Of a stretch of 53,981 nt of DNA, positions 1 through 53,981 are shown one piece after another. Within the stretch, counting starts at the first letter, position 1; every line of letters starts with the position of its first letter. The notes beneath the pieces were generated by a model that searched no databases, was not told where the DNA came from, and was given only the letters and a program-made list of their open reading frames with translations. Source of the stretch: an uncultured bacterium (GTDB lineage: Bacteria; Bacillota; Clostridia; Lachnospirales; Lachnospiraceae); the NCBI GenBank assembly GCA_947651225.1, contig CANSYK010000018.1:1-53981 (forward strand). The letters are read 5' to 3'. A program made the translations under genes and the position numbers.

Positions 1-52
1 GAGTACCTTTGGCAGTATAATATTACTTGATTATTAATGCAATGCTGTACTA

Positions 53-754
53 GTGCTTTCCTATAAGGACAAGCTATTAAATCAGGATGGTTACAAGGTT
101 AGCAGCATCAATTCTTTTTTGGTGGCGGCAAATTCCTTTTTTGAATATATGGGCTGGCTTGATTTGAAGGTAAAAACCTATAAAGTACAACAGGAAACAT
201 TTTGTCCAGAGAATAAGTTCCTTACAAAAGAGGAGTATTACCGTCTTGTAGAGACAGCAAAAGAAACAGGAAAAATCCGGCTGTCAATGATTTTACAGAC
301 AATCGGCGCTACAGGAATTCGTGTTAGTGAACTGGAAGCAATCACTGTGGCATCCGTGCGGAATAATTCAATTGTTATTCATAATAAGGGAAAAATAAGG
401 AAAATTCTTCTGCCAGATGGATTAAGAGAGAAGCTGCTTTGTTATATTGGGAAGAATGGAATTAAAAAGGGAGCTGTTTTTTGCACTGCTTCGGGGAAGG
501 CAGTCAACCGTAGCAATATCTGGCGGGAAATGAAGGCACTCTGCAAAAAGGCGAGTGTCTGTGAGAGCAAGGTATTCCCGCATAATCTGAGACATCTTTT
601 TGCCACCGTTTTTTATGGAATCAAAAGCGATATCGCAAAACTGGCAGATATCCTTGGGCACAGCAGTATTGAAACAACGAGACTTTATATCAGGACAACC
701 GATAAAGAGCACAGGGAGCAGCTTAATCAGATGGAGCTTGTGCCCTTGTGGTGA
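53..754 (+). CDS. Tyrosine recombinase (XerC/D-like, candidate invertase), N-terminally truncated
   Basis: A site-specific DNA recombinase of the phage-integrase family. The catalytic domain is complete. All six usual residues are visible: Arg in GIRVSEL, Lys in HNKGKIRK, the His-x-x-Arg of HNLRH, His in LGHSS and the Tyr nucleophile in TRLYIRT. The 233-residue product starts at a GTG in the middle of the helical core-binding domain (LSYKDKLL, then SSINSFLVAANSFFEY). A stop lies in frame at 35-37, and none of the three forward frames of bases 1-52 encodes the missing first 60 or so residues. The gene is therefore cut at its 5-prime end. A functional N-terminus could lie beyond the window only through rearrangement. 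It stands directly upstream of a 22-bp inverted-repeat pair, so I infer it is, or was, the invertase for that switch. An unrelated integrase remnant is the alternative. Confidence 0.8.
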   Translation: MLSYKDKLLNQDGYKVSSINSFLVAANSFFEYMGWLDLKVKTYKVQQETFCPENKFLTKEEYYRLVETAKETGKIRLSMILQTIGATGIRVSELEAITVASVRNNSIVIHNKGKIRKILLPDGLREKLLCYIGKNGIKKGAVFCTASGKAVNRSNIWREMKALCKKASVCESKVFPHNLRHLFATVFYGIKSDIAKLADILGHSSIETTRLYIRTTDKEHREQLNQMELVPLW

Positions 755-918
755 TGATAAAATATATTGTCCGTTCTGATGTGTTGGAAAAATTTAGAAG
801 AAAGTTTTGTTGATATGCTGCGCATGCCTGGCACAATTACTCAGACAAAAAAGGCGCTGCCTTTGTCAGCCTGAATGGAGAAAGCTAAAAAAACTGTATG
901 CAGCCTGCATACAGTCCT
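755..918. other. Spacer between recombinase and invertible segment
   Basis: No convincing reading frame is present. It holds a GC-rich imperfect hairpin at about 843-868 and the perfect palindrome at 893-915 listed separately. The hairpin could end recombinase transcription, but it lacks a T-run on the plus strand. Confidence 0.4.
893..915. repeat. Perfect 23-nt palindrome beside left inverted repeat
   Basis: Two 11-base arms (ACTGTATGCAG and its exact complement) meet around a single C. It lies 3 nt outside the left 22-bp inverted repeat. It may be a protein-binding site or a hairpin that isolates the recombinase from the switch. Its role is unknown. Confidence 0.6.
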
Positions 919-940
919 TACAACATAATGATTATTATGT
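919..940 (+). repeat. Left inverted repeat of invertible segment (IRL)
   Basis: 22 bases that occur again as an exact reverse complement at 1270-1291. The repeat is itself nearly symmetric (ACATAAT, four bases, ATTATGT), as expected for a site bound by two tyrosine recombinase protomers. Confidence 0.75.
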
Positions 941-1222
941 GCTGCTCTACCAGGTTTCAGCAAGGGCTAAAATTGCAGACTAAGCCGGTAAAACTGCCTG
1001 CCAAAAACCAATAACAGTACCCCAAAATAATTATGTCATACTGCCAGAAAAGCCCCGATTAATGGGTGTTTCAGCCAACTTACCAGATACAATATGTACG
1101 AGATTCCATGATGTTTCTAAAAGACAGCATTCGGAAACCCAAAGCTTTCCTTACAGACAGGACAGAACTTTCATGGCTGTCCCCTGTAAAAACACCAGAT
1201 AATGAAAAATCAGAAAAAATCC

Positions 1223-1251
1223 TTGAAATACAAAGAATTCCGTGTTACAAT
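1223..1251 (+). promoter_or_regulatory. Promoter inside the invertible segment
   Basis: TTGAAA at 1223-1228, a 17-nt spacer, and TACAAT at 1246-1251. Transcription would begin near 1258, cross the right inverted repeat and run through a leader of about 265 nt into the helicase gene. Confidence 0.65.
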
Positions 1252-1269
1252 GGCATATGTATTTGGATA

Positions 1270-1291
1270 ACATAATAATCATTATGTTGTA
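1270..1291 (-). repeat. Right inverted repeat of invertible segment (IRR)
   Basis: Exact reverse complement of 919-940 over 22 bases. It sits between the outward promoter and the first downstream gene. Confidence 0.75.
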
Positions 1292-1523
1292 TGGGGTACT
1301 GTTGTCGGCTGTGTTGGCATGCGTAGCCGGGAGGCAGCCCCGCATTCAGCGGAAATATGAAGACAGCAGTAGATTGTGATGGATAATTTTGTTTTCTTAT
1401 ATATTCATACGTGTTACTTGCCGCAAGGTGTTTTCCGCAATTTTTTGGCAGTAAGGAACGGAACTGTCCAGAGATAGGCTAATTAAGAGGCGTAAGCTGT
1501 TTTGGCGGTTCCTGAGAAAGCTG
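1292..1523 (+). other. Untranslated leader of the island transcript
   Basis: There is no gene in this stretch. It would be the 5-prime leader of RNA started at the invertible promoter. Short GC-rich complementary segments (ATGCG and CGCAT near 1319-1345) could pair. I see no clear terminator, and no NusG/LoaP-type antiterminator gene is present in the window. Confidence 0.4.
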
Positions 1524-4304
1524 GTGGTCAGATTGGTAGACGAAGATATGCGGCATGATTTTTTGCCATTGCCGTTTGAATCGGAAATGCAAAAAGCTAC
1601 GCATGACATAAGGATGTCCTTGGAGTTATTTCCACATAATCGGCATGCTTATGATGTGATCTGTCATTTATTAAAGAGGAAAGGAAAGGCTGCAGTCATT
1701 CATCCCACAGGAACCGGAAAGTCTTTTATTGCGTTTCGCCTTGTATTTGACAATCTACAGGCAAGGATTCTCTGGCTGTCTCCAAGCGAATATATTTTTC
1801 GGACACAGGTAGAAAGCCTAAGAAAAAGCCTATTTGGAGTGGAAAATCGGAGAAAAAATTTGGCAGATTTAGAAATAGAAAATCAGAGGAAAAGTCTGCC
1901 TGATTTGGAAAAGGAAAAAGAGAGAACTTTAAGGCGGATGGCAGAAGGGCTGGAATTTATGACATATTCCCGGCTGATGCTTTGCGCAGATTCTTTTTCT
2001 GAAAAAAAACTGGATTATATTATCCTGGATGAGTTTCACCGCTGTGGGGCTTCGGAGTGGGGGAAGGGAGTACGGAAGCTTCTTTTAGAACACCCAGAAG
2101 CAAAGATTTTAGGGCTTTCTGCTACAAATGTGCGCTACCTTGACGGACAAAGGGATATGGCAGAGGAACTTTTTGCGGGCTGTGTTGCCTCAAAAATGAC
2201 ACTTGGGGAGGCTGTGGCAGAAAAGATACTGCCAGCGCCATGCTATGTGATTTCCATGTATTCTTATCAAAAGGAGCTGGAGCATATAGCGGAGCGTGTG
2301 AAGAACGGCAGGGATTCCTCTTTAAGGCGGCAGAATGAAGAACTGCTGGAAAAGCTGCGCAGAAGTTTAGAACAGGCAGATGGTCTGGAAACGGTTTTTG
2401 GAAGGCATATCAAAAACAGGCATGGGAAATATATTGTTTTTTGTTCTGGGAAAAGTCATATGGAAGAAATGATTTCCCATGTAGGGGAATGGTTCAGCCT
2501 TGTGGATAGAAAACCACATATTTACAGGGTTTCCTTTGATGATTCCGGTGCAGGAAAGCAGTTTGAAGCGTTCCAGAAAGATGAAGGCAGTCATTTAAAG
2601 CTTCTATTCTGCATTGATATGTTAAACGAAGGCGTGCATGTGGAAGGCGTAGACGGGGTAATCCTTTTGCGTCCGACAGTTTCGCCAACGCTTTATTTAC
2701 AGCAGATTGGCCGTGGGCTTGTTGCAGGTAGGGGGAGGGAAGAACAACCTGTTATATTTGATGTTGTCAATAACTTTGAAAGTCTTTCTTTGGTTGATTC
2801 CCTTCAAGGGGAGTTTGAACAGGCTCTGGCTTTTCTACAGTATACAGGGGAAGAAAAGACAGAATGCCAGAATACCTTTCAGGTGATTGATGAACTGTTA
2901 GACTGCCGGAAACTTTTTCGTACCATCTGCCAGAATCTTTCTTCTCCGTGGGATGTGTATTACCAGGAGGCAGAAGCTTTCTATAAAAAGGAAGGCCATC
3001 TTGAGGTGAAGAAACGGTATGTCACGGAAAGTGGTTTGAGCCTTGGCTCATGGATTCTGACGCAGAGAAGAGTACGTGCAGGAACTGTGGCTGGGAATTT
3101 AAGTGAGGAACAGATAAAAAGGCTGGATGCCATTGGAATGCGCTGGAAAGACAAAAGGACAGAGAAGCTTGAAAAAGGGCTGGCAAAACTAGAACAGTTT
3201 GTGTCAGAAAATGGCCATGGAGATGTCAATTTACAGTATGTAACAGAAGATGGGTTTCCGCTTGGGAAATGGCTCTGTAATATGCGTTCTAAGTATAGAA
3301 AGGGCAATTTGGAAGAGGAAGCGGTCGAGAGTCTGGAAAAGGCAGGCATAGTCTGGGATGTTGGGAAATATCGTTGGGAGATATATTACAAGGCAGCAGA
3401 GGAGTATAAAAACTCTTTTGGTGATTTGGAGATTCCATGCAGCTATGTGACAGAAGATGGGAAGAAGCTTGGTGTATGGCTGAATAACCAGAAAAGCAGT
3501 TATAGGAAAAAATATCATTTGGTTTCTGGCACTGTCAGAGAGACGGAATATACAGACCAGTGCAGGCATTCAAAAGAAATAGGGCATGGTTTTGCGGAGA
3601 AGCACAGGCTGGCAGAAGAAAATAGTTTTACAAAGGAGCAAGTTCAAAAATTAGAAGCTCTTGGCATCCGCTGGGAGGAGAAGTCAGAAAGCAACTTTGA
3701 AAGGAAATACCAGATTGCCAGAGAATATTACAAAGAGCATGGAAATTTAGAAATGCCATCCACTTTTGTGTATAAAGGGGAAAACCTTGGAAAGTGGCTG
3801 AATGAACTCAGGCTTGCCAGAAAGAATACAGGCTCGCAGAATCTGACCAAAGAAAAAGTACAGAAGCTTGACCAGATTGGCATGGTCTGGGAAAAGAAGG
3901 ATTCATGGGAGTATCGTTGCAGGCTTGCAAAAGAGTATTTCAAAAAACATGGGAATCTGGAGATTTCGCAGCAGTATGTAACAGAGGATGGCATCTGGCT
4001 TGGAAAGTGGCTGTACATACAAAGAACACATTATAGAAAGGGTGTTCTTGAGGATTGGAAAAAAGAAGAACTGGATAAACTTGGGATGTGCTGGGAATCT
4101 TTCACAGAGTCTGCTTTTGAAAAAGGCTGTAAGGCTTTGGCGGAATATTTTTCTGACAATCCGTCAAAAGAAGTGATAAAGACGATTATTATGCCGGATG
4201 GCTACCGTCTGGGTGAGTGGGTTTACCGCCAAAAGAGGAAGAAAAAGGCAGGAAAACTGACAAAAGAGCAGGAGGAACGGCTGGCAGTTCTTGGCGTGGA
4301 GTGA
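1524..4304 (+). CDS. Large SF2 DNA/RNA helicase with six C-terminal HA repeats
   Basis: A superfamily 2 helicase of 926 residues. Walker A is HPTGTGKS (about 60-67), the Walker B box is DEFH (169-172), motif III is SAT (199-201) and motif VI is QQIGRGL (393-399). From about residue 478 to the end come six diverged helicase-associated (HA, PF03457-type) repeats of about 65 residues. Each has a GHLEV or GNLE-like centre, LG-x-W-L, and an ending like LxxLGIxW; these probably bind nucleic acid. The GTG start has only a weak ribosome site. ATG at 1548 or 1614 is also possible, and the Firmicute relatives I recall begin near the 1614 Met. It is the first gene after the invertible promoter and has no obvious link to polysaccharide synthesis. 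Its role is unknown; a defence or mobile-element function is possible. Confidence 0.85.
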   Translation: MVRLVDEDMRHDFLPLPFESEMQKATHDIRMSLELFPHNRHAYDVICHLLKRKGKAAVIHPTGTGKSFIAFRLVFDNLQARILWLSPSEYIFRTQVESLRKSLFGVENRRKNLADLEIENQRKSLPDLEKEKERTLRRMAEGLEFMTYSRLMLCADSFSEKKLDYIILDEFHRCGASEWGKGVRKLLLEHPEAKILGLSATNVRYLDGQRDMAEELFAGCVASKMTLGEAVAEKILPAPCYVISMYSYQKELEHIAERVKNGRDSSLRRQNEELLEKLRRSLEQADGLETVFGRHIKNRHGKYIVFCSGKSHMEEMISHVGEWFSLVDRKPHIYRVSFDDSGAGKQFEAFQKDEGSHLKLLFCIDMLNEGVHVEGVDGVILLRPTVSPTLYLQQIGRGLVAGRGREEQPVIFDVVNNFESLSLVDSLQGEFEQALAFLQYTGEEKTECQNTFQVIDELLDCRKLFRTICQNLSSPWDVYYQEAEAFYKKEGHLEVKKRYVTESGLSLGSWILTQRRVRAGTVAGNLSEEQIKRLDAIGMRWKDKRTEKLEKGLAKLEQFVSENGHGDVNLQYVTEDGFPLGKWLCNMRSKYRKGNLEEEAVESLEKAGIVWDVGKYRWEIYYKAAEEYKNSFGDLEIPCSYVTEDGKKLGVWLNNQKSSYRKKYHLVSGTVRETEYTDQCRHSKEIGHGFAEKHRLAEENSFTKEQVQKLEALGIRWEEKSESNFERKYQIAREYYKEHGNLEMPSTFVYKGENLGKWLNELRLARKNTGSQNLTKEKVQKLDQIGMVWEKKDSWEYRCRLAKEYFKKHGNLEISQQYVTEDGIWLGKWLYIQRTHYRKGVLEDWKKEELDKLGMCWESFTESAFEKGCKALAEYFSDNPSKEVIKTIIMPDGYRLGEWVYRQKRKKKAGKLTKEQEERLAVLGVE

Positions 4305-4427
4305 TGGTTCTGTGAAACTTGGATTATATTTGAAACTCAGGCGGGCATAACTTAGATGAAATTCTGCATTCAATTCATTTTAATCTGGGAGATACAGGTT
4401 ATTGAAGCAGGGGAAAGAAGGCTGAAA

Positions 4428-4664
4428 ATGGGATCTGACAAGGGCAGGACGAAACCACAGCATTCTGCTGGAAAGGAACAATGTATTTTATGTGGAAGGC
4501 TGACAGAAATGGCAAAAAAACGGCCGATTTCCAAGCGGGAGCATTACATAGAAGGCGCTGGACAGCTCTGTAGAAAATGTTATCAGGAACTATATGTGCC
4601 AAAGCATAATGCAAATGTGGTGCAGCTTGCCAGTCAGAACATATCAGATAAGTGGTTTTCGTAA
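4428..4664 (+). CDS. Small zinc-ribbon protein of unknown function
   Basis: A 78-residue basic protein with two Cys-x2-Cys knuckles (CILC near residue 21 and CRKC near 51) that could hold one zinc ion. The ATG at 4428 follows an AGAAGG ribosome site; the frame is open further upstream (to 4356) without a better start. It lies between the helicase and the initiating sugar transferase on the same strand. I cannot name a family. The knuckles suggest nucleic-acid or protein binding. Confidence 0.6.
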   Translation: MGSDKGRTKPQHSAGKEQCILCGRLTEMAKKRPISKREHYIEGAGQLCRKCYQELYVPKHNANVVQLASQNISDKWFS

Positions 4665-4717
4665 TTCTTAAATACATTTTGAGGACAGGATACAGTTCCT
4701 AAGCAGGGAGGAAAAAG

Positions 4718-6271
4718 ATGGAAGGGATAAAGCACGATGTCACACTGCGTCTGGTCAAGGTAGCAGATGCAGTTTTGATTACTGTCCCTTTTGCTGTGGT
4801 ATGGCTCTTTTATTATGCAGAAAGGACATGGGCGCCCTTTTATCTGAAAGGGAATTGGGCAGTTATAGGATTATTTCTTTTCCTGTATGCAATGTTTGGG
4901 AAAGTATACGATGCTTTTTTGGTCTCTATGAACCAGATGTTTGAATCGGTATATAGCCAGTCATTGGCGGCATTATTTTCTGATTCTGTCATGTATATTG
5001 TGAGCTGGCTTCTGACAAAACACCTGCCAAATCCTGTCCCTTTGTTTTTTGTATTTTTCTGTCAGGTTGTTCTTGCCGCTCTTTGGTTTAAGCTTGCAAA
5101 TAAGTGGTATTACAGCATATTTGTGCCGAAAAAGTCGGCGGTTGTTTATGATATGCGCAGTGGGATGGAAAGGCTTGTGGAGGAATATGGGCTGGCAAAG
5201 AAATTTGATATCTGTCTTACAGAGGGTGTGGAAGAGTGTCTTGCAGATATCCATATGTTGGATGGGATGGACGCTGTATTTTTAAGTGGAATCCATAGCC
5301 ATGACAGAAATATTATTCTGAAATACTGTGTAGAAAAGGGGATTGAAGTTTATGTGATTCCAAGGATTGGTGATACGATTATGAGTGGTGCAAAACAGAT
5401 GCACATGTTCCATCTGCCCATTTTACGGACAGGCAGATATAATCCGTCCCCAGTCTATCTGGTGGCAAAAAGGCTGGTTGATATAGCGGTTGCACTTGCT
5501 GCCGTTATAATACTGTTTCCAGTGTGGCTTATAACGGCTATTGCAGTAAAAGCGGAGGATAGTGGAGATATCTTTTACCGACAGCGCCGCCTGACAAAAG
5601 ATGGAAAAGCATTTGATGTATTAAAATTCCGCAGTATGAAAATGAATGCGGAAGGGGATGGAATTGCAAGGCTTTCTTCGGGTGAAAATGATGAACGCTT
5701 AACAAAGGTAGGGCGTGTTATCCGCAAAGTCCGTCTGGACGAGCTTCCACAACTGCTTTGCATTTTAAAAGGAGATATGAGCCTTGTAGGACCAAGACCA
5801 GAACGACCGGAGATTGCCAGACAGTATGAAGAGGAAATGCCGGAATTTCGTTTGCGCCTGCAGGCAAAAGCAGGGTTAACAGGTTATGCACAGGTTTATG
5901 GGAAGTATAATACGACACCCTATGATAAGCTGCAGATGGATTTGATGTATATTGCGCATCCGAGTATGGTGGAGGATTTTAGGATTATGCTTGCCACAAT
6001 GAAGATTTTGTTTTTGGCTGAGAGTACAGAAGGGGTGGAAGAAGGAGCTGTCACAGCAATAGAAGTGAAAGGTTTAGAAAAACAGGGTGATTTAGAAGAT
6101 ACCATTTATCAGGCTGAAAGTGAATATGCGGCAATGCTGCCTGTTAAAACAGCAATGGAAATAGAGAATGTTAATTGTAGCCTACATATTATGAAGAGTG
6201 AAAAATATGAAAATAATGATGAATTCAGGAACAGTCCTGCCGTTTTTTCAGATGAGGAGAAGACTTTGTGA
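4718..6271 (+). CDS. Polyprenyl-phosphate sugar phosphotransferase (initiating enzyme)
   Basis: Membrane enzyme that moves a sugar phosphate from a nucleotide sugar to undecaprenyl phosphate, the first step of repeat-unit assembly. The 517-residue protein has about four N-terminal membrane helices, a soluble middle domain and a fifth helix near residue 255-275. The C-terminal bacterial sugar transferase domain contains KFRSM (303-307), the catalytic Asp-Glu of DELPQL (341-342) and GDMSLVGPRPERPE (352-365), as in WbaP and CpsE. A GGAGG site precedes the ATG. The C-terminal 100 or so residues are acidic and unlike the family, and the last 65 nt overlap the next gene, so the normal stop may have been lost. 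Which sugar is transferred cannot be read from sequence. Confidence 0.92.
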   Translation: MEGIKHDVTLRLVKVADAVLITVPFAVVWLFYYAERTWAPFYLKGNWAVIGLFLFLYAMFGKVYDAFLVSMNQMFESVYSQSLAALFSDSVMYIVSWLLTKHLPNPVPLFFVFFCQVVLAALWFKLANKWYYSIFVPKKSAVVYDMRSGMERLVEEYGLAKKFDICLTEGVEECLADIHMLDGMDAVFLSGIHSHDRNIILKYCVEKGIEVYVIPRIGDTIMSGAKQMHMFHLPILRTGRYNPSPVYLVAKRLVDIAVALAAVIILFPVWLITAIAVKAEDSGDIFYRQRRLTKDGKAFDVLKFRSMKMNAEGDGIARLSSGENDERLTKVGRVIRKVRLDELPQLLCILKGDMSLVGPRPERPEIARQYEEEMPEFRLRLQAKAGLTGYAQVYGKYNTTPYDKLQMDLMYIAHPSMVEDFRIMLATMKILFLAESTEGVEEGAVTAIEVKGLEKQGDLEDTIYQAESEYAAMLPVKTAMEIENVNCSLHIMKSEKYENNDEFRNSPAVFSDEEKTL

Positions 6272-7340
6272 TAACCTGATAGAAAAAGGATATGAAATTA
6301 CGGTTAGTGGTTATACAGAAGTTAGTAAAGACTTATTGAAGCAGTATAAGGCGGATTATGTATATATTCCATTATCGCGTGCTGGAATAAATCCTGTTCA
6401 GGATTTAAAGGTATTAAGAGCATACTATAAAGAAATGAAAAGGGAAAAGTATGAAATAGTTCATAGCTATACGGCGAAACCTAATATTTATGGTTCAATA
6501 GCAGCAAAATATGCTGGCATCAGAAGGATATATCCAACTGTCAATGGTCTTGGATATGCTTTTACAGATGTTGACACAGGAAAGTTGAAAGCAAAGTTTG
6601 TAAGGTTTATGATTTCTCTTTTATATAAATGGGGTTTCTCGTGTGCCACCAAAGTATTTTTTCAAAACAAAGATGATGCAAGGGAATTGATCCGGAGAAA
6701 AATTATAGATAAGGGTAAATGTGTCCTTATTTCTGGCTCAGGAATTGAACTGGATGCATATCCTTATAGTGAATGTTCTGTTACTCCAATGGTGTTTTTG
6801 ATTGCAACCCGTCTTTTAGTTACAAAGGGTGTCAGGGAATTTTGTGAAGCTGCAAGAATTGTCAAAAGAAAATATTCTGAAGCAGTTTTTCAGCTAGCAG
6901 GTGCATTAGATGATAACCCAGACAGTATTAGCCAGAAGGAGCTTAATTTTTATGTAAAAGAAGGGATTATTCAATATCTCGGTGTAGTCAGGGATATGCC
7001 GTCTGCTTTAAAAAAATGTTCTGTATTTGTCCTTCCATCCTTTTATCGGGAGGGAATACCGCATGTTATTTTGGAGGCTATGAGTGTTGGCAGGGCTGTT
7101 ATAACAACAGACTCCCCGGGGTGTAAAGAAACAGTCAGGGGAGCTGATGAGATGGGAAAAGGGAAAAATGGTTTTCTTATTCCTGCAAAAGACAGTCAGA
7201 TATTGGCTGAAAAGATGATATGGATGATTGAGCATACAGACAGGGTAAAAGAAATGGGGGAGGAAAGCCGTAGATATGCGGAGGAGAGATTTGACGTTGA
7301 AATGGTAAATAAAGTTATGTTGGAAACAATGGGAATTTAA
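6207..7340 (+). CDS. GT4 family glycosyltransferase
   Basis: A retaining GT-B glycosyltransferase that probably adds the second or a later sugar on the cytoplasmic face. The C-terminal half has the GT4 pattern LPSFYREGIPHVILEAMSVG, which holds the nucleotide-sugar E-x7-E motif, followed by TDSPGCKE. The N-terminal acceptor domain has HSYTAKPNIYGSIAA, typical of capsule enzymes related to WcaA or PglA. I chose the ATG at 6207; a GTG at 6198 is also in frame. It overlaps the upstream sugar transferase by 65 nt. DNA from here to about 17 kb is clearly more AT-rich than the flanks. Confidence 0.85.
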   Translation: MKIMMNSGTVLPFFQMRRRLCDNLIEKGYEITVSGYTEVSKDLLKQYKADYVYIPLSRAGINPVQDLKVLRAYYKEMKREKYEIVHSYTAKPNIYGSIAAKYAGIRRIYPTVNGLGYAFTDVDTGKLKAKFVRFMISLLYKWGFSCATKVFFQNKDDARELIRRKIIDKGKCVLISGSGIELDAYPYSECSVTPMVFLIATRLLVTKGVREFCEAARIVKRKYSEAVFQLAGALDDNPDSISQKELNFYVKEGIIQYLGVVRDMPSALKKCSVFVLPSFYREGIPHVILEAMSVGRAVITTDSPGCKETVRGADEMGKGKNGFLIPAKDSQILAEKMIWMIEHTDRVKEMGEESRRYAEERFDVEMVNKVMLETMGI

Positions 7341-7406
7341 CTGTACATATTTTTACAGAATATGTGAAAATATATGGGACATTTCCTCAAAAGAGAAGGG
7401 AAAAGC

Positions 7407-8327
7407 ATGAAAAAAGTGAATATCCTTTTATCTGCATTTAATGGAGAAAAGTATATTGAAGAACAAATAAGAAGTATTTTGGCACAAAAGGATGTAAAAA
7501 TTCATTTGATAATAAGGGATGATGGTTCAACTGACAATACGGTAAAAATAATTAGGTCTATTCAAAAGGAAAATGGAAATAGAATTGATTTAATAGAGGG
7601 AGAAAATGTTGGATATCGCAAAAGCTTTTATTTGTTATTATGTGCTCGTGACAAAAATTCGGATTATTATGCCTTTTCAGATCAGGATGATGTATGGATG
7701 TCCGAAAAGTTGATTGTTGCAATAAAAAAGCTTGAATGTGAAAATGAAAAATGGTTATATTCTTCAGCCTTAATATTGACTGATAAGAACTTACGAAAAA
7801 TAAGTTTTAGAAGCCAGAAAAATGTCCGGCAAACTTTGAAATCTTTTTTTATTAGGACAAGACTCTCTGGATGCACTATGGTATTTAAACCAGAACTGGC
7901 AGAGATAGCAGGCAACATACAAATTTCAAGTGTAGAAAATGTATCCCTTCCAGATCACGATGCGTTTTTATGTATGATTTCATTGGCGTCTGGTAAAAAA
8001 ATTATTATTGATGATCATGCATACATATTTCATAGGAGACTGGAAAATTCCGTTACAGCAGGAAGAGGGATTAAAAAAAGGGTATTAGTAGAATATAACC
8101 GTATTTTTAAACGGAAAAATAGTTATACTAATGCGGCGTCTATGCTTTTAAAGAAAAAGGATGAAATACAAATCAATGCTGATAATATTTCTTTCCTAAA
8201 AAATGTTATGTGGAGTAATAAAAATAGAAAGGCAAGAGTATGTTTATTTTTTGACAAGGAATTTTCCAGTGGCATTTTTGGAGCAGATGCATTGATAAGA
8301 ATCAAGATCATGCACCGAATATACTAA
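7407..8327 (+). CDS. GT2 family glycosyltransferase (rhamnosyltransferase-like)
   Basis: An inverting GT-A glycosyltransferase of 306 residues. The N-terminus has the nucleotide-sugar fold with NILLSAFNGEKYIEEQIRSI, RDDGSTDNT and the DxD-type motif FSDQDDVW, a combination often seen in rhamnosyl or other deoxysugar transferases of polysaccharide loci. The ATG at 7407 follows an AGAAGGG site; an upstream in-frame start at 7374 has none. The acceptor is unknown. Confidence 0.85.
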   Translation: MKKVNILLSAFNGEKYIEEQIRSILAQKDVKIHLIIRDDGSTDNTVKIIRSIQKENGNRIDLIEGENVGYRKSFYLLLCARDKNSDYYAFSDQDDVWMSEKLIVAIKKLECENEKWLYSSALILTDKNLRKISFRSQKNVRQTLKSFFIRTRLSGCTMVFKPELAEIAGNIQISSVENVSLPDHDAFLCMISLASGKKIIIDDHAYIFHRRLENSVTAGRGIKKRVLVEYNRIFKRKNSYTNAASMLLKKKDEIQINADNISFLKNVMWSNKNRKARVCLFFDKEFSSGIFGADALIRIKIMHRIY

Positions 8328-8352
8328 ATATAAGAAAGATGGGAAAAAACAG

Positions 8353-9468
8353 TTGAAAGTTTTACAGGTAATCGGAGGATTAGGATTTGGCGGAATTCAG
8401 TCTATGGTACTGTCTATATTTAGAAATATAGACAAAAATAAAATAATGTTTGATTTCGTATGTTTTCCTGGACAGGAGAAGTATGAGATGTATGATGAAA
8501 TCGTATCTTTAGGGGCAACCGTGTATGTTTGTCCGCAATACGATATGAAGAATCAAATGGGATTTTTGAGGTGGTGGACAGATTTTTTTAATAAACACAA
8601 AGAATACAAGATAGTTCATGGACATTTACGTGGCTCTGCATTTATTTATGTTCCCATAGCAAAGAGAAATGGGTGTATAACAATTGTGCATAGCCATAGC
8701 ACTTCCAACGGTAATGGGATGCAGGCTGCCATAAAAAATTTGTTACAATTACCAATACGGTTTCAGGCTGATTATTTGTTTGCCTGCTCTGATGAAGCAG
8801 GAAAGTGGCTTTTTGGAAAACACGTAATAGATAAGGAAAATTTTAAAATAGTAAAAAATGGAATTAATGGGAAACGCTTTTCTTTCAAAAGGGAAGTAAG
8901 AAAACAAATTCGGGAAGAAATGAAATTGGGTAACAGCTTTGTATTGGGGCATGTAGGCAGGTTCATTAAAGCAAAAAATCAACTTTTTATTCTTGATGTG
9001 TTTAATGAATTAAAAATAAGAGGGGTGGATTGTAAATTGCTTTTTGTTGGAGGGGGAGATTTAGAAAATGAAGCGAAAGTAAAAACCCAGAAGTATGGAT
9101 TGGAAAAAGATGTGGTTTTCATTGGAAGAAAGGGCAATACGGAAGATTACTATCAAGCAATGGATGTATTTGTATTTCCTTCTTTATGGGAGGGGTTGGG
9201 GATGGTTGCGGTAGAAGCTCAAGCCAGTGGTTTGCCTTGTTTTGTTTCGGAAAGGATTCCCTCAATTGTGGATATAGGTGCTGGTCTTTTTTTTCAGTTA
9301 AACTTGGATGCTGGGGTTTCACAATGGGCAGATAGGATATTGGAAAAAAGAGACTATATCAGGAAAGAACAAATACAATTCCTTAGAAGAGCCGGATATG
9401 ATGCAATTACTATTGCACAAGATATGGAGAAATTTTATCTGAATCTGGATAAAGATGTATACTTATAA
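8353..9468 (+). CDS. GT4 family glycosyltransferase (EpsF-like)
   Basis: A 371-residue GT-B enzyme. The N-terminus (KVLQVIGGLGFGGIQSMVL) has the glycine-rich acceptor loop. HGHLRGSAFIY and IVHSHS follow in the middle. The donor-binding half contains GHVGRF.KAKNQ and FPSLWEGLGMVAVEAQASGLP, which carries the E-x7-E motif. This is the EpsF or CapM-like branch common in Firmicute exopolysaccharide clusters. The start codon is TTG with a poor ribosome site, so it may be weakly translated. A T8 run lies near 9286-9293. Confidence 0.85.
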   Translation: MKVLQVIGGLGFGGIQSMVLSIFRNIDKNKIMFDFVCFPGQEKYEMYDEIVSLGATVYVCPQYDMKNQMGFLRWWTDFFNKHKEYKIVHGHLRGSAFIYVPIAKRNGCITIVHSHSTSNGNGMQAAIKNLLQLPIRFQADYLFACSDEAGKWLFGKHVIDKENFKIVKNGINGKRFSFKREVRKQIREEMKLGNSFVLGHVGRFIKAKNQLFILDVFNELKIRGVDCKLLFVGGGDLENEAKVKTQKYGLEKDVVFIGRKGNTEDYYQAMDVFVFPSLWEGLGMVAVEAQASGLPCFVSERIPSIVDIGAGLFFQLNLDAGVSQWADRILEKRDYIRKEQIQFLRRAGYDAITIAQDMEKFYLNLDKDVYL

Positions 9469-9594
9469 GATTGGACAGCACATCTGAATATATGAAAATT
9501 ATGATTTGAATGCGAAAGAGGATTATCGTTAAACAAATGTGGGATAAGTTAAATAACGGTATAGTAACTATTATGAAAAGACAGGACATATTTT

Positions 9595-10866
9595 ATGAAA
9601 AATTTAATAATGATTATGATGGAAACGTTAATTATTTTAGCATATTGCTATAGTAATATATTAGGTATGGTTTTTATGTTAGTGGTGGTCATATGTAAAT
9701 TGTTTTTTTTAAAAGAGAGAAATATGATTAAATTTTTTGAATTAATGATTATGGCCTTGCCAATGGCATATATTGGGATTGCAGGCATAAAAATGCACCA
9801 ATTGTTTTCTTGGTATAATGTGTTTTTGGTGTGCTTTTTCATTGCAGTTTTATATAATTACTTATGGAAAGTTTCAATACATCATATTGCAGCTGTACAA
9901 TTAATTGTAATCTTCTTTTTACTCTTTTTGAATTTGCCCTATTCTGACGATGTTAAGAAGACATTTGTAGAGATGGCTCAAATTTTTATCATGCTTATTC
10001 CAATTGTAATGTTCCATTCTGTAAAAAAAAGTTTGCGGATAGGAAAAGCAGAGATTCAGGAACTGATTTCCATGTACGTGAATGTATGTGTTTCTACAGC
10101 AATAGCAATGTTGGTTCAATATGTGTTGTATTTTTTTGTACATATACAGATTGGCATCATAGATACTTTTGGCAGTGGGAGAGTATGCTGTCAATGTTTA
10201 TTTAAAGGCGCAAGCATTCTGCCGATTTTTATGGGGATTGGAATGATTATTCTATTTTTAGATATGTTAGATACGCATATGACAATATCATGTATTTTAG
10301 AAATGGTGGTTATTTTTTTAGCAGTTGTGTTGAACAGTTCGCGAACGGCACTTTTTATGATAATTGTTGTGCTTGCATTTGTATGCATGAGACAGATGTT
10401 AAAGAGACCTGGTATTAAGCCGCTATTTATAACATTAGTTGGTCTTTTTGCGTCTATAGGAGGAATTCAATATATTATATCACTAAGAAGTGGATTAAAT
10501 GGTTTTTTGGATGCAAATGGACGGGTTGAAACGTGGATTAATAGCATAAATGTCTGGCTGGCAGATATCAAAAATTTTTTAATAGGTGGGGGGCTTGCGG
10601 ATGGAAGTATAAAATCACATAATTTTCCCATTCAAACACTAGCACAATGTGGGATTTTAGTAAGCTTAATTGTATTTATCATGATATTTGTATATTTATG
10701 GAACAATCGCAAAAACAGATATAAGTATGTTATATGGTTTGTCCTGCTGTCTGGCTTTTTAGTTACAGATTTTTATGCAAATGCATTCACAACTGTTATT
10801 TTTATTTTAGTAGATTTGTATGGAACATCTGAGCTTGATGCAACAAGGAAGGAATTATTGATATGA
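9595..10866 (+). CDS. Wzy-like O-antigen/capsule polymerase
   Basis: A 423-residue membrane protein, almost entirely hydrophobic, with about 10 to 12 transmembrane helices. The only sizeable polar stretches are RERNMIKFF near the N-terminus and the loop GRVETWINSINVW, which resembles the catalytic periplasmic loop of O-antigen polymerases. NSSRTALF in a late helix also fits the family. It would join lipid-linked repeat units outside the membrane. Sequence conservation in this family is poor, so the call rests on topology and position. Its stop overlaps the next start by 4 nt (ATGA), showing translational coupling. Confidence 0.8.
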   Translation: MKNLIMIMMETLIILAYCYSNILGMVFMLVVVICKLFFLKERNMIKFFELMIMALPMAYIGIAGIKMHQLFSWYNVFLVCFFIAVLYNYLWKVSIHHIAAVQLIVIFFLLFLNLPYSDDVKKTFVEMAQIFIMLIPIVMFHSVKKSLRIGKAEIQELISMYVNVCVSTAIAMLVQYVLYFFVHIQIGIIDTFGSGRVCCQCLFKGASILPIFMGIGMIILFLDMLDTHMTISCILEMVVIFLAVVLNSSRTALFMIIVVLAFVCMRQMLKRPGIKPLFITLVGLFASIGGIQYIISLRSGLNGFLDANGRVETWINSINVWLADIKNFLIGGGLADGSIKSHNFPIQTLAQCGILVSLIVFIMIFVYLWNNRKNRYKYVIWFVLLSGFLVTDFYANAFTTVIFILVDLYGTSELDATRKELLI

Positions 10867-11813
10867 AAAAAACGAAGGAATTAGTTTCAGTGATTGTGCC
10901 GGTTTTTAATGTGGCATGTTATTTGGGAAAATGTGTTGAGTCAATTGTAAAGCAAACATATAGGAATTTAGAAATTATTTTGATAAATGATGGTTCTACG
11001 GATGAATCAGGGGATTTATGTGATATGTGGGGGAAGAAAGATTCAAGAATCAGGGTTATTCATAAATCGAATGGCGGGTTGGGAGATGCGAGAAACACAG
11101 GTATAGAAGCGGCAACCGGAGAGTATATACTTTACGTGGATAGTGATGATTGGCTTGAATTAAATTTCTGTGAAGTAATGTTATACAGAATACAAAAGGG
11201 AGGATGTGATGCATGTGTATGTGGGTACAGAGAGGTTTGTGATGATGGAAAGGTTATGAAAATAAAAAGTGAGGAAAATAGGATTTATTTGGGACAGGAG
11301 CTTTTAAATGACATATTGGAAGAAAAGGTTTGTTTTTCTTATTCTGTATGGAAGTTTATGTATAAACGAAAAAACATATCGTTTATAAAATTTGATGTGG
11401 GTGTTTATTTTGAAGATGTTACTTTTTTAACGAAATTTTTATTGCAAGATTTACGTGTGTCAGTGGAGTCAAAGGTTTTATATAATTATCGTGTGAATGA
11501 AAAAAGCATAACAAGGCAGACGTTAACAAATAAGCATGTAAAAGACTATATCGGAGCTGTATATAGTCAGTTTTGTATGCTTCAGAAAGCTGGATGTTTT
11601 AAAAAATCAGGAGGATATTACTGGAGAGCGTTGTTGTATTTGAAATATCATGTATATGTGGAGGGCAGGGACAAGTTCATGCTACAGGCTATTAAAAATG
11701 CATTATGTATGGTTCCGTTAAAGCGCAAGGAATTAGATATTAAAACCAGATTTAAAATAGATGCTTTGTTATATGCTATGCCGTTTTGTGTTTTATATAA
11801 GTCATTGAGGTAG
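10863..11813 (+). CDS. GT2 family glycosyltransferase (EpsJ-like)
   Basis: A 316-residue GT-A enzyme with the standard N-terminal half: VSVIVPVFNVACYLGKCVES, ILINDGSTDESG, GGLGDARNTGIEAA and YVDSDDWLE (metal-binding DxD). The C-terminal part has FEDVTFLTKFLL, typical of EpsJ-type beta-glycosyltransferases. It is translationally coupled to the polymerase and is followed 3 nt later by the GT11 gene, so these are clearly one operon. The sugar added is unknown. Confidence 0.88.
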   Translation: MKKTKELVSVIVPVFNVACYLGKCVESIVKQTYRNLEIILINDGSTDESGDLCDMWGKKDSRIRVIHKSNGGLGDARNTGIEAATGEYILYVDSDDWLELNFCEVMLYRIQKGGCDACVCGYREVCDDGKVMKIKSEENRIYLGQELLNDILEEKVCFSYSVWKFMYKRKNISFIKFDVGVYFEDVTFLTKFLLQDLRVSVESKVLYNYRVNEKSITRQTLTNKHVKDYIGAVYSQFCMLQKAGCFKKSGGYYWRALLYLKYHVYVEGRDKFMLQAIKNALCMVPLKRKELDIKTRFKIDALLYAMPFCVLYKSLR

Positions 11814-11816
11814 AAA

Positions 11817-12710
11817 ATGAAGAAAAAAAGTGTGATTATAAATCAGTATCGTGGTGGTTTGGGAAATCAGATGTTTCAGTATGCATTTGGTTTAAATTTG
11901 GAAAAGCAGGGAAAGAAAGTCTTTGCCGATACATCATGGTATCATGAAAAAAATTGCTTAAGAGAAGGGTTTCGCTTAGGGGAGGTATTTCCTTTTGTTC
12001 AGTTAAATGATGTTGAGAAAGATGTTAGTATATTTTATCGGTATTCTATTCGCAGAGGGATTGGCACAAAAATAATAAACAAGATTTTTCCATTTACTAG
12101 AAAAATTTATTTGGAAAAGAGGGAATTTTTATATGACATAAAGGCATTACAGACATCAAAAAGGGCAGTATCCGGTTATTGGCAGTGTTATAGATATGTT
12201 CATAATGTTTCGCAGGAATTGAGAAAGCAGTTTACTTTTGCACAATCTTTGCCGCATGAAATGCAGGATTTGTTAGCTGGAATAAAAAACAGTTCTTCTG
12301 TATTCCTTCATATTCGTGGAGGAGATTATATAAAACAGCCACAAGTTTATAAGCTGTATGGAAATATATGTACAAAAGATTATTATAAAAAGGCCATTGC
12401 TATGATGAAAATGAAATTGCACAGTCCTTTGTTTTTTGTATTTACAAATGATAGGCCATATGCAAAATCTATTATTACTGAGACGGATGACATATATTTT
12501 ATATCGGATTTTATAAGTAGACCTTATGAAGGTTGGTTAGATTTAATGATGATGTCAAAATGTAAGCATGCTATTATTGCTAATAGTTCATTTAGTTGGT
12601 GGGGAGCATGGTTGATAGAAAATAGAGATAAAATAGTAATAGCTCCTGAAAAATGGTTAAATAGGAAGCAGGATTTTGATATTTGTGAGCCGGATTGGAT
12701 TAAAATGTAA
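11817..12710 (+). CDS. Alpha-1,2-fucosyltransferase (GT11)
   Basis: Transfers L-fucose from GDP-fucose in alpha-1,2 linkage to a growing repeat unit. The 297-residue protein has the family motifs in order: GGLGNQMFQYAFG near residue 15, HIRGGDY (the GDP-binding H-x-R-x-G-D motif, with Gly where Arg is commonest) near 164, FVFTNDRPYAK, and the C-terminal NSSFSWWGAWL. The GDP-fucose pathway is encoded 4 to 8 kb downstream, which supports the donor. It begins 3 nt after the GT2 stop. Confidence 0.92.
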   Translation: MKKKSVIINQYRGGLGNQMFQYAFGLNLEKQGKKVFADTSWYHEKNCLREGFRLGEVFPFVQLNDVEKDVSIFYRYSIRRGIGTKIINKIFPFTRKIYLEKREFLYDIKALQTSKRAVSGYWQCYRYVHNVSQELRKQFTFAQSLPHEMQDLLAGIKNSSSVFLHIRGGDYIKQPQVYKLYGNICTKDYYKKAIAMMKMKLHSPLFFVFTNDRPYAKSIITETDDIYFISDFISRPYEGWLDLMMMSKCKHAIIANSSFSWWGAWLIENRDKIVIAPEKWLNRKQDFDICEPDWIKM

Positions 12711-12768
12711 ATTAAAAGAAAATGATGATATAGGGCTTGCGGAAAATGAATTTTAAGGGGGATACAAT

Positions 12769-13809
12769 ATGCTTAATTCAGCGAAAGAAAAGATTATAGA
12801 AAATAGTAATATGTATTTTATGATAAGTTTGTTTCGGAATTTTCGAAAAAAAGATTTTCAGAATCTGGTGCGTAATTTTGTACCATTACAGAATATTGAG
12901 AAAACGGATTATCCCAAAGCTTATGCAGAGGATGGAAAAGAGATAGAGTGGTTTTATTTGTTAGATAAATCCTGTGCGCATACACCTTATGCATTTTCAG
13001 CATGTAGAGTTCCCAAATATATTATATGGGACAGATATAATAGAAAACTTTCACGTCATGTATATACATATAATAATGTGTTTAATGTGATTGGCCGTCC
13101 CCAAAAGAAGTTTGCAATATTTCTTGAAGGTTGTGAAATTGTTCCACGAGTTTATGACCATTTGTTAAAAAATATTATATATTTAGAAGAATTTGATGCA
13201 GTATTTACAAATCAGGAAATATTATTGGACTCATTAAGTAATTCCTATTTTGTACCAAGTTGTTCTCCTTGGTTTGGAACAGAAGCAGGTGGGGGTGAAG
13301 CAGATGAAAATGGTTATAAGAGGAAAACAAAGAATATTTCTATTGTTTCATCTGATAAGGAGATGTGCAGTCTTCATATTTTGAGAAAAAATCTTGCATT
13401 ACAATATGATAAATTTTCCGGGGGGGGGGTAGATTGTTTTGGGACTTTTACTGATAAGGGAGGATATGTACCGTGTTTCAAATATTTGCAAGATTACAGG
13501 TTTCATATTGCAGTTGAAAATCAAATTACAAATGGGTATTTTACTGAAAAAATTACGAATTGTTTTTTGTCAATGACTGTTCCAATATATATTGGTGCAC
13601 CGGATATAGGCAAATATTTTAATGTAGACGGTATTATACAGGTTGAAGAAGCTAACATGGATGCAGTGAATTTTGCAGTAGAGAATTATTGTAGTGAGGA
13701 AAATTATGAAAAACGTATTTCTGCAATCATAGATAATTATAACAGAGTACAGGAATATCTTGTGGTTGAGGATTATTTATATAATCATTATCTTGATATA
13801 CTGAAATAG
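12769..13809 (+). CDS. Alpha-1,3-fucosyltransferase (GT10), phase-variable by a G10 tract
   Basis: A GT10 fucosyltransferase of 346 residues. The diagnostic donor-binding block FHIAVENQITNGYFTEK starts near residue 245 and is followed by PIYIGAPDI. It would add fucose from GDP-fucose in alpha-1,3 (or 1,4) linkage. A run of ten G (13420-13429) codes for Gly218-220 and keeps the frame open. Losing one G makes the next codon TAG, and gaining one leads to TGA 12 codons later. Either change removes the donor-binding block. Helicobacter pylori fucosyltransferases switch by homopolymer slippage in the same way. The gene has a good RBS (AAGGGGG) and its own 58-nt gap, so it may be read from the common transcript only. 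Confidence 0.9.
   Translation: MLNSAKEKIIENSNMYFMISLFRNFRKKDFQNLVRNFVPLQNIEKTDYPKAYAEDGKEIEWFYLLDKSCAHTPYAFSACRVPKYIIWDRYNRKLSRHVYTYNNVFNVIGRPQKKFAIFLEGCEIVPRVYDHLLKNIIYLEEFDAVFTNQEILLDSLSNSYFVPSCSPWFGTEAGGGEADENGYKRKTKNISIVSSDKEMCSLHILRKNLALQYDKFSGGGVDCFGTFTDKGGYVPCFKYLQDYRFHIAVENQITNGYFTEKITNCFLSMTVPIYIGAPDIGKYFNVDGIIQVEEANMDAVNFAVENYCSEENYEKRISAIIDNYNRVQEYLVVEDYLYNHYLDILK
13420..13429 (+). repeat. Poly-G tract (G10) in the GT10 fucosyltransferase
   Basis: Ten consecutive G in a gene that is otherwise AT-rich. The present length is in frame (ON). Lengths of 9 or 11 stop translation at or just after the tract. Confidence 0.9.
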
Positions 13810-13858
13810 TTGTTAAGAAAAAAGGGCATACAGATATGGGATAAGAGGAGGAATAGGA

Positions 13859-14563
13859 ATGTTTCAAAGGCTAAAAGAATTTATTAAAAGAAATAAAATT
13901 TTATATAGTTTTCTTTTAAAATGTTATCGTTGCATATGTTATATCGGGGGGGGGCAAAAGTATAGAAAGGTACAGGAATTTTTTCGAAAGCAAGGAAATG
14001 ATATGCTCAGAGAATCTTCTTTTTTAAATTCGGATTCAGTTGTGTTTGAGTTAGGTGGATATAAAGGGGACTGGGTAGGTGATATCTATGAAAAATATTT
14101 ATGTAATTGTTATGTTTTTGAACCAATAGAAGAATTTTGTGATGTTATTCGAATGAAATTTCAGGATGTGGAGAAAGTGCATATCTATAATATGGGAATT
14201 GGGGTAACTACATATGATTCCATAATAAACGTATCAGAAGATGGAAGTTCAGTTTATGATAAAAATGGAAACAGAAAAATTAAAATTAAGGCAATTAAGG
14301 AATTTCTGGAGGAAAACAGAATTGATAGGATAGATTTTATACAGATTAATATTGAAGGTGGAGAGTATGATATTTTGGAATGGCTTATTGAGAGTGGGGA
14401 TATTAAACAGATTAAAATTCTACAGATTCAGTTTCATGATAGGAAGGAAATCGATTCAAAGCGGAGAATGGAGGATATACAAATAAATTTAGAAAAAACT
14501 CATACATTGGAATGGGCATTCCGCCCTTATGTATGGGAGAGATGGATATCGAAAGAAATGTAG
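13859..14563 (+). CDS. FkbM-family methyltransferase, phase-variable by a G9 tract
   Basis: A SAM-dependent O-methyltransferase of 234 residues, probably capping or decorating a sugar hydroxyl. The SAM-binding region runs from VVFELGGYKGDWVGDI through YVFEPIEEF. The FkbM signature IDFIQINIEGGEYDIL follows near residue 155-170. The first 45 residues are basic. Nine consecutive G at 13946-13954 encode Gly30-32. With 10 G a TAG follows 3 codons later, and with 8 G a TAA follows after about 25 codons, so the whole catalytic domain is lost in either case. It follows the GT10 gene directly and precedes the dehydratase-like gene. Confidence 0.88.
   Translation: MFQRLKEFIKRNKILYSFLLKCYRCICYIGGGQKYRKVQEFFRKQGNDMLRESSFLNSDSVVFELGGYKGDWVGDIYEKYLCNCYVFEPIEEFCDVIRMKFQDVEKVHIYNMGIGVTTYDSIINVSEDGSSVYDKNGNRKIKIKAIKEFLEENRIDRIDFIQINIEGGEYDILEWLIESGDIKQIKILQIQFHDRKEIDSKRRMEDIQINLEKTHTLEWAFRPYVWERWISKEM
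13946..13954 (+). repeat. Poly-G tract (G9) in the FkbM methyltransferase
   Basis: Nine consecutive G early in the gene, in frame at the present length. Plus or minus one base gives early termination. Confidence 0.9.
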
Positions 14564-14658
14564 AATTTAACTTGAACTGTTTGAACAGGAAGAACAGATT
14601 TTATTATCAGGAAGTGTGTTTAATAGAAAAGGCGGGTGTAAAGGTTGGAGGGATTTGC

Positions 14659-15855
14659 ATGAAAAAAATAGGAGTAGGTTATGCCTCGGTATCGGATTTG
14701 GAAAAGAAGTATGTACTAGAGGCACTGGAAAATGAAAGATTGTCACAAGGAAAATTTGTATCTAAATTTGAGAAAAAATTTTCTTATATGCATGGACAGA
14801 TTTATGGTGTTATGTGTAATAGCGGAACAAGTGCTCTGCACCTATCATTACTTGCGTTAAAAGAGTACTATGGCTGGGATGAAAATACAGAGATTCTTGT
14901 CCCTGCAATTACATTTATTGCAACTTCAAATGCAGTATTGCATGCGGGAATGTGTCCGGTTTTTGTTGATGTGGATAGTAAGTCATATAATATGGATTCA
15001 AATGAAATAGAAAAGCATATTAGCAATAGGACAAAATGTATAATTCCAGTACACTGTTTTGGTATGCCGTGTGAAATGGATAAAATTGTAGAAATAGCAG
15101 AAAGATATCATTTAACTATTTTAGAGGACTGTGCAGAGGCTCATTTTGCAAAAATAAATGGAAGGACGATTGGTAGTTTTAGCGAAATTTCTGCTTTTAG
15201 TACATATGTTGCACACACACTGACAACAGGTGTTGGTGGAATTATGTGTACCAGTAATTTGGAAATAGTAGAAATTTTGAGGTCTTTAGTAGCTCATGGC
15301 AGAGCCTGCACGTGTGAAAGGTGTATTGCGTCAGATGCGAATCAGGTTTGCAGAAAGCGAATGGAAACGGATATAGATAGGCGGTTTATGTTTATCAGGC
15401 TGGGGTATAGTTGTAGGGTAGGAGAACTTGAAGGTGCTCTTGGGCTTGCTCAGTTAGAGCGTTTGGATGAAATTATGAATGCACGTCATAATAATGCAGA
15501 ATATTTGATTAGAGGATTGGAAGCGGTCGAAGATTATCTGCAATTACCCAGACATCCAGAGTATATTGAACATACATATATGATGTTTCCATTGGTACTT
15601 ACGGAGGATTCTAATGTAGAAAGGGACGAGTTTGCAAGATATCTTGAGGGCAATAATATTGAAACAAGACCAATGCTTCCTTTGTTAAATCAGCCAGTGT
15701 ATAAAGAGATTTTTGGAAATATTGAAGATAAGTATCCAGTTGCTAAATATATCAATAGTCATGGGGTTTATATAGGTTGCCATCATGGTCTTACAAGACA
15801 GGAACTTGATTATCAGATAAAGATTATACTTGGATTTTTTAAAAGTATAAGATAG
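14659..15855 (+). CDS. DegT/DnrJ/EryC1-fold, PMP-type sugar dehydratase-like enzyme (His in place of Lys)
   Basis: A fold-type I PLP/PMP enzyme of 398 residues. The family landmarks are present: CNSGTSALHLSLLAL, PAITFIATSNAVL, PVHCFGMPCEMD, LEDCAEAH and the C-terminal HTYMMFPLV. At the position of the Schiff-base lysine the sequence is YVAHTLTTGVGG, with His instead of Lys. This is as in ColD (GDP-4-keto-6-deoxymannose 3-dehydratase) and E1/RfbH, which dehydrate rather than transaminate. A group of four Cys (ACTCERC, then Cys eight residues later) lies where E1 enzymes hold a [2Fe-2S] cluster, but the spacing differs. With GMD nearby, a 3,6-dideoxy sugar such as colitose is possible. Start chosen at the ATG after GGAGGG. 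Aminotransferase function is unlikely. Confidence 0.8.
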   Translation: MKKIGVGYASVSDLEKKYVLEALENERLSQGKFVSKFEKKFSYMHGQIYGVMCNSGTSALHLSLLALKEYYGWDENTEILVPAITFIATSNAVLHAGMCPVFVDVDSKSYNMDSNEIEKHISNRTKCIIPVHCFGMPCEMDKIVEIAERYHLTILEDCAEAHFAKINGRTIGSFSEISAFSTYVAHTLTTGVGGIMCTSNLEIVEILRSLVAHGRACTCERCIASDANQVCRKRMETDIDRRFMFIRLGYSCRVGELEGALGLAQLERLDEIMNARHNNAEYLIRGLEAVEDYLQLPRHPEYIEHTYMMFPLVLTEDSNVERDEFARYLEGNNIETRPMLPLLNQPVYKEIFGNIEDKYPVAKYINSHGVYIGCHHGLTRQELDYQIKIILGFFKSIR

Positions 15856-15912
15856 GTTTTAGAATAATATGGGTTTAAAACATATTGATTAGATGTGGGA
15901 AAAGAGGCAAAA

Positions 15913-16866
15913 ATGCTTGACAGGACTTTGAAAATATACATTGCTGGCCATAAAGGGATGGTTGGATCGGCTATTTTAAGAAAATTTAAAAGCGAAAAAT
16001 TTCAGAATATTGTATTGAGGACATCTGACGAGTTGGATTTGAGAAATCAACAGGCAGTTCAGTTATTTTTTGAGCAGGAAAAGCCAGATATAGTTGTCTT
16101 AGCTGCTGCGCATGTAGGAGGGATTATGGCGAATATACAGTCTCCAGCAGTTTTTTTATATGATAACCTTATGATTCAGAATAATGTAATTCATTTTTCA
16201 TATCTAAATGGTGTAAGGAAACTGCTATTTCTAGGTTCTTCCTGTATTTATCCAAGGTTAGCCCCGCAGCCGATGAAAGAAGAGTATTTATTGGATGGGA
16301 AAGTAGAACCGACAAATGAGGGATATGCAATGGCAAAGATTGCAGGGATAAAATTATGTGAAATGTATAATCGGCAATATGAAACGGATTATATTAGTGC
16401 TATGCCTTGTAATTTGTTTGGTTATGAAGACAATTTTGATTCTGTCAGTTCACATGTTGTTCCTGCACTAATAAAAAAATATCATAGGGCTAAAATAGAG
16501 GATTTAGATAGAGTGGAAGTATGGGGAACTGGAAAGGCCAGACGGGAATTGCTTTTTGTTGATGATCTTGCAGATGCCTGTTTATTTTTGCTTGAGAATT
16601 ATCATAAAAAAGATTTTATTAATGTAGGAATGGGAATAGATGTTTCAATACGAGAATTAGCGGATCTTATTAGCTGTGTGGTTGGTTATAAGGGAGAAAC
16701 AATATTTGATACAACAAAGCCAGATGGAATGCCACAGAAGTTAATGGATGTTTCAAGATTGTCAAATATTGGATGGACATTTAAGACATCTTTATGCTGT
16801 GGTCTGGAATTGACTTATCAATGGTATTTGGAAAATTACAATAAATTTGAAAATAATTACAAATGA
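15913..16866 (+). CDS. fcl: GDP-L-fucose synthase
   Basis: Converts GDP-4-keto-6-deoxy-D-mannose to GDP-L-fucose by 3,5-epimerisation and NADPH-dependent 4-reduction. The 317-residue protein is a short-chain dehydrogenase. It has the NADP loop GHKGMVGSAI, the motif AAAHVGGIMANIQ, catalytic Ser in GSSCIYP, Tyr-x3-Lys in YAMAK, and VWGTGKARRELLFVDDLADA. An in-frame GTG at 15895 is less likely than this ATG, which follows an AGAGG site. It supplies the donor for the GT11 and GT10 enzymes. The related colitose synthase ColC is an alternative, but the sequence fits Fcl better. Confidence 0.93.
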   Translation: MLDRTLKIYIAGHKGMVGSAILRKFKSEKFQNIVLRTSDELDLRNQQAVQLFFEQEKPDIVVLAAAHVGGIMANIQSPAVFLYDNLMIQNNVIHFSYLNGVRKLLFLGSSCIYPRLAPQPMKEEYLLDGKVEPTNEGYAMAKIAGIKLCEMYNRQYETDYISAMPCNLFGYEDNFDSVSSHVVPALIKKYHRAKIEDLDRVEVWGTGKARRELLFVDDLADACLFLLENYHKKDFINVGMGIDVSIRELADLISCVVGYKGETIFDTTKPDGMPQKLMDVSRLSNIGWTFKTSLCCGLELTYQWYLENYNKFENNYK

Positions 16867-16972
16867 GATAATTTGGTATACAAAAGGCAAGAAGCGAGAT
16901 GTTTAGAATAGCCGTGAATAGTATCCGTTGTTGACAAATTAAATATTATATTACCTTGACAATCAAATAGAC

Positions 16973-17001
16973 TTTACACTTTTTATTCAATTTGTTATGA
17001 T
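16973..17001 (+). promoter_or_regulatory. Promoter for the small ORF and gmd-manC-ABC part
   Basis: TTTACA at 16973-16978, a 17-nt spacer and TATGAT at 16996-17001, preceded by the TG of an extended -10. It would give the 3-prime genes of the island transcription independent of the inverton. Confidence 0.6.
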
Positions 17002-17032
17002 TAGGCTGTAACAATCAGAATACAGAAAATAA

Positions 17033-17061
17033 GGAACTGTAAATTAATTATTTATAGTTCC
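17033..17061 (+). promoter_or_regulatory. 12-bp hairpin in the leader of the small ORF
   Basis: GGAACTGTAAAT pairs with ATTTATAGTTCC around a 5-nt loop, with one G-U pair. There is no T-run after it, so it is probably a leader structure or RNA stabiliser rather than a terminator. Confidence 0.5.
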
Positions 17062-17082
17062 TAACGGAAAGCAGGTGGTTAT

Positions 17083-17274
17083 ATGCCAAGTTCAGCAGAT
17101 ATTATTAGAGATTCCATAAATGAATTTTCCAGGCTTCAAAACTGGATGCTGACAGCAAAATCAAATAATGATATGGATACTTATAATTCAATGTATGACA
17201 GGTATATTGAGTTAAAAGTTACATTAACAAGTTTAGGGGTAAACATTACAAAATTGGATAAAATCAACGAGTGA
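17083..17274 (+). CDS. Small hypothetical protein (63 aa)
   Basis: A soluble, probably helical protein of 63 residues, with no membrane segment or metal motif. An AGCAGGTGG-like site precedes the ATG. It has its own promoter upstream and a terminator-like hairpin downstream, so it may be a separate short transcript within the island. The N-terminal part (SSADIIRDSINEFSRLQNW) is amphipathic. I do not recognise the family. Confidence 0.6.
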   Translation: MPSSADIIRDSINEFSRLQNWMLTAKSNNDMDTYNSMYDRYIELKVTLTSLGVNITKLDKINE

Positions 17275-17298
17275 CCACAAAATAATGACAGTATAAAT

Positions 17299-17346
17299 GG
17301 TGTAAAGGCTATTGGATTATCAGGGCTTTGCACCATTTTTATTTTT
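17299..17346 (+). terminator. Terminator or attenuator before gmd
   Basis: GGTGTAAAGGCT pairs with GGGCTTTGCACC (one mismatch, two G-U pairs) and is followed by ATTTTTATTTTT. It lies between the small ORF and gmd, so it could end the short transcript or attenuate gmd. Confidence 0.6.
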
Positions 17347-17378
17347 CGTAAAAAAGAATACAGGGAGAAAATAGCAGG

Positions 17379-18440
17379 ATGAAAAAAGCATTAATTACAG
17401 GAATCACCGGACAGGATGGCTCTTACTTAGCGGAATTTTTACTGGAGAAGGGGTATGAAGTCCATGGAATTGTGCGGAGGGCATCTATTTCCAATATGGC
17501 AAGGATTGAGCATTTGCTGGATCAGAAAAGAATAAAACTGCACGATGGTGATTTAACAGATACTTCTTCACTAATGCAGATTTTATCAATCGTAGAGCCG
17601 GATGAGGTTTATAACCTTGCGGCACAGTCCCATGTACAGGTTTCCTTTGATGTGCCGGAATATTCTGGGGAAGTGGATGCACTTGGCGTATTACGGATTT
17701 TGGAAGCTGTCAGGATTTTGGGATTGGCTGAAAAGACCAGAATTTATCAGGCATCTACTTCGGAATTGTATGGGAAAGTAGAGGAAATCCCGCAAAAAGA
17801 AACAACGCCATTTCATCCATACAGCCCATATGCAGTTGCTAAGCAGTATGCATTCTGGATCGTGAAAGAATACAGGGAGGCGTATGGGATGTTTGCGGTA
17901 AATGGGATTTTGTTTAACCATGAATCGGAGCGCAGGGGAGAGAATTTTGTGACAAGGAAAATAACCCTGGCAGCAGGACGGATTGCGGAGGGAATCCAGG
18001 AATATCTGGAACTTGGGAATCTGGATTCTTTGCGGGACTGGGGATATGCAAAGGATTATGTGGAATGTATGTGGCTGATGCTGCAGCAGGATAAGCCGGA
18101 GGATTACGTGATAGCGACGGGAAAACAGCATACGGTACGTGAATTTGCAGAGAGGGCTTTTCAGGCAAATGGCATCAATTTGAGGTGGGAAGGTTCTGGT
18201 ACAGATGAAAAAGGATATGACACAGTTACTGGAAAAATGCTTGTCTGTGTAAATTCCCAGTGGTTTCGTCCAACAGATGTAGATAATCTTCTGGGAGAGC
18301 CTTCTAAAGCGAAAAATGAGCTTGGCTGGAATCCGCAGAGGACAAGCTTTGAAGAACTGGTGGAAATTATGGCAGTACATGACCGGAAGCTTGCCCGAAA
18401 GGAAAGGGCAATAGTGTCGCAAAGCAGAGTCTGCAGGTAG
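17379..18440 (+). CDS. gmd: GDP-mannose 4,6-dehydratase
   Basis: First committed step toward GDP-fucose: it oxidises and dehydrates GDP-D-mannose to GDP-4-keto-6-deoxymannose. The 353-residue protein has the NADP motif [20 protein letters not shown] and the conserved [13 protein letters not shown]. The active-site Ser/Thr-Glu is in QASTSELYG, the Tyr-x3-Lys in YSPYAVAKQ, and the substrate loop is [17 protein letters not shown]. Base composition is higher in GC than the glycosyltransferase block and similar to the chromosome flanks. Confidence 0.96.
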
Positions 18441-18484
18441 CAGGGATGGATTTTTGAAATACATTTCAGAAAAGAGGGAAGAAG

Positions 18485-19798
18485 ATGAATTATATTCTTT
18501 TATCGGGAGGTTCAGGGACAAGGCTCTGGCCATTGTCCAACCATATTCGCTCCAAACAGTTTATCCGTGTTTTTCAACGGGAAAATGGGATATATGAATC
18601 TATGCTCCAGAGAGTATACCAACAGATAAAGAAAGCGGATTCAGAAGCAAATATTATTATTGCCACGGCAAAAGCACAGGTTTCTTCTATATTAAATCAG
18701 TTGGAGGAAGATGTAGAAATCAGCATAGAGCCCTGCAGGAAAGATACATTTCCGGCGATTGTACTGGCATGTGAATATTTGACAGGGAGGCTTGGCGTTG
18801 ACAAAGAGGAAGCAGTAATTGTCTGTCCAATTGATCCATATGTAGATGGAGGTTATTTTGAAGCATTGCGGGAGCTTCCGGATGTCTTGCAAAAAAAGCA
18901 GGTAAATCTTGCTTTGCTTGGAATTCAGCCAACATACCCCAGTGAAAAGTATGGGTATATTTTACCGGAATCAGATGAAAAAATCAGCCGGATTTTGGAA
19001 TTTAAAGAGAAACCATCCATGGAAACGGCACAGAAATATATAGCAGCCGGAGGATTATGGAATGCGGGGGTTTTTGCGTTTAAAATTGACTATATGGACA
19101 GGCGGGCGCATGAACGGATTGATTTTAGGGATTATGATGATTTATTCCTTAATTATTCTTCGCTGGAGAAAATCAGTTTTGACTATGCAGTTGCAGAAAA
19201 AGAACAGCGGATGGAAGTTCTTCGGTACAATGGGGAATGGAAGGATCTTGGGACATGGAACACCTTGACAGAAGCAATGGAAGAGGATAGAATTGGCAAT
19301 GCTGTAATGGATGGGCATTGCGAGAATGTACATATTATTAATGAACTTTCTATTCCTGTTCTTGCTATGGGATTAAAGGATGTTGTGGTCTCTTCCAGCC
19401 CAGACGGGATATTGGTATCAGATAAAGCACAGTCCAGCTATATTAAGCCATATGTTGAGTCAATGCGGCAGCAGGTAATGTATGCACAGAAGTCATGGGG
19501 GGAGTATCGTGTGCTGGATGTTGGGGAAGAAAGCCTGACCATTAAAATTACGCTCCATGCTGGGCATCAGATGAATTATCACAGTCATGAATACCGGGAT
19601 GAGGTCTGGAATGTAGTTTCGGGAACTGGCAGAGTAGTGGTGGATGGTTCTGAAAAATCCTGTGGTATTGGTGATGTGATTCAGATTCCTGCGGGGTGCA
19701 GGCATACTGTAATTGCAGAGTCGAATTTACAGATGATTGAAGTACAGACAGGGCAGGGGATAAGTGTGGAGGATAAAGTAAAATATCCATTAGAGTAG
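18485..19798 (+). CDS. manC: Mannose-1-phosphate guanylyltransferase with C-terminal cupin domain
   Basis: Makes GDP-mannose from mannose-1-phosphate and GTP, feeding gmd. The N-terminal nucleotidyltransferase has LSGGSGTRLWPLS at residues 6-18, then EKYGYILPE, EFKEKPS, GGLWNAGVFAF and the DYAVAEK region. The last 110 residues form a cupin resembling type II phosphomannose isomerase (MNYHSHEYRDEVWNVVSGTG, GDVIQIPAGCRHT). The protein may therefore also interconvert fructose- and mannose-6-phosphate. No phosphomannomutase is present in the window. Confidence 0.95.
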   Translation: MNYILLSGGSGTRLWPLSNHIRSKQFIRVFQRENGIYESMLQRVYQQIKKADSEANIIIATAKAQVSSILNQLEEDVEISIEPCRKDTFPAIVLACEYLTGRLGVDKEEAVIVCPIDPYVDGGYFEALRELPDVLQKKQVNLALLGIQPTYPSEKYGYILPESDEKISRILEFKEKPSMETAQKYIAAGGLWNAGVFAFKIDYMDRRAHERIDFRDYDDLFLNYSSLEKISFDYAVAEKEQRMEVLRYNGEWKDLGTWNTLTEAMEEDRIGNAVMDGHCENVHIINELSIPVLAMGLKDVVVSSSPDGILVSDKAQSSYIKPYVESMRQQVMYAQKSWGEYRVLDVGEESLTIKITLHAGHQMNYHSHEYRDEVWNVVSGTGRVVVDGSEKSCGIGDVIQIPAGCRHTVIAESNLQMIEVQTGQGISVEDKVKYPLE

Positions 19799-19841
19799 AG
19801 ATTTTTTGTGCATTACAATCTTTATATATAGAAGGAGCAGT

Positions 19842-21617
19842 ATGATTCGTGTATTTAAGAAATTTTATCAATTGTTGAACAGGCATCAGCGAAACCGGGT
19901 GATTATCTTGTTTTTTATGATGCTTATTGGTGCTGTTTTTGAAGTGCTTGGGGTGTCCATGATGTTGCCACTTGTGACTGCTGTTATGAACCCGGGTATT
20001 ATAACAGAAAATAAGATTTGTGCATGGATCTGCAGTGTGTTTAACATTACAGACCATGTGGATTTTGTAATCTGGTGCATTATAGCGCTTATTATTATCT
20101 TTGTTGTGAAAGCAGCATATCTGACTTTTGAATATTCGGTTCAGTACCGTTTTGTATTTAATAACCGTTTTATGACACAGTCTCGGCTTTTGGAGGCATA
20201 TCTGCATCGGCCGTATGAGTATTTTCTTTCGGCACAGTCAGGAGAGATTATACGGATTGTCCAGACAGATGCAGCAAATTCCTTTGATATGCTTACGGTA
20301 ATTCTTAGCTTTGCTACAGAAGCAGTTGTATCGGTTGCTATCATTATAACGATTTTTGTGATTAATCCCTTTATGACAGTTTTTGTTGCAGCTTCATTGG
20401 TGTTCCTTATGATAATTATTTCAAAATGTCTCCGTCCACTCCTGCGCAGGGAAGGGGAGAATTATCAGAGGACTTATGCAGAAACAAATAAATGGCTGCT
20501 GCAGTCGATTTCGGGGATTAAAGAAGTAAAGGTTACAAAGACAGAGGACTTTTTTCTGGATAATTTTATAGAGTATGGGCAGAAGATGGTAAATGCTGCA
20601 CGCTGGAACAGTACTTTGCAGAATGTTCCAAGAAACCTGATTGAATTGGTTTCTGTCTGTTCCATGATGACTGTACTTGGGGTTATGATTGCTACAGGGC
20701 ATAAATTGGATTCCCTGCTTCCGTCATTGTCTGCATTTGTGATGGCAGCGGTTAAACTTTTACCGTCAGCAAATCGGATGGTAGCAAATGTAACACATGT
20801 GACTTTTTATGAGCCTGCGCTTGACAATATGCTGGAAAATCTGGCAGTACTGGAAGAACAGATTTCCGATGGGTGTGAAGAAGTGGAAAAGCTGCCGCTC
20901 ACAAAGGAAATCCGGCTTACGGGAATTGACTATACCTATCCAGGCGGGGAAAAGAAAATTTTTGACCAGGCAGACTTTGTGGTTCCGGTCGGAAGTTCCG
21001 TTGGTATTATTGGTATGTCTGGGGCAGGAAAGACTACTGCTGTAGATATCCTGCTTGGGATTTTAAGGCCTCAGGCAGGGCAGGTTTTAGCTGATGGGGT
21101 GGATGTGTCCACGAACATGCGGGGCTGGCTTGCCCATATTGGTTATATCCCACAGATGATTTTTATGCTGGACGATACGATTCGTGCCAACATTGTGTTT
21201 GGGCATACGGAAATTGGCAATGCGAAAGACAGAGAAAAGACGGATTCTGGCATAGACAGGGAGGAAGCAGTCTGGGCAGCACTTGAGGAAGCACAGTTAG
21301 CGGATTTTGTAAAGACGCTTCCAAAAGGGATTGATACAGCAATTGGTGAGCGTGGAGTGCGCCTGTCAGGCGGGCAGAGGCAGCGGATTGGGATTGCAAG
21401 GGCACTCTTTACAAATCCTGATGTACTGGTGTTTGATGAAGCGACCTCGGCACTTGATCATGAAACGGAAGAGGCAATTATGCAGTCTATTAATGCCCTT
21501 CATGGGAAAAAGACAATGATTATCATTGCGCACAGGCTGACAACCATAGAAGGCTGTGACATGGTGTACCGTGCCGGGGATGGGAAGCTTGAACCAGCCG
21601 TGAGTAGTAACCAATAA
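19842..21617 (+). CDS. ABC transporter permease/ATPase, probable lipid-linked glycan flippase (PglK/MsbA-like)
   Basis: A half-transporter of 591 residues with an N-terminal six-helix exporter domain (about 1-320) and a C-terminal ATPase. The ATPase carries Walker A GMSGAGKTT, signature LSGGQRQRIGIARAL, Walker B VLVFDEATSALD and H-loop IIAHRL. It closes the polysaccharide island, and no Wzx-type flippase is present. I therefore infer that it flips the undecaprenyl-linked repeat, as PglK does. The ATG at 19842 follows GAAGGAG; an upstream start at 19806 has no such site. Confidence 0.88.
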   Translation: MIRVFKKFYQLLNRHQRNRVIILFFMMLIGAVFEVLGVSMMLPLVTAVMNPGIITENKICAWICSVFNITDHVDFVIWCIIALIIIFVVKAAYLTFEYSVQYRFVFNNRFMTQSRLLEAYLHRPYEYFLSAQSGEIIRIVQTDAANSFDMLTVILSFATEAVVSVAIIITIFVINPFMTVFVAASLVFLMIIISKCLRPLLRREGENYQRTYAETNKWLLQSISGIKEVKVTKTEDFFLDNFIEYGQKMVNAARWNSTLQNVPRNLIELVSVCSMMTVLGVMIATGHKLDSLLPSLSAFVMAAVKLLPSANRMVANVTHVTFYEPALDNMLENLAVLEEQISDGCEEVEKLPLTKEIRLTGIDYTYPGGEKKIFDQADFVVPVGSSVGIIGMSGAGKTTAVDILLGILRPQAGQVLADGVDVSTNMRGWLAHIGYIPQMIFMLDDTIRANIVFGHTEIGNAKDREKTDSGIDREEAVWAALEEAQLADFVKTLPKGIDTAIGERGVRLSGGQRQRIGIARALFTNPDVLVFDEATSALDHETEEAIMQSINALHGKKTMIIIAHRLTTIEGCDMVYRAGDGKLEPAVSSNQ

Positions 21618-21619
21618 AA

Positions 21620-21643
21620 AAAGCAAAAAAATCCATTTTTTTC
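21620..21643 (+). terminator. Weak A/T-rich terminator after the island
   Basis: A7-T, two bases, A-T7 can pair, and the T-run lies right after the stop of the ABC gene. Stability is low, so read-through into rpmJ is possible. Confidence 0.4.
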
Positions 21644-21672
21644 TTGCATTGGCTGAAAAATTATGATAAAGT
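21644..21672 (+). promoter_or_regulatory. Promoter of the alpha ribosomal operon
   Basis: TTGCAT at 21644-21649, a 17-nt spacer and TAAAGT at 21667-21672, about 34 nt upstream of the rpmJ start. The -10 box is imperfect. Confidence 0.5.
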
Positions 21673-21705
21673 AGACTTTGGACTTTTTGAAAGGAGGTTA
21701 TTGCT

Positions 21706-21819
21706 GTGAAAGTTAGATCTTCAGTAAAACCGATTTGCGAAAAATGTAAGGTCATCAAGAGAAAGGGTCGTATCAGAGTAATCTGTGAGAATCCTAGACA
21801 CAAACAGAGACAGGGTTAA
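21706..21819 (+). CDS. rpmJ: 50S ribosomal protein L36
   Basis: A 37-residue protein starting at GTG after AAAGGAGG. It reads as the standard L36: [19 protein letters not shown] and a C-terminal NPRHKQRQG. The zinc ligands Cys-x2-Cys, Cys and His are present, so this is the zinc-containing form. It starts the alpha operon here. In most Firmicutes infA lies directly upstream, but here the polysaccharide island does. Confidence 0.97.
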
Positions 21820-22153
21820 TTAGGAAGCGGCACCAAATGAGGCGCCGCCGTTTCGATAAACTTGCTTTCTGTTCGTTATAGTGTAGAAACACTATGATAT
21901 TGTAGGTGGACTGATTACCCACTTCGGTGTAAGGTGCGTCATTCACCCGAAACCGGTCTTATCAACGGCAGGTTGATGACGATGCTGTCAAAAATGAAAG
22001 GCGGCATAACTGCGGCGTAGTACCGGCGGCCATTTCGCAGGCAGCCCTAAAAGAAACGTCTACGCTATAAGATTACAATTTAAAGCGGCTGACAGTGCAA
22101 AAAGCGCTGTAATCAATCTATTAAACAAAAAATAACGGAGGTGTAAAGTACAC
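21820..22153 (+). promoter_or_regulatory. Long structured gap between rpmJ and rpsM, possible leader RNA
   Basis: 334 nt without a reading frame, unusually long inside a ribosomal operon and more GC-rich than its surroundings. Several hairpins are visible: GCGGCACC with GGCGCCGC at about 21827-21850, TAGTGT-AGAA-ACACTA near 21880-21895, and further GC-rich pairing segments around 21940-22060. It may be an autoregulatory leader for S13 or S4. I do not recognise a described Firmicute motif. Confidence 0.45.
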
Positions 22154-22522
22154 ATGGCACGTATTAGTGGTGTAGATTTACCAAGAGAGAAGCGTGTTGA
22201 GATTGGACTTACTTATATTTATGGTATTGGAAGAGTCAGCTCTAACCGCATTTTAGCAGAAGCTAAAGTCAATCCAGACACACGTGTAAAGGATCTTACG
22301 GATGAAGAAGTTGCGCGTATTCGTGACGTCATTGATAGGACACAGACTGTAGAAGGAGATCTTCGCAGGGAAATCGCTATGAATATCAAGAGACTTCAGG
22401 AAATCGGATGCTATAGAGGCATCCGTCACAGAAAAGGTCTTCCTGTCCGTGGACAGAAGACAAAGACAAACGCAAGAACCCGTAAAGGACCAAAGCGTAC
22501 TGTCGCAAATAAGAAGAAATAA
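22154..22522 (+). CDS. rpsM: 30S ribosomal protein S13
   Basis: A 122-residue head protein of the small subunit that contacts the P-site tRNA and the large subunit. It has the invariant N-terminus [20 protein letters not shown] and IYGIGR. Near the C-terminus are [19 protein letters not shown] and a basic [11 protein letters not shown] tail. A CGGAGGTG site lies 9 nt before the ATG. It is the second gene of the alpha operon. Confidence 0.98.
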
Positions 22523-22598
22523 TGTAAGTTGCTGAGCGAAAATCGTACAGCAACGGAATAGTACAGAATAGTTACAAATCTTACAGGAGGGTTTGACA

Positions 22599-22994
22599 AT
22601 GGCTAAACAGGTAGCAAAAAAGGCAAGCAAGAAGCGTGTCAAGAAAAATGTCGGACATGGACAGGCACATATTCAGTCTTCCTTTAATAATACAATCGTT
22701 ACGCTTACAGATGCTGAAGGAAATGCAGTTTCCTGGGCAAGTGCAGGCGGATTAGGGTTCAGAGGTTCCAAGAAATCAACTCCATATGCAGCACAGATGG
22801 CAGCAGAGACAGCAGCAAAGGCGGCTGTACCACATGGTTTAACATCTGTAGATGTTATGGTTAAGGGACCGGGTTCTGGTCGTGAAGCAGCAATCCGTGC
22901 GTTACAGGCATGCGGTATTGATGTTACAAGTATTCGTGACGTAACTCCAGTGCCACATAATGGCTGCAGGCCTCCAAAACGCCGTCGTGTATAA
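22599..22994 (+). CDS. rpsK: 30S ribosomal protein S11
   Basis: A 131-residue platform protein of the small subunit. Conserved blocks are [49 protein letters not shown] and the C-terminal [18 protein letters not shown]. The ATG at 22599 follows AGGAGGG; the TTG two codons upstream is not needed. Confidence 0.98.
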
Positions 22995-23064
22995 TAATAC
23001 GTTTTGGAAAGCAAAATGTGTGGAAGTATAAAAGAGTTGATTTATAATTTTAGGAGGAATAGAA

Positions 23065-23658
23065 ATGGCAAGAGATATGACGCCGGTACTCAAGAGATGT
23101 AGAACTCTTGGAATTGAGCCAGCATTTATGGGACTTGACAAAAAGTCTAATAGAAATGTCAGAGCTGGAAGGAAGCAGAGTGAATATGGCCTTCAGTTAA
23201 AAGAAAAGCAAAAAGCTAAATTTATCTATGGTGTGTTAGAAAAGCCATTTAGAAATAATTTTGCAAAGGCACAGAAGTTAAAATATGGTACAACAGGTGA
23301 GAATCTTATGATTCTGCTTGAACTTAGGCTTGATAATGTAATATTCCGTATGGGATATGGGCGTACAAGAAAGGAAGCAAGACAGATTGTCGGACATAAG
23401 CATGTGCTTGTAAATGGTAAATGTGTAAATATTCCTTCTTATGAAGTAAAGCCTGGTGATGTAATTGAAATCAAGGAGAAGCACAAAAGTGCTCAGAGAT
23501 ATAAGGATATTCTGGAAGTAACAGATGGAAGGATTGTTCCTGACTGGCTTGAAGCTGAACATGAAAATCTTTCCGGTACAGTAAAGGAAGTCCCTACAAG
23601 AGAGCAGATTGATGTTCCTGTAAATGAAGTGCTTATTGTCGAGTTATATTCTAAATAA
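23065..23658 (+). CDS. rpsD: 30S ribosomal protein S4
   Basis: A 197-residue primary 16S rRNA-binding protein. The N-terminal region lacks the four zinc Cys (the C-minus form). The S4 RNA-binding domain is at about residues 90-155 (LELRLDNVIFRMGYGRTRKEARQ, GHKHVLVNGK). Having rpsD in the alpha operon is the clostridial arrangement. In other bacteria S4 represses its own operon, which makes the rpmJ-rpsM gap a candidate target. Confidence 0.98.
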   Translation: MARDMTPVLKRCRTLGIEPAFMGLDKKSNRNVRAGRKQSEYGLQLKEKQKAKFIYGVLEKPFRNNFAKAQKLKYGTTGENLMILLELRLDNVIFRMGYGRTRKEARQIVGHKHVLVNGKCVNIPSYEVKPGDVIEIKEKHKSAQRYKDILEVTDGRIVPDWLEAEHENLSGTVKEVPTREQIDVPVNEVLIVELYSK

Positions 23659-23728
23659 TAGCATAATGTAGCTGGTAGTGCTACATGGAATCCGGTAAGC
23701 ATTTAACACCCAAAAGGAGGTTCGGGGA

Positions 23729-24688
23729 GTGCTTGATTTTAAAGAACCAAACATTGAGATAGCAGAGATTTCAGAAGATAAGAGATATGGACGTTTTGTT
23801 GTGGAACCTCTGGAAAGAGGATATGGTACAACGTTAGGTAATTCTCTCAGAAGAATTATGCTCTCCTCATTGCCAGGTACGGCTGTAAGCCATATTAAAA
23901 TTGACGGAGTTGTTCATGAGTTTTCCTCTATCCCAGGTGTAAAGGAAGATGTTACAGAAATTATTATGAACATTAAAAGTCTGGCTATTAAGAATAACAG
24001 TGAGACAGATGAGGTTAAAACAGCTTATATTGAGGCATCAGGAGAATGTGTTGTTACTGCGGCAGACATTCAGGTCGATTCTGACATTGAAATTATGAAT
24101 CCTGACCAGGTTATTGCAACTTTGAGCGGTGGTTCAGACTGCAGGCTTTACATTGAGATGACAATTGTAAATGGCCGTGGATATGTAAGTTCTGAAAAGA
24201 ACAAGAGAGAGGATTTGCCAATTAATGTTATCGCAATTGACTCCATTTTTACTCCGGTTGAAAGGGTAAATATCGCAATTGAAAATACTCGTGTAGGTCA
24301 GATTACAGACTACGATAAGTTGACAGTTGAGGTGTATACGGATGGCACGATTGAGCCTAGCGATGCAGTAAGTCTTGCAGCAAAGGTATTAAGCGATCAT
24401 TTGAAGTCCTTTATCAATCTTTCTGATAAAACAGCAGGAATCCAGGTAATAGCGGAAAGTATTGATGACAGCAAGGATAAAGTACTTGAAATGAATATTG
24501 ATGAACTGGAACTTTCTGTACGTTCTTATAATTGCTTGAAACGTGCAGGAATTGACACAGTAGAAGAACTGTGTAACCGTACATCTGAAGATATGATGAA
24601 GGTGAGAAATCTTGGTCGTAAATCTTTAGAAGAAGTATTATCTAAATTGAAAGAATTAGGTCTTTCCCTTAACTTAGGGGATGAATAA
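23729..24688 (+). CDS. rpoA: RNA polymerase alpha subunit
   Basis: A 319-residue subunit that scaffolds RNA polymerase assembly. The N-terminal dimerisation domain has [20 protein letters not shown] and [12 protein letters not shown]. The C-terminal domain has [17 protein letters not shown] and [16 protein letters not shown], which bind UP elements and activators. It starts at GTG with AAAAGGAGG upstream. It lies between rpsD and rplQ as usual. Confidence 0.98.
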
Positions 24689-24705
24689 TTAGGAGGTAAG
24701 CATAA

Positions 24706-25248
24706 ATGGCAGGTTATAGAAAGCTTGGAAGGACTTCCAGCCAGAGAAAAGCATTGCTTCGTAATCAGGTGACAAATTTGCTGTACCATGGCAAGATTGT
24801 CACTACGGAAGCGAAAGCAAAAGAAATACGTAAGATTGCAGAAGGTATCATTGCTTTAGGGATTAAAGAATGCAATAATTACGATATGGTAAAAGTTACT
24901 GCCAAAGTTGCCCGTAAGGACAAAGATGGCAAGCGTGTAAAAGAAGTTGTAGATGGCAAGAAGCATACGGTATATGATGAGGTAGAGAAGGAAATCAAAA
25001 AGGATCAGCCTTCCAGACTTCATGCAAGAAGACAGATGCAGAAAGTTCTTTATAGAGTAACAGAAGTTCCGACAGAGATCAAAGGGCGTAAAAAAGGTAC
25101 CAAAACGGTAGATGTTGCTTCTAAGGTTTTGGACGAACTCGGACCAAAGTATGCGGAACGCAATGGTAATGGTGGTTATACACGTATTGTTAAGATTGGT
25201 CAGCGTAAAGGTGATGCTGCAATGCAGGTATTGATTGAGTTAGTTTAA
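24706..25248 (+). CDS. rplQ: 50S ribosomal protein L17 with large internal insertion
   Basis: N-terminus [20 protein letters not shown] and C-terminus [17 protein letters not shown] are canonical. The protein has 180 residues against about 115-130 in most bacteria. The extra length is mainly a Lys/Glu-rich block between about residues 55 and 104, ahead of LHARRQ, plus a short extension before the C-terminal block. I believe enlarged L17 is shared by Lachnospiraceae relatives. It is the last gene of the operon. Confidence 0.96.
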
Positions 25249-25266
25249 TATAATGATAGAATTCTG

Positions 25267-25300
25267 GAAGTCGGAGTGAAAACTCCGGCTTCTGTTTTGT
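25267..25300 (+). terminator. Terminator of the alpha operon
   Basis: GAAGTCGGAGT pairs with ACTCCGGCTTC (one G-U) around GAAA, then TGTTTTGT. It sits 19 nt after the rplQ stop. Confidence 0.85.
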
Positions 25301-25323
25301 CTGGCAAGAAGCCTGCCGAATTC

Positions 25324-25352
25324 TTGTATTATGGATGTTGTTATGGTATACT
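25324..25352 (+). promoter_or_regulatory. Promoter of nadB-nadC
   Basis: TTGTAT, a 17-nt spacer, then TATACT. It ends 40 nt before the nadB start. Confidence 0.6.
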
Positions 25353-25392
25353 TGATGCGTTATAGGTATTTCACAAAAGGTATGAGGTAATT

Positions 25393-26685
25393 ATGGCAAA
25401 AAAAACAGATGTACTTATAGTAGGTACAGGAGCGGCAGGTTTGTTTTGCGCACTGCACTTTTCAGAGCAGACGCAGGTTTTGATGATTACAAAAGAAGAG
25501 GCTGATAAAAGTGATTCTTATCTGGCGCAGGGCGGTATGTGTATGCTCCGTGATGAAGAGGATTATGAGCAGTATTTTGAAGATACGATGCGTGCAGGGC
25601 ATTATGAGAATAACAAATCTTCTGTTGAGGTGATGATTCGTTCTTCTGGAGATATGGTGCAGGAGCTGATTGGGTATGGAGTTGATTTCAATCGTAATGG
25701 AAAAGAGTTAGCCTTTACAAGGGAAGGTGGCCATAGCAGGCCGAGGATTCTTTTCCATGAAGATGTGACTGGTAGGGAGATTACAAGTACACTGTTGGAA
25801 AATGCAAAAAAACAGAAAAATATTACAATTTTAGAGCATACGACAATGTTAGATATTATTGCGGATGACAATAATTGTTATGGAATTATCGTGCAGGATA
25901 TAGATGGAGGAATCTCTGCTGTGCAGGCTAAATATACGGTGTTTGCTTGTGGTGGCCTGGGTGGGCTGTTCCAGCATTCTACTAATTTTCGGCATATTAC
26001 CGGGGATGCGGTGGCAATTGCAAAGTGCCATGATATTGAGTTAGAGCATGTTGATTACATACAGATTCATCCGACTACATTATATTCAGAAAAGCCGGGC
26101 AGACGCTTTTTAATATCAGAATCTGTTCGAGGGGAAGGCGCTATCTTGTTGAATAAGAACAAAGAGCGTTTTTGTGATGAACTTCTTCCAAGGGATATTG
26201 TGACAGCAGAGATTAAAAAGCAAATGAAAAAGGATAATATGCCATATGTGTGGTTGTCGATGGAAAAGATACCAAAAGAGGAAATCGAAAGCCATTTCCC
26301 TAATATTTTAAGGCAATGTCTGGAAGAGGGGTATGACCCAACGAAGGAATATATACCGGTGGTTCCAGCACAGCATTATTTTATGGGAGGGATCAAGGTA
26401 AATCTTTTTAGCAGGACATCAATGAATTATCTGTATGCCATAGGGGAAACGGCTTGTAATGGGGTTCATGGAAAGAACCGTTTGGCAAGCAATTCTTTGT
26501 TAGAATCTATCGTTTTTGCAAAGCGGGCGGCAGATAAGATTATGGAGGAAATTGCTCAGACGGAATTTGCCGAAATTGATGGCATGGTTTCGCTGGAGAA
26601 ATATCAAGATGTTGGAAAGCTGAAGGCAGAATATAGAAAAATTATATTGGAGGAAATAGAAAGGGAGAGAAAAAGCCATGAATGA
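25393..26685 (+). CDS. nadB: L-aspartate oxidase
   Basis: FAD enzyme that makes iminoaspartate from aspartate for NAD synthesis (fumarate can be the acceptor without oxygen). The 430-residue protein has the FAD-binding motif VLIVGTGAAGLFCALHF, AQGGMCML, TREGGHSRPRILFHEDVTG, the active-site region HPTTLYSEKPGRRFLISESVRGEG (as two family blocks) and HYFMGGIKVN. It is about 100 residues shorter than the E. coli enzyme, missing most of the C-terminal helical domain, which is usual in clostridia. It overlaps nadC by 8 nt. nadA, the partner quinolinate synthase, is not adjacent. Confidence 0.94.
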   Translation: MAKKTDVLIVGTGAAGLFCALHFSEQTQVLMITKEEADKSDSYLAQGGMCMLRDEEDYEQYFEDTMRAGHYENNKSSVEVMIRSSGDMVQELIGYGVDFNRNGKELAFTREGGHSRPRILFHEDVTGREITSTLLENAKKQKNITILEHTTMLDIIADDNNCYGIIVQDIDGGISAVQAKYTVFACGGLGGLFQHSTNFRHITGDAVAIAKCHDIELEHVDYIQIHPTTLYSEKPGRRFLISESVRGEGAILLNKNKERFCDELLPRDIVTAEIKKQMKKDNMPYVWLSMEKIPKEEIESHFPNILRQCLEEGYDPTKEYIPVVPAQHYFMGGIKVNLFSRTSMNYLYAIGETACNGVHGKNRLASNSLLESIVFAKRAADKIMEEIAQTEFAEIDGMVSLEKYQDVGKLKAEYRKIILEEIERERKSHE

Positions 26686-27532
26686 ACCAGTAACATTAAA
26701 AATCAATGCGGATAAGCTGATTATGCAGGCGTTGGAGGAGGATATCACCAGTGAGGATATTTCGACAAACGCAGTTATGCCACAGTATCAGAAGGGACAG
26801 GTAGAACTGATTTGTAAGCAGGATGGGATTGTGGCAGGTCTGCAGGTATTTTGCCGTGTCTTTGAATTACTAGATGACACCGTATCTTTTGAGATGTTTG
26901 CAAAAGATGGTGATGCTGTGAAAAAAGGTGAGTTAATGGCAGTTATAACAGGGGATATCCGTGCGCTTTTATCGGGTGAGCGTACTGCTTTGAATTTTTT
27001 ACAGCGCATGAGTGGAATTGCAACTTATACTCATTCTATTGCAGAGCTGCTAAAGGATAGTAAAACGACGTTGTTAGATACCAGGAAGACAACACCGAAT
27101 ATGCGTATTTTTGAAAAATATGCAGTAAAGGTGGGAGGTGGAAGCAATCACCGTTATAACTTGTCAGATGGTGTGATGTTAAAGGATAACCATATAGGAG
27201 CAGCGGGAGGTATAGCAAAAGCGGTTGCCATGGCAAAATCATATGCTTCTTTTGTACATAAAGTAGAAGTTGAAGTAGAAAATCTGGATATGGTAAAAGA
27301 AGCTGTAGAGGCCGGCGCAGATATTATTATGTTGGATAATATGACAGCAGAGGAGATGCGGGAAGCAGTGAAACTGATTGATGGACGTGCCTTGACCGAA
27401 TGTTCTGGAAATGTGACAAAAGAAAATATCCAGAACATTGTAGATATAGGAGTTGACTATGTTTCGAGTGGGGCATTGACGCATTCTGCGCCAATTATGG
27501 ATATTTCACTTAAAAATTTGCATGCTGTGTAA
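26678..27532 (+). CDS. nadC: Nicotinate-nucleotide pyrophosphorylase (quinolinate phosphoribosyltransferase)
   Basis: Converts quinolinate and PRPP to nicotinate mononucleotide and CO2. The 284-residue protein has EEDITSEDIST near the N-terminus, GERTALNFLQRMSGIAT, LDTRKTTPNMRIFEKYAV, GGGSNHRYNLSDGVMLKDNH and LDNM; these include the quinolinate- and phosphate-binding Arg, Lys and His residues. Its start lies inside the nadB end, so the two are translationally coupled. Confidence 0.96.
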   Translation: MNEPVTLKINADKLIMQALEEDITSEDISTNAVMPQYQKGQVELICKQDGIVAGLQVFCRVFELLDDTVSFEMFAKDGDAVKKGELMAVITGDIRALLSGERTALNFLQRMSGIATYTHSIAELLKDSKTTLLDTRKTTPNMRIFEKYAVKVGGGSNHRYNLSDGVMLKDNHIGAAGGIAKAVAMAKSYASFVHKVEVEVENLDMVKEAVEAGADIIMLDNMTAEEMREAVKLIDGRALTECSGNVTKENIQNIVDIGVDYVSSGALTHSAPIMDISLKNLHAV

Positions 27533-27557
27533 CTATAAAATGTATAGATAATAGACC

Positions 27558-27636
27558 AAAAGGAGCTATTGCATAAAACAAAGGTGATATGAACTACTAT
27601 ATTTTGTCCTTGCTATGTTTATGCGACAGCTCCTTT
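27558..27636. terminator. Long stem-loop between convergent nadC and GH5 genes
   Basis: Arms of about 22 nt (AAAAGGAGCT..GCATAAA and its near-exact complement) surround a 35-nt centre, with A-rich and T-rich ends. This form can terminate in both directions. It could also be a remnant of a small mobile repeat. Confidence 0.65.
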
Positions 27637-27682
27637 TTGTTTAGAATAAGAAGATTTAAGGCTGCTATCAAGGAAGGGAATA

Positions 27683-28678
27683 TTAATAGGCTTTAAAAAG
27701 CCATTTTCCGGCTTTTGTAAAGTCCTCCATTTTCCAGCCGCTGGTTTTGTTACAGTTTGCTTTAATCAGGGAACTGGATTCGGTTTTGTTAGAGAGATTC
27801 CAACATACTCTTCCTAATTTGTAACGGTTCATCAGGGAATTCCATTTATTGGCTTCTTTGATGTTTACGGTTCCATTGCCAGAGGCTTCACTCAGCCCAA
27901 ATTCTGTAACGATGACAGGAAGTCCTTTCTTTGCTGCACTTTCCAGCTTATTCCGCAAATCCTGTTTATGGGTAGAGGCATAAAAATGAAATGCATATGC
28001 AATATTTTTTCCTTTGAGTGGATTAGCAGCAGCTTGGTCAACATCCTGGCTCCAGGTTGGGGTTCCAACGATAATAATTGCTTTTTTGTTGACGCTGCGG
28101 ATTGTGTTGATAATTGTATTAGCGTAGCTTCGGATATTTTTCCAGGTGCCCTCTCCACCATTTGGCTCGTTGCAGATTTCAAATAATACATTTTTGTGGT
28201 TATTATATTTTTTCGCTATTTTTTTAAAAAATGCTTTCGCTTCTTTTTTATGAGTCAGTGGATTGCCATCACTTAAAATATGCCAGTCAATAATGACATA
28301 CATTCCAAGGCTGGTTGCGGCCTTGACGCCCTTGTCGATCAGTGCTTCCAGATTTTTCTGGTTATCTTTGCCACTGTTGCAGTAACCGTTGTATTCTTCG
28401 GTGTACATGGCAAGGCGTATTGTATTGACGCCTCGTTTCTTTAAGGACTGGAATGATTTTTTTTGTACATATTGTGGATACCAGGACAGGCCATGTGTCG
28501 ATACTCCCTTGATTACAAAAGGTTTTCCGTTTTTGTTGACGATTTGTGAGCCATTCACCTGTAACTGCCCGTTTGCAGATACAGAGGATGCCTGGGCAGA
28601 ATTTGCTGCAAATAGAAAGCAGATGCTTAACAATAGCAAAAATAATATATTAGTTTTTAGGTTATAATTTTTTTTCAT
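27683..28678 (-). CDS. Secreted GH5 endoglucanase (cellulase)
   Basis: A glycoside hydrolase of 331 residues with a signal peptide (KKNYNLK, a hydrophobic run, cleavage probably after AQA at about 30). The TIM-barrel landmarks are VIKGVSTHGLSWYP, NTIRLAMY, YVIIDWHI, catalytic acid Glu171 in ICNEPNG, HFYA and nucleophile Glu259 in VTEFGLSE. This is the GH5_2 pattern of endo-beta-1,4-glucanases. There is no carbohydrate-binding module or wall anchor, so it is probably released. A GGAGG site precedes the ATG. It stands alone on the minus strand, convergent with nadC. Confidence 0.93.
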   Translation of the reverse strand: MKKNYNLKTNILFLLLLSICFLFAANSAQASSVSANGQLQVNGSQIVNKNGKPFVIKGVSTHGLSWYPQYVQKKSFQSLKKRGVNTIRLAMYTEEYNGYCNSGKDNQKNLEALIDKGVKAATSLGMYVIIDWHILSDGNPLTHKKEAKAFFKKIAKKYNNHKNVLFEICNEPNGGEGTWKNIRSYANTIINTIRSVNKKAIIIVGTPTWSQDVDQAAANPLKGKNIAYAFHFYASTHKQDLRNKLESAAKKGLPVIVTEFGLSEASGNGTVNIKEANKWNSLMNRYKLGRVCWNLSNKTESSSLIKANCNKTSGWKMEDFTKAGKWLFKAY

Positions 28679-28734
28679 TTTTCCTCCTTATTTTGAGCAA
28701 TTTTCAAACACGCTCTAGGTGTATCCAATAAAAC

Positions 28735-28760
28735 AGGGCATCGCATTTTGTGGATGCCCT
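28735..28760 (-). terminator. 8-bp hairpin upstream of the GH5 gene
   Basis: AGGGCATC and GATGCCCT pair around a 10-nt loop. On the minus strand it is followed by TGTTTTATT. It may end transcripts coming from the right or attenuate the GH5 leader. Confidence 0.45.
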
Positions 28761-28775
28761 TTCCTAAACTACCTC

Positions 28776-28804
28776 TTGAAAAAAAAGAGAGAATAGTTTA
28801 TAAT
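28776..28804 (+). promoter_or_regulatory. Promoter of the antisense RNA
   Basis: TTGAAA, exactly 17 nt, TATAAT: close to consensus, pointing toward the 3-prime end of the small peptide gene on the other strand, with no plus-strand gene after it. Confidence 0.7.
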
Positions 28805-28810
28805 CATCTT

Positions 28811-28924
28811 AGAAGCAATCATAGGTTGTGGCTATCCGATGATTGTAATCGGAAACTATTTTATAATGTTACTTAATAAAACAGGGGTGCCTCCTATGGG
28901 CGTAGGAGACAGCCCTATTTTTTT
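28811..28924 (+). ncRNA. Predicted antisense (antitoxin) RNA, about 115 nt
   Basis: It would start about 7 nt after the TATAAT box and end at the T7 run (28918-28924) that follows the hairpin CTCCTA-TGGGCG-TAGGAG at 28891-28908. The last part overlaps the end of the minus-strand peptide gene and its 3-prime region. Another small stem (CCGAT with ATCGG) lies near 28838-28854. The layout matches RatA opposite txpA. No reading frame is evident. Confidence 0.6.
28873..28914 (-). terminator. Terminator of the toxin-like gene (shared hairpin)
   Basis: On the minus strand the same CTCCTA/TAGGAG stem directly follows the stop codon and is followed by TGTTTTATT, so it can end both transcripts. Confidence 0.6.
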
Positions 28925-28998
28925 GTATAGTGATTGTCAAGGTATGTAAGTGCTGCAAAAATTACAAGTAAAAGAGTTAAAACTTCAATAGTACTCAT
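28915..28998 (-). CDS. Small hydrophobic peptide, type I toxin (holin-like) candidate
   Basis: A 27-residue peptide too short for usual gene finding. It begins MSTIEVLTLLLVIF, crosses the membrane once and ends with the polar tail DNHYTKK. The MST-x-E-x-L-x-L-L start is that of the Firmicute putative holin-like toxins related to TxpA and BsrG. AAGGAGGT lies 8 nt before the ATG. A strong plus-strand promoter produces an RNA overlapping its 3-prime end. Together these point to a type I toxin-antitoxin pair. Toxicity is inferred. Confidence 0.7.
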   Translation of the reverse strand: MSTIEVLTLLLVIFAALTYLDNHYTKK

Positions 28999-29073
28999 TC
29001 CACATACCTCCTTTCCGTTTCCGAAAAGGCAACCACCAGACTGTCCCTACGTTGTTCTAATCTGACTATGGAT

Positions 29074-29082
29074 ATTATAGCA
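29074..29082 (-). promoter_or_regulatory. Extended -10 promoter of the toxin-like gene
   Basis: TGCTATAAT on the minus strand, about 75 nt upstream of the peptide start. No good -35 box is visible. The leader of about 70 nt contains a strong ribosome site. Confidence 0.55.
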
Positions 29083-29117
29083 TAATACACTAATTGTTAC
29101 TATAGTTTTTAAAAATT

Positions 29118-30647
29118 TTATAAATCTGCTAATGCTTTATACTGATCTTTTAATGCAGCATAAAGATTTTTGTATACCTGATGGTATTTGTCATATTCTT
29201 TTGTGCTGTCAGCATTTGGCTTACACTCTTTGGCAGGATCTTTATGGATCATTTTACGGCAGGCAGCTTCTACGCTGTCATAGAGTCTGGCGCCAACACC
29301 AGCAAGGATTGCAACGCCAAGGGCAGGGCCTTCTGTAGCTGTTACTGTATTTACATCACAGTTGAACATATCTGCCATCATCTGACGTTGGACAGCATTT
29401 TTGGCTCCACCGCCACAAGCCATCATATCGTTGACACTGACACCCATTTCAGAAAGAATATCTTTACAATCTGTGAGGGAATAGCCAATTCCTTCCATAA
29501 CGGCACGAACTAAGTCACTTCTGGTATGCATACTAGAAAGCCCGAAGAATACGCCACGGCAGTTTGCGTCCAGATGTGGGGTGCGTTCTCCATTTAAGTA
29601 AGGGAGGTAAATCAGTTTATTTGCGCCAATTGGAGTTTCTTCTACTTCTTTATTGATAATATCGTATACACCACAGCCCTTTTCTTTTGCCTCCTGAGAA
29701 TAAGAGGCGCCCATATTATCCATATACCAGGCAAGAGAATAACCTGCCGCTTGTGTAACGCCCATAACATGCCATGCGCCTGGTACTGCGCAGCAGAAAG
29801 TATGGACACGGCCTTTTGGATCAATGGAAATATTGCTGGAGTGTGCAAATACGACCCCGCTTGTGCCAATTGTAGCAAAAGCTTTTCCGTCTTCTACAAC
29901 ACCAGTACCAACAGCAGCAGCGGCATTATCGCCTGCACCGCCTACTACAACAGTAGAGGTGGAAAGCCCAGTCTTTTCTGCGATTTCTGGCAGGATATTT
30001 CCAGTTACTTCTGGTGATTCATATACTTTTGCAAGCAGATTTTTATCAATATCCAGTTTTTCCAGCACTTCATCTGACCACTGACGGTTTGGAACATCAA
30101 GAAGCTGCATACCAGAGGCATCAGAAACTTCAGTTGCAAATTCGCCAGTTAAAATATAGCGTACATAATCTTTTGGCAGAAGAATGTGTTTACATTTAGC
30201 ATAATTTTCAGGCTCGTTATTGCGTACCCACAAAATTTTAGATGCAGTAAATCCGGTTAGTGCAGGGTTTGCGGTTATTTCAATTAAACGTTCTGCACCG
30301 ATTTTTTCCGTGATTTCTTCGCACTCTTTTTCGGTACGCTGGTCACACCAGATAATAGATGGACGGATAACTTCGCCTGCCTCATCAAGCATAACAAGAC
30401 CATGCATCTGGCCAGAGATACCAAGTCCTTTGATATCTTCGCCGCTTACACCGGAATCTTTAATGACCTTTGTGATTGTTTCAAGGGAAGCGTCCCTCCA
30501 GTCTTCCGGTTTTTGCTCTGCCCAGCCGTTTTGCGGCGTATAAAGTGGATATTCCTTACTTGCAGATGCCACTACTTCGCCGTTTTCATCAAATAAAACA
30601 GTTTTTGTCGATGATGTGCCTAAATCAATACCAATTAAATAATTCAT
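29118..30647 (-). CDS. xylB: Xylulokinase
   Basis: Phosphorylates D-xylulose to xylulose-5-phosphate with ATP, for entry into the pentose phosphate pathway. The 509-residue FGGY-family kinase has the N-terminal phosphate loop IGIDLGTSSTKTVLFD, GISGQMHGLV, IIWCDQRT, the catalytic Asp in GGAGDNAAAAVG, and the C-terminal ATP-site GGGAKN. Its length is typical. AAGGAGG precedes the ATG. It lies downstream of the isomerase-family gene on the same strand, with a terminator-like hairpin between. No xylA is in the window. Confidence 0.94.
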   Translation of the reverse strand: MNYLIGIDLGTSSTKTVLFDENGEVVASASKEYPLYTPQNGWAEQKPEDWRDASLETITKVIKDSGVSGEDIKGLGISGQMHGLVMLDEAGEVIRPSIIWCDQRTEKECEEITEKIGAERLIEITANPALTGFTASKILWVRNNEPENYAKCKHILLPKDYVRYILTGEFATEVSDASGMQLLDVPNRQWSDEVLEKLDIDKNLLAKVYESPEVTGNILPEIAEKTGLSTSTVVVGGAGDNAAAAVGTGVVEDGKAFATIGTSGVVFAHSSNISIDPKGRVHTFCCAVPGAWHVMGVTQAAGYSLAWYMDNMGASYSQEAKEKGCGVYDIINKEVEETPIGANKLIYLPYLNGERTPHLDANCRGVFFGLSSMHTRSDLVRAVMEGIGYSLTDCKDILSEMGVSVNDMMACGGGAKNAVQRQMMADMFNCDVNTVTATEGPALGVAILAGVGARLYDSVEAACRKMIHKDPAKECKPNADSTKEYDKYHQVYKNLYAALKDQYKALADL

Positions 30648-30731
30648 TTTATTCCTCCTTATATGAAAAAATATATCGCCTGTGACGGCGTTTTACACAA
30701 CGCTGTATTTAGGCGAAATTATTAACCTATG

Positions 30732-30762
30732 AAAAAGGGCAATGGCGTTAAAGCCATCACCC
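30732..30762 (-). terminator. Terminator after the isomerase-family gene
   Basis: On the minus strand GGGTGATGGC pairs with GCCATTGCCC (two G-U pairs) around a 6-nt loop, followed by TTTTT. It may separate the isomerase-family gene from xylB or let part of the transcription through. Confidence 0.75.
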
Positions 30763-30785
30763 AAAATACCTGTCTGTTTTTAAAA

Positions 30786-32276
30786 TCAGCTAAAAGGATT
30801 TTCTGTTTTGTAAAGCATTCCTTTTGGCTGGTTAAAGCCGATTTCGTTGACGTCGACACCAATATATTTGAATACTTCGTAAAGTTCCTTTCCGAAATGG
30901 CCAAATGCAACAGCACCATGATGAGGATAGTTGCCTTCAATCAGGACATGACGGTAAAAGCGTCCCATTTCAGGAATTGCGAAAATACCGATACTACCAA
31001 AGGAACGTGTTGCAACAGGAAGGACTTCGCCGTGTGCGATATAAGCACGGAGTTTTGCGTCTGCTGTACTCTGGAGACGGAAGAATGTAATATCTCCAGG
31101 CATAATATCGCCTTCCAGAGTTCCGTTGGTAACCTCTTCTGGAAGGGAACGAGCCATAATCATCTGATTTCTCATTTCGCATGCGGAAAGTTTTGAAGAA
31201 GCTGTATTTCCACAATGGAATCCCATAAAGGTATCTTTCATCGTATAATCGAATTTGCCTTTGATTTCCTCCTCGTAAATGTCAGGAGTAACCGTGTTGT
31301 TAATATCTAACAATGTAACAGCATCATCGCTGATAACAGTACCGATGAATTCGCTTAATGCGCCATAAATATCTACTTCACAGGAAACAGGAATCCCCAT
31401 TTTTGTCAGGCGGCTGTTTACATAACATGGTACAAATCCGAACTGTGTCTGGAAAGCAGGCCAGCATTTTCCGGCAATAGCAACATATTTCCGATAGCCT
31501 TTGTGATTTTCAATCCAGTCAAGAAGTGTCAATTCATATTGTGCCAGTTTTTCAAGAATTTCAGGTTTTTTGTTGCCAGCGCCCAGTTCTGCTTCCATAT
31601 CTTTTACAACATCAGGAATACGGGAATCTCCGGCATGGTTATTAAATGATTCAAAAAGATCAAGTTCAGAGTTCTCTTCAATTTCAACTCCTAAGTTGTA
31701 AAGCTGCTTGATTGGGGCATTGCAGGCTAAGAAGTTCAATGGACGAGGTCCAAAGCTGATAATCTTTAAATCGTTCAATGCCGCAACAGCACGTGCAATT
31801 GGGACAAATTCATGGATCATATCAGCACACTCTTCTGCCCCGCCTACCGGATATTCAGGAATATATGCTTTTACATTACGCAGTTTCAGGTTATAGCTTG
31901 CATTTAACATACCACAGTATGCGTCACCGCGTCCCTGAATCAGACCACCATCTTTAGAAGTTTCTTCTGCGGCAGCAACAAACATCTTTGGACCTTCAAA
32001 ATGTTTTGCTAAAAGTGTTTCAGAAATCTCAGGACCAAAGTTTCCAAGATATACACAAAGAGCATTACATCCTGCTTTTTTGATATCTTCGAGAGCCTGT
32101 ACCATATGAATTTCACTTTCGACAATGCAGATTGGACATTCGTAGATATCCTCTGCATCATATTTGTCTGTATATGCTTTTACTAAATTTTTTCTACGGT
32201 CTACAGAGAGGGATTCTGGGAAACAATCCCTGCTTACTGCAACAATACCGATTTTGATTTTTGGCATATTTTCCAT
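30786..32276 (-). CDS. L-fucose/L-arabinose isomerase family protein
   Basis: A 496-residue sugar ketol-isomerase relative. N-terminal Rossmann-like domains (IKIGIVAVSRDCFPESL, NALCVYLGNFGPE) lead to the C-terminal catalytic part with EVDIYGALSEFI, LLDINN, FHCGNTASSKL and the tail FGHFGKELYEVFKYIGV. Glu and Asp in EVDIYGA/DINN and His in GFHCGN would bind the divalent metal. It is not the canonical FucI (a dead copy of that lies next door) nor AraA. Next to xylB it could supply xylulose or another ketose, but the substrate is unknown. AAAGGATGG precedes the first ATG; an ATG three codons later is also possible. Confidence 0.85.
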   Translation of the reverse strand: MENMPKIKIGIVAVSRDCFPESLSVDRRKNLVKAYTDKYDAEDIYECPICIVESEIHMVQALEDIKKAGCNALCVYLGNFGPEISETLLAKHFEGPKMFVAAAEETSKDGGLIQGRGDAYCGMLNASYNLKLRNVKAYIPEYPVGGAEECADMIHEFVPIARAVAALNDLKIISFGPRPLNFLACNAPIKQLYNLGVEIEENSELDLFESFNNHAGDSRIPDVVKDMEAELGAGNKKPEILEKLAQYELTLLDWIENHKGYRKYVAIAGKCWPAFQTQFGFVPCYVNSRLTKMGIPVSCEVDIYGALSEFIGTVISDDAVTLLDINNTVTPDIYEEEIKGKFDYTMKDTFMGFHCGNTASSKLSACEMRNQMIMARSLPEEVTNGTLEGDIMPGDITFFRLQSTADAKLRAYIAHGEVLPVATRSFGSIGIFAIPEMGRFYRHVLIEGNYPHHGAVAFGHFGKELYEVFKYIGVDVNEIGFNQPKGMLYKTENPFS

Positions 32277-32665
32277 TTGTTAACCATCCTTTCTTATTTG
32301 TGCTTGTTCGAATTTCATACCAATTCTATTCTATTATATACAAAGTTATTTTGCAATAAAAAAAAGAGAAAAAATATTACTTTTTTGGTGATTATTTACA
32401 GTTCTTTTGGAAAGAAGTTACTATTCACGGTTGATTTTTTGCATGATGTTTAGAATAGCTGTAAAATAGTAACGGAAAGAAGTTTTAGCTGCTAATTTCT
32501 GGGGAAAAATTCGTGCAATTTTTACAATTCTGTAGTATAATTAGAAAGATGTAGTGGGCAAATTGCCCAGAATGTTTTTTGGCTGATACAGGGTTATTCA
32601 AGGTACAAAAAATATGGATAGGCTGATTTGCCAATGTTTTTTTGGGAAGAAAGGATGGAAAAAAG
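32277..32665. promoter_or_regulatory. Divergent regulatory region with operator-like dyad
   Basis: 389 nt without a gene. A minus-strand TATAAT (complement at 32333-32338) serves the isomerase-family gene. A plus-strand TATAAT at 32536-32541 serves the fucI remnant. Just after the latter, TGGGCAA-A-TTGCCCA (32555-32569) is a perfect dyad that could be a repressor operator. No regulator gene is present nearby. Confidence 0.5.
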
Positions 32666-34458
32666 ATGGCAAGAAACAGATTAATTGGTGATTATCCGGT
32701 AATTGGGATTCGTCCTACGATTGATGGGAGAAGGGGCCGCTTAAAGTTCGTGAGTCGTTGGAAGAGCAGACAATGAACATGGCTAAGAGTGCGGCAGAAC
32801 TTTTCCGTGACAATTTAAAATACTCCAATGGGGAGCCAGTAAAAGTTGATATTGCAGATACGACAATTGGGCGTGTGGCAGAAGCGGCGGCCTGTGCAGA
32901 CAAGTTCAGAAAAGAAGGGGTCGACATTACGCTTACCGTAACACCTTGCTGGTGCTATGGTTCAGAAACAATGGATATGGATAAAGATACCATTAAAGGG
33001 GTATGGGGCTTTAACGGGACAGAGCGCCCAGGAGCTGTTTATCTTGCGGCGGTTCTGGCAGCCCATGCACAGAAAGGGCTTCCGGCATTTGGTATTTATG
33101 GAAGGGATGTCCAGGAAGCAGATGCAACAGATATTCCGTCTGATGTCCAGGAAAAACTGCTCCGTTTTGGACGGGCTGCAGTAGCGGTGGCAACTATGCG
33201 TGGAAAATCTTATCTGCAGATTGGTTCTGTGACAATGGGAATTGCAGGCTCTATTATTGATCCGGCATTTATAGAAGAATATCTGGGGATGCGTGTTGAG
33301 TCTGTAGATGAAGTGGAAATCATCCGCAGGATGACAGAGAATATTTATAATGAAGAAGAATATGAAAAAGCACTTTCCTGGACAAAATCACATTGCAGGG
33401 AAGGGGATGACAAAAATCCTGAGTTTGTAAAAAGAAGTGATGAACAAAAGGAACGTGACTGGGAGTTCATCGTAAAGATGACCTGTATAATAAAGGACTT
33501 AATGAATGGCAACCACAAACTTCCAGAGGGAAGGGAGGAAGAAGCAGTTGGCCACAATGCGCTTGCAGCAGGCTTCCAGGGATAGAGGCAGTGGACAGAC
33601 TTCTATCCAAATGGCGATTTTGCAGAGGCTATATTAAATTCTTCGTTTGACTGGAATGGTGCAAGGGAGCCATATATCCTTGCTACAGAGAACGATACTT
33701 TAAATGGGCTTGGGATGTTGTTTATGAAGCTTTTGACAGGACGTGCCCAGATTTTTGCGGATGTCCGGACCTATTGGAGTCCAGAGGCTGTAAAGAAAGC
33801 AACCGGCTATGAACTGGAAGGCGCTGCAAAAGAGGCGGGAGGATTCCTGCATCTGATTAATTCTGGCGCTGCCTGCCTGGATGCCTGCGGTGAAGTAAAG
33901 GATGAAAATGGCAATGGAGTGATGAAGCCGTTCTGGGAGATGACGGAGGAAGAACAGAAGGCCTGCCTGGATGCTACAGAATGGTGCGCAGCAGATAATG
34001 GGTATTTCCGCGGAGGTGGATTTTCTTCCCGCTATCTGACTAAGGCGGAAATGCCTGTAACAATGATTCGCTTAAACCTTGTAAAGAATTTAGGGCCGGT
34101 TCTCCAGATTTGTGAAGGTTATACAGTAGAGCTGCCAGATGAAGTATCTGATAAAATCTGGAAACGTACCGATTATACATGGCCTTGTACATGGTTTGCC
34201 CCAAGGACAACAGGTGAGGGGGCTTTTAAGACAGCGTATGATGTTATGAATAACTGGGGTGCAAATCATGGTGCAATCAGTTATGGACATATTGGAGCTG
34301 ATCTGATTACATTAGCTTCTATTCTGCGTATTCCTGTATGTATGCATAATGTGCCAGAAGAAGATATTTTCCGTCCATCTGCATGGAATGCCTTTGGCAT
34401 GGATAAAGAGGGACAGGATTTCAGGGCTTGTGCGGCATATGGTCCAATGTATAAATAG
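32666..34458 (+). pseudogene. fucI: L-fucose isomerase, inactivated by a frameshift and a stop codon
   Basis: Reads as a nearly full FucI (about 597 codons) but broken twice. From ATG 32666 (RBS AAAGGA) it encodes [20 protein letters not shown]. One base is then missing in the G-run at about 32733-32737, and the frame continues as [19 protein letters not shown]. At 33583-33585 the conserved GFQGQRQWTD has TAG in place of the CAG glutamine codon. The rest is intact to the C-terminal [10 protein letters not shown], including [34 protein letters not shown] and other metal- and substrate-site blocks. Fragments at 32758-33585 and 33715-34458 remain open. FucI converts L-fucose to L-fuculose, so fucose catabolism by this route is probably lost. 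A double sequencing error is a less likely explanation. Confidence 0.92.
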
Positions 34459-34477
34459 ATGATTAATGAGTTTAGGA

Positions 34478-34507
34478 GGGGCATCGGTGCAGACGGTGCC
34501 CTTTTCT
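34478..34507 (+). terminator. Terminator after the fucI remnant
   Basis: GGGCATCG pairs with CGGTGCCC (one G-U) around 7 nt, followed by TTTTCTTGCTTT. Confidence 0.8.
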
Positions 34508-34529
34508 TGCTTTCTGTCAGGATGCCTGG

Positions 34530-34557
34530 TTGTAAAAAAGGATAGATATGCTATAAT
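34530..34557 (+). promoter_or_regulatory. Promoter of the moxR operon
   Basis: TTGTAA, 16-nt spacer, TATAAT with an extended -10 TG. It is about 27 nt upstream of the first possible start. Confidence 0.65.
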
Positions 34558-34583
34558 AAATATGTGTTTAAAGGATAGAGAAG

Positions 34584-35555
34584 TTGGGGGGAAAAGTGGA
34601 AGATATATTTTATCAGGAAACAATGGCTGTAATGGAGGAAGTACAGCGGGTAGTAATTGGAAAAGAAGATTGTATCAGAAAGGCGATGGCGGCAATCTTA
34701 GCGGGTGGACATATTCTGATTGATGATATTCCGGGAGTTGGTAAGACAACCCTTGCGATGGCATTTTCAAAGGCGATGGCGTTAGAAAGCAAAAGGATTC
34801 AGTTTACGCCAGACGTAATGCCTTCTGACATTTTGGGTTTTTCGATGTATCAGAAACAGAGTGGAATTTTTGAATACCAGCCAGGGGCTGTTATGTGCAA
34901 CTTGTTTTTAGGGGATGAGATTAATCGGACTTCACCAAAAACGCAGTCTGCGCTATTAGAGGTGATGGAGGAGAACAGTGTTACAGTAGATGGTGTGACA
35001 AGAAACGTGCCAGAGCCTTTTATTGTAATTGCGACGGAAAATCCGGCAGGAAGTGTTGGAACACAGATGCTTCCCGAATCACAACTTGATCGCTTTATGC
35101 TCTGCATGACAATGGGGTATCCTTCTTTGGAGGACGAAATTGAAATTGCAAAGGGAAAGAGCAGCGGAGCATCGGTGGAGGATATGAATGCTATTATAGC
35201 GGCAAGGGAGCTGCTTGCAATTCGGGAAGCAGTAGGGGAGATTTTTGTGCATGATAAGGTGTACTATTATCTTTGTACCCTGGTAAAGGCGAGCAGGGAA
35301 AGTCCTTATGTCGAGCTTGGAATCAGTCCGCGTGGTACGATTGCGCTTGTCAATATGGCAAAGGCAAATGCGTTTTTATCTCAAAGAAATTATGTGATTC
35401 CAGAAGATGTTGCGGAGATTTTTTTGGATGTGGCTTCCCACCGCATTTTACTGAATGCGAAAGCCAGAGCTGGCCGTATAACCGCAAAAAATGTGCTGGA
35501 ACAAATTCTGGAGCAGGAGAAAATGCCAGCAATAAACAGAAGGAGTAAGACATGA
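34584..35555 (+). CDS. MoxR-family AAA+ ATPase
   Basis: A chaperone-like ATPase of about 320 residues. Walker A is GVGKTT and Walker B is LFLGDEINR with SPKTQSALLEVMEE. The sensor is FIVIATENP and the Arg finger is in LPESQLDRF. The start is either TTG 34584 (AAGGA site) or GTG 34596 just after a G-rich stretch. It overlaps the DUF58 gene by 4 nt. MoxR / DUF58 / transglutaminase trios are common and act on membrane or envelope proteins, but the substrate is not known. Confidence 0.94.
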   Translation: MGGKVEDIFYQETMAVMEEVQRVVIGKEDCIRKAMAAILAGGHILIDDIPGVGKTTLAMAFSKAMALESKRIQFTPDVMPSDILGFSMYQKQSGIFEYQPGAVMCNLFLGDEINRTSPKTQSALLEVMEENSVTVDGVTRNVPEPFIVIATENPAGSVGTQMLPESQLDRFMLCMTMGYPSLEDEIEIAKGKSSGASVEDMNAIIAARELLAIREAVGEIFVHDKVYYYLCTLVKASRESPYVELGISPRGTIALVNMAKANAFLSQRNYVIPEDVAEIFLDVASHRILLNAKARAGRITAKNVLEQILEQEKMPAINRRSKT

Positions 35556-36718
35556 GGCGGTTGGTTGATTTTGTACTTACTGTGCTGGCAACATTTTATC
35601 TGGCAGTTATTTATAACAGCAAGAGTCTAGTTTTTTTGGGATATGCGGAAATTTTTATTGTACTGCTGCTGTTTTTGTATAATTGCCTGGTCTTTTTTAG
35701 ATTAAAGGTCGTTATTGATGCGCCACTTGGTATTACAGAATTTAATAAAAAGATACCTATTCGGATTGTTGTTTATAATTATGGTAAGCTTCCTACTGGA
35801 AAAATCGGAATACAATTGTTGGAATCCTATGCGTTGAAACCGAAAAAGAGAAAAACGGTATTTTATTCTTCTGTAGCGGGAAAGAAAAGGGGACAGTCCT
35901 ATGCGTCAGCGGAAATTTATGCGTTGTGGCGGCCGCAGTATATCGGGAAAGCAATTATAACTCTAAGAAGAGTAAGGTGTTTTGATCTGCTGGGAGTGCT
36001 TGTCCTTCCGCTTCCGAAAAAGGCTTATCAGTCCTCGGAGAAAGTAACCATATTGCCGGAAATTTTTCCGGTGTCAGTGGAAACAGGAGCACGTTCCCGT
36101 GAGTTTGCGATGGAGCAGGAACGTTATTTATTAACAGGAACAGAGGAATATAACACAGAACAGTTTCAAATCCGTGAATATCAGCAAGGAGACCGATTAA
36201 GAAATATCCACTGGAAATTGTCAGCAAAAGAAGATGAGTTGATCGTACGGGAATATCTTCCAGTAATTGGCTGCTCGGTTCTTTTTTTTCTTGATTTATC
36301 GGGGGAGTCTGAAAAGAAAAGAGGGGTGTTTTCCAAAAGCATAGCAAGGAGAAAAGAAGTGCAAAAGAAGAAAAAGGCTTTTCTTAGTATACTGCTTTCT
36401 GTTTCCAGTGGCATTGCTCAAAGCGGATGCAAACATTTTGTAATTTGGTATGATGAAAAGAAAGAAGATGTTATGCGCTATTGCGTGGAAAAAGAAGAAG
36501 ATGTTTATAGCCTTTTGACGGAGTTTGATTGTCTGGAGGAAACGAAAAGTGGTTTCAACGTTGAAGAAGAATATGAACGGAAGTATCATGAGAGAGCTTA
36601 TGTCACGAAGCTTGTGTTAAATCAGAGATTACAGTTGTTCTGTGATGGGGAATTGTTGATGCAGTATCCGGCAGAGGGATTGGGACAGGCATTGGCATCC
36701 TATATGATTTATTTGTAA
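35552..36718 (+). CDS. DUF58 membrane protein (MoxR partner)
   Basis: 388 residues with two N-terminal membrane helices (about 7-50) and a cytoplasmic region. The DUF58 signature is visible: GTEEYNTEQFQIREY then GDRLRNIHWKLSAKEDELIV, followed by a von Willebrand A-like fold starting LFFLDLSGES. The MIDAS motif DxSxS is only partly kept (DLSGES). It is coupled to moxR by an ATGA overlap and followed 19 nt later by the transglutaminase gene. Confidence 0.9.
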   Translation: MRRLVDFVLTVLATFYLAVIYNSKSLVFLGYAEIFIVLLLFLYNCLVFFRLKVVIDAPLGITEFNKKIPIRIVVYNYGKLPTGKIGIQLLESYALKPKKRKTVFYSSVAGKKRGQSYASAEIYALWRPQYIGKAIITLRRVRCFDLLGVLVLPLPKKAYQSSEKVTILPEIFPVSVETGARSREFAMEQERYLLTGTEEYNTEQFQIREYQQGDRLRNIHWKLSAKEDELIVREYLPVIGCSVLFFLDLSGESEKKRGVFSKSIARRKEVQKKKKAFLSILLSVSSGIAQSGCKHFVIWYDEKKEDVMRYCVEKEEDVYSLLTEFDCLEETKSGFNVEEEYERKYHERAYVTKLVLNQRLQLFCDGELLMQYPAEGLGQALASYMIYL

Positions 36719-36737
36719 TAGAAATGAGGGGTTTACA

Positions 36738-39179
36738 ATGAAAAGGAAAAACCTGATAATACCGTGGCTGAGCCTGAGCTGCATTTTGGTGGGAATGCTG
36801 CTTGGTTTTAATTCGGCATTTGAGTGTGGCATCTATATAGAAAAACATCTTCTATCAATTTGTAGTATTTCTGGAGTTGTAGTATTTCTGGTGCTTTATC
36901 TTCGCACAAATTATGCTGTGATTTTTACATTATCTGCAATTGCAGGAATGGGACTTTTTGCGTTGACAAGGATTGAATGGCTGCAGGGAGATTTTCAGTC
37001 TGTTATTTATTTTATCAATCAAAAATCCATTGAGTATAATGATAAAGTATTTACTCCTTTTGAAGGAATACGGGGAGATATGGATGAAAATCTGTTTCTT
37101 TTTATGATAGGCGCTCTATTTGCTGTTTTTATTGCCTTTTTTGTGTTTCAGCTTCGCAATTGCTGGTATGGGATGTTGCCTGTCTATGCCGTATTTTGTA
37201 TTGACATGGCAGTTGGAAAGACACCCGATAAGGCATCCATTGTTTTTCTGATTGCAGGAATTTCTCTGGCGATGGCATGGGTTTCCCGACAAGAGCATGG
37301 CGGGCGGCGTTTTTTTGCCTATAGAAGAACAAAAAGGCAGAGGCCGGCATGGACGTATGCGATTCTTTGCGTCGTACTGTCAGCAGGGTTGGTGTCGGCG
37401 TGGCAGTATGGAAACAGGACGGAGGAATTTGTCTTAAAAGATGCCAATCAGTATCTGCTGCGGCAGCATGAGCTGGAACGCCGGGTAAAACGTTCTGCGG
37501 AAGATATCGTGCAGTATATTCGTGCACAGACGGGGTTAGACAGTGACGGAAACTTGAGCAATTCGGAGCCGCGTTATACGAATAAGGCTGTAATGACGCT
37601 TACTTCTACAAGACAGCCGAAAGCGTCGTTATATCTTCGGGGATTTGTCGGTGGAACATATGAAAATGGAAAATGGAAAGAGTGTGATACCAAATCCTTT
37701 CAGAAAATTATGTCAACAGAGGAGGAAGTTGAGGGGGTTTTGAATGTAGGTTATAGTACTTTTGAGAATAGTATTAATTTAGCATATATTCCATCGAAAA
37801 ACAGGATTAAGATAGAACATACAGGGATAGGAAAGAACAGTAAGTTTGCTTATCTTCCGTATTTTTCAGATAGCGCCAGTGTTTCTAATGATACGTCCCA
37901 AAAGTGTATTACACTGGATGGGGAAAATGGAATCCGTAAAAAGCAGAATGAATACTCTGTGAATTGTTTTGATATTGCGGAAAGGGACTTGCAGGCGACG
38001 GGCTTTTATTGGGCTATTGGTGAAGATGTCATGAAACAGATCATGCAACAGGAACGGATGAAGGTAGAGGGAATAAGTCCTGGCTGGGATATGCCAGACC
38101 AGAAGGTAGGGCAATATTTTGATTATGTCAGAGAAAAGTATATCGGGATTCCTGGGACAGGCTTGACAAAGCTTAAGAGGCTGGCAAAATCAATTCCGGT
38201 TTATCGTGATACAGACCTGACAGAAGAAACAGCGGAAACGGTTCGGAGGATACTGGCACAACAGGCAGTATATGATAAAAAACTGGAACCGGTTCCGGAT
38301 GGGAAAGACTATGTAGAATATTTTTTATTTGAACAACAAAAGGGGTTTTGTGAGCATTTTGCAACGGCTGGAACATTAATGCTTCGTGCACGCAACGTTC
38401 CGGCACGTTATGCGGCAGGGTATAAGGTGACGCCTGACCGATTCAAGAAGAATGAGGATGGAACCTATACGGCAACGGTATTGGATTCGGATGCCCATGC
38501 CTGGACGGAGGTATTTAATGCCTGTTATGGATGGTATCCTGAGGAAATGACTCCAGGGGAGGGGGCAAATTCAAGAAGACAGGATACCGCTTCCAATCCA
38601 GAAAAAACAATAGCTCCGGTGATGCAGGGACAAAAGGAAGATGAAGTAAAAAAGCCAAAAGAAACGGTGACTCTGACACCAGTTCCTACAAACCATCCAC
38701 AGGATAATGGGAGGGGAAAAGGCGGACAGGTGTTTCAGCGTGGAAATCCAGTTTTTCCTGTTTTGGCAGCTATTATTTTAATTGTTTTAATGTTAACCAG
38801 TTATGTTGCTTACCAGCATCATCTGCAAAAGAAATACAGGGAAGAGATGCGAAAGCAGAAAGAGGATATCAATGCGGCAATCAGGATACGCACAGAGTTA
38901 TTTCTATATTTATTAAGGAAATGCGGAAAGAGAAAACTGCTGCAGAAAAATGAAGCAGAATGGTTTGTATCTCTTGCAGAAGAATATAAAGAAGTGGAAG
39001 AAGTGGTGTGGCAGCAGTTAAAAGCCATTCTTCAGGAAGCAGAATTTTCAAATGAAAGTGTTTCCATAGAAAAATATAATTTTTTCTTTGATGCAGTTGC
39101 AAAAGCGGAGAAGCTGATTGTAAGTAAATTAAGTTGGGGAAAACGTGGTTTTCTGCGGATAATTGGATTTTCGGAATAG
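36738..39179 (+). CDS. Membrane transglutaminase-like protein (TgpA type)
   Basis: 813 residues: about six N-terminal membrane helices (to about 225), an extracellular region, a transglutaminase-core domain and one further helix near 675-700 with a cytoplasmic tail. The catalytic Cys is in GFCEHFATAGTLMLRA, the His in DAHAWTEV, and the third position follows in YGWYPEEMTPG. Before the last helix lies a Lys/Pro/Thr-rich linker. It completes the MoxR-DUF58-transglutaminase operon, probably remodelling envelope proteins. Natural substrates are unknown. Confidence 0.9.
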   Translation: MKRKNLIIPWLSLSCILVGMLLGFNSAFECGIYIEKHLLSICSISGVVVFLVLYLRTNYAVIFTLSAIAGMGLFALTRIEWLQGDFQSVIYFINQKSIEYNDKVFTPFEGIRGDMDENLFLFMIGALFAVFIAFFVFQLRNCWYGMLPVYAVFCIDMAVGKTPDKASIVFLIAGISLAMAWVSRQEHGGRRFFAYRRTKRQRPAWTYAILCVVLSAGLVSAWQYGNRTEEFVLKDANQYLLRQHELERRVKRSAEDIVQYIRAQTGLDSDGNLSNSEPRYTNKAVMTLTSTRQPKASLYLRGFVGGTYENGKWKECDTKSFQKIMSTEEEVEGVLNVGYSTFENSINLAYIPSKNRIKIEHTGIGKNSKFAYLPYFSDSASVSNDTSQKCITLDGENGIRKKQNEYSVNCFDIAERDLQATGFYWAIGEDVMKQIMQQERMKVEGISPGWDMPDQKVGQYFDYVREKYIGIPGTGLTKLKRLAKSIPVYRDTDLTEETAETVRRILAQQAVYDKKLEPVPDGKDYVEYFLFEQQKGFCEHFATAGTLMLRARNVPARYAAGYKVTPDRFKKNEDGTYTATVLDSDAHAWTEVFNACYGWYPEEMTPGEGANSRRQDTASNPEKTIAPVMQGQKEDEVKKPKETVTLTPVPTNHPQDNGRGKGGQVFQRGNPVFPVLAAIILIVLMLTSYVAYQHHLQKKYREEMRKQKEDINAAIRIRTELFLYLLRKCGKRKLLQKNEAEWFVSLAEEYKEVEEVVWQQLKAILQEAEFSNESVSIEKYNFFFDAVAKAEKLIVSKLSWGKRGFLRIIGFSE

Positions 39180-39219
39180 CAGAAAAATTAATTTGGATAG
39201 TGTATTTTATGGAAAAATA

Positions 39220-39228
39220 TGTTATGAT
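39220..39228 (+). promoter_or_regulatory. Extended -10 promoter of glgP
   Basis: TGTTATGAT, about 85 nt upstream of the glgP start. The -35 region is weak. A small hairpin CAGT-GAAAA-ACTG lies in the leader. Confidence 0.5.
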
Positions 39229-39312
39229 ATCAATAAGTATGTGCAATGTCTGCATTGGTTTGTTGTGTGAGCAGTGAAAAACTGTTAAGAAATATATCAA
39301 AGGAGAGAAACT

Positions 39313-41556
39313 ATGTACGAAAATGAGATTGAAAGCATTGCGGCAAAAGGGAGTGCAAAAGAGATTTACTATGGACTTTTACAGCTTACAAAAGACATGA
39401 TGGAACAGAAGGGAAAGATTCAGGGAAAGAAGAAAGTATATTATATTTCGGCTGAGTTTCTGATTGGGAAATTATTGTCTAACAATTTAATTAATCTTGG
39501 TGTATATGACCAGGTTGATAGTGCCTTGAAGAAACATGGAAAGAGCATGGCAGAAATTGAGGAGATTGAAAATGAGCCTTCTCTTGGAAACGGTGGTCTG
39601 GGACGTCTTGCTGCCTGCTTTTTAGATTCGATTGCTACATTGGGGCTTCCGGGCGTTGGTGTCGGTTTAAATTACCATCTTGGTCTTTTTAAACAGGAGT
39701 TTGACAAAAACTTACAGAAGGAGACACCAAATCCATGGATAACAGACAAAAGCTGGCTTCGCCGTACCAATGTAAGTTATCCTGTTTTGATGAACGGAAA
39801 TACAGTTCAGTCGGTTATGTATGAGATTGATGTGACAGGTTATGATAATCAGTGCAATACATTAAAGTTGTTTGATCTGGATACAGTAGATGAATCTATT
39901 GTACAGGAAAACAGTATTTATTTTGACAAAGAAAATATTGCAAAGAATCTGACGTTGTTTTTATATCCTGATGACAGTGATTATCAGGGACAGCTTCTGC
40001 GTATTTATCAACAGTATTTCATGGTGAGCAATGCGGCACAGTTAATTATTGATGAGGCGCTTGCCAGGGGAAGCAATCTTTATGATTTGCCGGATTATGC
40101 GGTAATCCAGATTAACGATACCCATCCAACTATGGTGATTCCAGAGATGATTCGTCTGCTGACCAACCGTGGCATTCCGATGGATCATGCAATTGATATT
40201 GTGTCTAAAATGTGCGCTTATACGAACCATACGATTCTTGCGGAAGCATTGGAAAAATGGCCTTTGTGGTTCCTTGACCGGGTAGTGCCGCAGTTGATTC
40301 CAATTATTAAGATGTTGGATGTAAAAGTCAGGGAAAAATATCAGGATGAAAGAGTATATATTATTGACAAAGATGACCGTGTTCATATGGCACATATTGA
40401 TATCCACTATGGTTTTAGTGTAAACGGAGTTGCGGCGCTTCATACAAAAATTTTGGAGGATAGCGAGTTAAAGCACTTTAAAGATATTTATCCAAATAAA
40501 TTTAACAATAAGACGAATGGTATTACGTTCCGCCGCTGGCTGCTTCACTGCAACCATGAACTGACTGACTTTATTACAGAAAAAATCGGTGATGGCTTTA
40601 AAAAAGATGCCGATGAGTTAGAAAAGTTGGCTGCTGTTGCAAATAATTCTGCTGACTTAGAGAAGCTGCTTGCGATTAAGAAGGAAAAGAAAGTGCAGTT
40701 CAAGGAATATCTTGAGAAAAAAGAAGGCATTAAAGTTGATGAAAATTCTATTTTTGATGTACAGGTAAAGCGTCTGCATGAGTATAAGAGACAGCAGATG
40801 AACGCACTTTACATTATATATAAGTATATGCAGATTAAAGCGGGTAATAAACCAAAAACACCAATTACTATGATTTTTGGTGCAAAGGCAGCTCCGGCTT
40901 ATACAATTGCAAAGGATATTATTCATATGATTCGCTGCCTGTCAGATGTAATCTGTAGGGACCCGGAGGTCAGCCCATATCTGACAGTAGTAATGCTTGA
41001 AAACTACAATGTAACTTACGCAGAGAGGGTGATTCCGGCAGCAGATGTTTCAGAGCAGATTTCTCTTGCTTCAAAAGAGGCGAGTGGTACCAGCAATATG
41101 AAATTTATGTTAAATGGTGCGGTAACACTTGGAACAGATGATGGTGCAAATGTGGAAATCCATGAGTTTGTAGGAGATGATAATATTTATATCTTTGGTG
41201 AGTCCAGTGATACGGTAATAGAACATTATGCAAAGGCAGATTATTCTCCAGAAAAATATTATGATACAGACCCTGAGATTGCAAAACTCGTTGATTTTAT
41301 CATTAGTAAAGAAATGTTTGCTGTGGGCAACAAAAAGAGCTTGATTCGCCTTTATATGGAGATTGTCACAAAAGACTGGTTTATGGCACTTCTTGACATC
41401 AAGGATTATATCAAGGTAAAAGAGCAGGTATTCGCAGATTATGATCAGCGTGAGGAATGGGCAAAGAAGATGTTGGTAAATATCAGCAAGGCTGGATTCT
41501 TCTCTTCTGACAGGACAATAGCGCAGTACAATAATGATATTTGGAAATTAAAATAA
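39313..41556 (+). CDS. glgP: Glycogen/alpha-glucan phosphorylase
   Basis: Releases glucose-1-phosphate from alpha-1,4-glucan with phosphate. The 747-residue GT35 enzyme has [43 protein letters not shown], the RRWLLHCN block, [10 protein letters not shown] and the PLP lysine in [14 protein letters not shown]. It is about 60-70 residues shorter than the E. coli and muscle enzymes, as usual for clostridia. It is a single-gene unit with its own promoter and terminator. AAAGGAGAG precedes the ATG. Confidence 0.96.
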
Positions 41557-41571
41557 TAATTAATAATGACT

Positions 41572-41617
41572 GGTGCATCAGCCCGGAGTGAAAAACTCTG
41601 GGTGGTGCCCCTTTTTT
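41572..41617 (+). terminator. Terminator of glgP
   Basis: CCCGGAGT pairs with ACTCTGGG around GAAAA, with imperfect outer pairing, followed by C-TTTTTT. Confidence 0.85.
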
Positions 41618-41640
41618 GTAAGGAAAGGAGGACGGTAGAA

Positions 41641-41820
41641 ATGCCCGGTTTGCTAACAGGGGAGGTTATTGTTTCTCCGAAAATTCTCCTGGTGATGGCA
41701 GTTTTAGTGGCTGTCGGAACGGTGATTGTGCATAGAATTGCAAATCGTAAGTGGGGATATACGAAAAAAAGGGAGAAAGAGTTAGAGGAAGCTGATTTTT
41801 CTAGAAAAAATGGTAAATAA
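41641..41820 (+). CDS. Small single-pass membrane protein (59 aa)
   Basis: A short protein: MPGLLTGEVIVSP, one membrane helix (ILLVMAVLVAVGTVIVHRI) and a charged cytoplasmic tail rich in Lys and Glu. GGAGG lies 10 nt before this ATG; the frame is open upstream, but through the glgP terminator. I do not recognise the family. Confidence 0.6.
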   Translation: MPGLLTGEVIVSPKILLVMAVLVAVGTVIVHRIANRKWGYTKKREKELEEADFSRKNGK

Positions 41821-41821
41821 T

Positions 41822-41851
41822 TTGCGTAATACGATGAAAATATGGTAAAAT
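41822..41851 (+). promoter_or_regulatory. Promoter of the phosphofructokinase gene
   Basis: TTGCGT, 18-nt spacer, TAAAAT; about 75 nt ahead of the start codon. Confidence 0.5.
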
Positions 41852-41927
41852 TAAATGAAAGAACCAACCGTTCTTAACAGATATCAGGGAAGCGATGGGA
41901 AAATTCCTAAGAAAAGGAGGATTTGAG

Positions 41928-43001
41928 ATGAAAAGAGTTGGGTTTTTAACAAGTGGTGGCGATTGTCAGGGGTTAAATGCGACAATGAGGGGTGTTGCGA
42001 AAACGTTATTTCAGCAGTATCCGGATATGGAAATCTATGGAATTCTGGAGGGGTATAAAGGGTTAATTTATGGGAATTATCGTTTATTAAAATCCAGAGA
42101 CTTTTCAGGAATTCTGACAGAAGGCGGAACGATTATTGGTACATCAAGAACGCCTTTTAAATATATGCGTGAGCCGGATGAAAATGGCCTTGACAAAGTT
42201 GAGGCAATGAAGAGCAATTACAAAAAGTGGGGACTTGACTGTCTTGTTATTTTGGGCGGCAATGGGACGCATAAAACAGCAAATCTTCTTCGGGAAGAAG
42301 GCTGCAATGTTGTTACGCTTCCAAAGACGATTGACAATGATATCTGGGGAACTGATATGACATTTGGTTTCCAGAGCGCTGTGGATATTGCGACTACTGC
42401 AATTGATTGTATTCACACAACAGCCGCTTCACATGGGCGTGTATTTATTGTTGAAGTTATGGGGCATAAGGTAGGCTGGCTGACGCTTCATGCAGGAATT
42501 GCCGGAGGTGCGGATATTATTTTGATACCAGAAATCCCATATGATATCAATGTGGTGGTAGATGCGTTGGATAAAAGAGCAAAGGAAGGCAAGAATTTTT
42601 CCATTCTTGCTGTTGCAGAGGGAGCAATCTCCAAAGAAGATGCAGCGCTTTCCAAAAAAGAATTAAAATCAAAGAGAAAGAAAAATCCATTCCCATCTAT
42701 TTCTTATCAGATTGGGCAGGAGATTCAGGAAAAGACGGGACAGGAGGTACGTATTACTGTTCCGGGACATACGCAGCGTGGTGGAGAGCCGTGTCCATAT
42801 GACAGGGTAATTTCGAGCCGTTTGGGTGCGGCTGCGGCCCGCATGATTATTGAAGGAAAATATGGTTATATGGCAGGACTTCGCAATGGTGAGGTAGTAC
42901 CAGTTCCTTTGGAAGAAGTAGCTGGTAAACTAAAAATGGTAGATCCAGAGGCTGATATTATTCAGGAAGTAAAGGGACTTGGAATCAGTTTTGGTGTTTA
43001 A
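41928..43001 (+). CDS. 6-phosphofructokinase
   Basis: Phosphorylates fructose-6-phosphate in glycolysis. The 357-residue protein has GFLTSGGDCQGLNATMRG, LGGNGTHKTA (110-118), LPKTIDND (131-138), VEVMGHKVGWLTLHAGIAGGAD and the C-terminal GHTQRGG. At the donor-site positions it combines Gly (GGNG) with Lys (PKTIDND). Classical ATP enzymes have Gly/Gly and pyrophosphate enzymes Asp/Lys, so the phosphoryl donor cannot be fixed by sight; ATP is somewhat likelier. The ATG follows AAAAGGAGG. dnaX starts 25 nt after its stop. Confidence 0.92.
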   Translation: MKRVGFLTSGGDCQGLNATMRGVAKTLFQQYPDMEIYGILEGYKGLIYGNYRLLKSRDFSGILTEGGTIIGTSRTPFKYMREPDENGLDKVEAMKSNYKKWGLDCLVILGGNGTHKTANLLREEGCNVVTLPKTIDNDIWGTDMTFGFQSAVDIATTAIDCIHTTAASHGRVFIVEVMGHKVGWLTLHAGIAGGADIILIPEIPYDINVVVDALDKRAKEGKNFSILAVAEGAISKEDAALSKKELKSKRKKNPFPSISYQIGQEIQEKTGQEVRITVPGHTQRGGEPCPYDRVISSRLGAAAARMIIEGKYGYMAGLRNGEVVPVPLEEVAGKLKMVDPEADIIQEVKGLGISFGV

Positions 43002-43026
43002 GGTTTTCTGACAGGAGGAAAAAGGC

Positions 43027-44592
43027 ATGTCTTATACGGCGCTGTATCGAAAGTTTCGACCAGGTGAATTTGATGAAGTAAAGGGACAGGAACATATTGT
43101 TATGACTTTGCGGAATCAGGTTCAGACAGACCGTATTGGGCATGCTTATCTTTTTTGTGGGACAAGAGGAACCGGAAAGACGACGGTTGCAAAGATTCTG
43201 GCAAAAGCGGTGAACTGCCAGAATCCGCTTCATGGCAATCCCTGCAATGAATGTGAAGTCTGTCAGAAGATTAACCGGCAGACTTCGATGAATGTAATCG
43301 AAATTGATGCCGCATCGAACAATGGTGTTGCGAATGTCCGGGATATTATTGATGAAGTGCAGTATTCACCAGCGGAAGGAAGGTATAAAGTCTATATTAT
43401 TGACGAGGTGCATATGTTGTCTACAGGGGCTTTTAATGCTCTGTTAAAAACATTGGAGGAACCACCTTCCTATGTTATTTTTATTTTGGCAACGACCGAA
43501 CCACATAAAATTCCGATTACGATTCATTCCCGCTGTCAGCGGTATGATTTTCACCGGATTTCCATTGATACGATTGCGGAACGATTAAAAGAAGTAACCA
43601 GCAGGGAACAGGTACAGGTAGAGGAAAAGGCGTTCCGTTATATTGCAAAGACGGCAGATGGCTCTATGCGTGATGCGTTAAGCCTTCTTGACCAGTGCAT
43701 TGCATTTTATCTGGGACAGGAACTGACATATGAAAGGGCGCTTCAAGTACTTGGGGCTGTAGATACAGTAGTTTACAGCAAGATGTTTCGGTATGTGGTT
43801 TCACAAAATGTAGTTGGCTGTATTGAACTGATTGATGAGATGATGATGACAGGACGTGATTTGAACCAGTTTATCAGTGAACTTATCTGGTATTTGCGGG
43901 GACTGATGTTGGTAGACGCTTCAGAACAGGGAAATGAGCTTTTGGATGTATCTCAGGAACAGAAACTGCAGATGCAGGAAGAAGCAGAAATGATTGACAT
44001 AGATATGCTGATACGCTATATTCATATATTGTCGGATTTGTCGAACCAGATCAGGTATGCTTCTCAAAAGAGAGTTCTGGTGGAAATTGCGTTTATTAAA
44101 CTGTGCAGGCCGCAGATGGATTCGGTGCAGGATATGACAACGATTTCAGCAAGAATTTCCGCAATAGAGAAACAGTTGGAAGAAGGAGTTGTTGTTGCGG
44201 GTTCTATGCCATCAGCACAGGAAAATGTGTCAAAAGCAGAGCCAAATAAACCAAAGATTCTTCCAAAAGCATTGCCGGAAGATATAGAAGAGGTAATACG
44301 GCGTTGGAATGAGATTTTAATGGCTTACGGACAGCCGGGAGAACATATGCTGTCACAGGCAAAAAAAGTAGTATCAGACCAGGGGAGCCTGCTGCTGCAG
44401 TTTACTGATAAATTAAGTGAAGATTTCTTTTTACAGAATGATAAGCAGGAATTACAATGTTTGCAGCAGATTATACAAAATCTCTTGGGAAAAGAGATTG
44501 TAATAGAAACTCGGACAGTGGATGTTGTGGTAGATAATGAATATGAAGACATTTCCCGTCTAATTCATTTTGACGGAATTGAATATGAATGA
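43027..44592 (+). CDS. dnaX: DNA polymerase III subunit gamma/tau
   Basis: Clamp-loader ATPase of the replisome. The 521-residue protein has Walker A GTRGTGKTT, a zinc module Cys-x8-Cys-x2-Cys-x2-Cys (CQNPLHGNPCNECEVC), Walker B IIDEVHMLS, and the sensor SRCQRYDF. Domain III continues to about residue 370 and a tau-like tail follows. I saw no A-rich slippery site of the kind that makes a separate gamma form in E. coli. It leads the conserved dnaX-ybaB-recR order. Confidence 0.95.
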   Translation: MSYTALYRKFRPGEFDEVKGQEHIVMTLRNQVQTDRIGHAYLFCGTRGTGKTTVAKILAKAVNCQNPLHGNPCNECEVCQKINRQTSMNVIEIDAASNNGVANVRDIIDEVQYSPAEGRYKVYIIDEVHMLSTGAFNALLKTLEEPPSYVIFILATTEPHKIPITIHSRCQRYDFHRISIDTIAERLKEVTSREQVQVEEKAFRYIAKTADGSMRDALSLLDQCIAFYLGQELTYERALQVLGAVDTVVYSKMFRYVVSQNVVGCIELIDEMMMTGRDLNQFISELIWYLRGLMLVDASEQGNELLDVSQEQKLQMQEEAEMIDIDMLIRYIHILSDLSNQIRYASQKRVLVEIAFIKLCRPQMDSVQDMTTISARISAIEKQLEEGVVVAGSMPSAQENVSKAEPNKPKILPKALPEDIEEVIRRWNEILMAYGQPGEHMLSQAKKVVSDQGSLLLQFTDKLSEDFFLQNDKQELQCLQQIIQNLLGKEIVIETRTVDVVVDNEYEDISRLIHFDGIEYE

Positions 44593-44646
44593 TATTGGAA
44601 TGGCAATTTACAGATATCAATAGATTAGGAAAGCGAGGATGAGAGA

Positions 44647-45009
44647 ATGGCAAAACGTGGAGGATTTCCGGGAGGAGCAATGCCGGGGAATATGAATAAT
44701 CTGATGAAGCAGGCGCAGAGGATGCAGAGGCAGATGGAAGAAAAGACCAAAGAGATGGAGGAAAAAGAGTGGGAAGCGACAGCCGGAGGTGGTGCGGTCA
44801 AGGTGAGGGTTTCTGGAAAGAAAGAGGTTCTTTCTGTGAAACTTTCTGAAGAAGTTGTGGACCCGGATGACATTGAAATGCTGGAAGATTTGATTGTAGC
44901 TGCTGTAAACGAAGCGCTTCGTAAAATGGAAGAGGAAAACAGTAAAATGATGGAACAGCTTACAGGCGGCTTAGGCGGTTTAGGTGGTGGACTGGGAGGA
45001 TTGTTCTAA
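44647..45009 (+). CDS. YbaB/EbfC family nucleoid-associated protein
   Basis: A 120-residue DNA-binding dimer. It has the N-terminal Gly/Met-rich start ([18 protein letters not shown]), a helical middle ([19 protein letters not shown]), the strand motif [14 protein letters not shown] and a Gly-rich C-terminus. It lies between dnaX and recR, which is its conserved place. Confidence 0.94.
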
Positions 45010-45010
45010 G

Positions 45011-45607
45011 ATGGATTTTTATAGCACCCAGATTAGTAATCTGGTGGAACATTTGTCACATCTGCCAGGCATTGGGGCAAAGTCGGCACAGCGTCTGGCG
45101 TTTCACATTTTAAATATGCCTGATGAACAGGTGGAGGGACTTTCGGCAGCGATGGTAAGTGCCAAAAAGAATGTGCGCTATTGTAAAGAATGCTGCACTT
45201 ATACAGATGATGAACTCTGCCCGATTTGCGCAAACCAGAAACGGAATCATAAGCAGATTATGGTGGTAGAAAATCCACGGGATCTGGCAGCATATGAGAA
45301 GACAGGTAAATTTGAAGGTGTTTATCATGTTCTACATGGGGCAATTTCTCCTATGGCGGGAGTTGGACCGCAGGATATACGGCTGGATGAATTGATGATA
45401 CGCCTGCAGGGAGAAGTAGAAGAAGTGATTGTTGCTACTAATAAAAACCTGGAAGGGGATACTACGGCTACTTATATCAGTAAGTTAGTAAAACCTCTGG
45501 GAATTAAGGTCAGCCGTATAGCAAGCGGTGTGCCTGCAGGCGGTGATCTGGAATATATTGATGAAGTGACACTTTATCGTGCATTGGAGGGCAGGGTAGA
45601 ACTTTAG
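45011..45607 (+). CDS. recR: Recombination protein RecR
   Basis: Acts with RecF and RecO to load RecA at gaps. The 198-residue protein has the helix-hairpin-helix LPGIGAKSAQRLAFH, a Cys4 zinc finger (CKEC and CPIC), and a Toprim domain (VVENPRDLAAYEKTG, then ATNKNLEGDTTATYI). The C-terminus is SRIASGVPAGGDLEYIDEVTL. The ATG at 45011 lies 1 nt after the ybaB stop, with GGGAGGA inside the ybaB end. Confidence 0.96.
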   Translation: MDFYSTQISNLVEHLSHLPGIGAKSAQRLAFHILNMPDEQVEGLSAAMVSAKKNVRYCKECCTYTDDELCPICANQKRNHKQIMVVENPRDLAAYEKTGKFEGVYHVLHGAISPMAGVGPQDIRLDELMIRLQGEVEEVIVATNKNLEGDTTATYISKLVKPLGIKVSRIASGVPAGGDLEYIDEVTLYRALEGRVEL

Positions 45608-45646
45608 CTGTTTTTTTATGGGTAGTTTAGCCTGGTGGCTTAGTGT

Positions 45647-46255
45647 TTAATGGTAAACGGCTGTAACTCCCTGTGCAACAAAGTTAGCAAGTTCGACAAC
45701 GACAGATAGTCGGGTGGTCTGCAATGTGGCATGGCTGTTGCTGCCGGCAAGGTTGACAATGCCGGTAATTGCGGCATTTCCAATATGCGGAAGTTCTTTC
45801 TGTACTCCGATTCCCGGAAGAAGCGGGCCTGTGCCAAGCGTAATATATCCAATGTGCTGGCGGATGCCAAGAGAGGCATCAATAGCAATAATAAAAGGCT
45901 GATAAAAAGTATCCTGAATTTGTGTAATTACAGAGGCAAGATTGACAGCGTGTACTGGGGAGTGCAGCGTGCCATAAACAATCGGCATGGAAGCCGGTGT
46001 TTTGCTGTTTGAAAATGTCTGGGATAGTTTTTCTCCAACAATCGGCCCGAAACAGTCACCGGTGGCACGGTCAGAACCAATACAGAGAAAAACCGGAGTC
46101 TGGCGAATCTGCTGGATATGTTTTTTGAGTTTTTTTATTTGCAGTGTAAAGTCTGTCATGGCCTTTGTCTGGTGTACATTATAATAATATAACTGATCTG
46201 AGGTAGCGATACAGTCCTGTGTATGGCTGCCGTTTTTCTTTTTTAATAATTCCAT
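45647..46255 (-). CDS. yyaC: Spore protease YyaC family (DUF1256)
   Basis: A 202-residue protein related to the germination protease fold. Family blocks are FLCIGSDRATGDCFGPIVGE, YGTLHSPVHAVNL, IIAIDASLGI, GTGPLLPGIGV and GNAAITGIVN. In Bacillus it is a sporulation-expressed protein. It stands alone and convergent to recR. Its presence supports a spore-forming host. The start has only a short GGAG site, and no clear sporulation-sigma promoter was found. Confidence 0.9.
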   Translation of the reverse strand: MELLKKKNGSHTQDCIATSDQLYYYNVHQTKAMTDFTLQIKKLKKHIQQIRQTPVFLCIGSDRATGDCFGPIVGEKLSQTFSNSKTPASMPIVYGTLHSPVHAVNLASVITQIQDTFYQPFIIAIDASLGIRQHIGYITLGTGPLLPGIGVQKELPHIGNAAITGIVNLAGSNSHATLQTTRLSVVVELANFVAQGVTAVYH

Positions 46256-46529
46256 TAATGATGCTCCATTTCTCCAGTTTTTTCAAATGTTAAAAAATAA
46301 TGCTGGTTTAACATTTATTAAAAGTATTTCCAGAAAACAGAAAAACAAACATGATTTATTACAAAACCATTGATGACCATAAAAGAAACCAATCGTCGAA
46401 TTATCACGAGGGACTGTAGGGGAAATTACCGTTCTTTCGACAAAATCCGAACAGGCTGTATGCTATAATGCTCGAAACTAAGAAACTGTGCAAGCTGTTG
46501 GGACAAGGCAGAAGGAATGGAGGGAATAT
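46256..46529. promoter_or_regulatory. Divergent intergenic region, yyaC and LysM gene
   Basis: About 270 nt. The plus-strand extended -10 TGCTATAAT lies at 46461-46469, about 60 nt ahead of the LysM gene. Short inverted repeats (GTTAAA and TTTAAC near 46288-46315) lie near the yyaC side. Nothing else is recognised. Confidence 0.5.
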
Positions 46530-47756
46530 ATGGTAAATCAGGAAACAAAGAACGGAGTTGAAAAGAAGGAGTATCATTTTAATACTCTGCCGGAAAATAT
46601 ACGTCAGATAGGAGAACCGCCTGAAAATAACCGCATATATATAGAAGATTATGTTATTACATATATTCATCAAATTTTCCAGAAAAAGCAGGATCAGGCA
46701 ATTGTCGTATTACTGGGGAAAAAAGGGGAAGATGCGGCTCAGGGGATGCGGTTTATCTATGGGGCTGTTGAAATTGAGTTGAATGTTTTAGAGGGAAATA
46801 AAGATTTTACAGCAAAAACATGGGACAAGATACATGAACTAATTTATCGGAATTTTGCAGGTGCGCAGGTGTTCGGCTGGGGAAGCGGTATCAGCATGTG
46901 GAACAGCCAGGCAGAGGACATGGTACATTCCATTCAGCAAAAACATTTTTCACAGGAAGGGAAAATTCTTTTTTTGGAGGATTTGAACGAAAAAGAGGAA
47001 AAGATTTTTTGCTGGCATAATGGCAAGCTTGCAGAACTTCCAGGGTATGTTATTTATTATGAAAAAAACCCTTTGATGCAGGAATATATGCTTTTGGGAC
47101 AACCTAAAAAAAGTCATGAAGAAACTTATGACGATAAAGTGACGGCAACAGTGCGTTCTGTTGTAAAAAAGAATATGGAATTGAAAAATCCGAAAAGAGC
47201 GGCAGCATGTGGCGTTGGGGCTCTTCTGCTCATTCTAACAATACTGGGAGCAAATCTTTTGGTTCAGAGTACAAAAAAAATAGAAAGCCTGGAAAAAACA
47301 ATTGCTACTTTGTCAAACGCTGCTGTAACAGTGACAGAAAAGCCGGAAACCAAAACGACAGAAGAGCCTCCCTTATTTCCTGATAAAGGGAAGAAAAAAG
47401 CAAATAAGGCAACAAAAGCTCCTGTTTTAGAAAGTCCTAAAGTGACAAAAGCGCCTAAAAGAACAGAAAGTCCGGCGACGAAAACGCCTAAAACAACAAA
47501 GTCTCCCCCGGTAACAAAGCAGCCAAAGGTAACGGCAACTCCTAAATCGGATAAAAGCAGTTCTTCGAAAACAGAACCTGCCAGTGCGAAAGCGGCAAGC
47601 TATGTTGTGCGCTCGGGAGATACTTTAAGCCAGATCGTATGGAGACAGTATCATACACTCGATTGCATAAAAATGGTAAAAAAGGCAAATAATATTAAGG
47701 ATGGAGATAAGATTAAGGAAGGGCAGCTTTTGATTTTGCCTGCATATAAAAAATAA
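46530..47756 (+). CDS. Membrane LysM protein with degenerate MPN/JAB-like N-domain
   Basis: 408 residues. The cytoplasmic N-terminal domain (about 30-205) follows the pattern of an MPN/JAB fold: YVITYIHQIF..QAIVVLLGKK, then VFGWGSGISMW where MPN enzymes have GWYHSHP, then KILFLED. The zinc-binding His residues are missing, so it should be inactive. One membrane helix (about 225-245) follows, then a Lys/Thr/Pro-rich extracellular linker of about 100 residues. A C-terminal LysM domain (YVVRSGDTLSQIVWRQY.. to LLILPAYKK) is expected to bind peptidoglycan. The ATG follows GGAGGG. The MPN assignment is my reading of pattern only. Confidence 0.8.
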   Translation: MVNQETKNGVEKKEYHFNTLPENIRQIGEPPENNRIYIEDYVITYIHQIFQKKQDQAIVVLLGKKGEDAAQGMRFIYGAVEIELNVLEGNKDFTAKTWDKIHELIYRNFAGAQVFGWGSGISMWNSQAEDMVHSIQQKHFSQEGKILFLEDLNEKEEKIFCWHNGKLAELPGYVIYYEKNPLMQEYMLLGQPKKSHEETYDDKVTATVRSVVKKNMELKNPKRAAACGVGALLLILTILGANLLVQSTKKIESLEKTIATLSNAAVTVTEKPETKTTEEPPLFPDKGKKKANKATKAPVLESPKVTKAPKRTESPATKTPKTTKSPPVTKQPKVTATPKSDKSSSSKTEPASAKAASYVVRSGDTLSQIVWRQYHTLDCIKMVKKANNIKDGDKIKEGQLLILPAYKK

Positions 47757-47776
47757 AATAAGATTTTTTATGAATA

Positions 47777-47805
47777 TTGCGTTGCAACCTCTGATACGTT
47801 ATAAT
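47777..47805 (+). promoter_or_regulatory. Promoter of the DUF5711 gene
   Basis: TTGCGT, 17-nt spacer, TATAAT; 52 nt before the start codon. Confidence 0.65.
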
Positions 47806-47857
47806 TCCTTTAGATTGAATATAGCAACAGTAGAATTTGTGTAAAAGAGGAAACAGA

Positions 47858-49027
47858 ATGAAAAGTTTGGTTGGGCGTTCCTTTGATATTACTGTATTAA
47901 GTGAACAGAAGAAAAAAAAGACACGTTTTGTGATTTTGACGGTTGCATGTATATTAGTATGTGCGGCGATTTTTTATCTGGGATTCCGTTGGTTTTTGAA
48001 CCGACAATATGATTCCTATCAGGTGGAGCGTTCGGTATATGTTAAAAATGGAAATTCCATGTCATATGAGACATATCATGATGGGATTATCCGATATGGG
48101 CGTGATGGAGTTACCGCAATTGACAGAAAAGGGAATTCTATCTGGGGTGGAAGTTATGAGATGGCAAATCCAAGGGCAGATACCTGTGGTTCCAGTGTGG
48201 TGATTGCCGATATTGGCGGCGATTCTCTTTATGTTTACAGGGGAGAGGGAACCGGAACTGTATTTACCGTTGATTATCCTATTGTGCAGGCATGTATTTC
48301 TAATCAGGGAGTAATCGCTGTATTATTGGAAGAAAGCTCATCGAATACAATTGCGTTGTATAATCCATTTAATAAAGCAGAAGCGCTTTTGGCAGAGATC
48401 CCTACAAATGTAGAAGATGGTTATCCGGTGTCAGTAGACCTGTCTCCAGATGGAAGCAGTGTAGTTGCTTCTTATCTTAATGTGACAACAGGTGCGGCGC
48501 AGAGCCATGTGGCGTTCTATAATTTTTCCGAAGTCGGGAAAAATGCGAACTGTCTGGTGGGGGCGCATAATTATAAAGAAACCTTGATTTCAGAAGTACA
48601 ATTTATGGGGAATTCGGACGTCTGTCTGTTTGGTGAAAAAGGGTTTTATCTTTGGTCAAACATGAAGCGGCCGGAGGCATCTGCAAAACAGGAGTTTGAA
48701 GAGACGATTCAGAGTGCGTTTATTGATGAAGGGCATGTAGGCTTTTTATTGAAAAAAGATGATGCAAAAAATATCCTGCGGTTGTATGATAAGAGTGGTA
48801 ATAATACATTGACAACAGAGGTGGATGCTTCTTTTACACATATCCAAATCAGGGAAGATGAGATTTTGCTAAATTCCACAGAACGCTGTGCCATTTATCG
48901 TACAAATGGCGTAAAAAAATTTTCACAGGACCTGAAAAGTACAATAAGTTATTTCTTTCCAAGCGAGAGGAAGAATTATTACTTCTTTGTGCAGGACTCT
49001 AAAATCAAGGTGATTAAGCTTAAATAA
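47858..49027 (+). CDS. DUF5711 membrane-anchored beta-propeller-like protein
   Basis: 389 residues. A short basic cytoplasmic N-terminus precedes one membrane helix (about 24-46), then an extracellular region of repeated beta-strand units (for example SVDLSPDGSSVVASYLN and WSNMK) resembling a propeller. This is the DUF5711 architecture common in Lachnospiraceae, with no known function. The ATG follows AAAAGAGG. It has its own promoter and is followed by the rpsL promoter. Confidence 0.82.
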   Translation: MKSLVGRSFDITVLSEQKKKKTRFVILTVACILVCAAIFYLGFRWFLNRQYDSYQVERSVYVKNGNSMSYETYHDGIIRYGRDGVTAIDRKGNSIWGGSYEMANPRADTCGSSVVIADIGGDSLYVYRGEGTGTVFTVDYPIVQACISNQGVIAVLLEESSSNTIALYNPFNKAEALLAEIPTNVEDGYPVSVDLSPDGSSVVASYLNVTTGAAQSHVAFYNFSEVGKNANCLVGAHNYKETLISEVQFMGNSDVCLFGEKGFYLWSNMKRPEASAKQEFEETIQSAFIDEGHVGFLLKKDDAKNILRLYDKSGNNTLTTEVDASFTHIQIREDEILLNSTERCAIYRTNGVKKFSQDLKSTISYFFPSERKNYYFFVQDSKIKVIKLK

Positions 49028-49052
49028 GAGTTATCATAGGTAAAAAATTTGC

Positions 49053-49081
49053 TTGACAAGCACACATATCGGCGTTATACT
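49053..49081 (+). promoter_or_regulatory. Promoter of the str operon
   Basis: TTGACA, 17-nt spacer, TATACT: strong, as expected for ribosomal genes, about 69 nt upstream of rpsL. Confidence 0.8.
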
Positions 49082-49149
49082 GTCTAAGTGTGCATTTTTG
49101 CGCATAATTTTAGTGAAATGATAGATTCTAATTATAGGAGGTGAAATTA

Positions 49150-49563
49150 ATGCCAACATTTAACCAGTTAGTAAGGAAGGGAAGAAAGGTTTCTACAAAG
49201 AAGTCTAATTCTCCTGCATTACAGTACTCTTACAACTCTTTGAATAAGAAGGTTGTAGAGCAGAGCTCTCCTCAGAAGAGAGGTGTTTGTACTGCAGTTC
49301 GTACAGCTACACCTAAGAAGCCTAACTCAGCTCTTAGAAAAACTGCCAGAGTCCGTCTTTCTAACGGTATTGAAGTGACAAGCTATATTCCTGGCGAAGG
49401 ACATAACTTACAGGAGCATAGTGTTGTTTTAATCCGTGGCGGCAGGGTTAAGGATTTGCCAGGTACAAGATACCATATCGTACGTGGTACGCTCGATACA
49501 GCAGGTGTTGCGAACAGAAAGCAGGGGCGTTCCAAATATGGGGCAAAGAGACCTAAAAAATAG
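49150..49563 (+). CDS. rpsL: 30S ribosomal protein S12
   Basis: A 137-residue decoding-centre protein. N-terminus [12 protein letters not shown], then [23 protein letters not shown] with the Lys where streptomycin-resistance changes arise (wild-type Lys here), and [13 protein letters not shown] near the end. The ATG at 49150 follows AGGAGGTG; the GTG three codons upstream overlaps that site. Confidence 0.98.
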
Positions 49564-49663
49564 GAAACCACTGTGATTCACTAATTTGGGGAAGTGCCGG
49601 ATTAATTTTACCAATTAACCTGGTGCGGACACTTAAGTATCGTGAGTACCGATGATTTAATGA

Positions 49664-50181
<518 letters not shown>

Positions 50182-50182
<1 letters not shown>

Positions 50183-50264
50183 AACGAAAAGTATTTCTAA
50201 GATTTTGCTGTGCAAAATCAAGAAATGCTACGATTTCGTTTCAAAAGTTTGCAAAGCAAACTTT
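50182..50264 (+). promoter_or_regulatory. Tandem hairpins between rpsG and fusA
   Basis: First a long interrupted stem: AAACGAAA with TTTCGTTT, ATTTCT with AGAAAT and GATTTTGC with GCAAAATC, closing on a TGT loop (50182-50241). Then a perfect stem AAAGTTTGC-AAA-GCAAACTTT (50244-50264). There is no T-run. It may set the rpsG to fusA ratio through processing or attenuation. Confidence 0.6.
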
Positions 50265-50301
50265 CCAAAAGCATATCATATTAAATTAGGAGGTAAAGGT
50301 C

Positions 50302-52422
50302 TTGGCTGGAAGAGAATATCCACTTGATAGAACAAGAAATATCGGTATTATGGCGCATATTGATGCTGGTAAGACAACGCTGACAGAGCGTATCTTATAT
50401 TATACCGGTGTTAATTATAAGATTGGTGATACCCACGAAGGTACTGCTACTATGGACTGGATGGAGCAGGAACAGGAAAGAGGTATTACAATCACATCTG
50501 CGGCTACTACTTGCCATTGGACAATAGAAGACCATGCAAAGCCAAAGAAGGATGCTTTAGAGCATCGTATCAATATTATTGATACACCAGGACACGTTGA
50601 CTTCACAGTAGAGGTTGAGCGTTCCCTTCGTGTATTGGATGGTGCAGTTGGTGTATTCTGTGCTAAGGGTGGTGTTGAGCCACAGTCAGAAAATGTATGG
50701 CGTCAGGCTGACACATACAATGTACCAAGAATGGCATTTATTAATAAAATGGACATTTTAGGTGCTAATTTCTTTGGAGCTGTTGATCAGATCCGTGAGA
50801 GATTAGGAAAAAATGCTATCGTTCTTCAGCTTCCGATTGGTAAAGAGGACGAGTTTAAGGGAATCATTGATTTGTTTGAGATGGAAGCATACATCTACAA
50901 CGATGACAAGGGTGAAGATATCACTGTTACAGAGATTCCTGAAGATATGAAAGAGCAGGCAGAGGAATATCATACAGAACTTGTAGAAAAAATCTGTGAC
51001 CTGGATGATGATCTGATGATGGTTTATCTGGAAGGGGAGGAGCCGTCTGTTGAAGATATGAAAAAGGCTCTGCGTAAAGGTACCTGTGAGTGTACTGCTG
51101 TTCCTGTATGCTGTGGCTCTGCTTATAAGAATAAAGGCGTACAGAAGCTTTTGGATGCGATTTTAGAGTATATGCCAGCTCCAACAGATATTCCAGACAT
51201 TACTGGTGTAGATGATGAAGGAAATGAAGTTACCCGCCGTTCTTCTGATGATGAGCCATTTTCAGCACTTGCATTTAAGATTATGGCAGATCCATTTGTT
51301 GGTAAGCTTGCATTCTTCAGAGTGTATTCTGGTACATTGAATTCCGGTTCTTATGTACTGAATGCTACAAAGAATAAGAAAGAGCGTGTAGGACGTATCC
51401 TGCAGATGCATGCAAATAAGAGGGAAGAGCTTTCAAAGGTATATTCTGGTGATATTGCTGCAGCAGTAGGCTTTAAGACGACTACGACAGGTGATACCAT
51501 CTGTGATGAGCAGCATCCGGTTATCCTGGAATCCATGGAATTCCCTGAGCCAGTTATTGAGCTTGCAATTGAGCCTAAGACAAAAGATGGCCAGGGCAAG
51601 ATGGGCGAGGCTCTTGCAAAGCTTGCAGAAGAAGATCCTACGTTCCGTGCGCATACCAACTCTGAAACAGGTCAGACAATTATTGCTGGTATGGGAGAAC
51701 TCCATCTGGAAATCATTGTTGACCGTCTGTTAAGAGAATTTAAGGTAGAGGCAAATGTCGGTGCGCCACAGGTTTCTTACAAAGAAACATTTACATCACC
51801 GGTTGATGTAGACAGTAAGTATGCAAAACAGTCCGGCGGACGTGGACAGTATGGACATTGTAAAGTTAAGTTTGAGCCGATGGATCCAAATGGCGAGGAA
51901 ACCTTTAAGTTTGAATCTACCGTAGTTGGTGGTGCAATTCCAAAGGAATATATTCCTGCAGTAGGCGAAGGTATTGAAGAAGCAGCAAAGGCCGGTATTC
52001 TTGGCGGCTATCCTGTTCTCGGTGTACACGCTACCGTATGGGATGGTTCTTACCATGAAGTCGATTCCAGTGAAATGGCATTCCACATTGCTGGTTCCAT
52101 GGCATTTAAGGATGCTATGAAGAAAGGCAATCCAGTGCTTCTTGAGCCGATTATGAAGGTTGAGGTAACGATGCCGGAAGAATATATGGGTGATGTTATC
52201 GGAAGCCTGAACGCAAAGCGTGGTCAGATTGAAGGAATGGAAGATATCGGCGGCGGTAAGATGGTAAAGGCATATGTACCGTTGGCAGAAATGTTCGGTT
52301 ATTCCACAGAGCTTCGTTCTGCAACACAGGGACGTGGAAATTACTCTATGTTCTTTGAGAGATATGCACAGTGTCCTAAGAATGTACAGGATAAGGTGCT
52401 TGCTGCAAAGAAGGGCGAGTAA
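50302..52422 (+). CDS. fusA: Elongation factor G
   Basis: GTPase that drives tRNA-mRNA translocation. 706 residues with [15 protein letters not shown] (P-loop), [17 protein letters not shown] and NKMD in the G domain. Domain IV follows from about residue 485, with [12 protein letters not shown]. The C-terminus has the RGQIEGM and [11 protein letters not shown] blocks. The start is TTG, 9 nt after AGGAGGT. Confidence 0.98.
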
Positions 52423-52465
52423 TATTGGATAGTAACAAGAAAATAGCATAAAATGGGAAAAACAC

Positions 52466-52494
52466 TTGAAAAACAGGCAGAATTGCAATATAAT
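52466..52494 (+). promoter_or_regulatory. Separate promoter of tuf
   Basis: TTGAAA, exactly 17 nt, TATAAT, in the fusA-tuf gap, about 100 nt before the start codon. It allows extra tuf expression. Confidence 0.75.
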
Positions 52495-52595
52495 AATGCC
52501 CATAATGTGATTTTAACCGTAGATTACTGAAAACAGTAACAGATTGAAAAGTGTATTAGGCGCATTGCCTATGAATTAAAGGAGGATAATTAAAA

Positions 52596-53783
52596 ATGGC
52601 TAAAGAAAAGTTTGAAAGAAACAAACCCCATTGCAACATTGGTACCATTGGTCACGTAGATCATGGTAAAACAACATTGACCGCTGCTATCACAAAGACT
52701 CTTTCTGAGAGGGTTGCAGGTAATGCTGCCGTAGATTTTGAGAATATTGATAAGGCTCCAGAAGAGAGAGAGCGTGGTATCACAATTTCTACAGCTCACG
52801 TTGAGTATGAGACAGAGAAGAGACATTATGCACACGTTGACTGCCCAGGCCATGCTGACTATGTAAAGAACATGATTACTGGTGCGGCACAGATGGACGG
52901 CGCTATCCTTGTAGTAGCTGCTACAGACGGTGTTATGGCTCAGACAAAAGAGCATATCTTACTTTCCCGTCAGGTTAACGTTCCTTATATCGTTGTATTC
53001 CTGAACAAGTGCGACATGGTTGACGACGAGGAACTGATTGAATTGGTAGAAATGGAAGTTACAGAAAATCTTGAAGAGTATGGTTTTGAAGGTTGCCCAA
53101 TCATTAAGGGTTCTGCTCTTAAAGCTCTGGAAGATCCAAGTGGTGAGTGGGGCGACAAGATTATGGAACTTATGGATGCTGTTGACAGCTTCATTCCAGA
53201 CCCACAGCGTGCAACAGATCAGCCATTCCTTATGCCTATCGAGGATATCTTCACAATTACAGGTCGTGGTACTGTAGCAACTGGTAGAGTAGAGCGTGGT
53301 GTTCTTCATGTAAATGAGGAAGTTGAAATTGTTGGTATTAAGGAAGAGACATCTAAGACTACTGTAACCGGTATCGAGATGTTCCGTAAGCTTCTTGATG
53401 AGGCTCAGGCTGGTGATAATATCGGTGCTCTTCTCCGTGGTGTAAAGAGAGAGGAAATCGAAAGAGGACAGGTTTTAACAGCTCCAGGAAGCACAACCTG
53501 CCATAAGAAATTTACAGCTCAGGTTTATGTACTGACAAAGGATGAAGGTGGACGTCATACTCCATTCTTCAATAACTATCGTCCACAGTTCTACTTCAGA
53601 ACAACAGACGTAACAGGCGTTTGCAACCTTCCAGATGGTACAGAAATGTGCATGCCTGGTGATAACGTAGAGATGTCAATTGAATTGATTCATCCAATCG
53701 CTATGGAGCAGGGACTTAACTTCGCTATCCGTGAGGGTGGTAGAACAGTAGGTTCAGGTAAGGTTGTAAGTATTGTAGAGTAA
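52596..53783 (+). CDS. tuf: Elongation factor Tu
   Basis: Delivers aminoacyl-tRNA to the ribosome. 395 residues: [15 protein letters not shown] (P-loop), [29 protein letters not shown] in the G domain, then [13 protein letters not shown] and C-terminal [23 protein letters not shown] precedes the ATG. It ends the str operon. Confidence 0.99.
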
Positions 53784-53805
53784 TCAATAGAATTACAGTA
53801 AATTC

Positions 53806-53838
53806 AAGGCTTCCAAGGTTTTCCTTGGGAGCCTTTTT
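53806..53838 (+). terminator. Terminator of the str operon
   Basis: AAGGCTTCCAAGG pairs with CCTTGGGAGCCTT around TTTT (12 of 13 pairs, one G-U), followed by TTT. Strong and close to the tuf stop. Confidence 0.92.
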
Positions 53839-53981
53839 ATGTTTTGAATAATGAAATTGGGTGTGGACGGTGCCAAAACGGTGCCGAGAAATAAAATTTT
53901 TCAAGAAAAGAATGCCTGGTAAAAAGAATCGTGAAATGATTTTTGAAGATTATGCTGTTTTAAGTATTTTTTTGACCTTAA
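53839..53981. other. Right end of window, nothing recognised
   Basis: 143 nt with a short direct repeat (GGTGCC twice, 53869-53885) and no complete gene. The S10 operon that follows tuf in many Firmicutes does not begin here. Confidence 0.4.

Follow-up and report, generated by a model that had tools for sequence, protein, structure and literature searches.

The window, a stretch of 53,981 nucleotides (contig C18) from the draft genome of an uncultured Lachnospiraceae bacterium, contained a polysaccharide operon on the plus strand, which was preceded by an inverted-repeat-flanked promoter and a tyrosine recombinase gene. The first gene of the operon (1524–4304) matched DEAD/ResIII helicase domains and carried six HA stretches, and its nearest named relatives belonged to Roseburia and to Lachnospiraceae and Clostridia MAGs. 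It was followed by a small ORF (4356–4664) with no Pfam or NCBIfam match. Domain matches identified an initiating sugar transferase (Bac_transf, 4718–6271), a group 1 glycosyltransferase (6198–7340), and a family 2 glycosyltransferase (7374–8327), and profile matches identified a second group 1 enzyme (8353–9468) and a second family 2 enzyme (10863–11813). Between the last two lay a hydrophobic protein (9595–10866) that matched no family and is a probable Wzy-type polymerase, judging from its position and, by eye, its hydrophobicity. Two members of fucosyltransferase families, GT11 (11817–12710) and GT10 (12769–13809; 346 aa), were recognized by domain match; residues 238–298 of the GT10 protein matched the solved α-1,3-fucosyltransferases 2nzw and 5zoi.

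The operon continued with an FkbM-family methyltransferase (13859–14563; 234 aa; Methyltransf_21, TIGR01444), a DegT-family sugar aminotransferase (14659–15855; the program-made ORF begins at 14512, but 14659 was adopted as the start), and a GDP-L-fucose synthase-like protein (15895–16866; 469.5 bits, below the NCBIfam cut-off of 500). A GDP-mannose 4,6-dehydratase (17379–18440; above the NCBIfam cut-off), a protein of the mannose-1-phosphate guanylyltransferase type (18485–19798; profile match), and an ABC transporter (19806–21617) completed it. The transporter is a probable flippase, with PglK as its best NCBIfam match (336.8 bits; cut-off 1000). All genes were encoded on the plus strand. 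With the DegT start at 14659, no gap between genes from 1524 to 16866 exceeded 126 nt, and the first large gap (512 nt, 16866–17379) lay 3′ of both G tracts described below. The genes from the helicase to FkbM would thus be read as a single transcript, as judged from their spacing.

A putative invertible promoter and the adjacent recombinase

A repeat search located two inverted-repeat arms of 25 nt (916–940 and 1270–1294), which were 96% complementary and separated by a spacer of 329 nt. They formed the sole exact repeat pair of at least 16 nt with a 100–700 nt spacer in positions 1–25000. The arm 25-mer had six matches with at most two mismatches in the whole draft genome, whereas the reversed-pattern control had none. 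A promoter, TTGAAA-17-TACAAT (1223–1251, plus strand), was located between the arms by promoter scan and conservation, and it faced the same-strand operon, which is the ON orientation as assembled. It scored 10/12 and was one of ten such sites in positions 700–17400; TG preceded the −10 element in two of the ten, including this one. The total of promoter-like sites in the same scan was 74, against 64.6 (sd 9.9) by chance, and the promoter is therefore supported by its position and conservation and not by the scan.

The interval between the recombinase gene and the inverton contained a terminator-like hairpin (889–919) with its T tail on the minus strand, which would end transcripts fired in the OFF orientation. 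It was kept at seven of the eight recombinase-side arms seen, the exception being contig C243 of the related genome D16-51. A second hairpin (1305–1330, plus strand) was conserved in the leader in 7/7 leaders compared. Its exact 16-mer occurred at these seven places alone in 28 genomes of the genus, and 60 of 60 pair cells were standard. Covariation was weak (both sides changed in 1 of 10 pairs; 174 of 500 shuffles equally good), and of four single-sequence folds one, that of the window's own leader, was not unusual (z −1.15). The leader hairpin is therefore supported by conservation and exclusivity. An Rfam search of the leader gave nothing above threshold and one sub-threshold match at 890–991.

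The recombinase gene (53–754, plus strand; 233 aa) contained the Phage_integrase catalytic domain (E 4.9e-25) and resembled XerC/XerD/XerA. Its scores were below the NCBIfam equivalog cut-offs, so it is not XerC or XerD proper. In alignment it lacked about 50 N-terminal residues of six longer paralogs. The gene was interrupted by a repeated element with terminal inverted repeats, of which positions 1–53 (plus strand) formed the end; this end was identical to C104:2–54, after which C104 diverged, and further copies of the element were found on C21, C29, and C67. Another contig of the genome, C77, ended with the 5′ half of a recombinase (aa 1–49) joined to an element end of opposite sense. The first-pass annotation had described a recombinase-driven promoter switch at this site. 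The promoter does lie within an inverted repeat, but the term "recombinase-driven" is weakly supported or wrong, since the neighboring recombinase gene is 5′-truncated in the window, being broken near codon 50. Inversion here would therefore need a recombinase acting in trans, or else the promoter is frozen ON.

G tracts and their recurrence

Run counts revealed a G10 tract (13420–13429, plus strand), which began at codon 218 of the GT10 gene, 5′ of the region encoding the GT10 core, and a G9 tract (13946–13954, plus strand) at codons 30–32 of the FkbM gene, ahead of the catalytic domain. No other G or C run in the window reached 7 nt. Plus-strand G runs numbered 13 of length 5, three of length 6, none of 7 or 8, and one each of 9 and 10, and the longest C run was 5. 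A first-order Markov estimate gave 0.24 G runs of at least 9 per window. In the GT11 gene every G run was shorter than 6. Both tract-bearing ORFs were in frame as assembled. In silico, a change of one or two nucleotides in either direction shortened the GT10 product from 346 to 220–228 aa and the FkbM product from 234 to 34–56 aa, so each gene has the form of a contingency gene, a long coding homopolymer in which a length change truncates the product. GGG made up 24% of glycine codons in the 25 genes counted, and among the 8 Gly-Gly-Gly sites of these genes only these two were encoded as GGG GGG GGG.

A search of 299 genomes of the family with the GT10 protein gave one match beyond its own at E ≤1e-30 (38% identity), with no G tract at the corresponding place, and the FkbM protein matched itself alone in 28 genomes of the genus at E ≤1e-10. 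Relatives of the two proteins are thus too few for these tracts to be compared across species.

The earlier proposal of an inverton and two slippage tracts within one collinear plus-strand operon was borne out by these features, and the search of related genomes that it suggested recovered the same layout. An inverton arm, the DEAD/HA helicase, sugar genes, and a G tract occurred together on C18 and on C45, C89, and C205 of D16-51. Tracts were present in helicase-led operons on C18 and C62 of the window's genome and on C45, C89, C199, and C205 of D16-51; four of the six contigs also carried an inverton arm, and the other two (C62 and C199) end before an inverton is reached. On C156, one of five helicase-led operons of D16-51, no tract of G8 or longer was found in the 34 kb read. 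In the window's genome, helicase copies were found on five contigs (C18, C62, C140, C149, and C157), of which C18, C140, and C149 carried an inverton arm. Several putatively switchable polysaccharide loci are therefore present per genome.

The paralogous invertons placed the same promoter 17–18 nt inside an arm. The whole promoter was present at 6 of the 13 inverton places examined in the two genomes. It faced the operon on C18 and on D16-51 C89, and it faced the recombinase on C50 of the window's genome and on D16-51 C45, C181, and C30, of which C181 is not helicase-led. Both orientations thus occurred, the comparison being among different paralogs in one assembled genome per species; no single locus was seen in both orientations, nor any tract at two lengths. 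By eye, a partial promoter at a contig end pointed backward on C26 and C158 and forward on D16-51 C156. Operon-side arms on C140 and D16-51 C205 had no promoter, and the remaining two places (C149 and D16-51 C243) had no readable orientation. C50 and C140 shared a variant arm.

Among the matches listed, helicase-led operons contained 4 of 10 tracts of G9 or longer in the window's genome and 10 of 24 in D16-51. With operon lengths estimated at 46 and 110 kb, respectively, enrichment persisted in a post hoc calculation that left out C18 (2 of 8; p 0.001). The remaining tracts listed lay outside such operons (6 of 10 and 14 of 24), and the settings of the six in the window's genome were a response regulator, a lipoprotein, a phage-like region, an intergenic position, and contig starts (C113 and C132), where tracts may be artefacts. 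Both genomes are draft assemblies, in which G-tract lengths may be off. Out-of-frame splits of a gene were seen at 9 of 21 clear cases among the listed tracts of G9 or longer, these cases being drawn from at least 77 distinct tracts, against 47 of 333 G5–G6 control runs, a background of 14% (Fisher p 0.002). Leaving out an in-frame duplicate gave 9 of 20 (p 0.001). All nine split tracts were in relatives, three of them in helicase-led operons. In one case, pieces of an Acyl_transf_3 protein matching profile positions 4–64 and 71–326 flanked a G11. On D16-51 C45, a UbiA gene was split at a G8, and its pieces matched residues 4–108 and 120–301 of the UbiA protein encoded on C62. A methyltransferase G9 was conserved in an identical block in the window's genome and D16-51 (gene 73% identical); this tract, which was among those counted, lies at the 3′ end and is no clear switch. 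The tract at D16-51 C199:25454 was in no clear gene, and that at C205:24242, in a gene of the uridine-kinase type, was likewise no clear switch.

Probable two-layer switching and its alternatives

The operon in the window probably belongs to a family of paralogous loci for surface polysaccharides that are subject to two-layer phase variation. In the first layer, a XerC/D-type tyrosine recombinase would invert the promoter segment, whose arms lie 329 nt apart; the promoter would thereby fire into the operon when ON, as assembled, and into the terminator hairpin when OFF. In the second layer, with the inverton ON, poly-G slippage would set full-length or truncated GT10 and FkbM enzymes and thereby alter the glycan. 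In this strain, paralogous recombinases would work the first layer in trans on matching repeats, or that layer would be frozen ON. The earlier expectation that the OFF state yields no polysaccharide need not hold, since helicase copies lie on five contigs of the genome. The bare, fucosylated, and methylated forms it listed were guesswork; a bare polymer is not established, because the adjoining GT11 gene has no tract and the repeat unit might itself be built by GT10, which would then not decorate the polymer.

The interruption of the recombinase gene raises the possibility that the first layer is dead in this locus, the insertion having locked the promoter ON so that the G tracts alone still vary; the two-layer design would then be true of the sister loci and not of this one. 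The element end at 1–53, the missing residues 1 to about 50, and the 5′ half gene on C77 all speak for this reading, which is a substantial possibility although we lean against it. C18 and C77 are distinct contigs whose adjacency is only presumed, and longer, apparently whole recombinase paralogs were found on C26, C50, and C158. The arms on C26 and C158 are identical to the window arm over 22 nt, and together with the longer paralogs they make action in trans plausible.

The layers might also be unstacked, with the inverton controlling no more than the helicase gene or a short transcript at the operon's start and the sugar genes using their own promoters. The nine other sites equal in score to the invertible promoter, and a promoter-like TTTACA-17-TATGAT in the 512-nt gap upstream of gmd, would allow this. 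It is nevertheless distinctly unlikely, given the uninterrupted tight spacing up to 16866, the chance-level number of promoter-like and terminator-like sites (10 of the latter, against 8.2), and an inverted-repeat pair that precedes helicase and sugar genes in the Clostridia MAG loci L038 and L039 too. That the G tracts are chance runs of glycine codons or assembly errors, with no unusual variation, is very unlikely. The intact frames, the draft state of the assemblies, and the Markov expectation, which is not vanishing, are compatible with it; the gap in run lengths, the codon choice at the Gly-Gly-Gly sites, the post hoc enrichment in helicase-led operons, and the excess of out-of-frame splits in relatives argue against it.

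Comparison with known systems

In Campylobacter, Helicobacter, and the pili of Bifidobacterium breve, poly-G or poly-C contingency genes for surface glycans or surface structures are turned ON and OFF by frame. The simple repeats within surface-glycan genes here are alike, whereas the tracts there act alone and those here share their operon with an invertible promoter lying 5′ of them. Recombinase-worked invertible switches of the RecV type control flagellar and c-di-GMP genes in Clostridioides difficile, likewise a clostridial host; we know of no polysaccharide operon with slippage tracts among them. Bacteroides uses the serine invertase Mpi and has UpxY/UpxZ as first genes. In contrast, a tyrosine recombinase lies beside the inverton here, and the first gene encodes the DEAD/ResIII helicase with HA domains and not an UpxY-like antiterminator.

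In Bacteroides fragilis, as here, a genome has several polysaccharide operons with promoters flanked by inverted repeats, and these are switched by promoter inversion (PMC3090145, PMC12355684). A locus apparently without an invertible promoter has a frameshift in a 4-C run, for which slippage was proposed, and the portions of these accounts consulted describe no stacked layers (PMC3090145, PMC12355684). Inverton group 139 of Clostridia, with tyrosine invertase group 35, resembles the present inverton and adjacent tyrosine recombinase by description, and orientation shifts in culture were measured for some members; the words "homopolymer" and "helicase" do not occur in the main text of that study (PMC11892184). 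For the pairing of the two mechanisms, which the first-pass annotation thought undescribed, literature searches within open-licence PMC found no earlier description.

A broader reading, which is speculative and in our view unlikely, is that Clostridia own a Bacteroides-like multi-capsule switching system made of different parts, namely a neighboring tyrosine recombinase, an invertible promoter, a dedicated DEAD/HA helicase encoded by the first gene, and a leader RNA hairpin particular to the locus family. By analogy, the helicase and hairpin could be the functional counterpart of UpxY/UpxZ, acting together on readthrough or cross-silencing in an operon-specific manner, with poly-G tracts in late genes diversifying the glycan of whichever locus is ON. 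If so, a clostridial lineage would have evolved the multi-capsule strategy of Bacteroides with other machinery and stacked a second switch on top. The surface types available to one clone would multiply, which would be relevant to phage resistance, immune recognition, and strain persistence. Judging from its relatives, this clostridial lineage presumably inhabits the gut.

Putative invertible promoter and truncated recombinase

The window comprised one entire contig (C18) of a 4.38 Mb draft genome in 167 contigs. A tyrosine recombinase ORF (53–754) at its left end was followed by an inverted repeat with 25-nt arms (916–940 and 1270–1294; 96% complementary). Between the arms, a promoter (TTGAAA-17-TACAAT, with TG ahead of the −10 element; 1223–1251) pointed rightward into the polysaccharide operon (ON). 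Relative to its paralogs, the recombinase ORF was missing ~50 residues at the N terminus. The point of truncation was marked by the end of a repeated element (window 1–53), which was identical at C104:2–54 and had other copies on C21, C29, and C67. At the end of contig C77, residues 1–49 of a recombinase preceded an oppositely oriented element end, and we infer that C77 and C18 are adjacent in the genome. The element ends, seen at window 1–53, the C77 end (L220), the C104 start (L211), C29 (L217), and C67 (L218), resembled ACTAGTACANCATTGCATTAAT; the copies on C29 and C67 were apparently ~150–170 bp and MITE-like.

Longer recombinase paralogs were located on C26, C50, and C158 of the same genome. 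Because the window recombinase is truncated and longer paralogs lie elsewhere, inversion at this locus acts in trans, or the promoter is frozen ON. Of the recombinase-driven switch proposed in the first-pass annotation, the promoter inside the inverted repeat was present, and the "recombinase-driven" part is weakened by the truncation of the adjoining recombinase ORF.

When 13 places with a close arm copy, in this genome and the related bacterium D16-51, were examined by script, a full promoter was present at six. It was directed into the operon at two (own C18 and D16-51 C89) and faced the opposite way at four (own C50; D16-51 C45, C181, and C30). A partial promoter, identified by eye at three places, was directed away from the operon on own C26 and C158 and into it on D16-51 C156. 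The operon-side arms on own C140 and D16-51 C205 had no promoter, and own C149 and D16-51 C243 could not be classified. The two orientations came from separate loci, and no single locus was seen in both. A terminator-like hairpin was located beside seven of eight recombinase-side arms (seven aligned; D16-51 C243 had none), where it would stop the promoter in the OFF orientation.

Operon and G tracts of the window

The inverton was followed by a DEAD/ResIII helicase carrying HA domains and by a Bac_transf initiating transferase. Next were glycosyltransferases and a hydrophobic protein that, judged by eye, is probably the polymerase; after these, GT11 and GT10 fucosyltransferases preceded an FkbM methyltransferase and a DegT aminotransferase. 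Fucose-nucleotide genes and an ABC transporter, with PglK as its best named match, completed the operon. The whole set was on the + strand, and the rightward promoter and both tracts shared one direction, as originally described. An L-fucose isomerase and an FGGY sugar kinase (29118–32276, − strand) were found near this fucose-polymer locus.

Intergenic gaps were at most 126 nt across 1524–16866, and the first gap of substantial size (512 nt), which contained a promoter-like site, was downstream of both tracts. Terminator-like sites (10 versus 8.2 expected) and promoter-like sites (74 versus 64.6 expected) were at chance level. Since the gaps are small and such sites are at chance level, co-transcription of the operon genes appears likely from the sequence. 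The apparent single transcript noted earlier is consistent with the gaps; nine other promoter-like sites scored equal to the invertible promoter. Across 21617–25248, the operon end (21617) was 89 nt upstream of an rpmJ ORF (named by eye), which was followed by rpsM, rpsK, rpsD, rpoA, and rplQ on the same strand, so that the operon adjoins ribosomal protein genes; no terminator-like site was found in 21400–22300. Read-through could couple capsule state to the ribosomal genes.

Just two G or C runs in the 53,981 bases reached a length of 7 or more: G10 (13420–13429) within the GT10 gene and G9 (13946–13954) within the FkbM gene. Both genes were open at these lengths. In silico, changing the tract by ±1 or 2 reduced the GT10 product to 220–228 of 346 residues, ending before the stretch matching solved alpha-1,3-fucosyltransferases (238–298), and the FkbM product to 34–56 of 234 residues, ending before its domain (66–196). 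The two presumed slippage switches are in-gene tracts whose length change would truncate the products. The sole other GT10 relative found was shorter in the tract region and had no Gly run; the GT10 tract therefore seems to occupy a tolerant loop directly ahead of a conserved (V/I)D.FG motif.

Leader hairpin

A hairpin, CCGGCTGTGTTGGCATGCGCAGCCGG (consensus), was located between the right arm and the helicase in all seven leaders compared: window 1305–1330 and, in local coordinates of the genome stretches compared, L024:35–60, L026:6098–6123 (−), L109:3276–3301, L110:17385–17410 (−), L119:68–93, and L036:84–109. Its pairs were all standard (60/60 cells; sliding controls 20–50%) and its loop was invariant. 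Covariation was weakly supported, with 174 of 500 shuffles as good, and Rfam gave no match over threshold. In 28 genus genomes, the exact 16-mer was confined to these seven places, with one further place at 1 mismatch, and the exact core was exclusive to helicase-led inverton operons.

Recurrence of the layout and tract frames

The 22-nt arm or near copies (up to 3 mismatches, a tolerance that admits some chance matches) occurred in 14 of the 28 genomes, own included; close copies with a recombinase and the same promoter occurred in the own genome and D16-51. The helicase was found on own C18, C62, C140, C149, and C157 (only its end on C62 and C157) and on at least C45, C89, C156, C199, and C205 of D16-51. 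The own C140 copy was spread over two overlapping frames. Tracts of G9 or longer were present in six of ten helicase-led operons: own C18 (2) and C62 (2), and D16-51 C45 (1), C89 (2), C199 (5), and C205 (2). The inverton arm was on the contig for C18, C45, C89, and C205, and the C62 and C199 contigs start inside the helicase. The layout sought in related genomes, with arm, helicase, and tract together, was thus found on D16-51 C45, C89, and C205. D16-51 C156 had no G8+ tract within 34 kb, and the short own contigs C140, C149, and C157 had no tract. Two Clostridia MAG loci (L038, L039) shared the order of recombinase, inverted-repeat pair, helicase, and sugar genes with a diverged repeat, and a different repeat adjoined the helicase in L041 and L044. 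The DEAD/ResIII and HA-repeat helicase (1524–4304 and paralogs) headed these operons, Clostridia MAGs included. Its closest named relatives suggest that the host is a clostridium.

An invertible promoter and a slippage tract are each already known singly. Their stacking in Firmicutes, which looked undescribed in the first-pass annotation, was not found in searches of open-licence PMC full texts, a library that covers few subscription-journal papers and no bioRxiv preprints. Among the texts searched, the nearest published material comprised a B. fragilis comparison (PMC3090145), an inverton survey (PMC11892184), and a review (PMC12355684).

G9+ tracts were enriched inside helicase-led operons (post hoc; estimated operon totals of 46 kb, own, and 110 kb, D16-51), with 4 of 10 in the own genome (P 2e-6; 2 of 8 and P 0.001 without C18) and 10 of 24 in D16-51 (P 2e-11). 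Of the six outside tracts of the own genome, two were at contig starts, one was intergenic, and the others were in a phage-like region and in genes for a response regulator and a lipoprotein; 14 were outside in D16-51.

Tract frames were assessed by a strict rule (a long open frame on either side of the tract, clearly best), applied to 77 distinct G9+ tracts, a subset of all such tracts across the 28 genomes. Nine of 21 clear G9+ cases were out of frame versus 47 of 333 at G5–G6 (Fisher p 0.002), or 9 of 20 without one tract counted twice (p 0.001); the rule is noisy, because the G5–G6 control was itself 14% out of frame. All nine belonged to relatives, and three of these fell within helicase-led operons (one in D16-51 C45 and two in C199). 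An acyltransferase of a genus genome was split around G11 (profile 4–64 and 71–326, the first piece slightly below the Pfam cut-off), and UbiA of the D16-51 C45 operon was split at G8; these two splits are individually firm cases. The own C62 UbiA gene was open and carried G9 at a different codon, which suggests an independent origin of the two tracts. A methyltransferase tract at the 3′ end of the gene was common to own C62 and D16-51 C205, with an identical block in genes 73% identical. In L112 (D16-51 C199:8000–27999), one helicase-led operon contained five G9–G10 tracts, two of which clearly split open frames.
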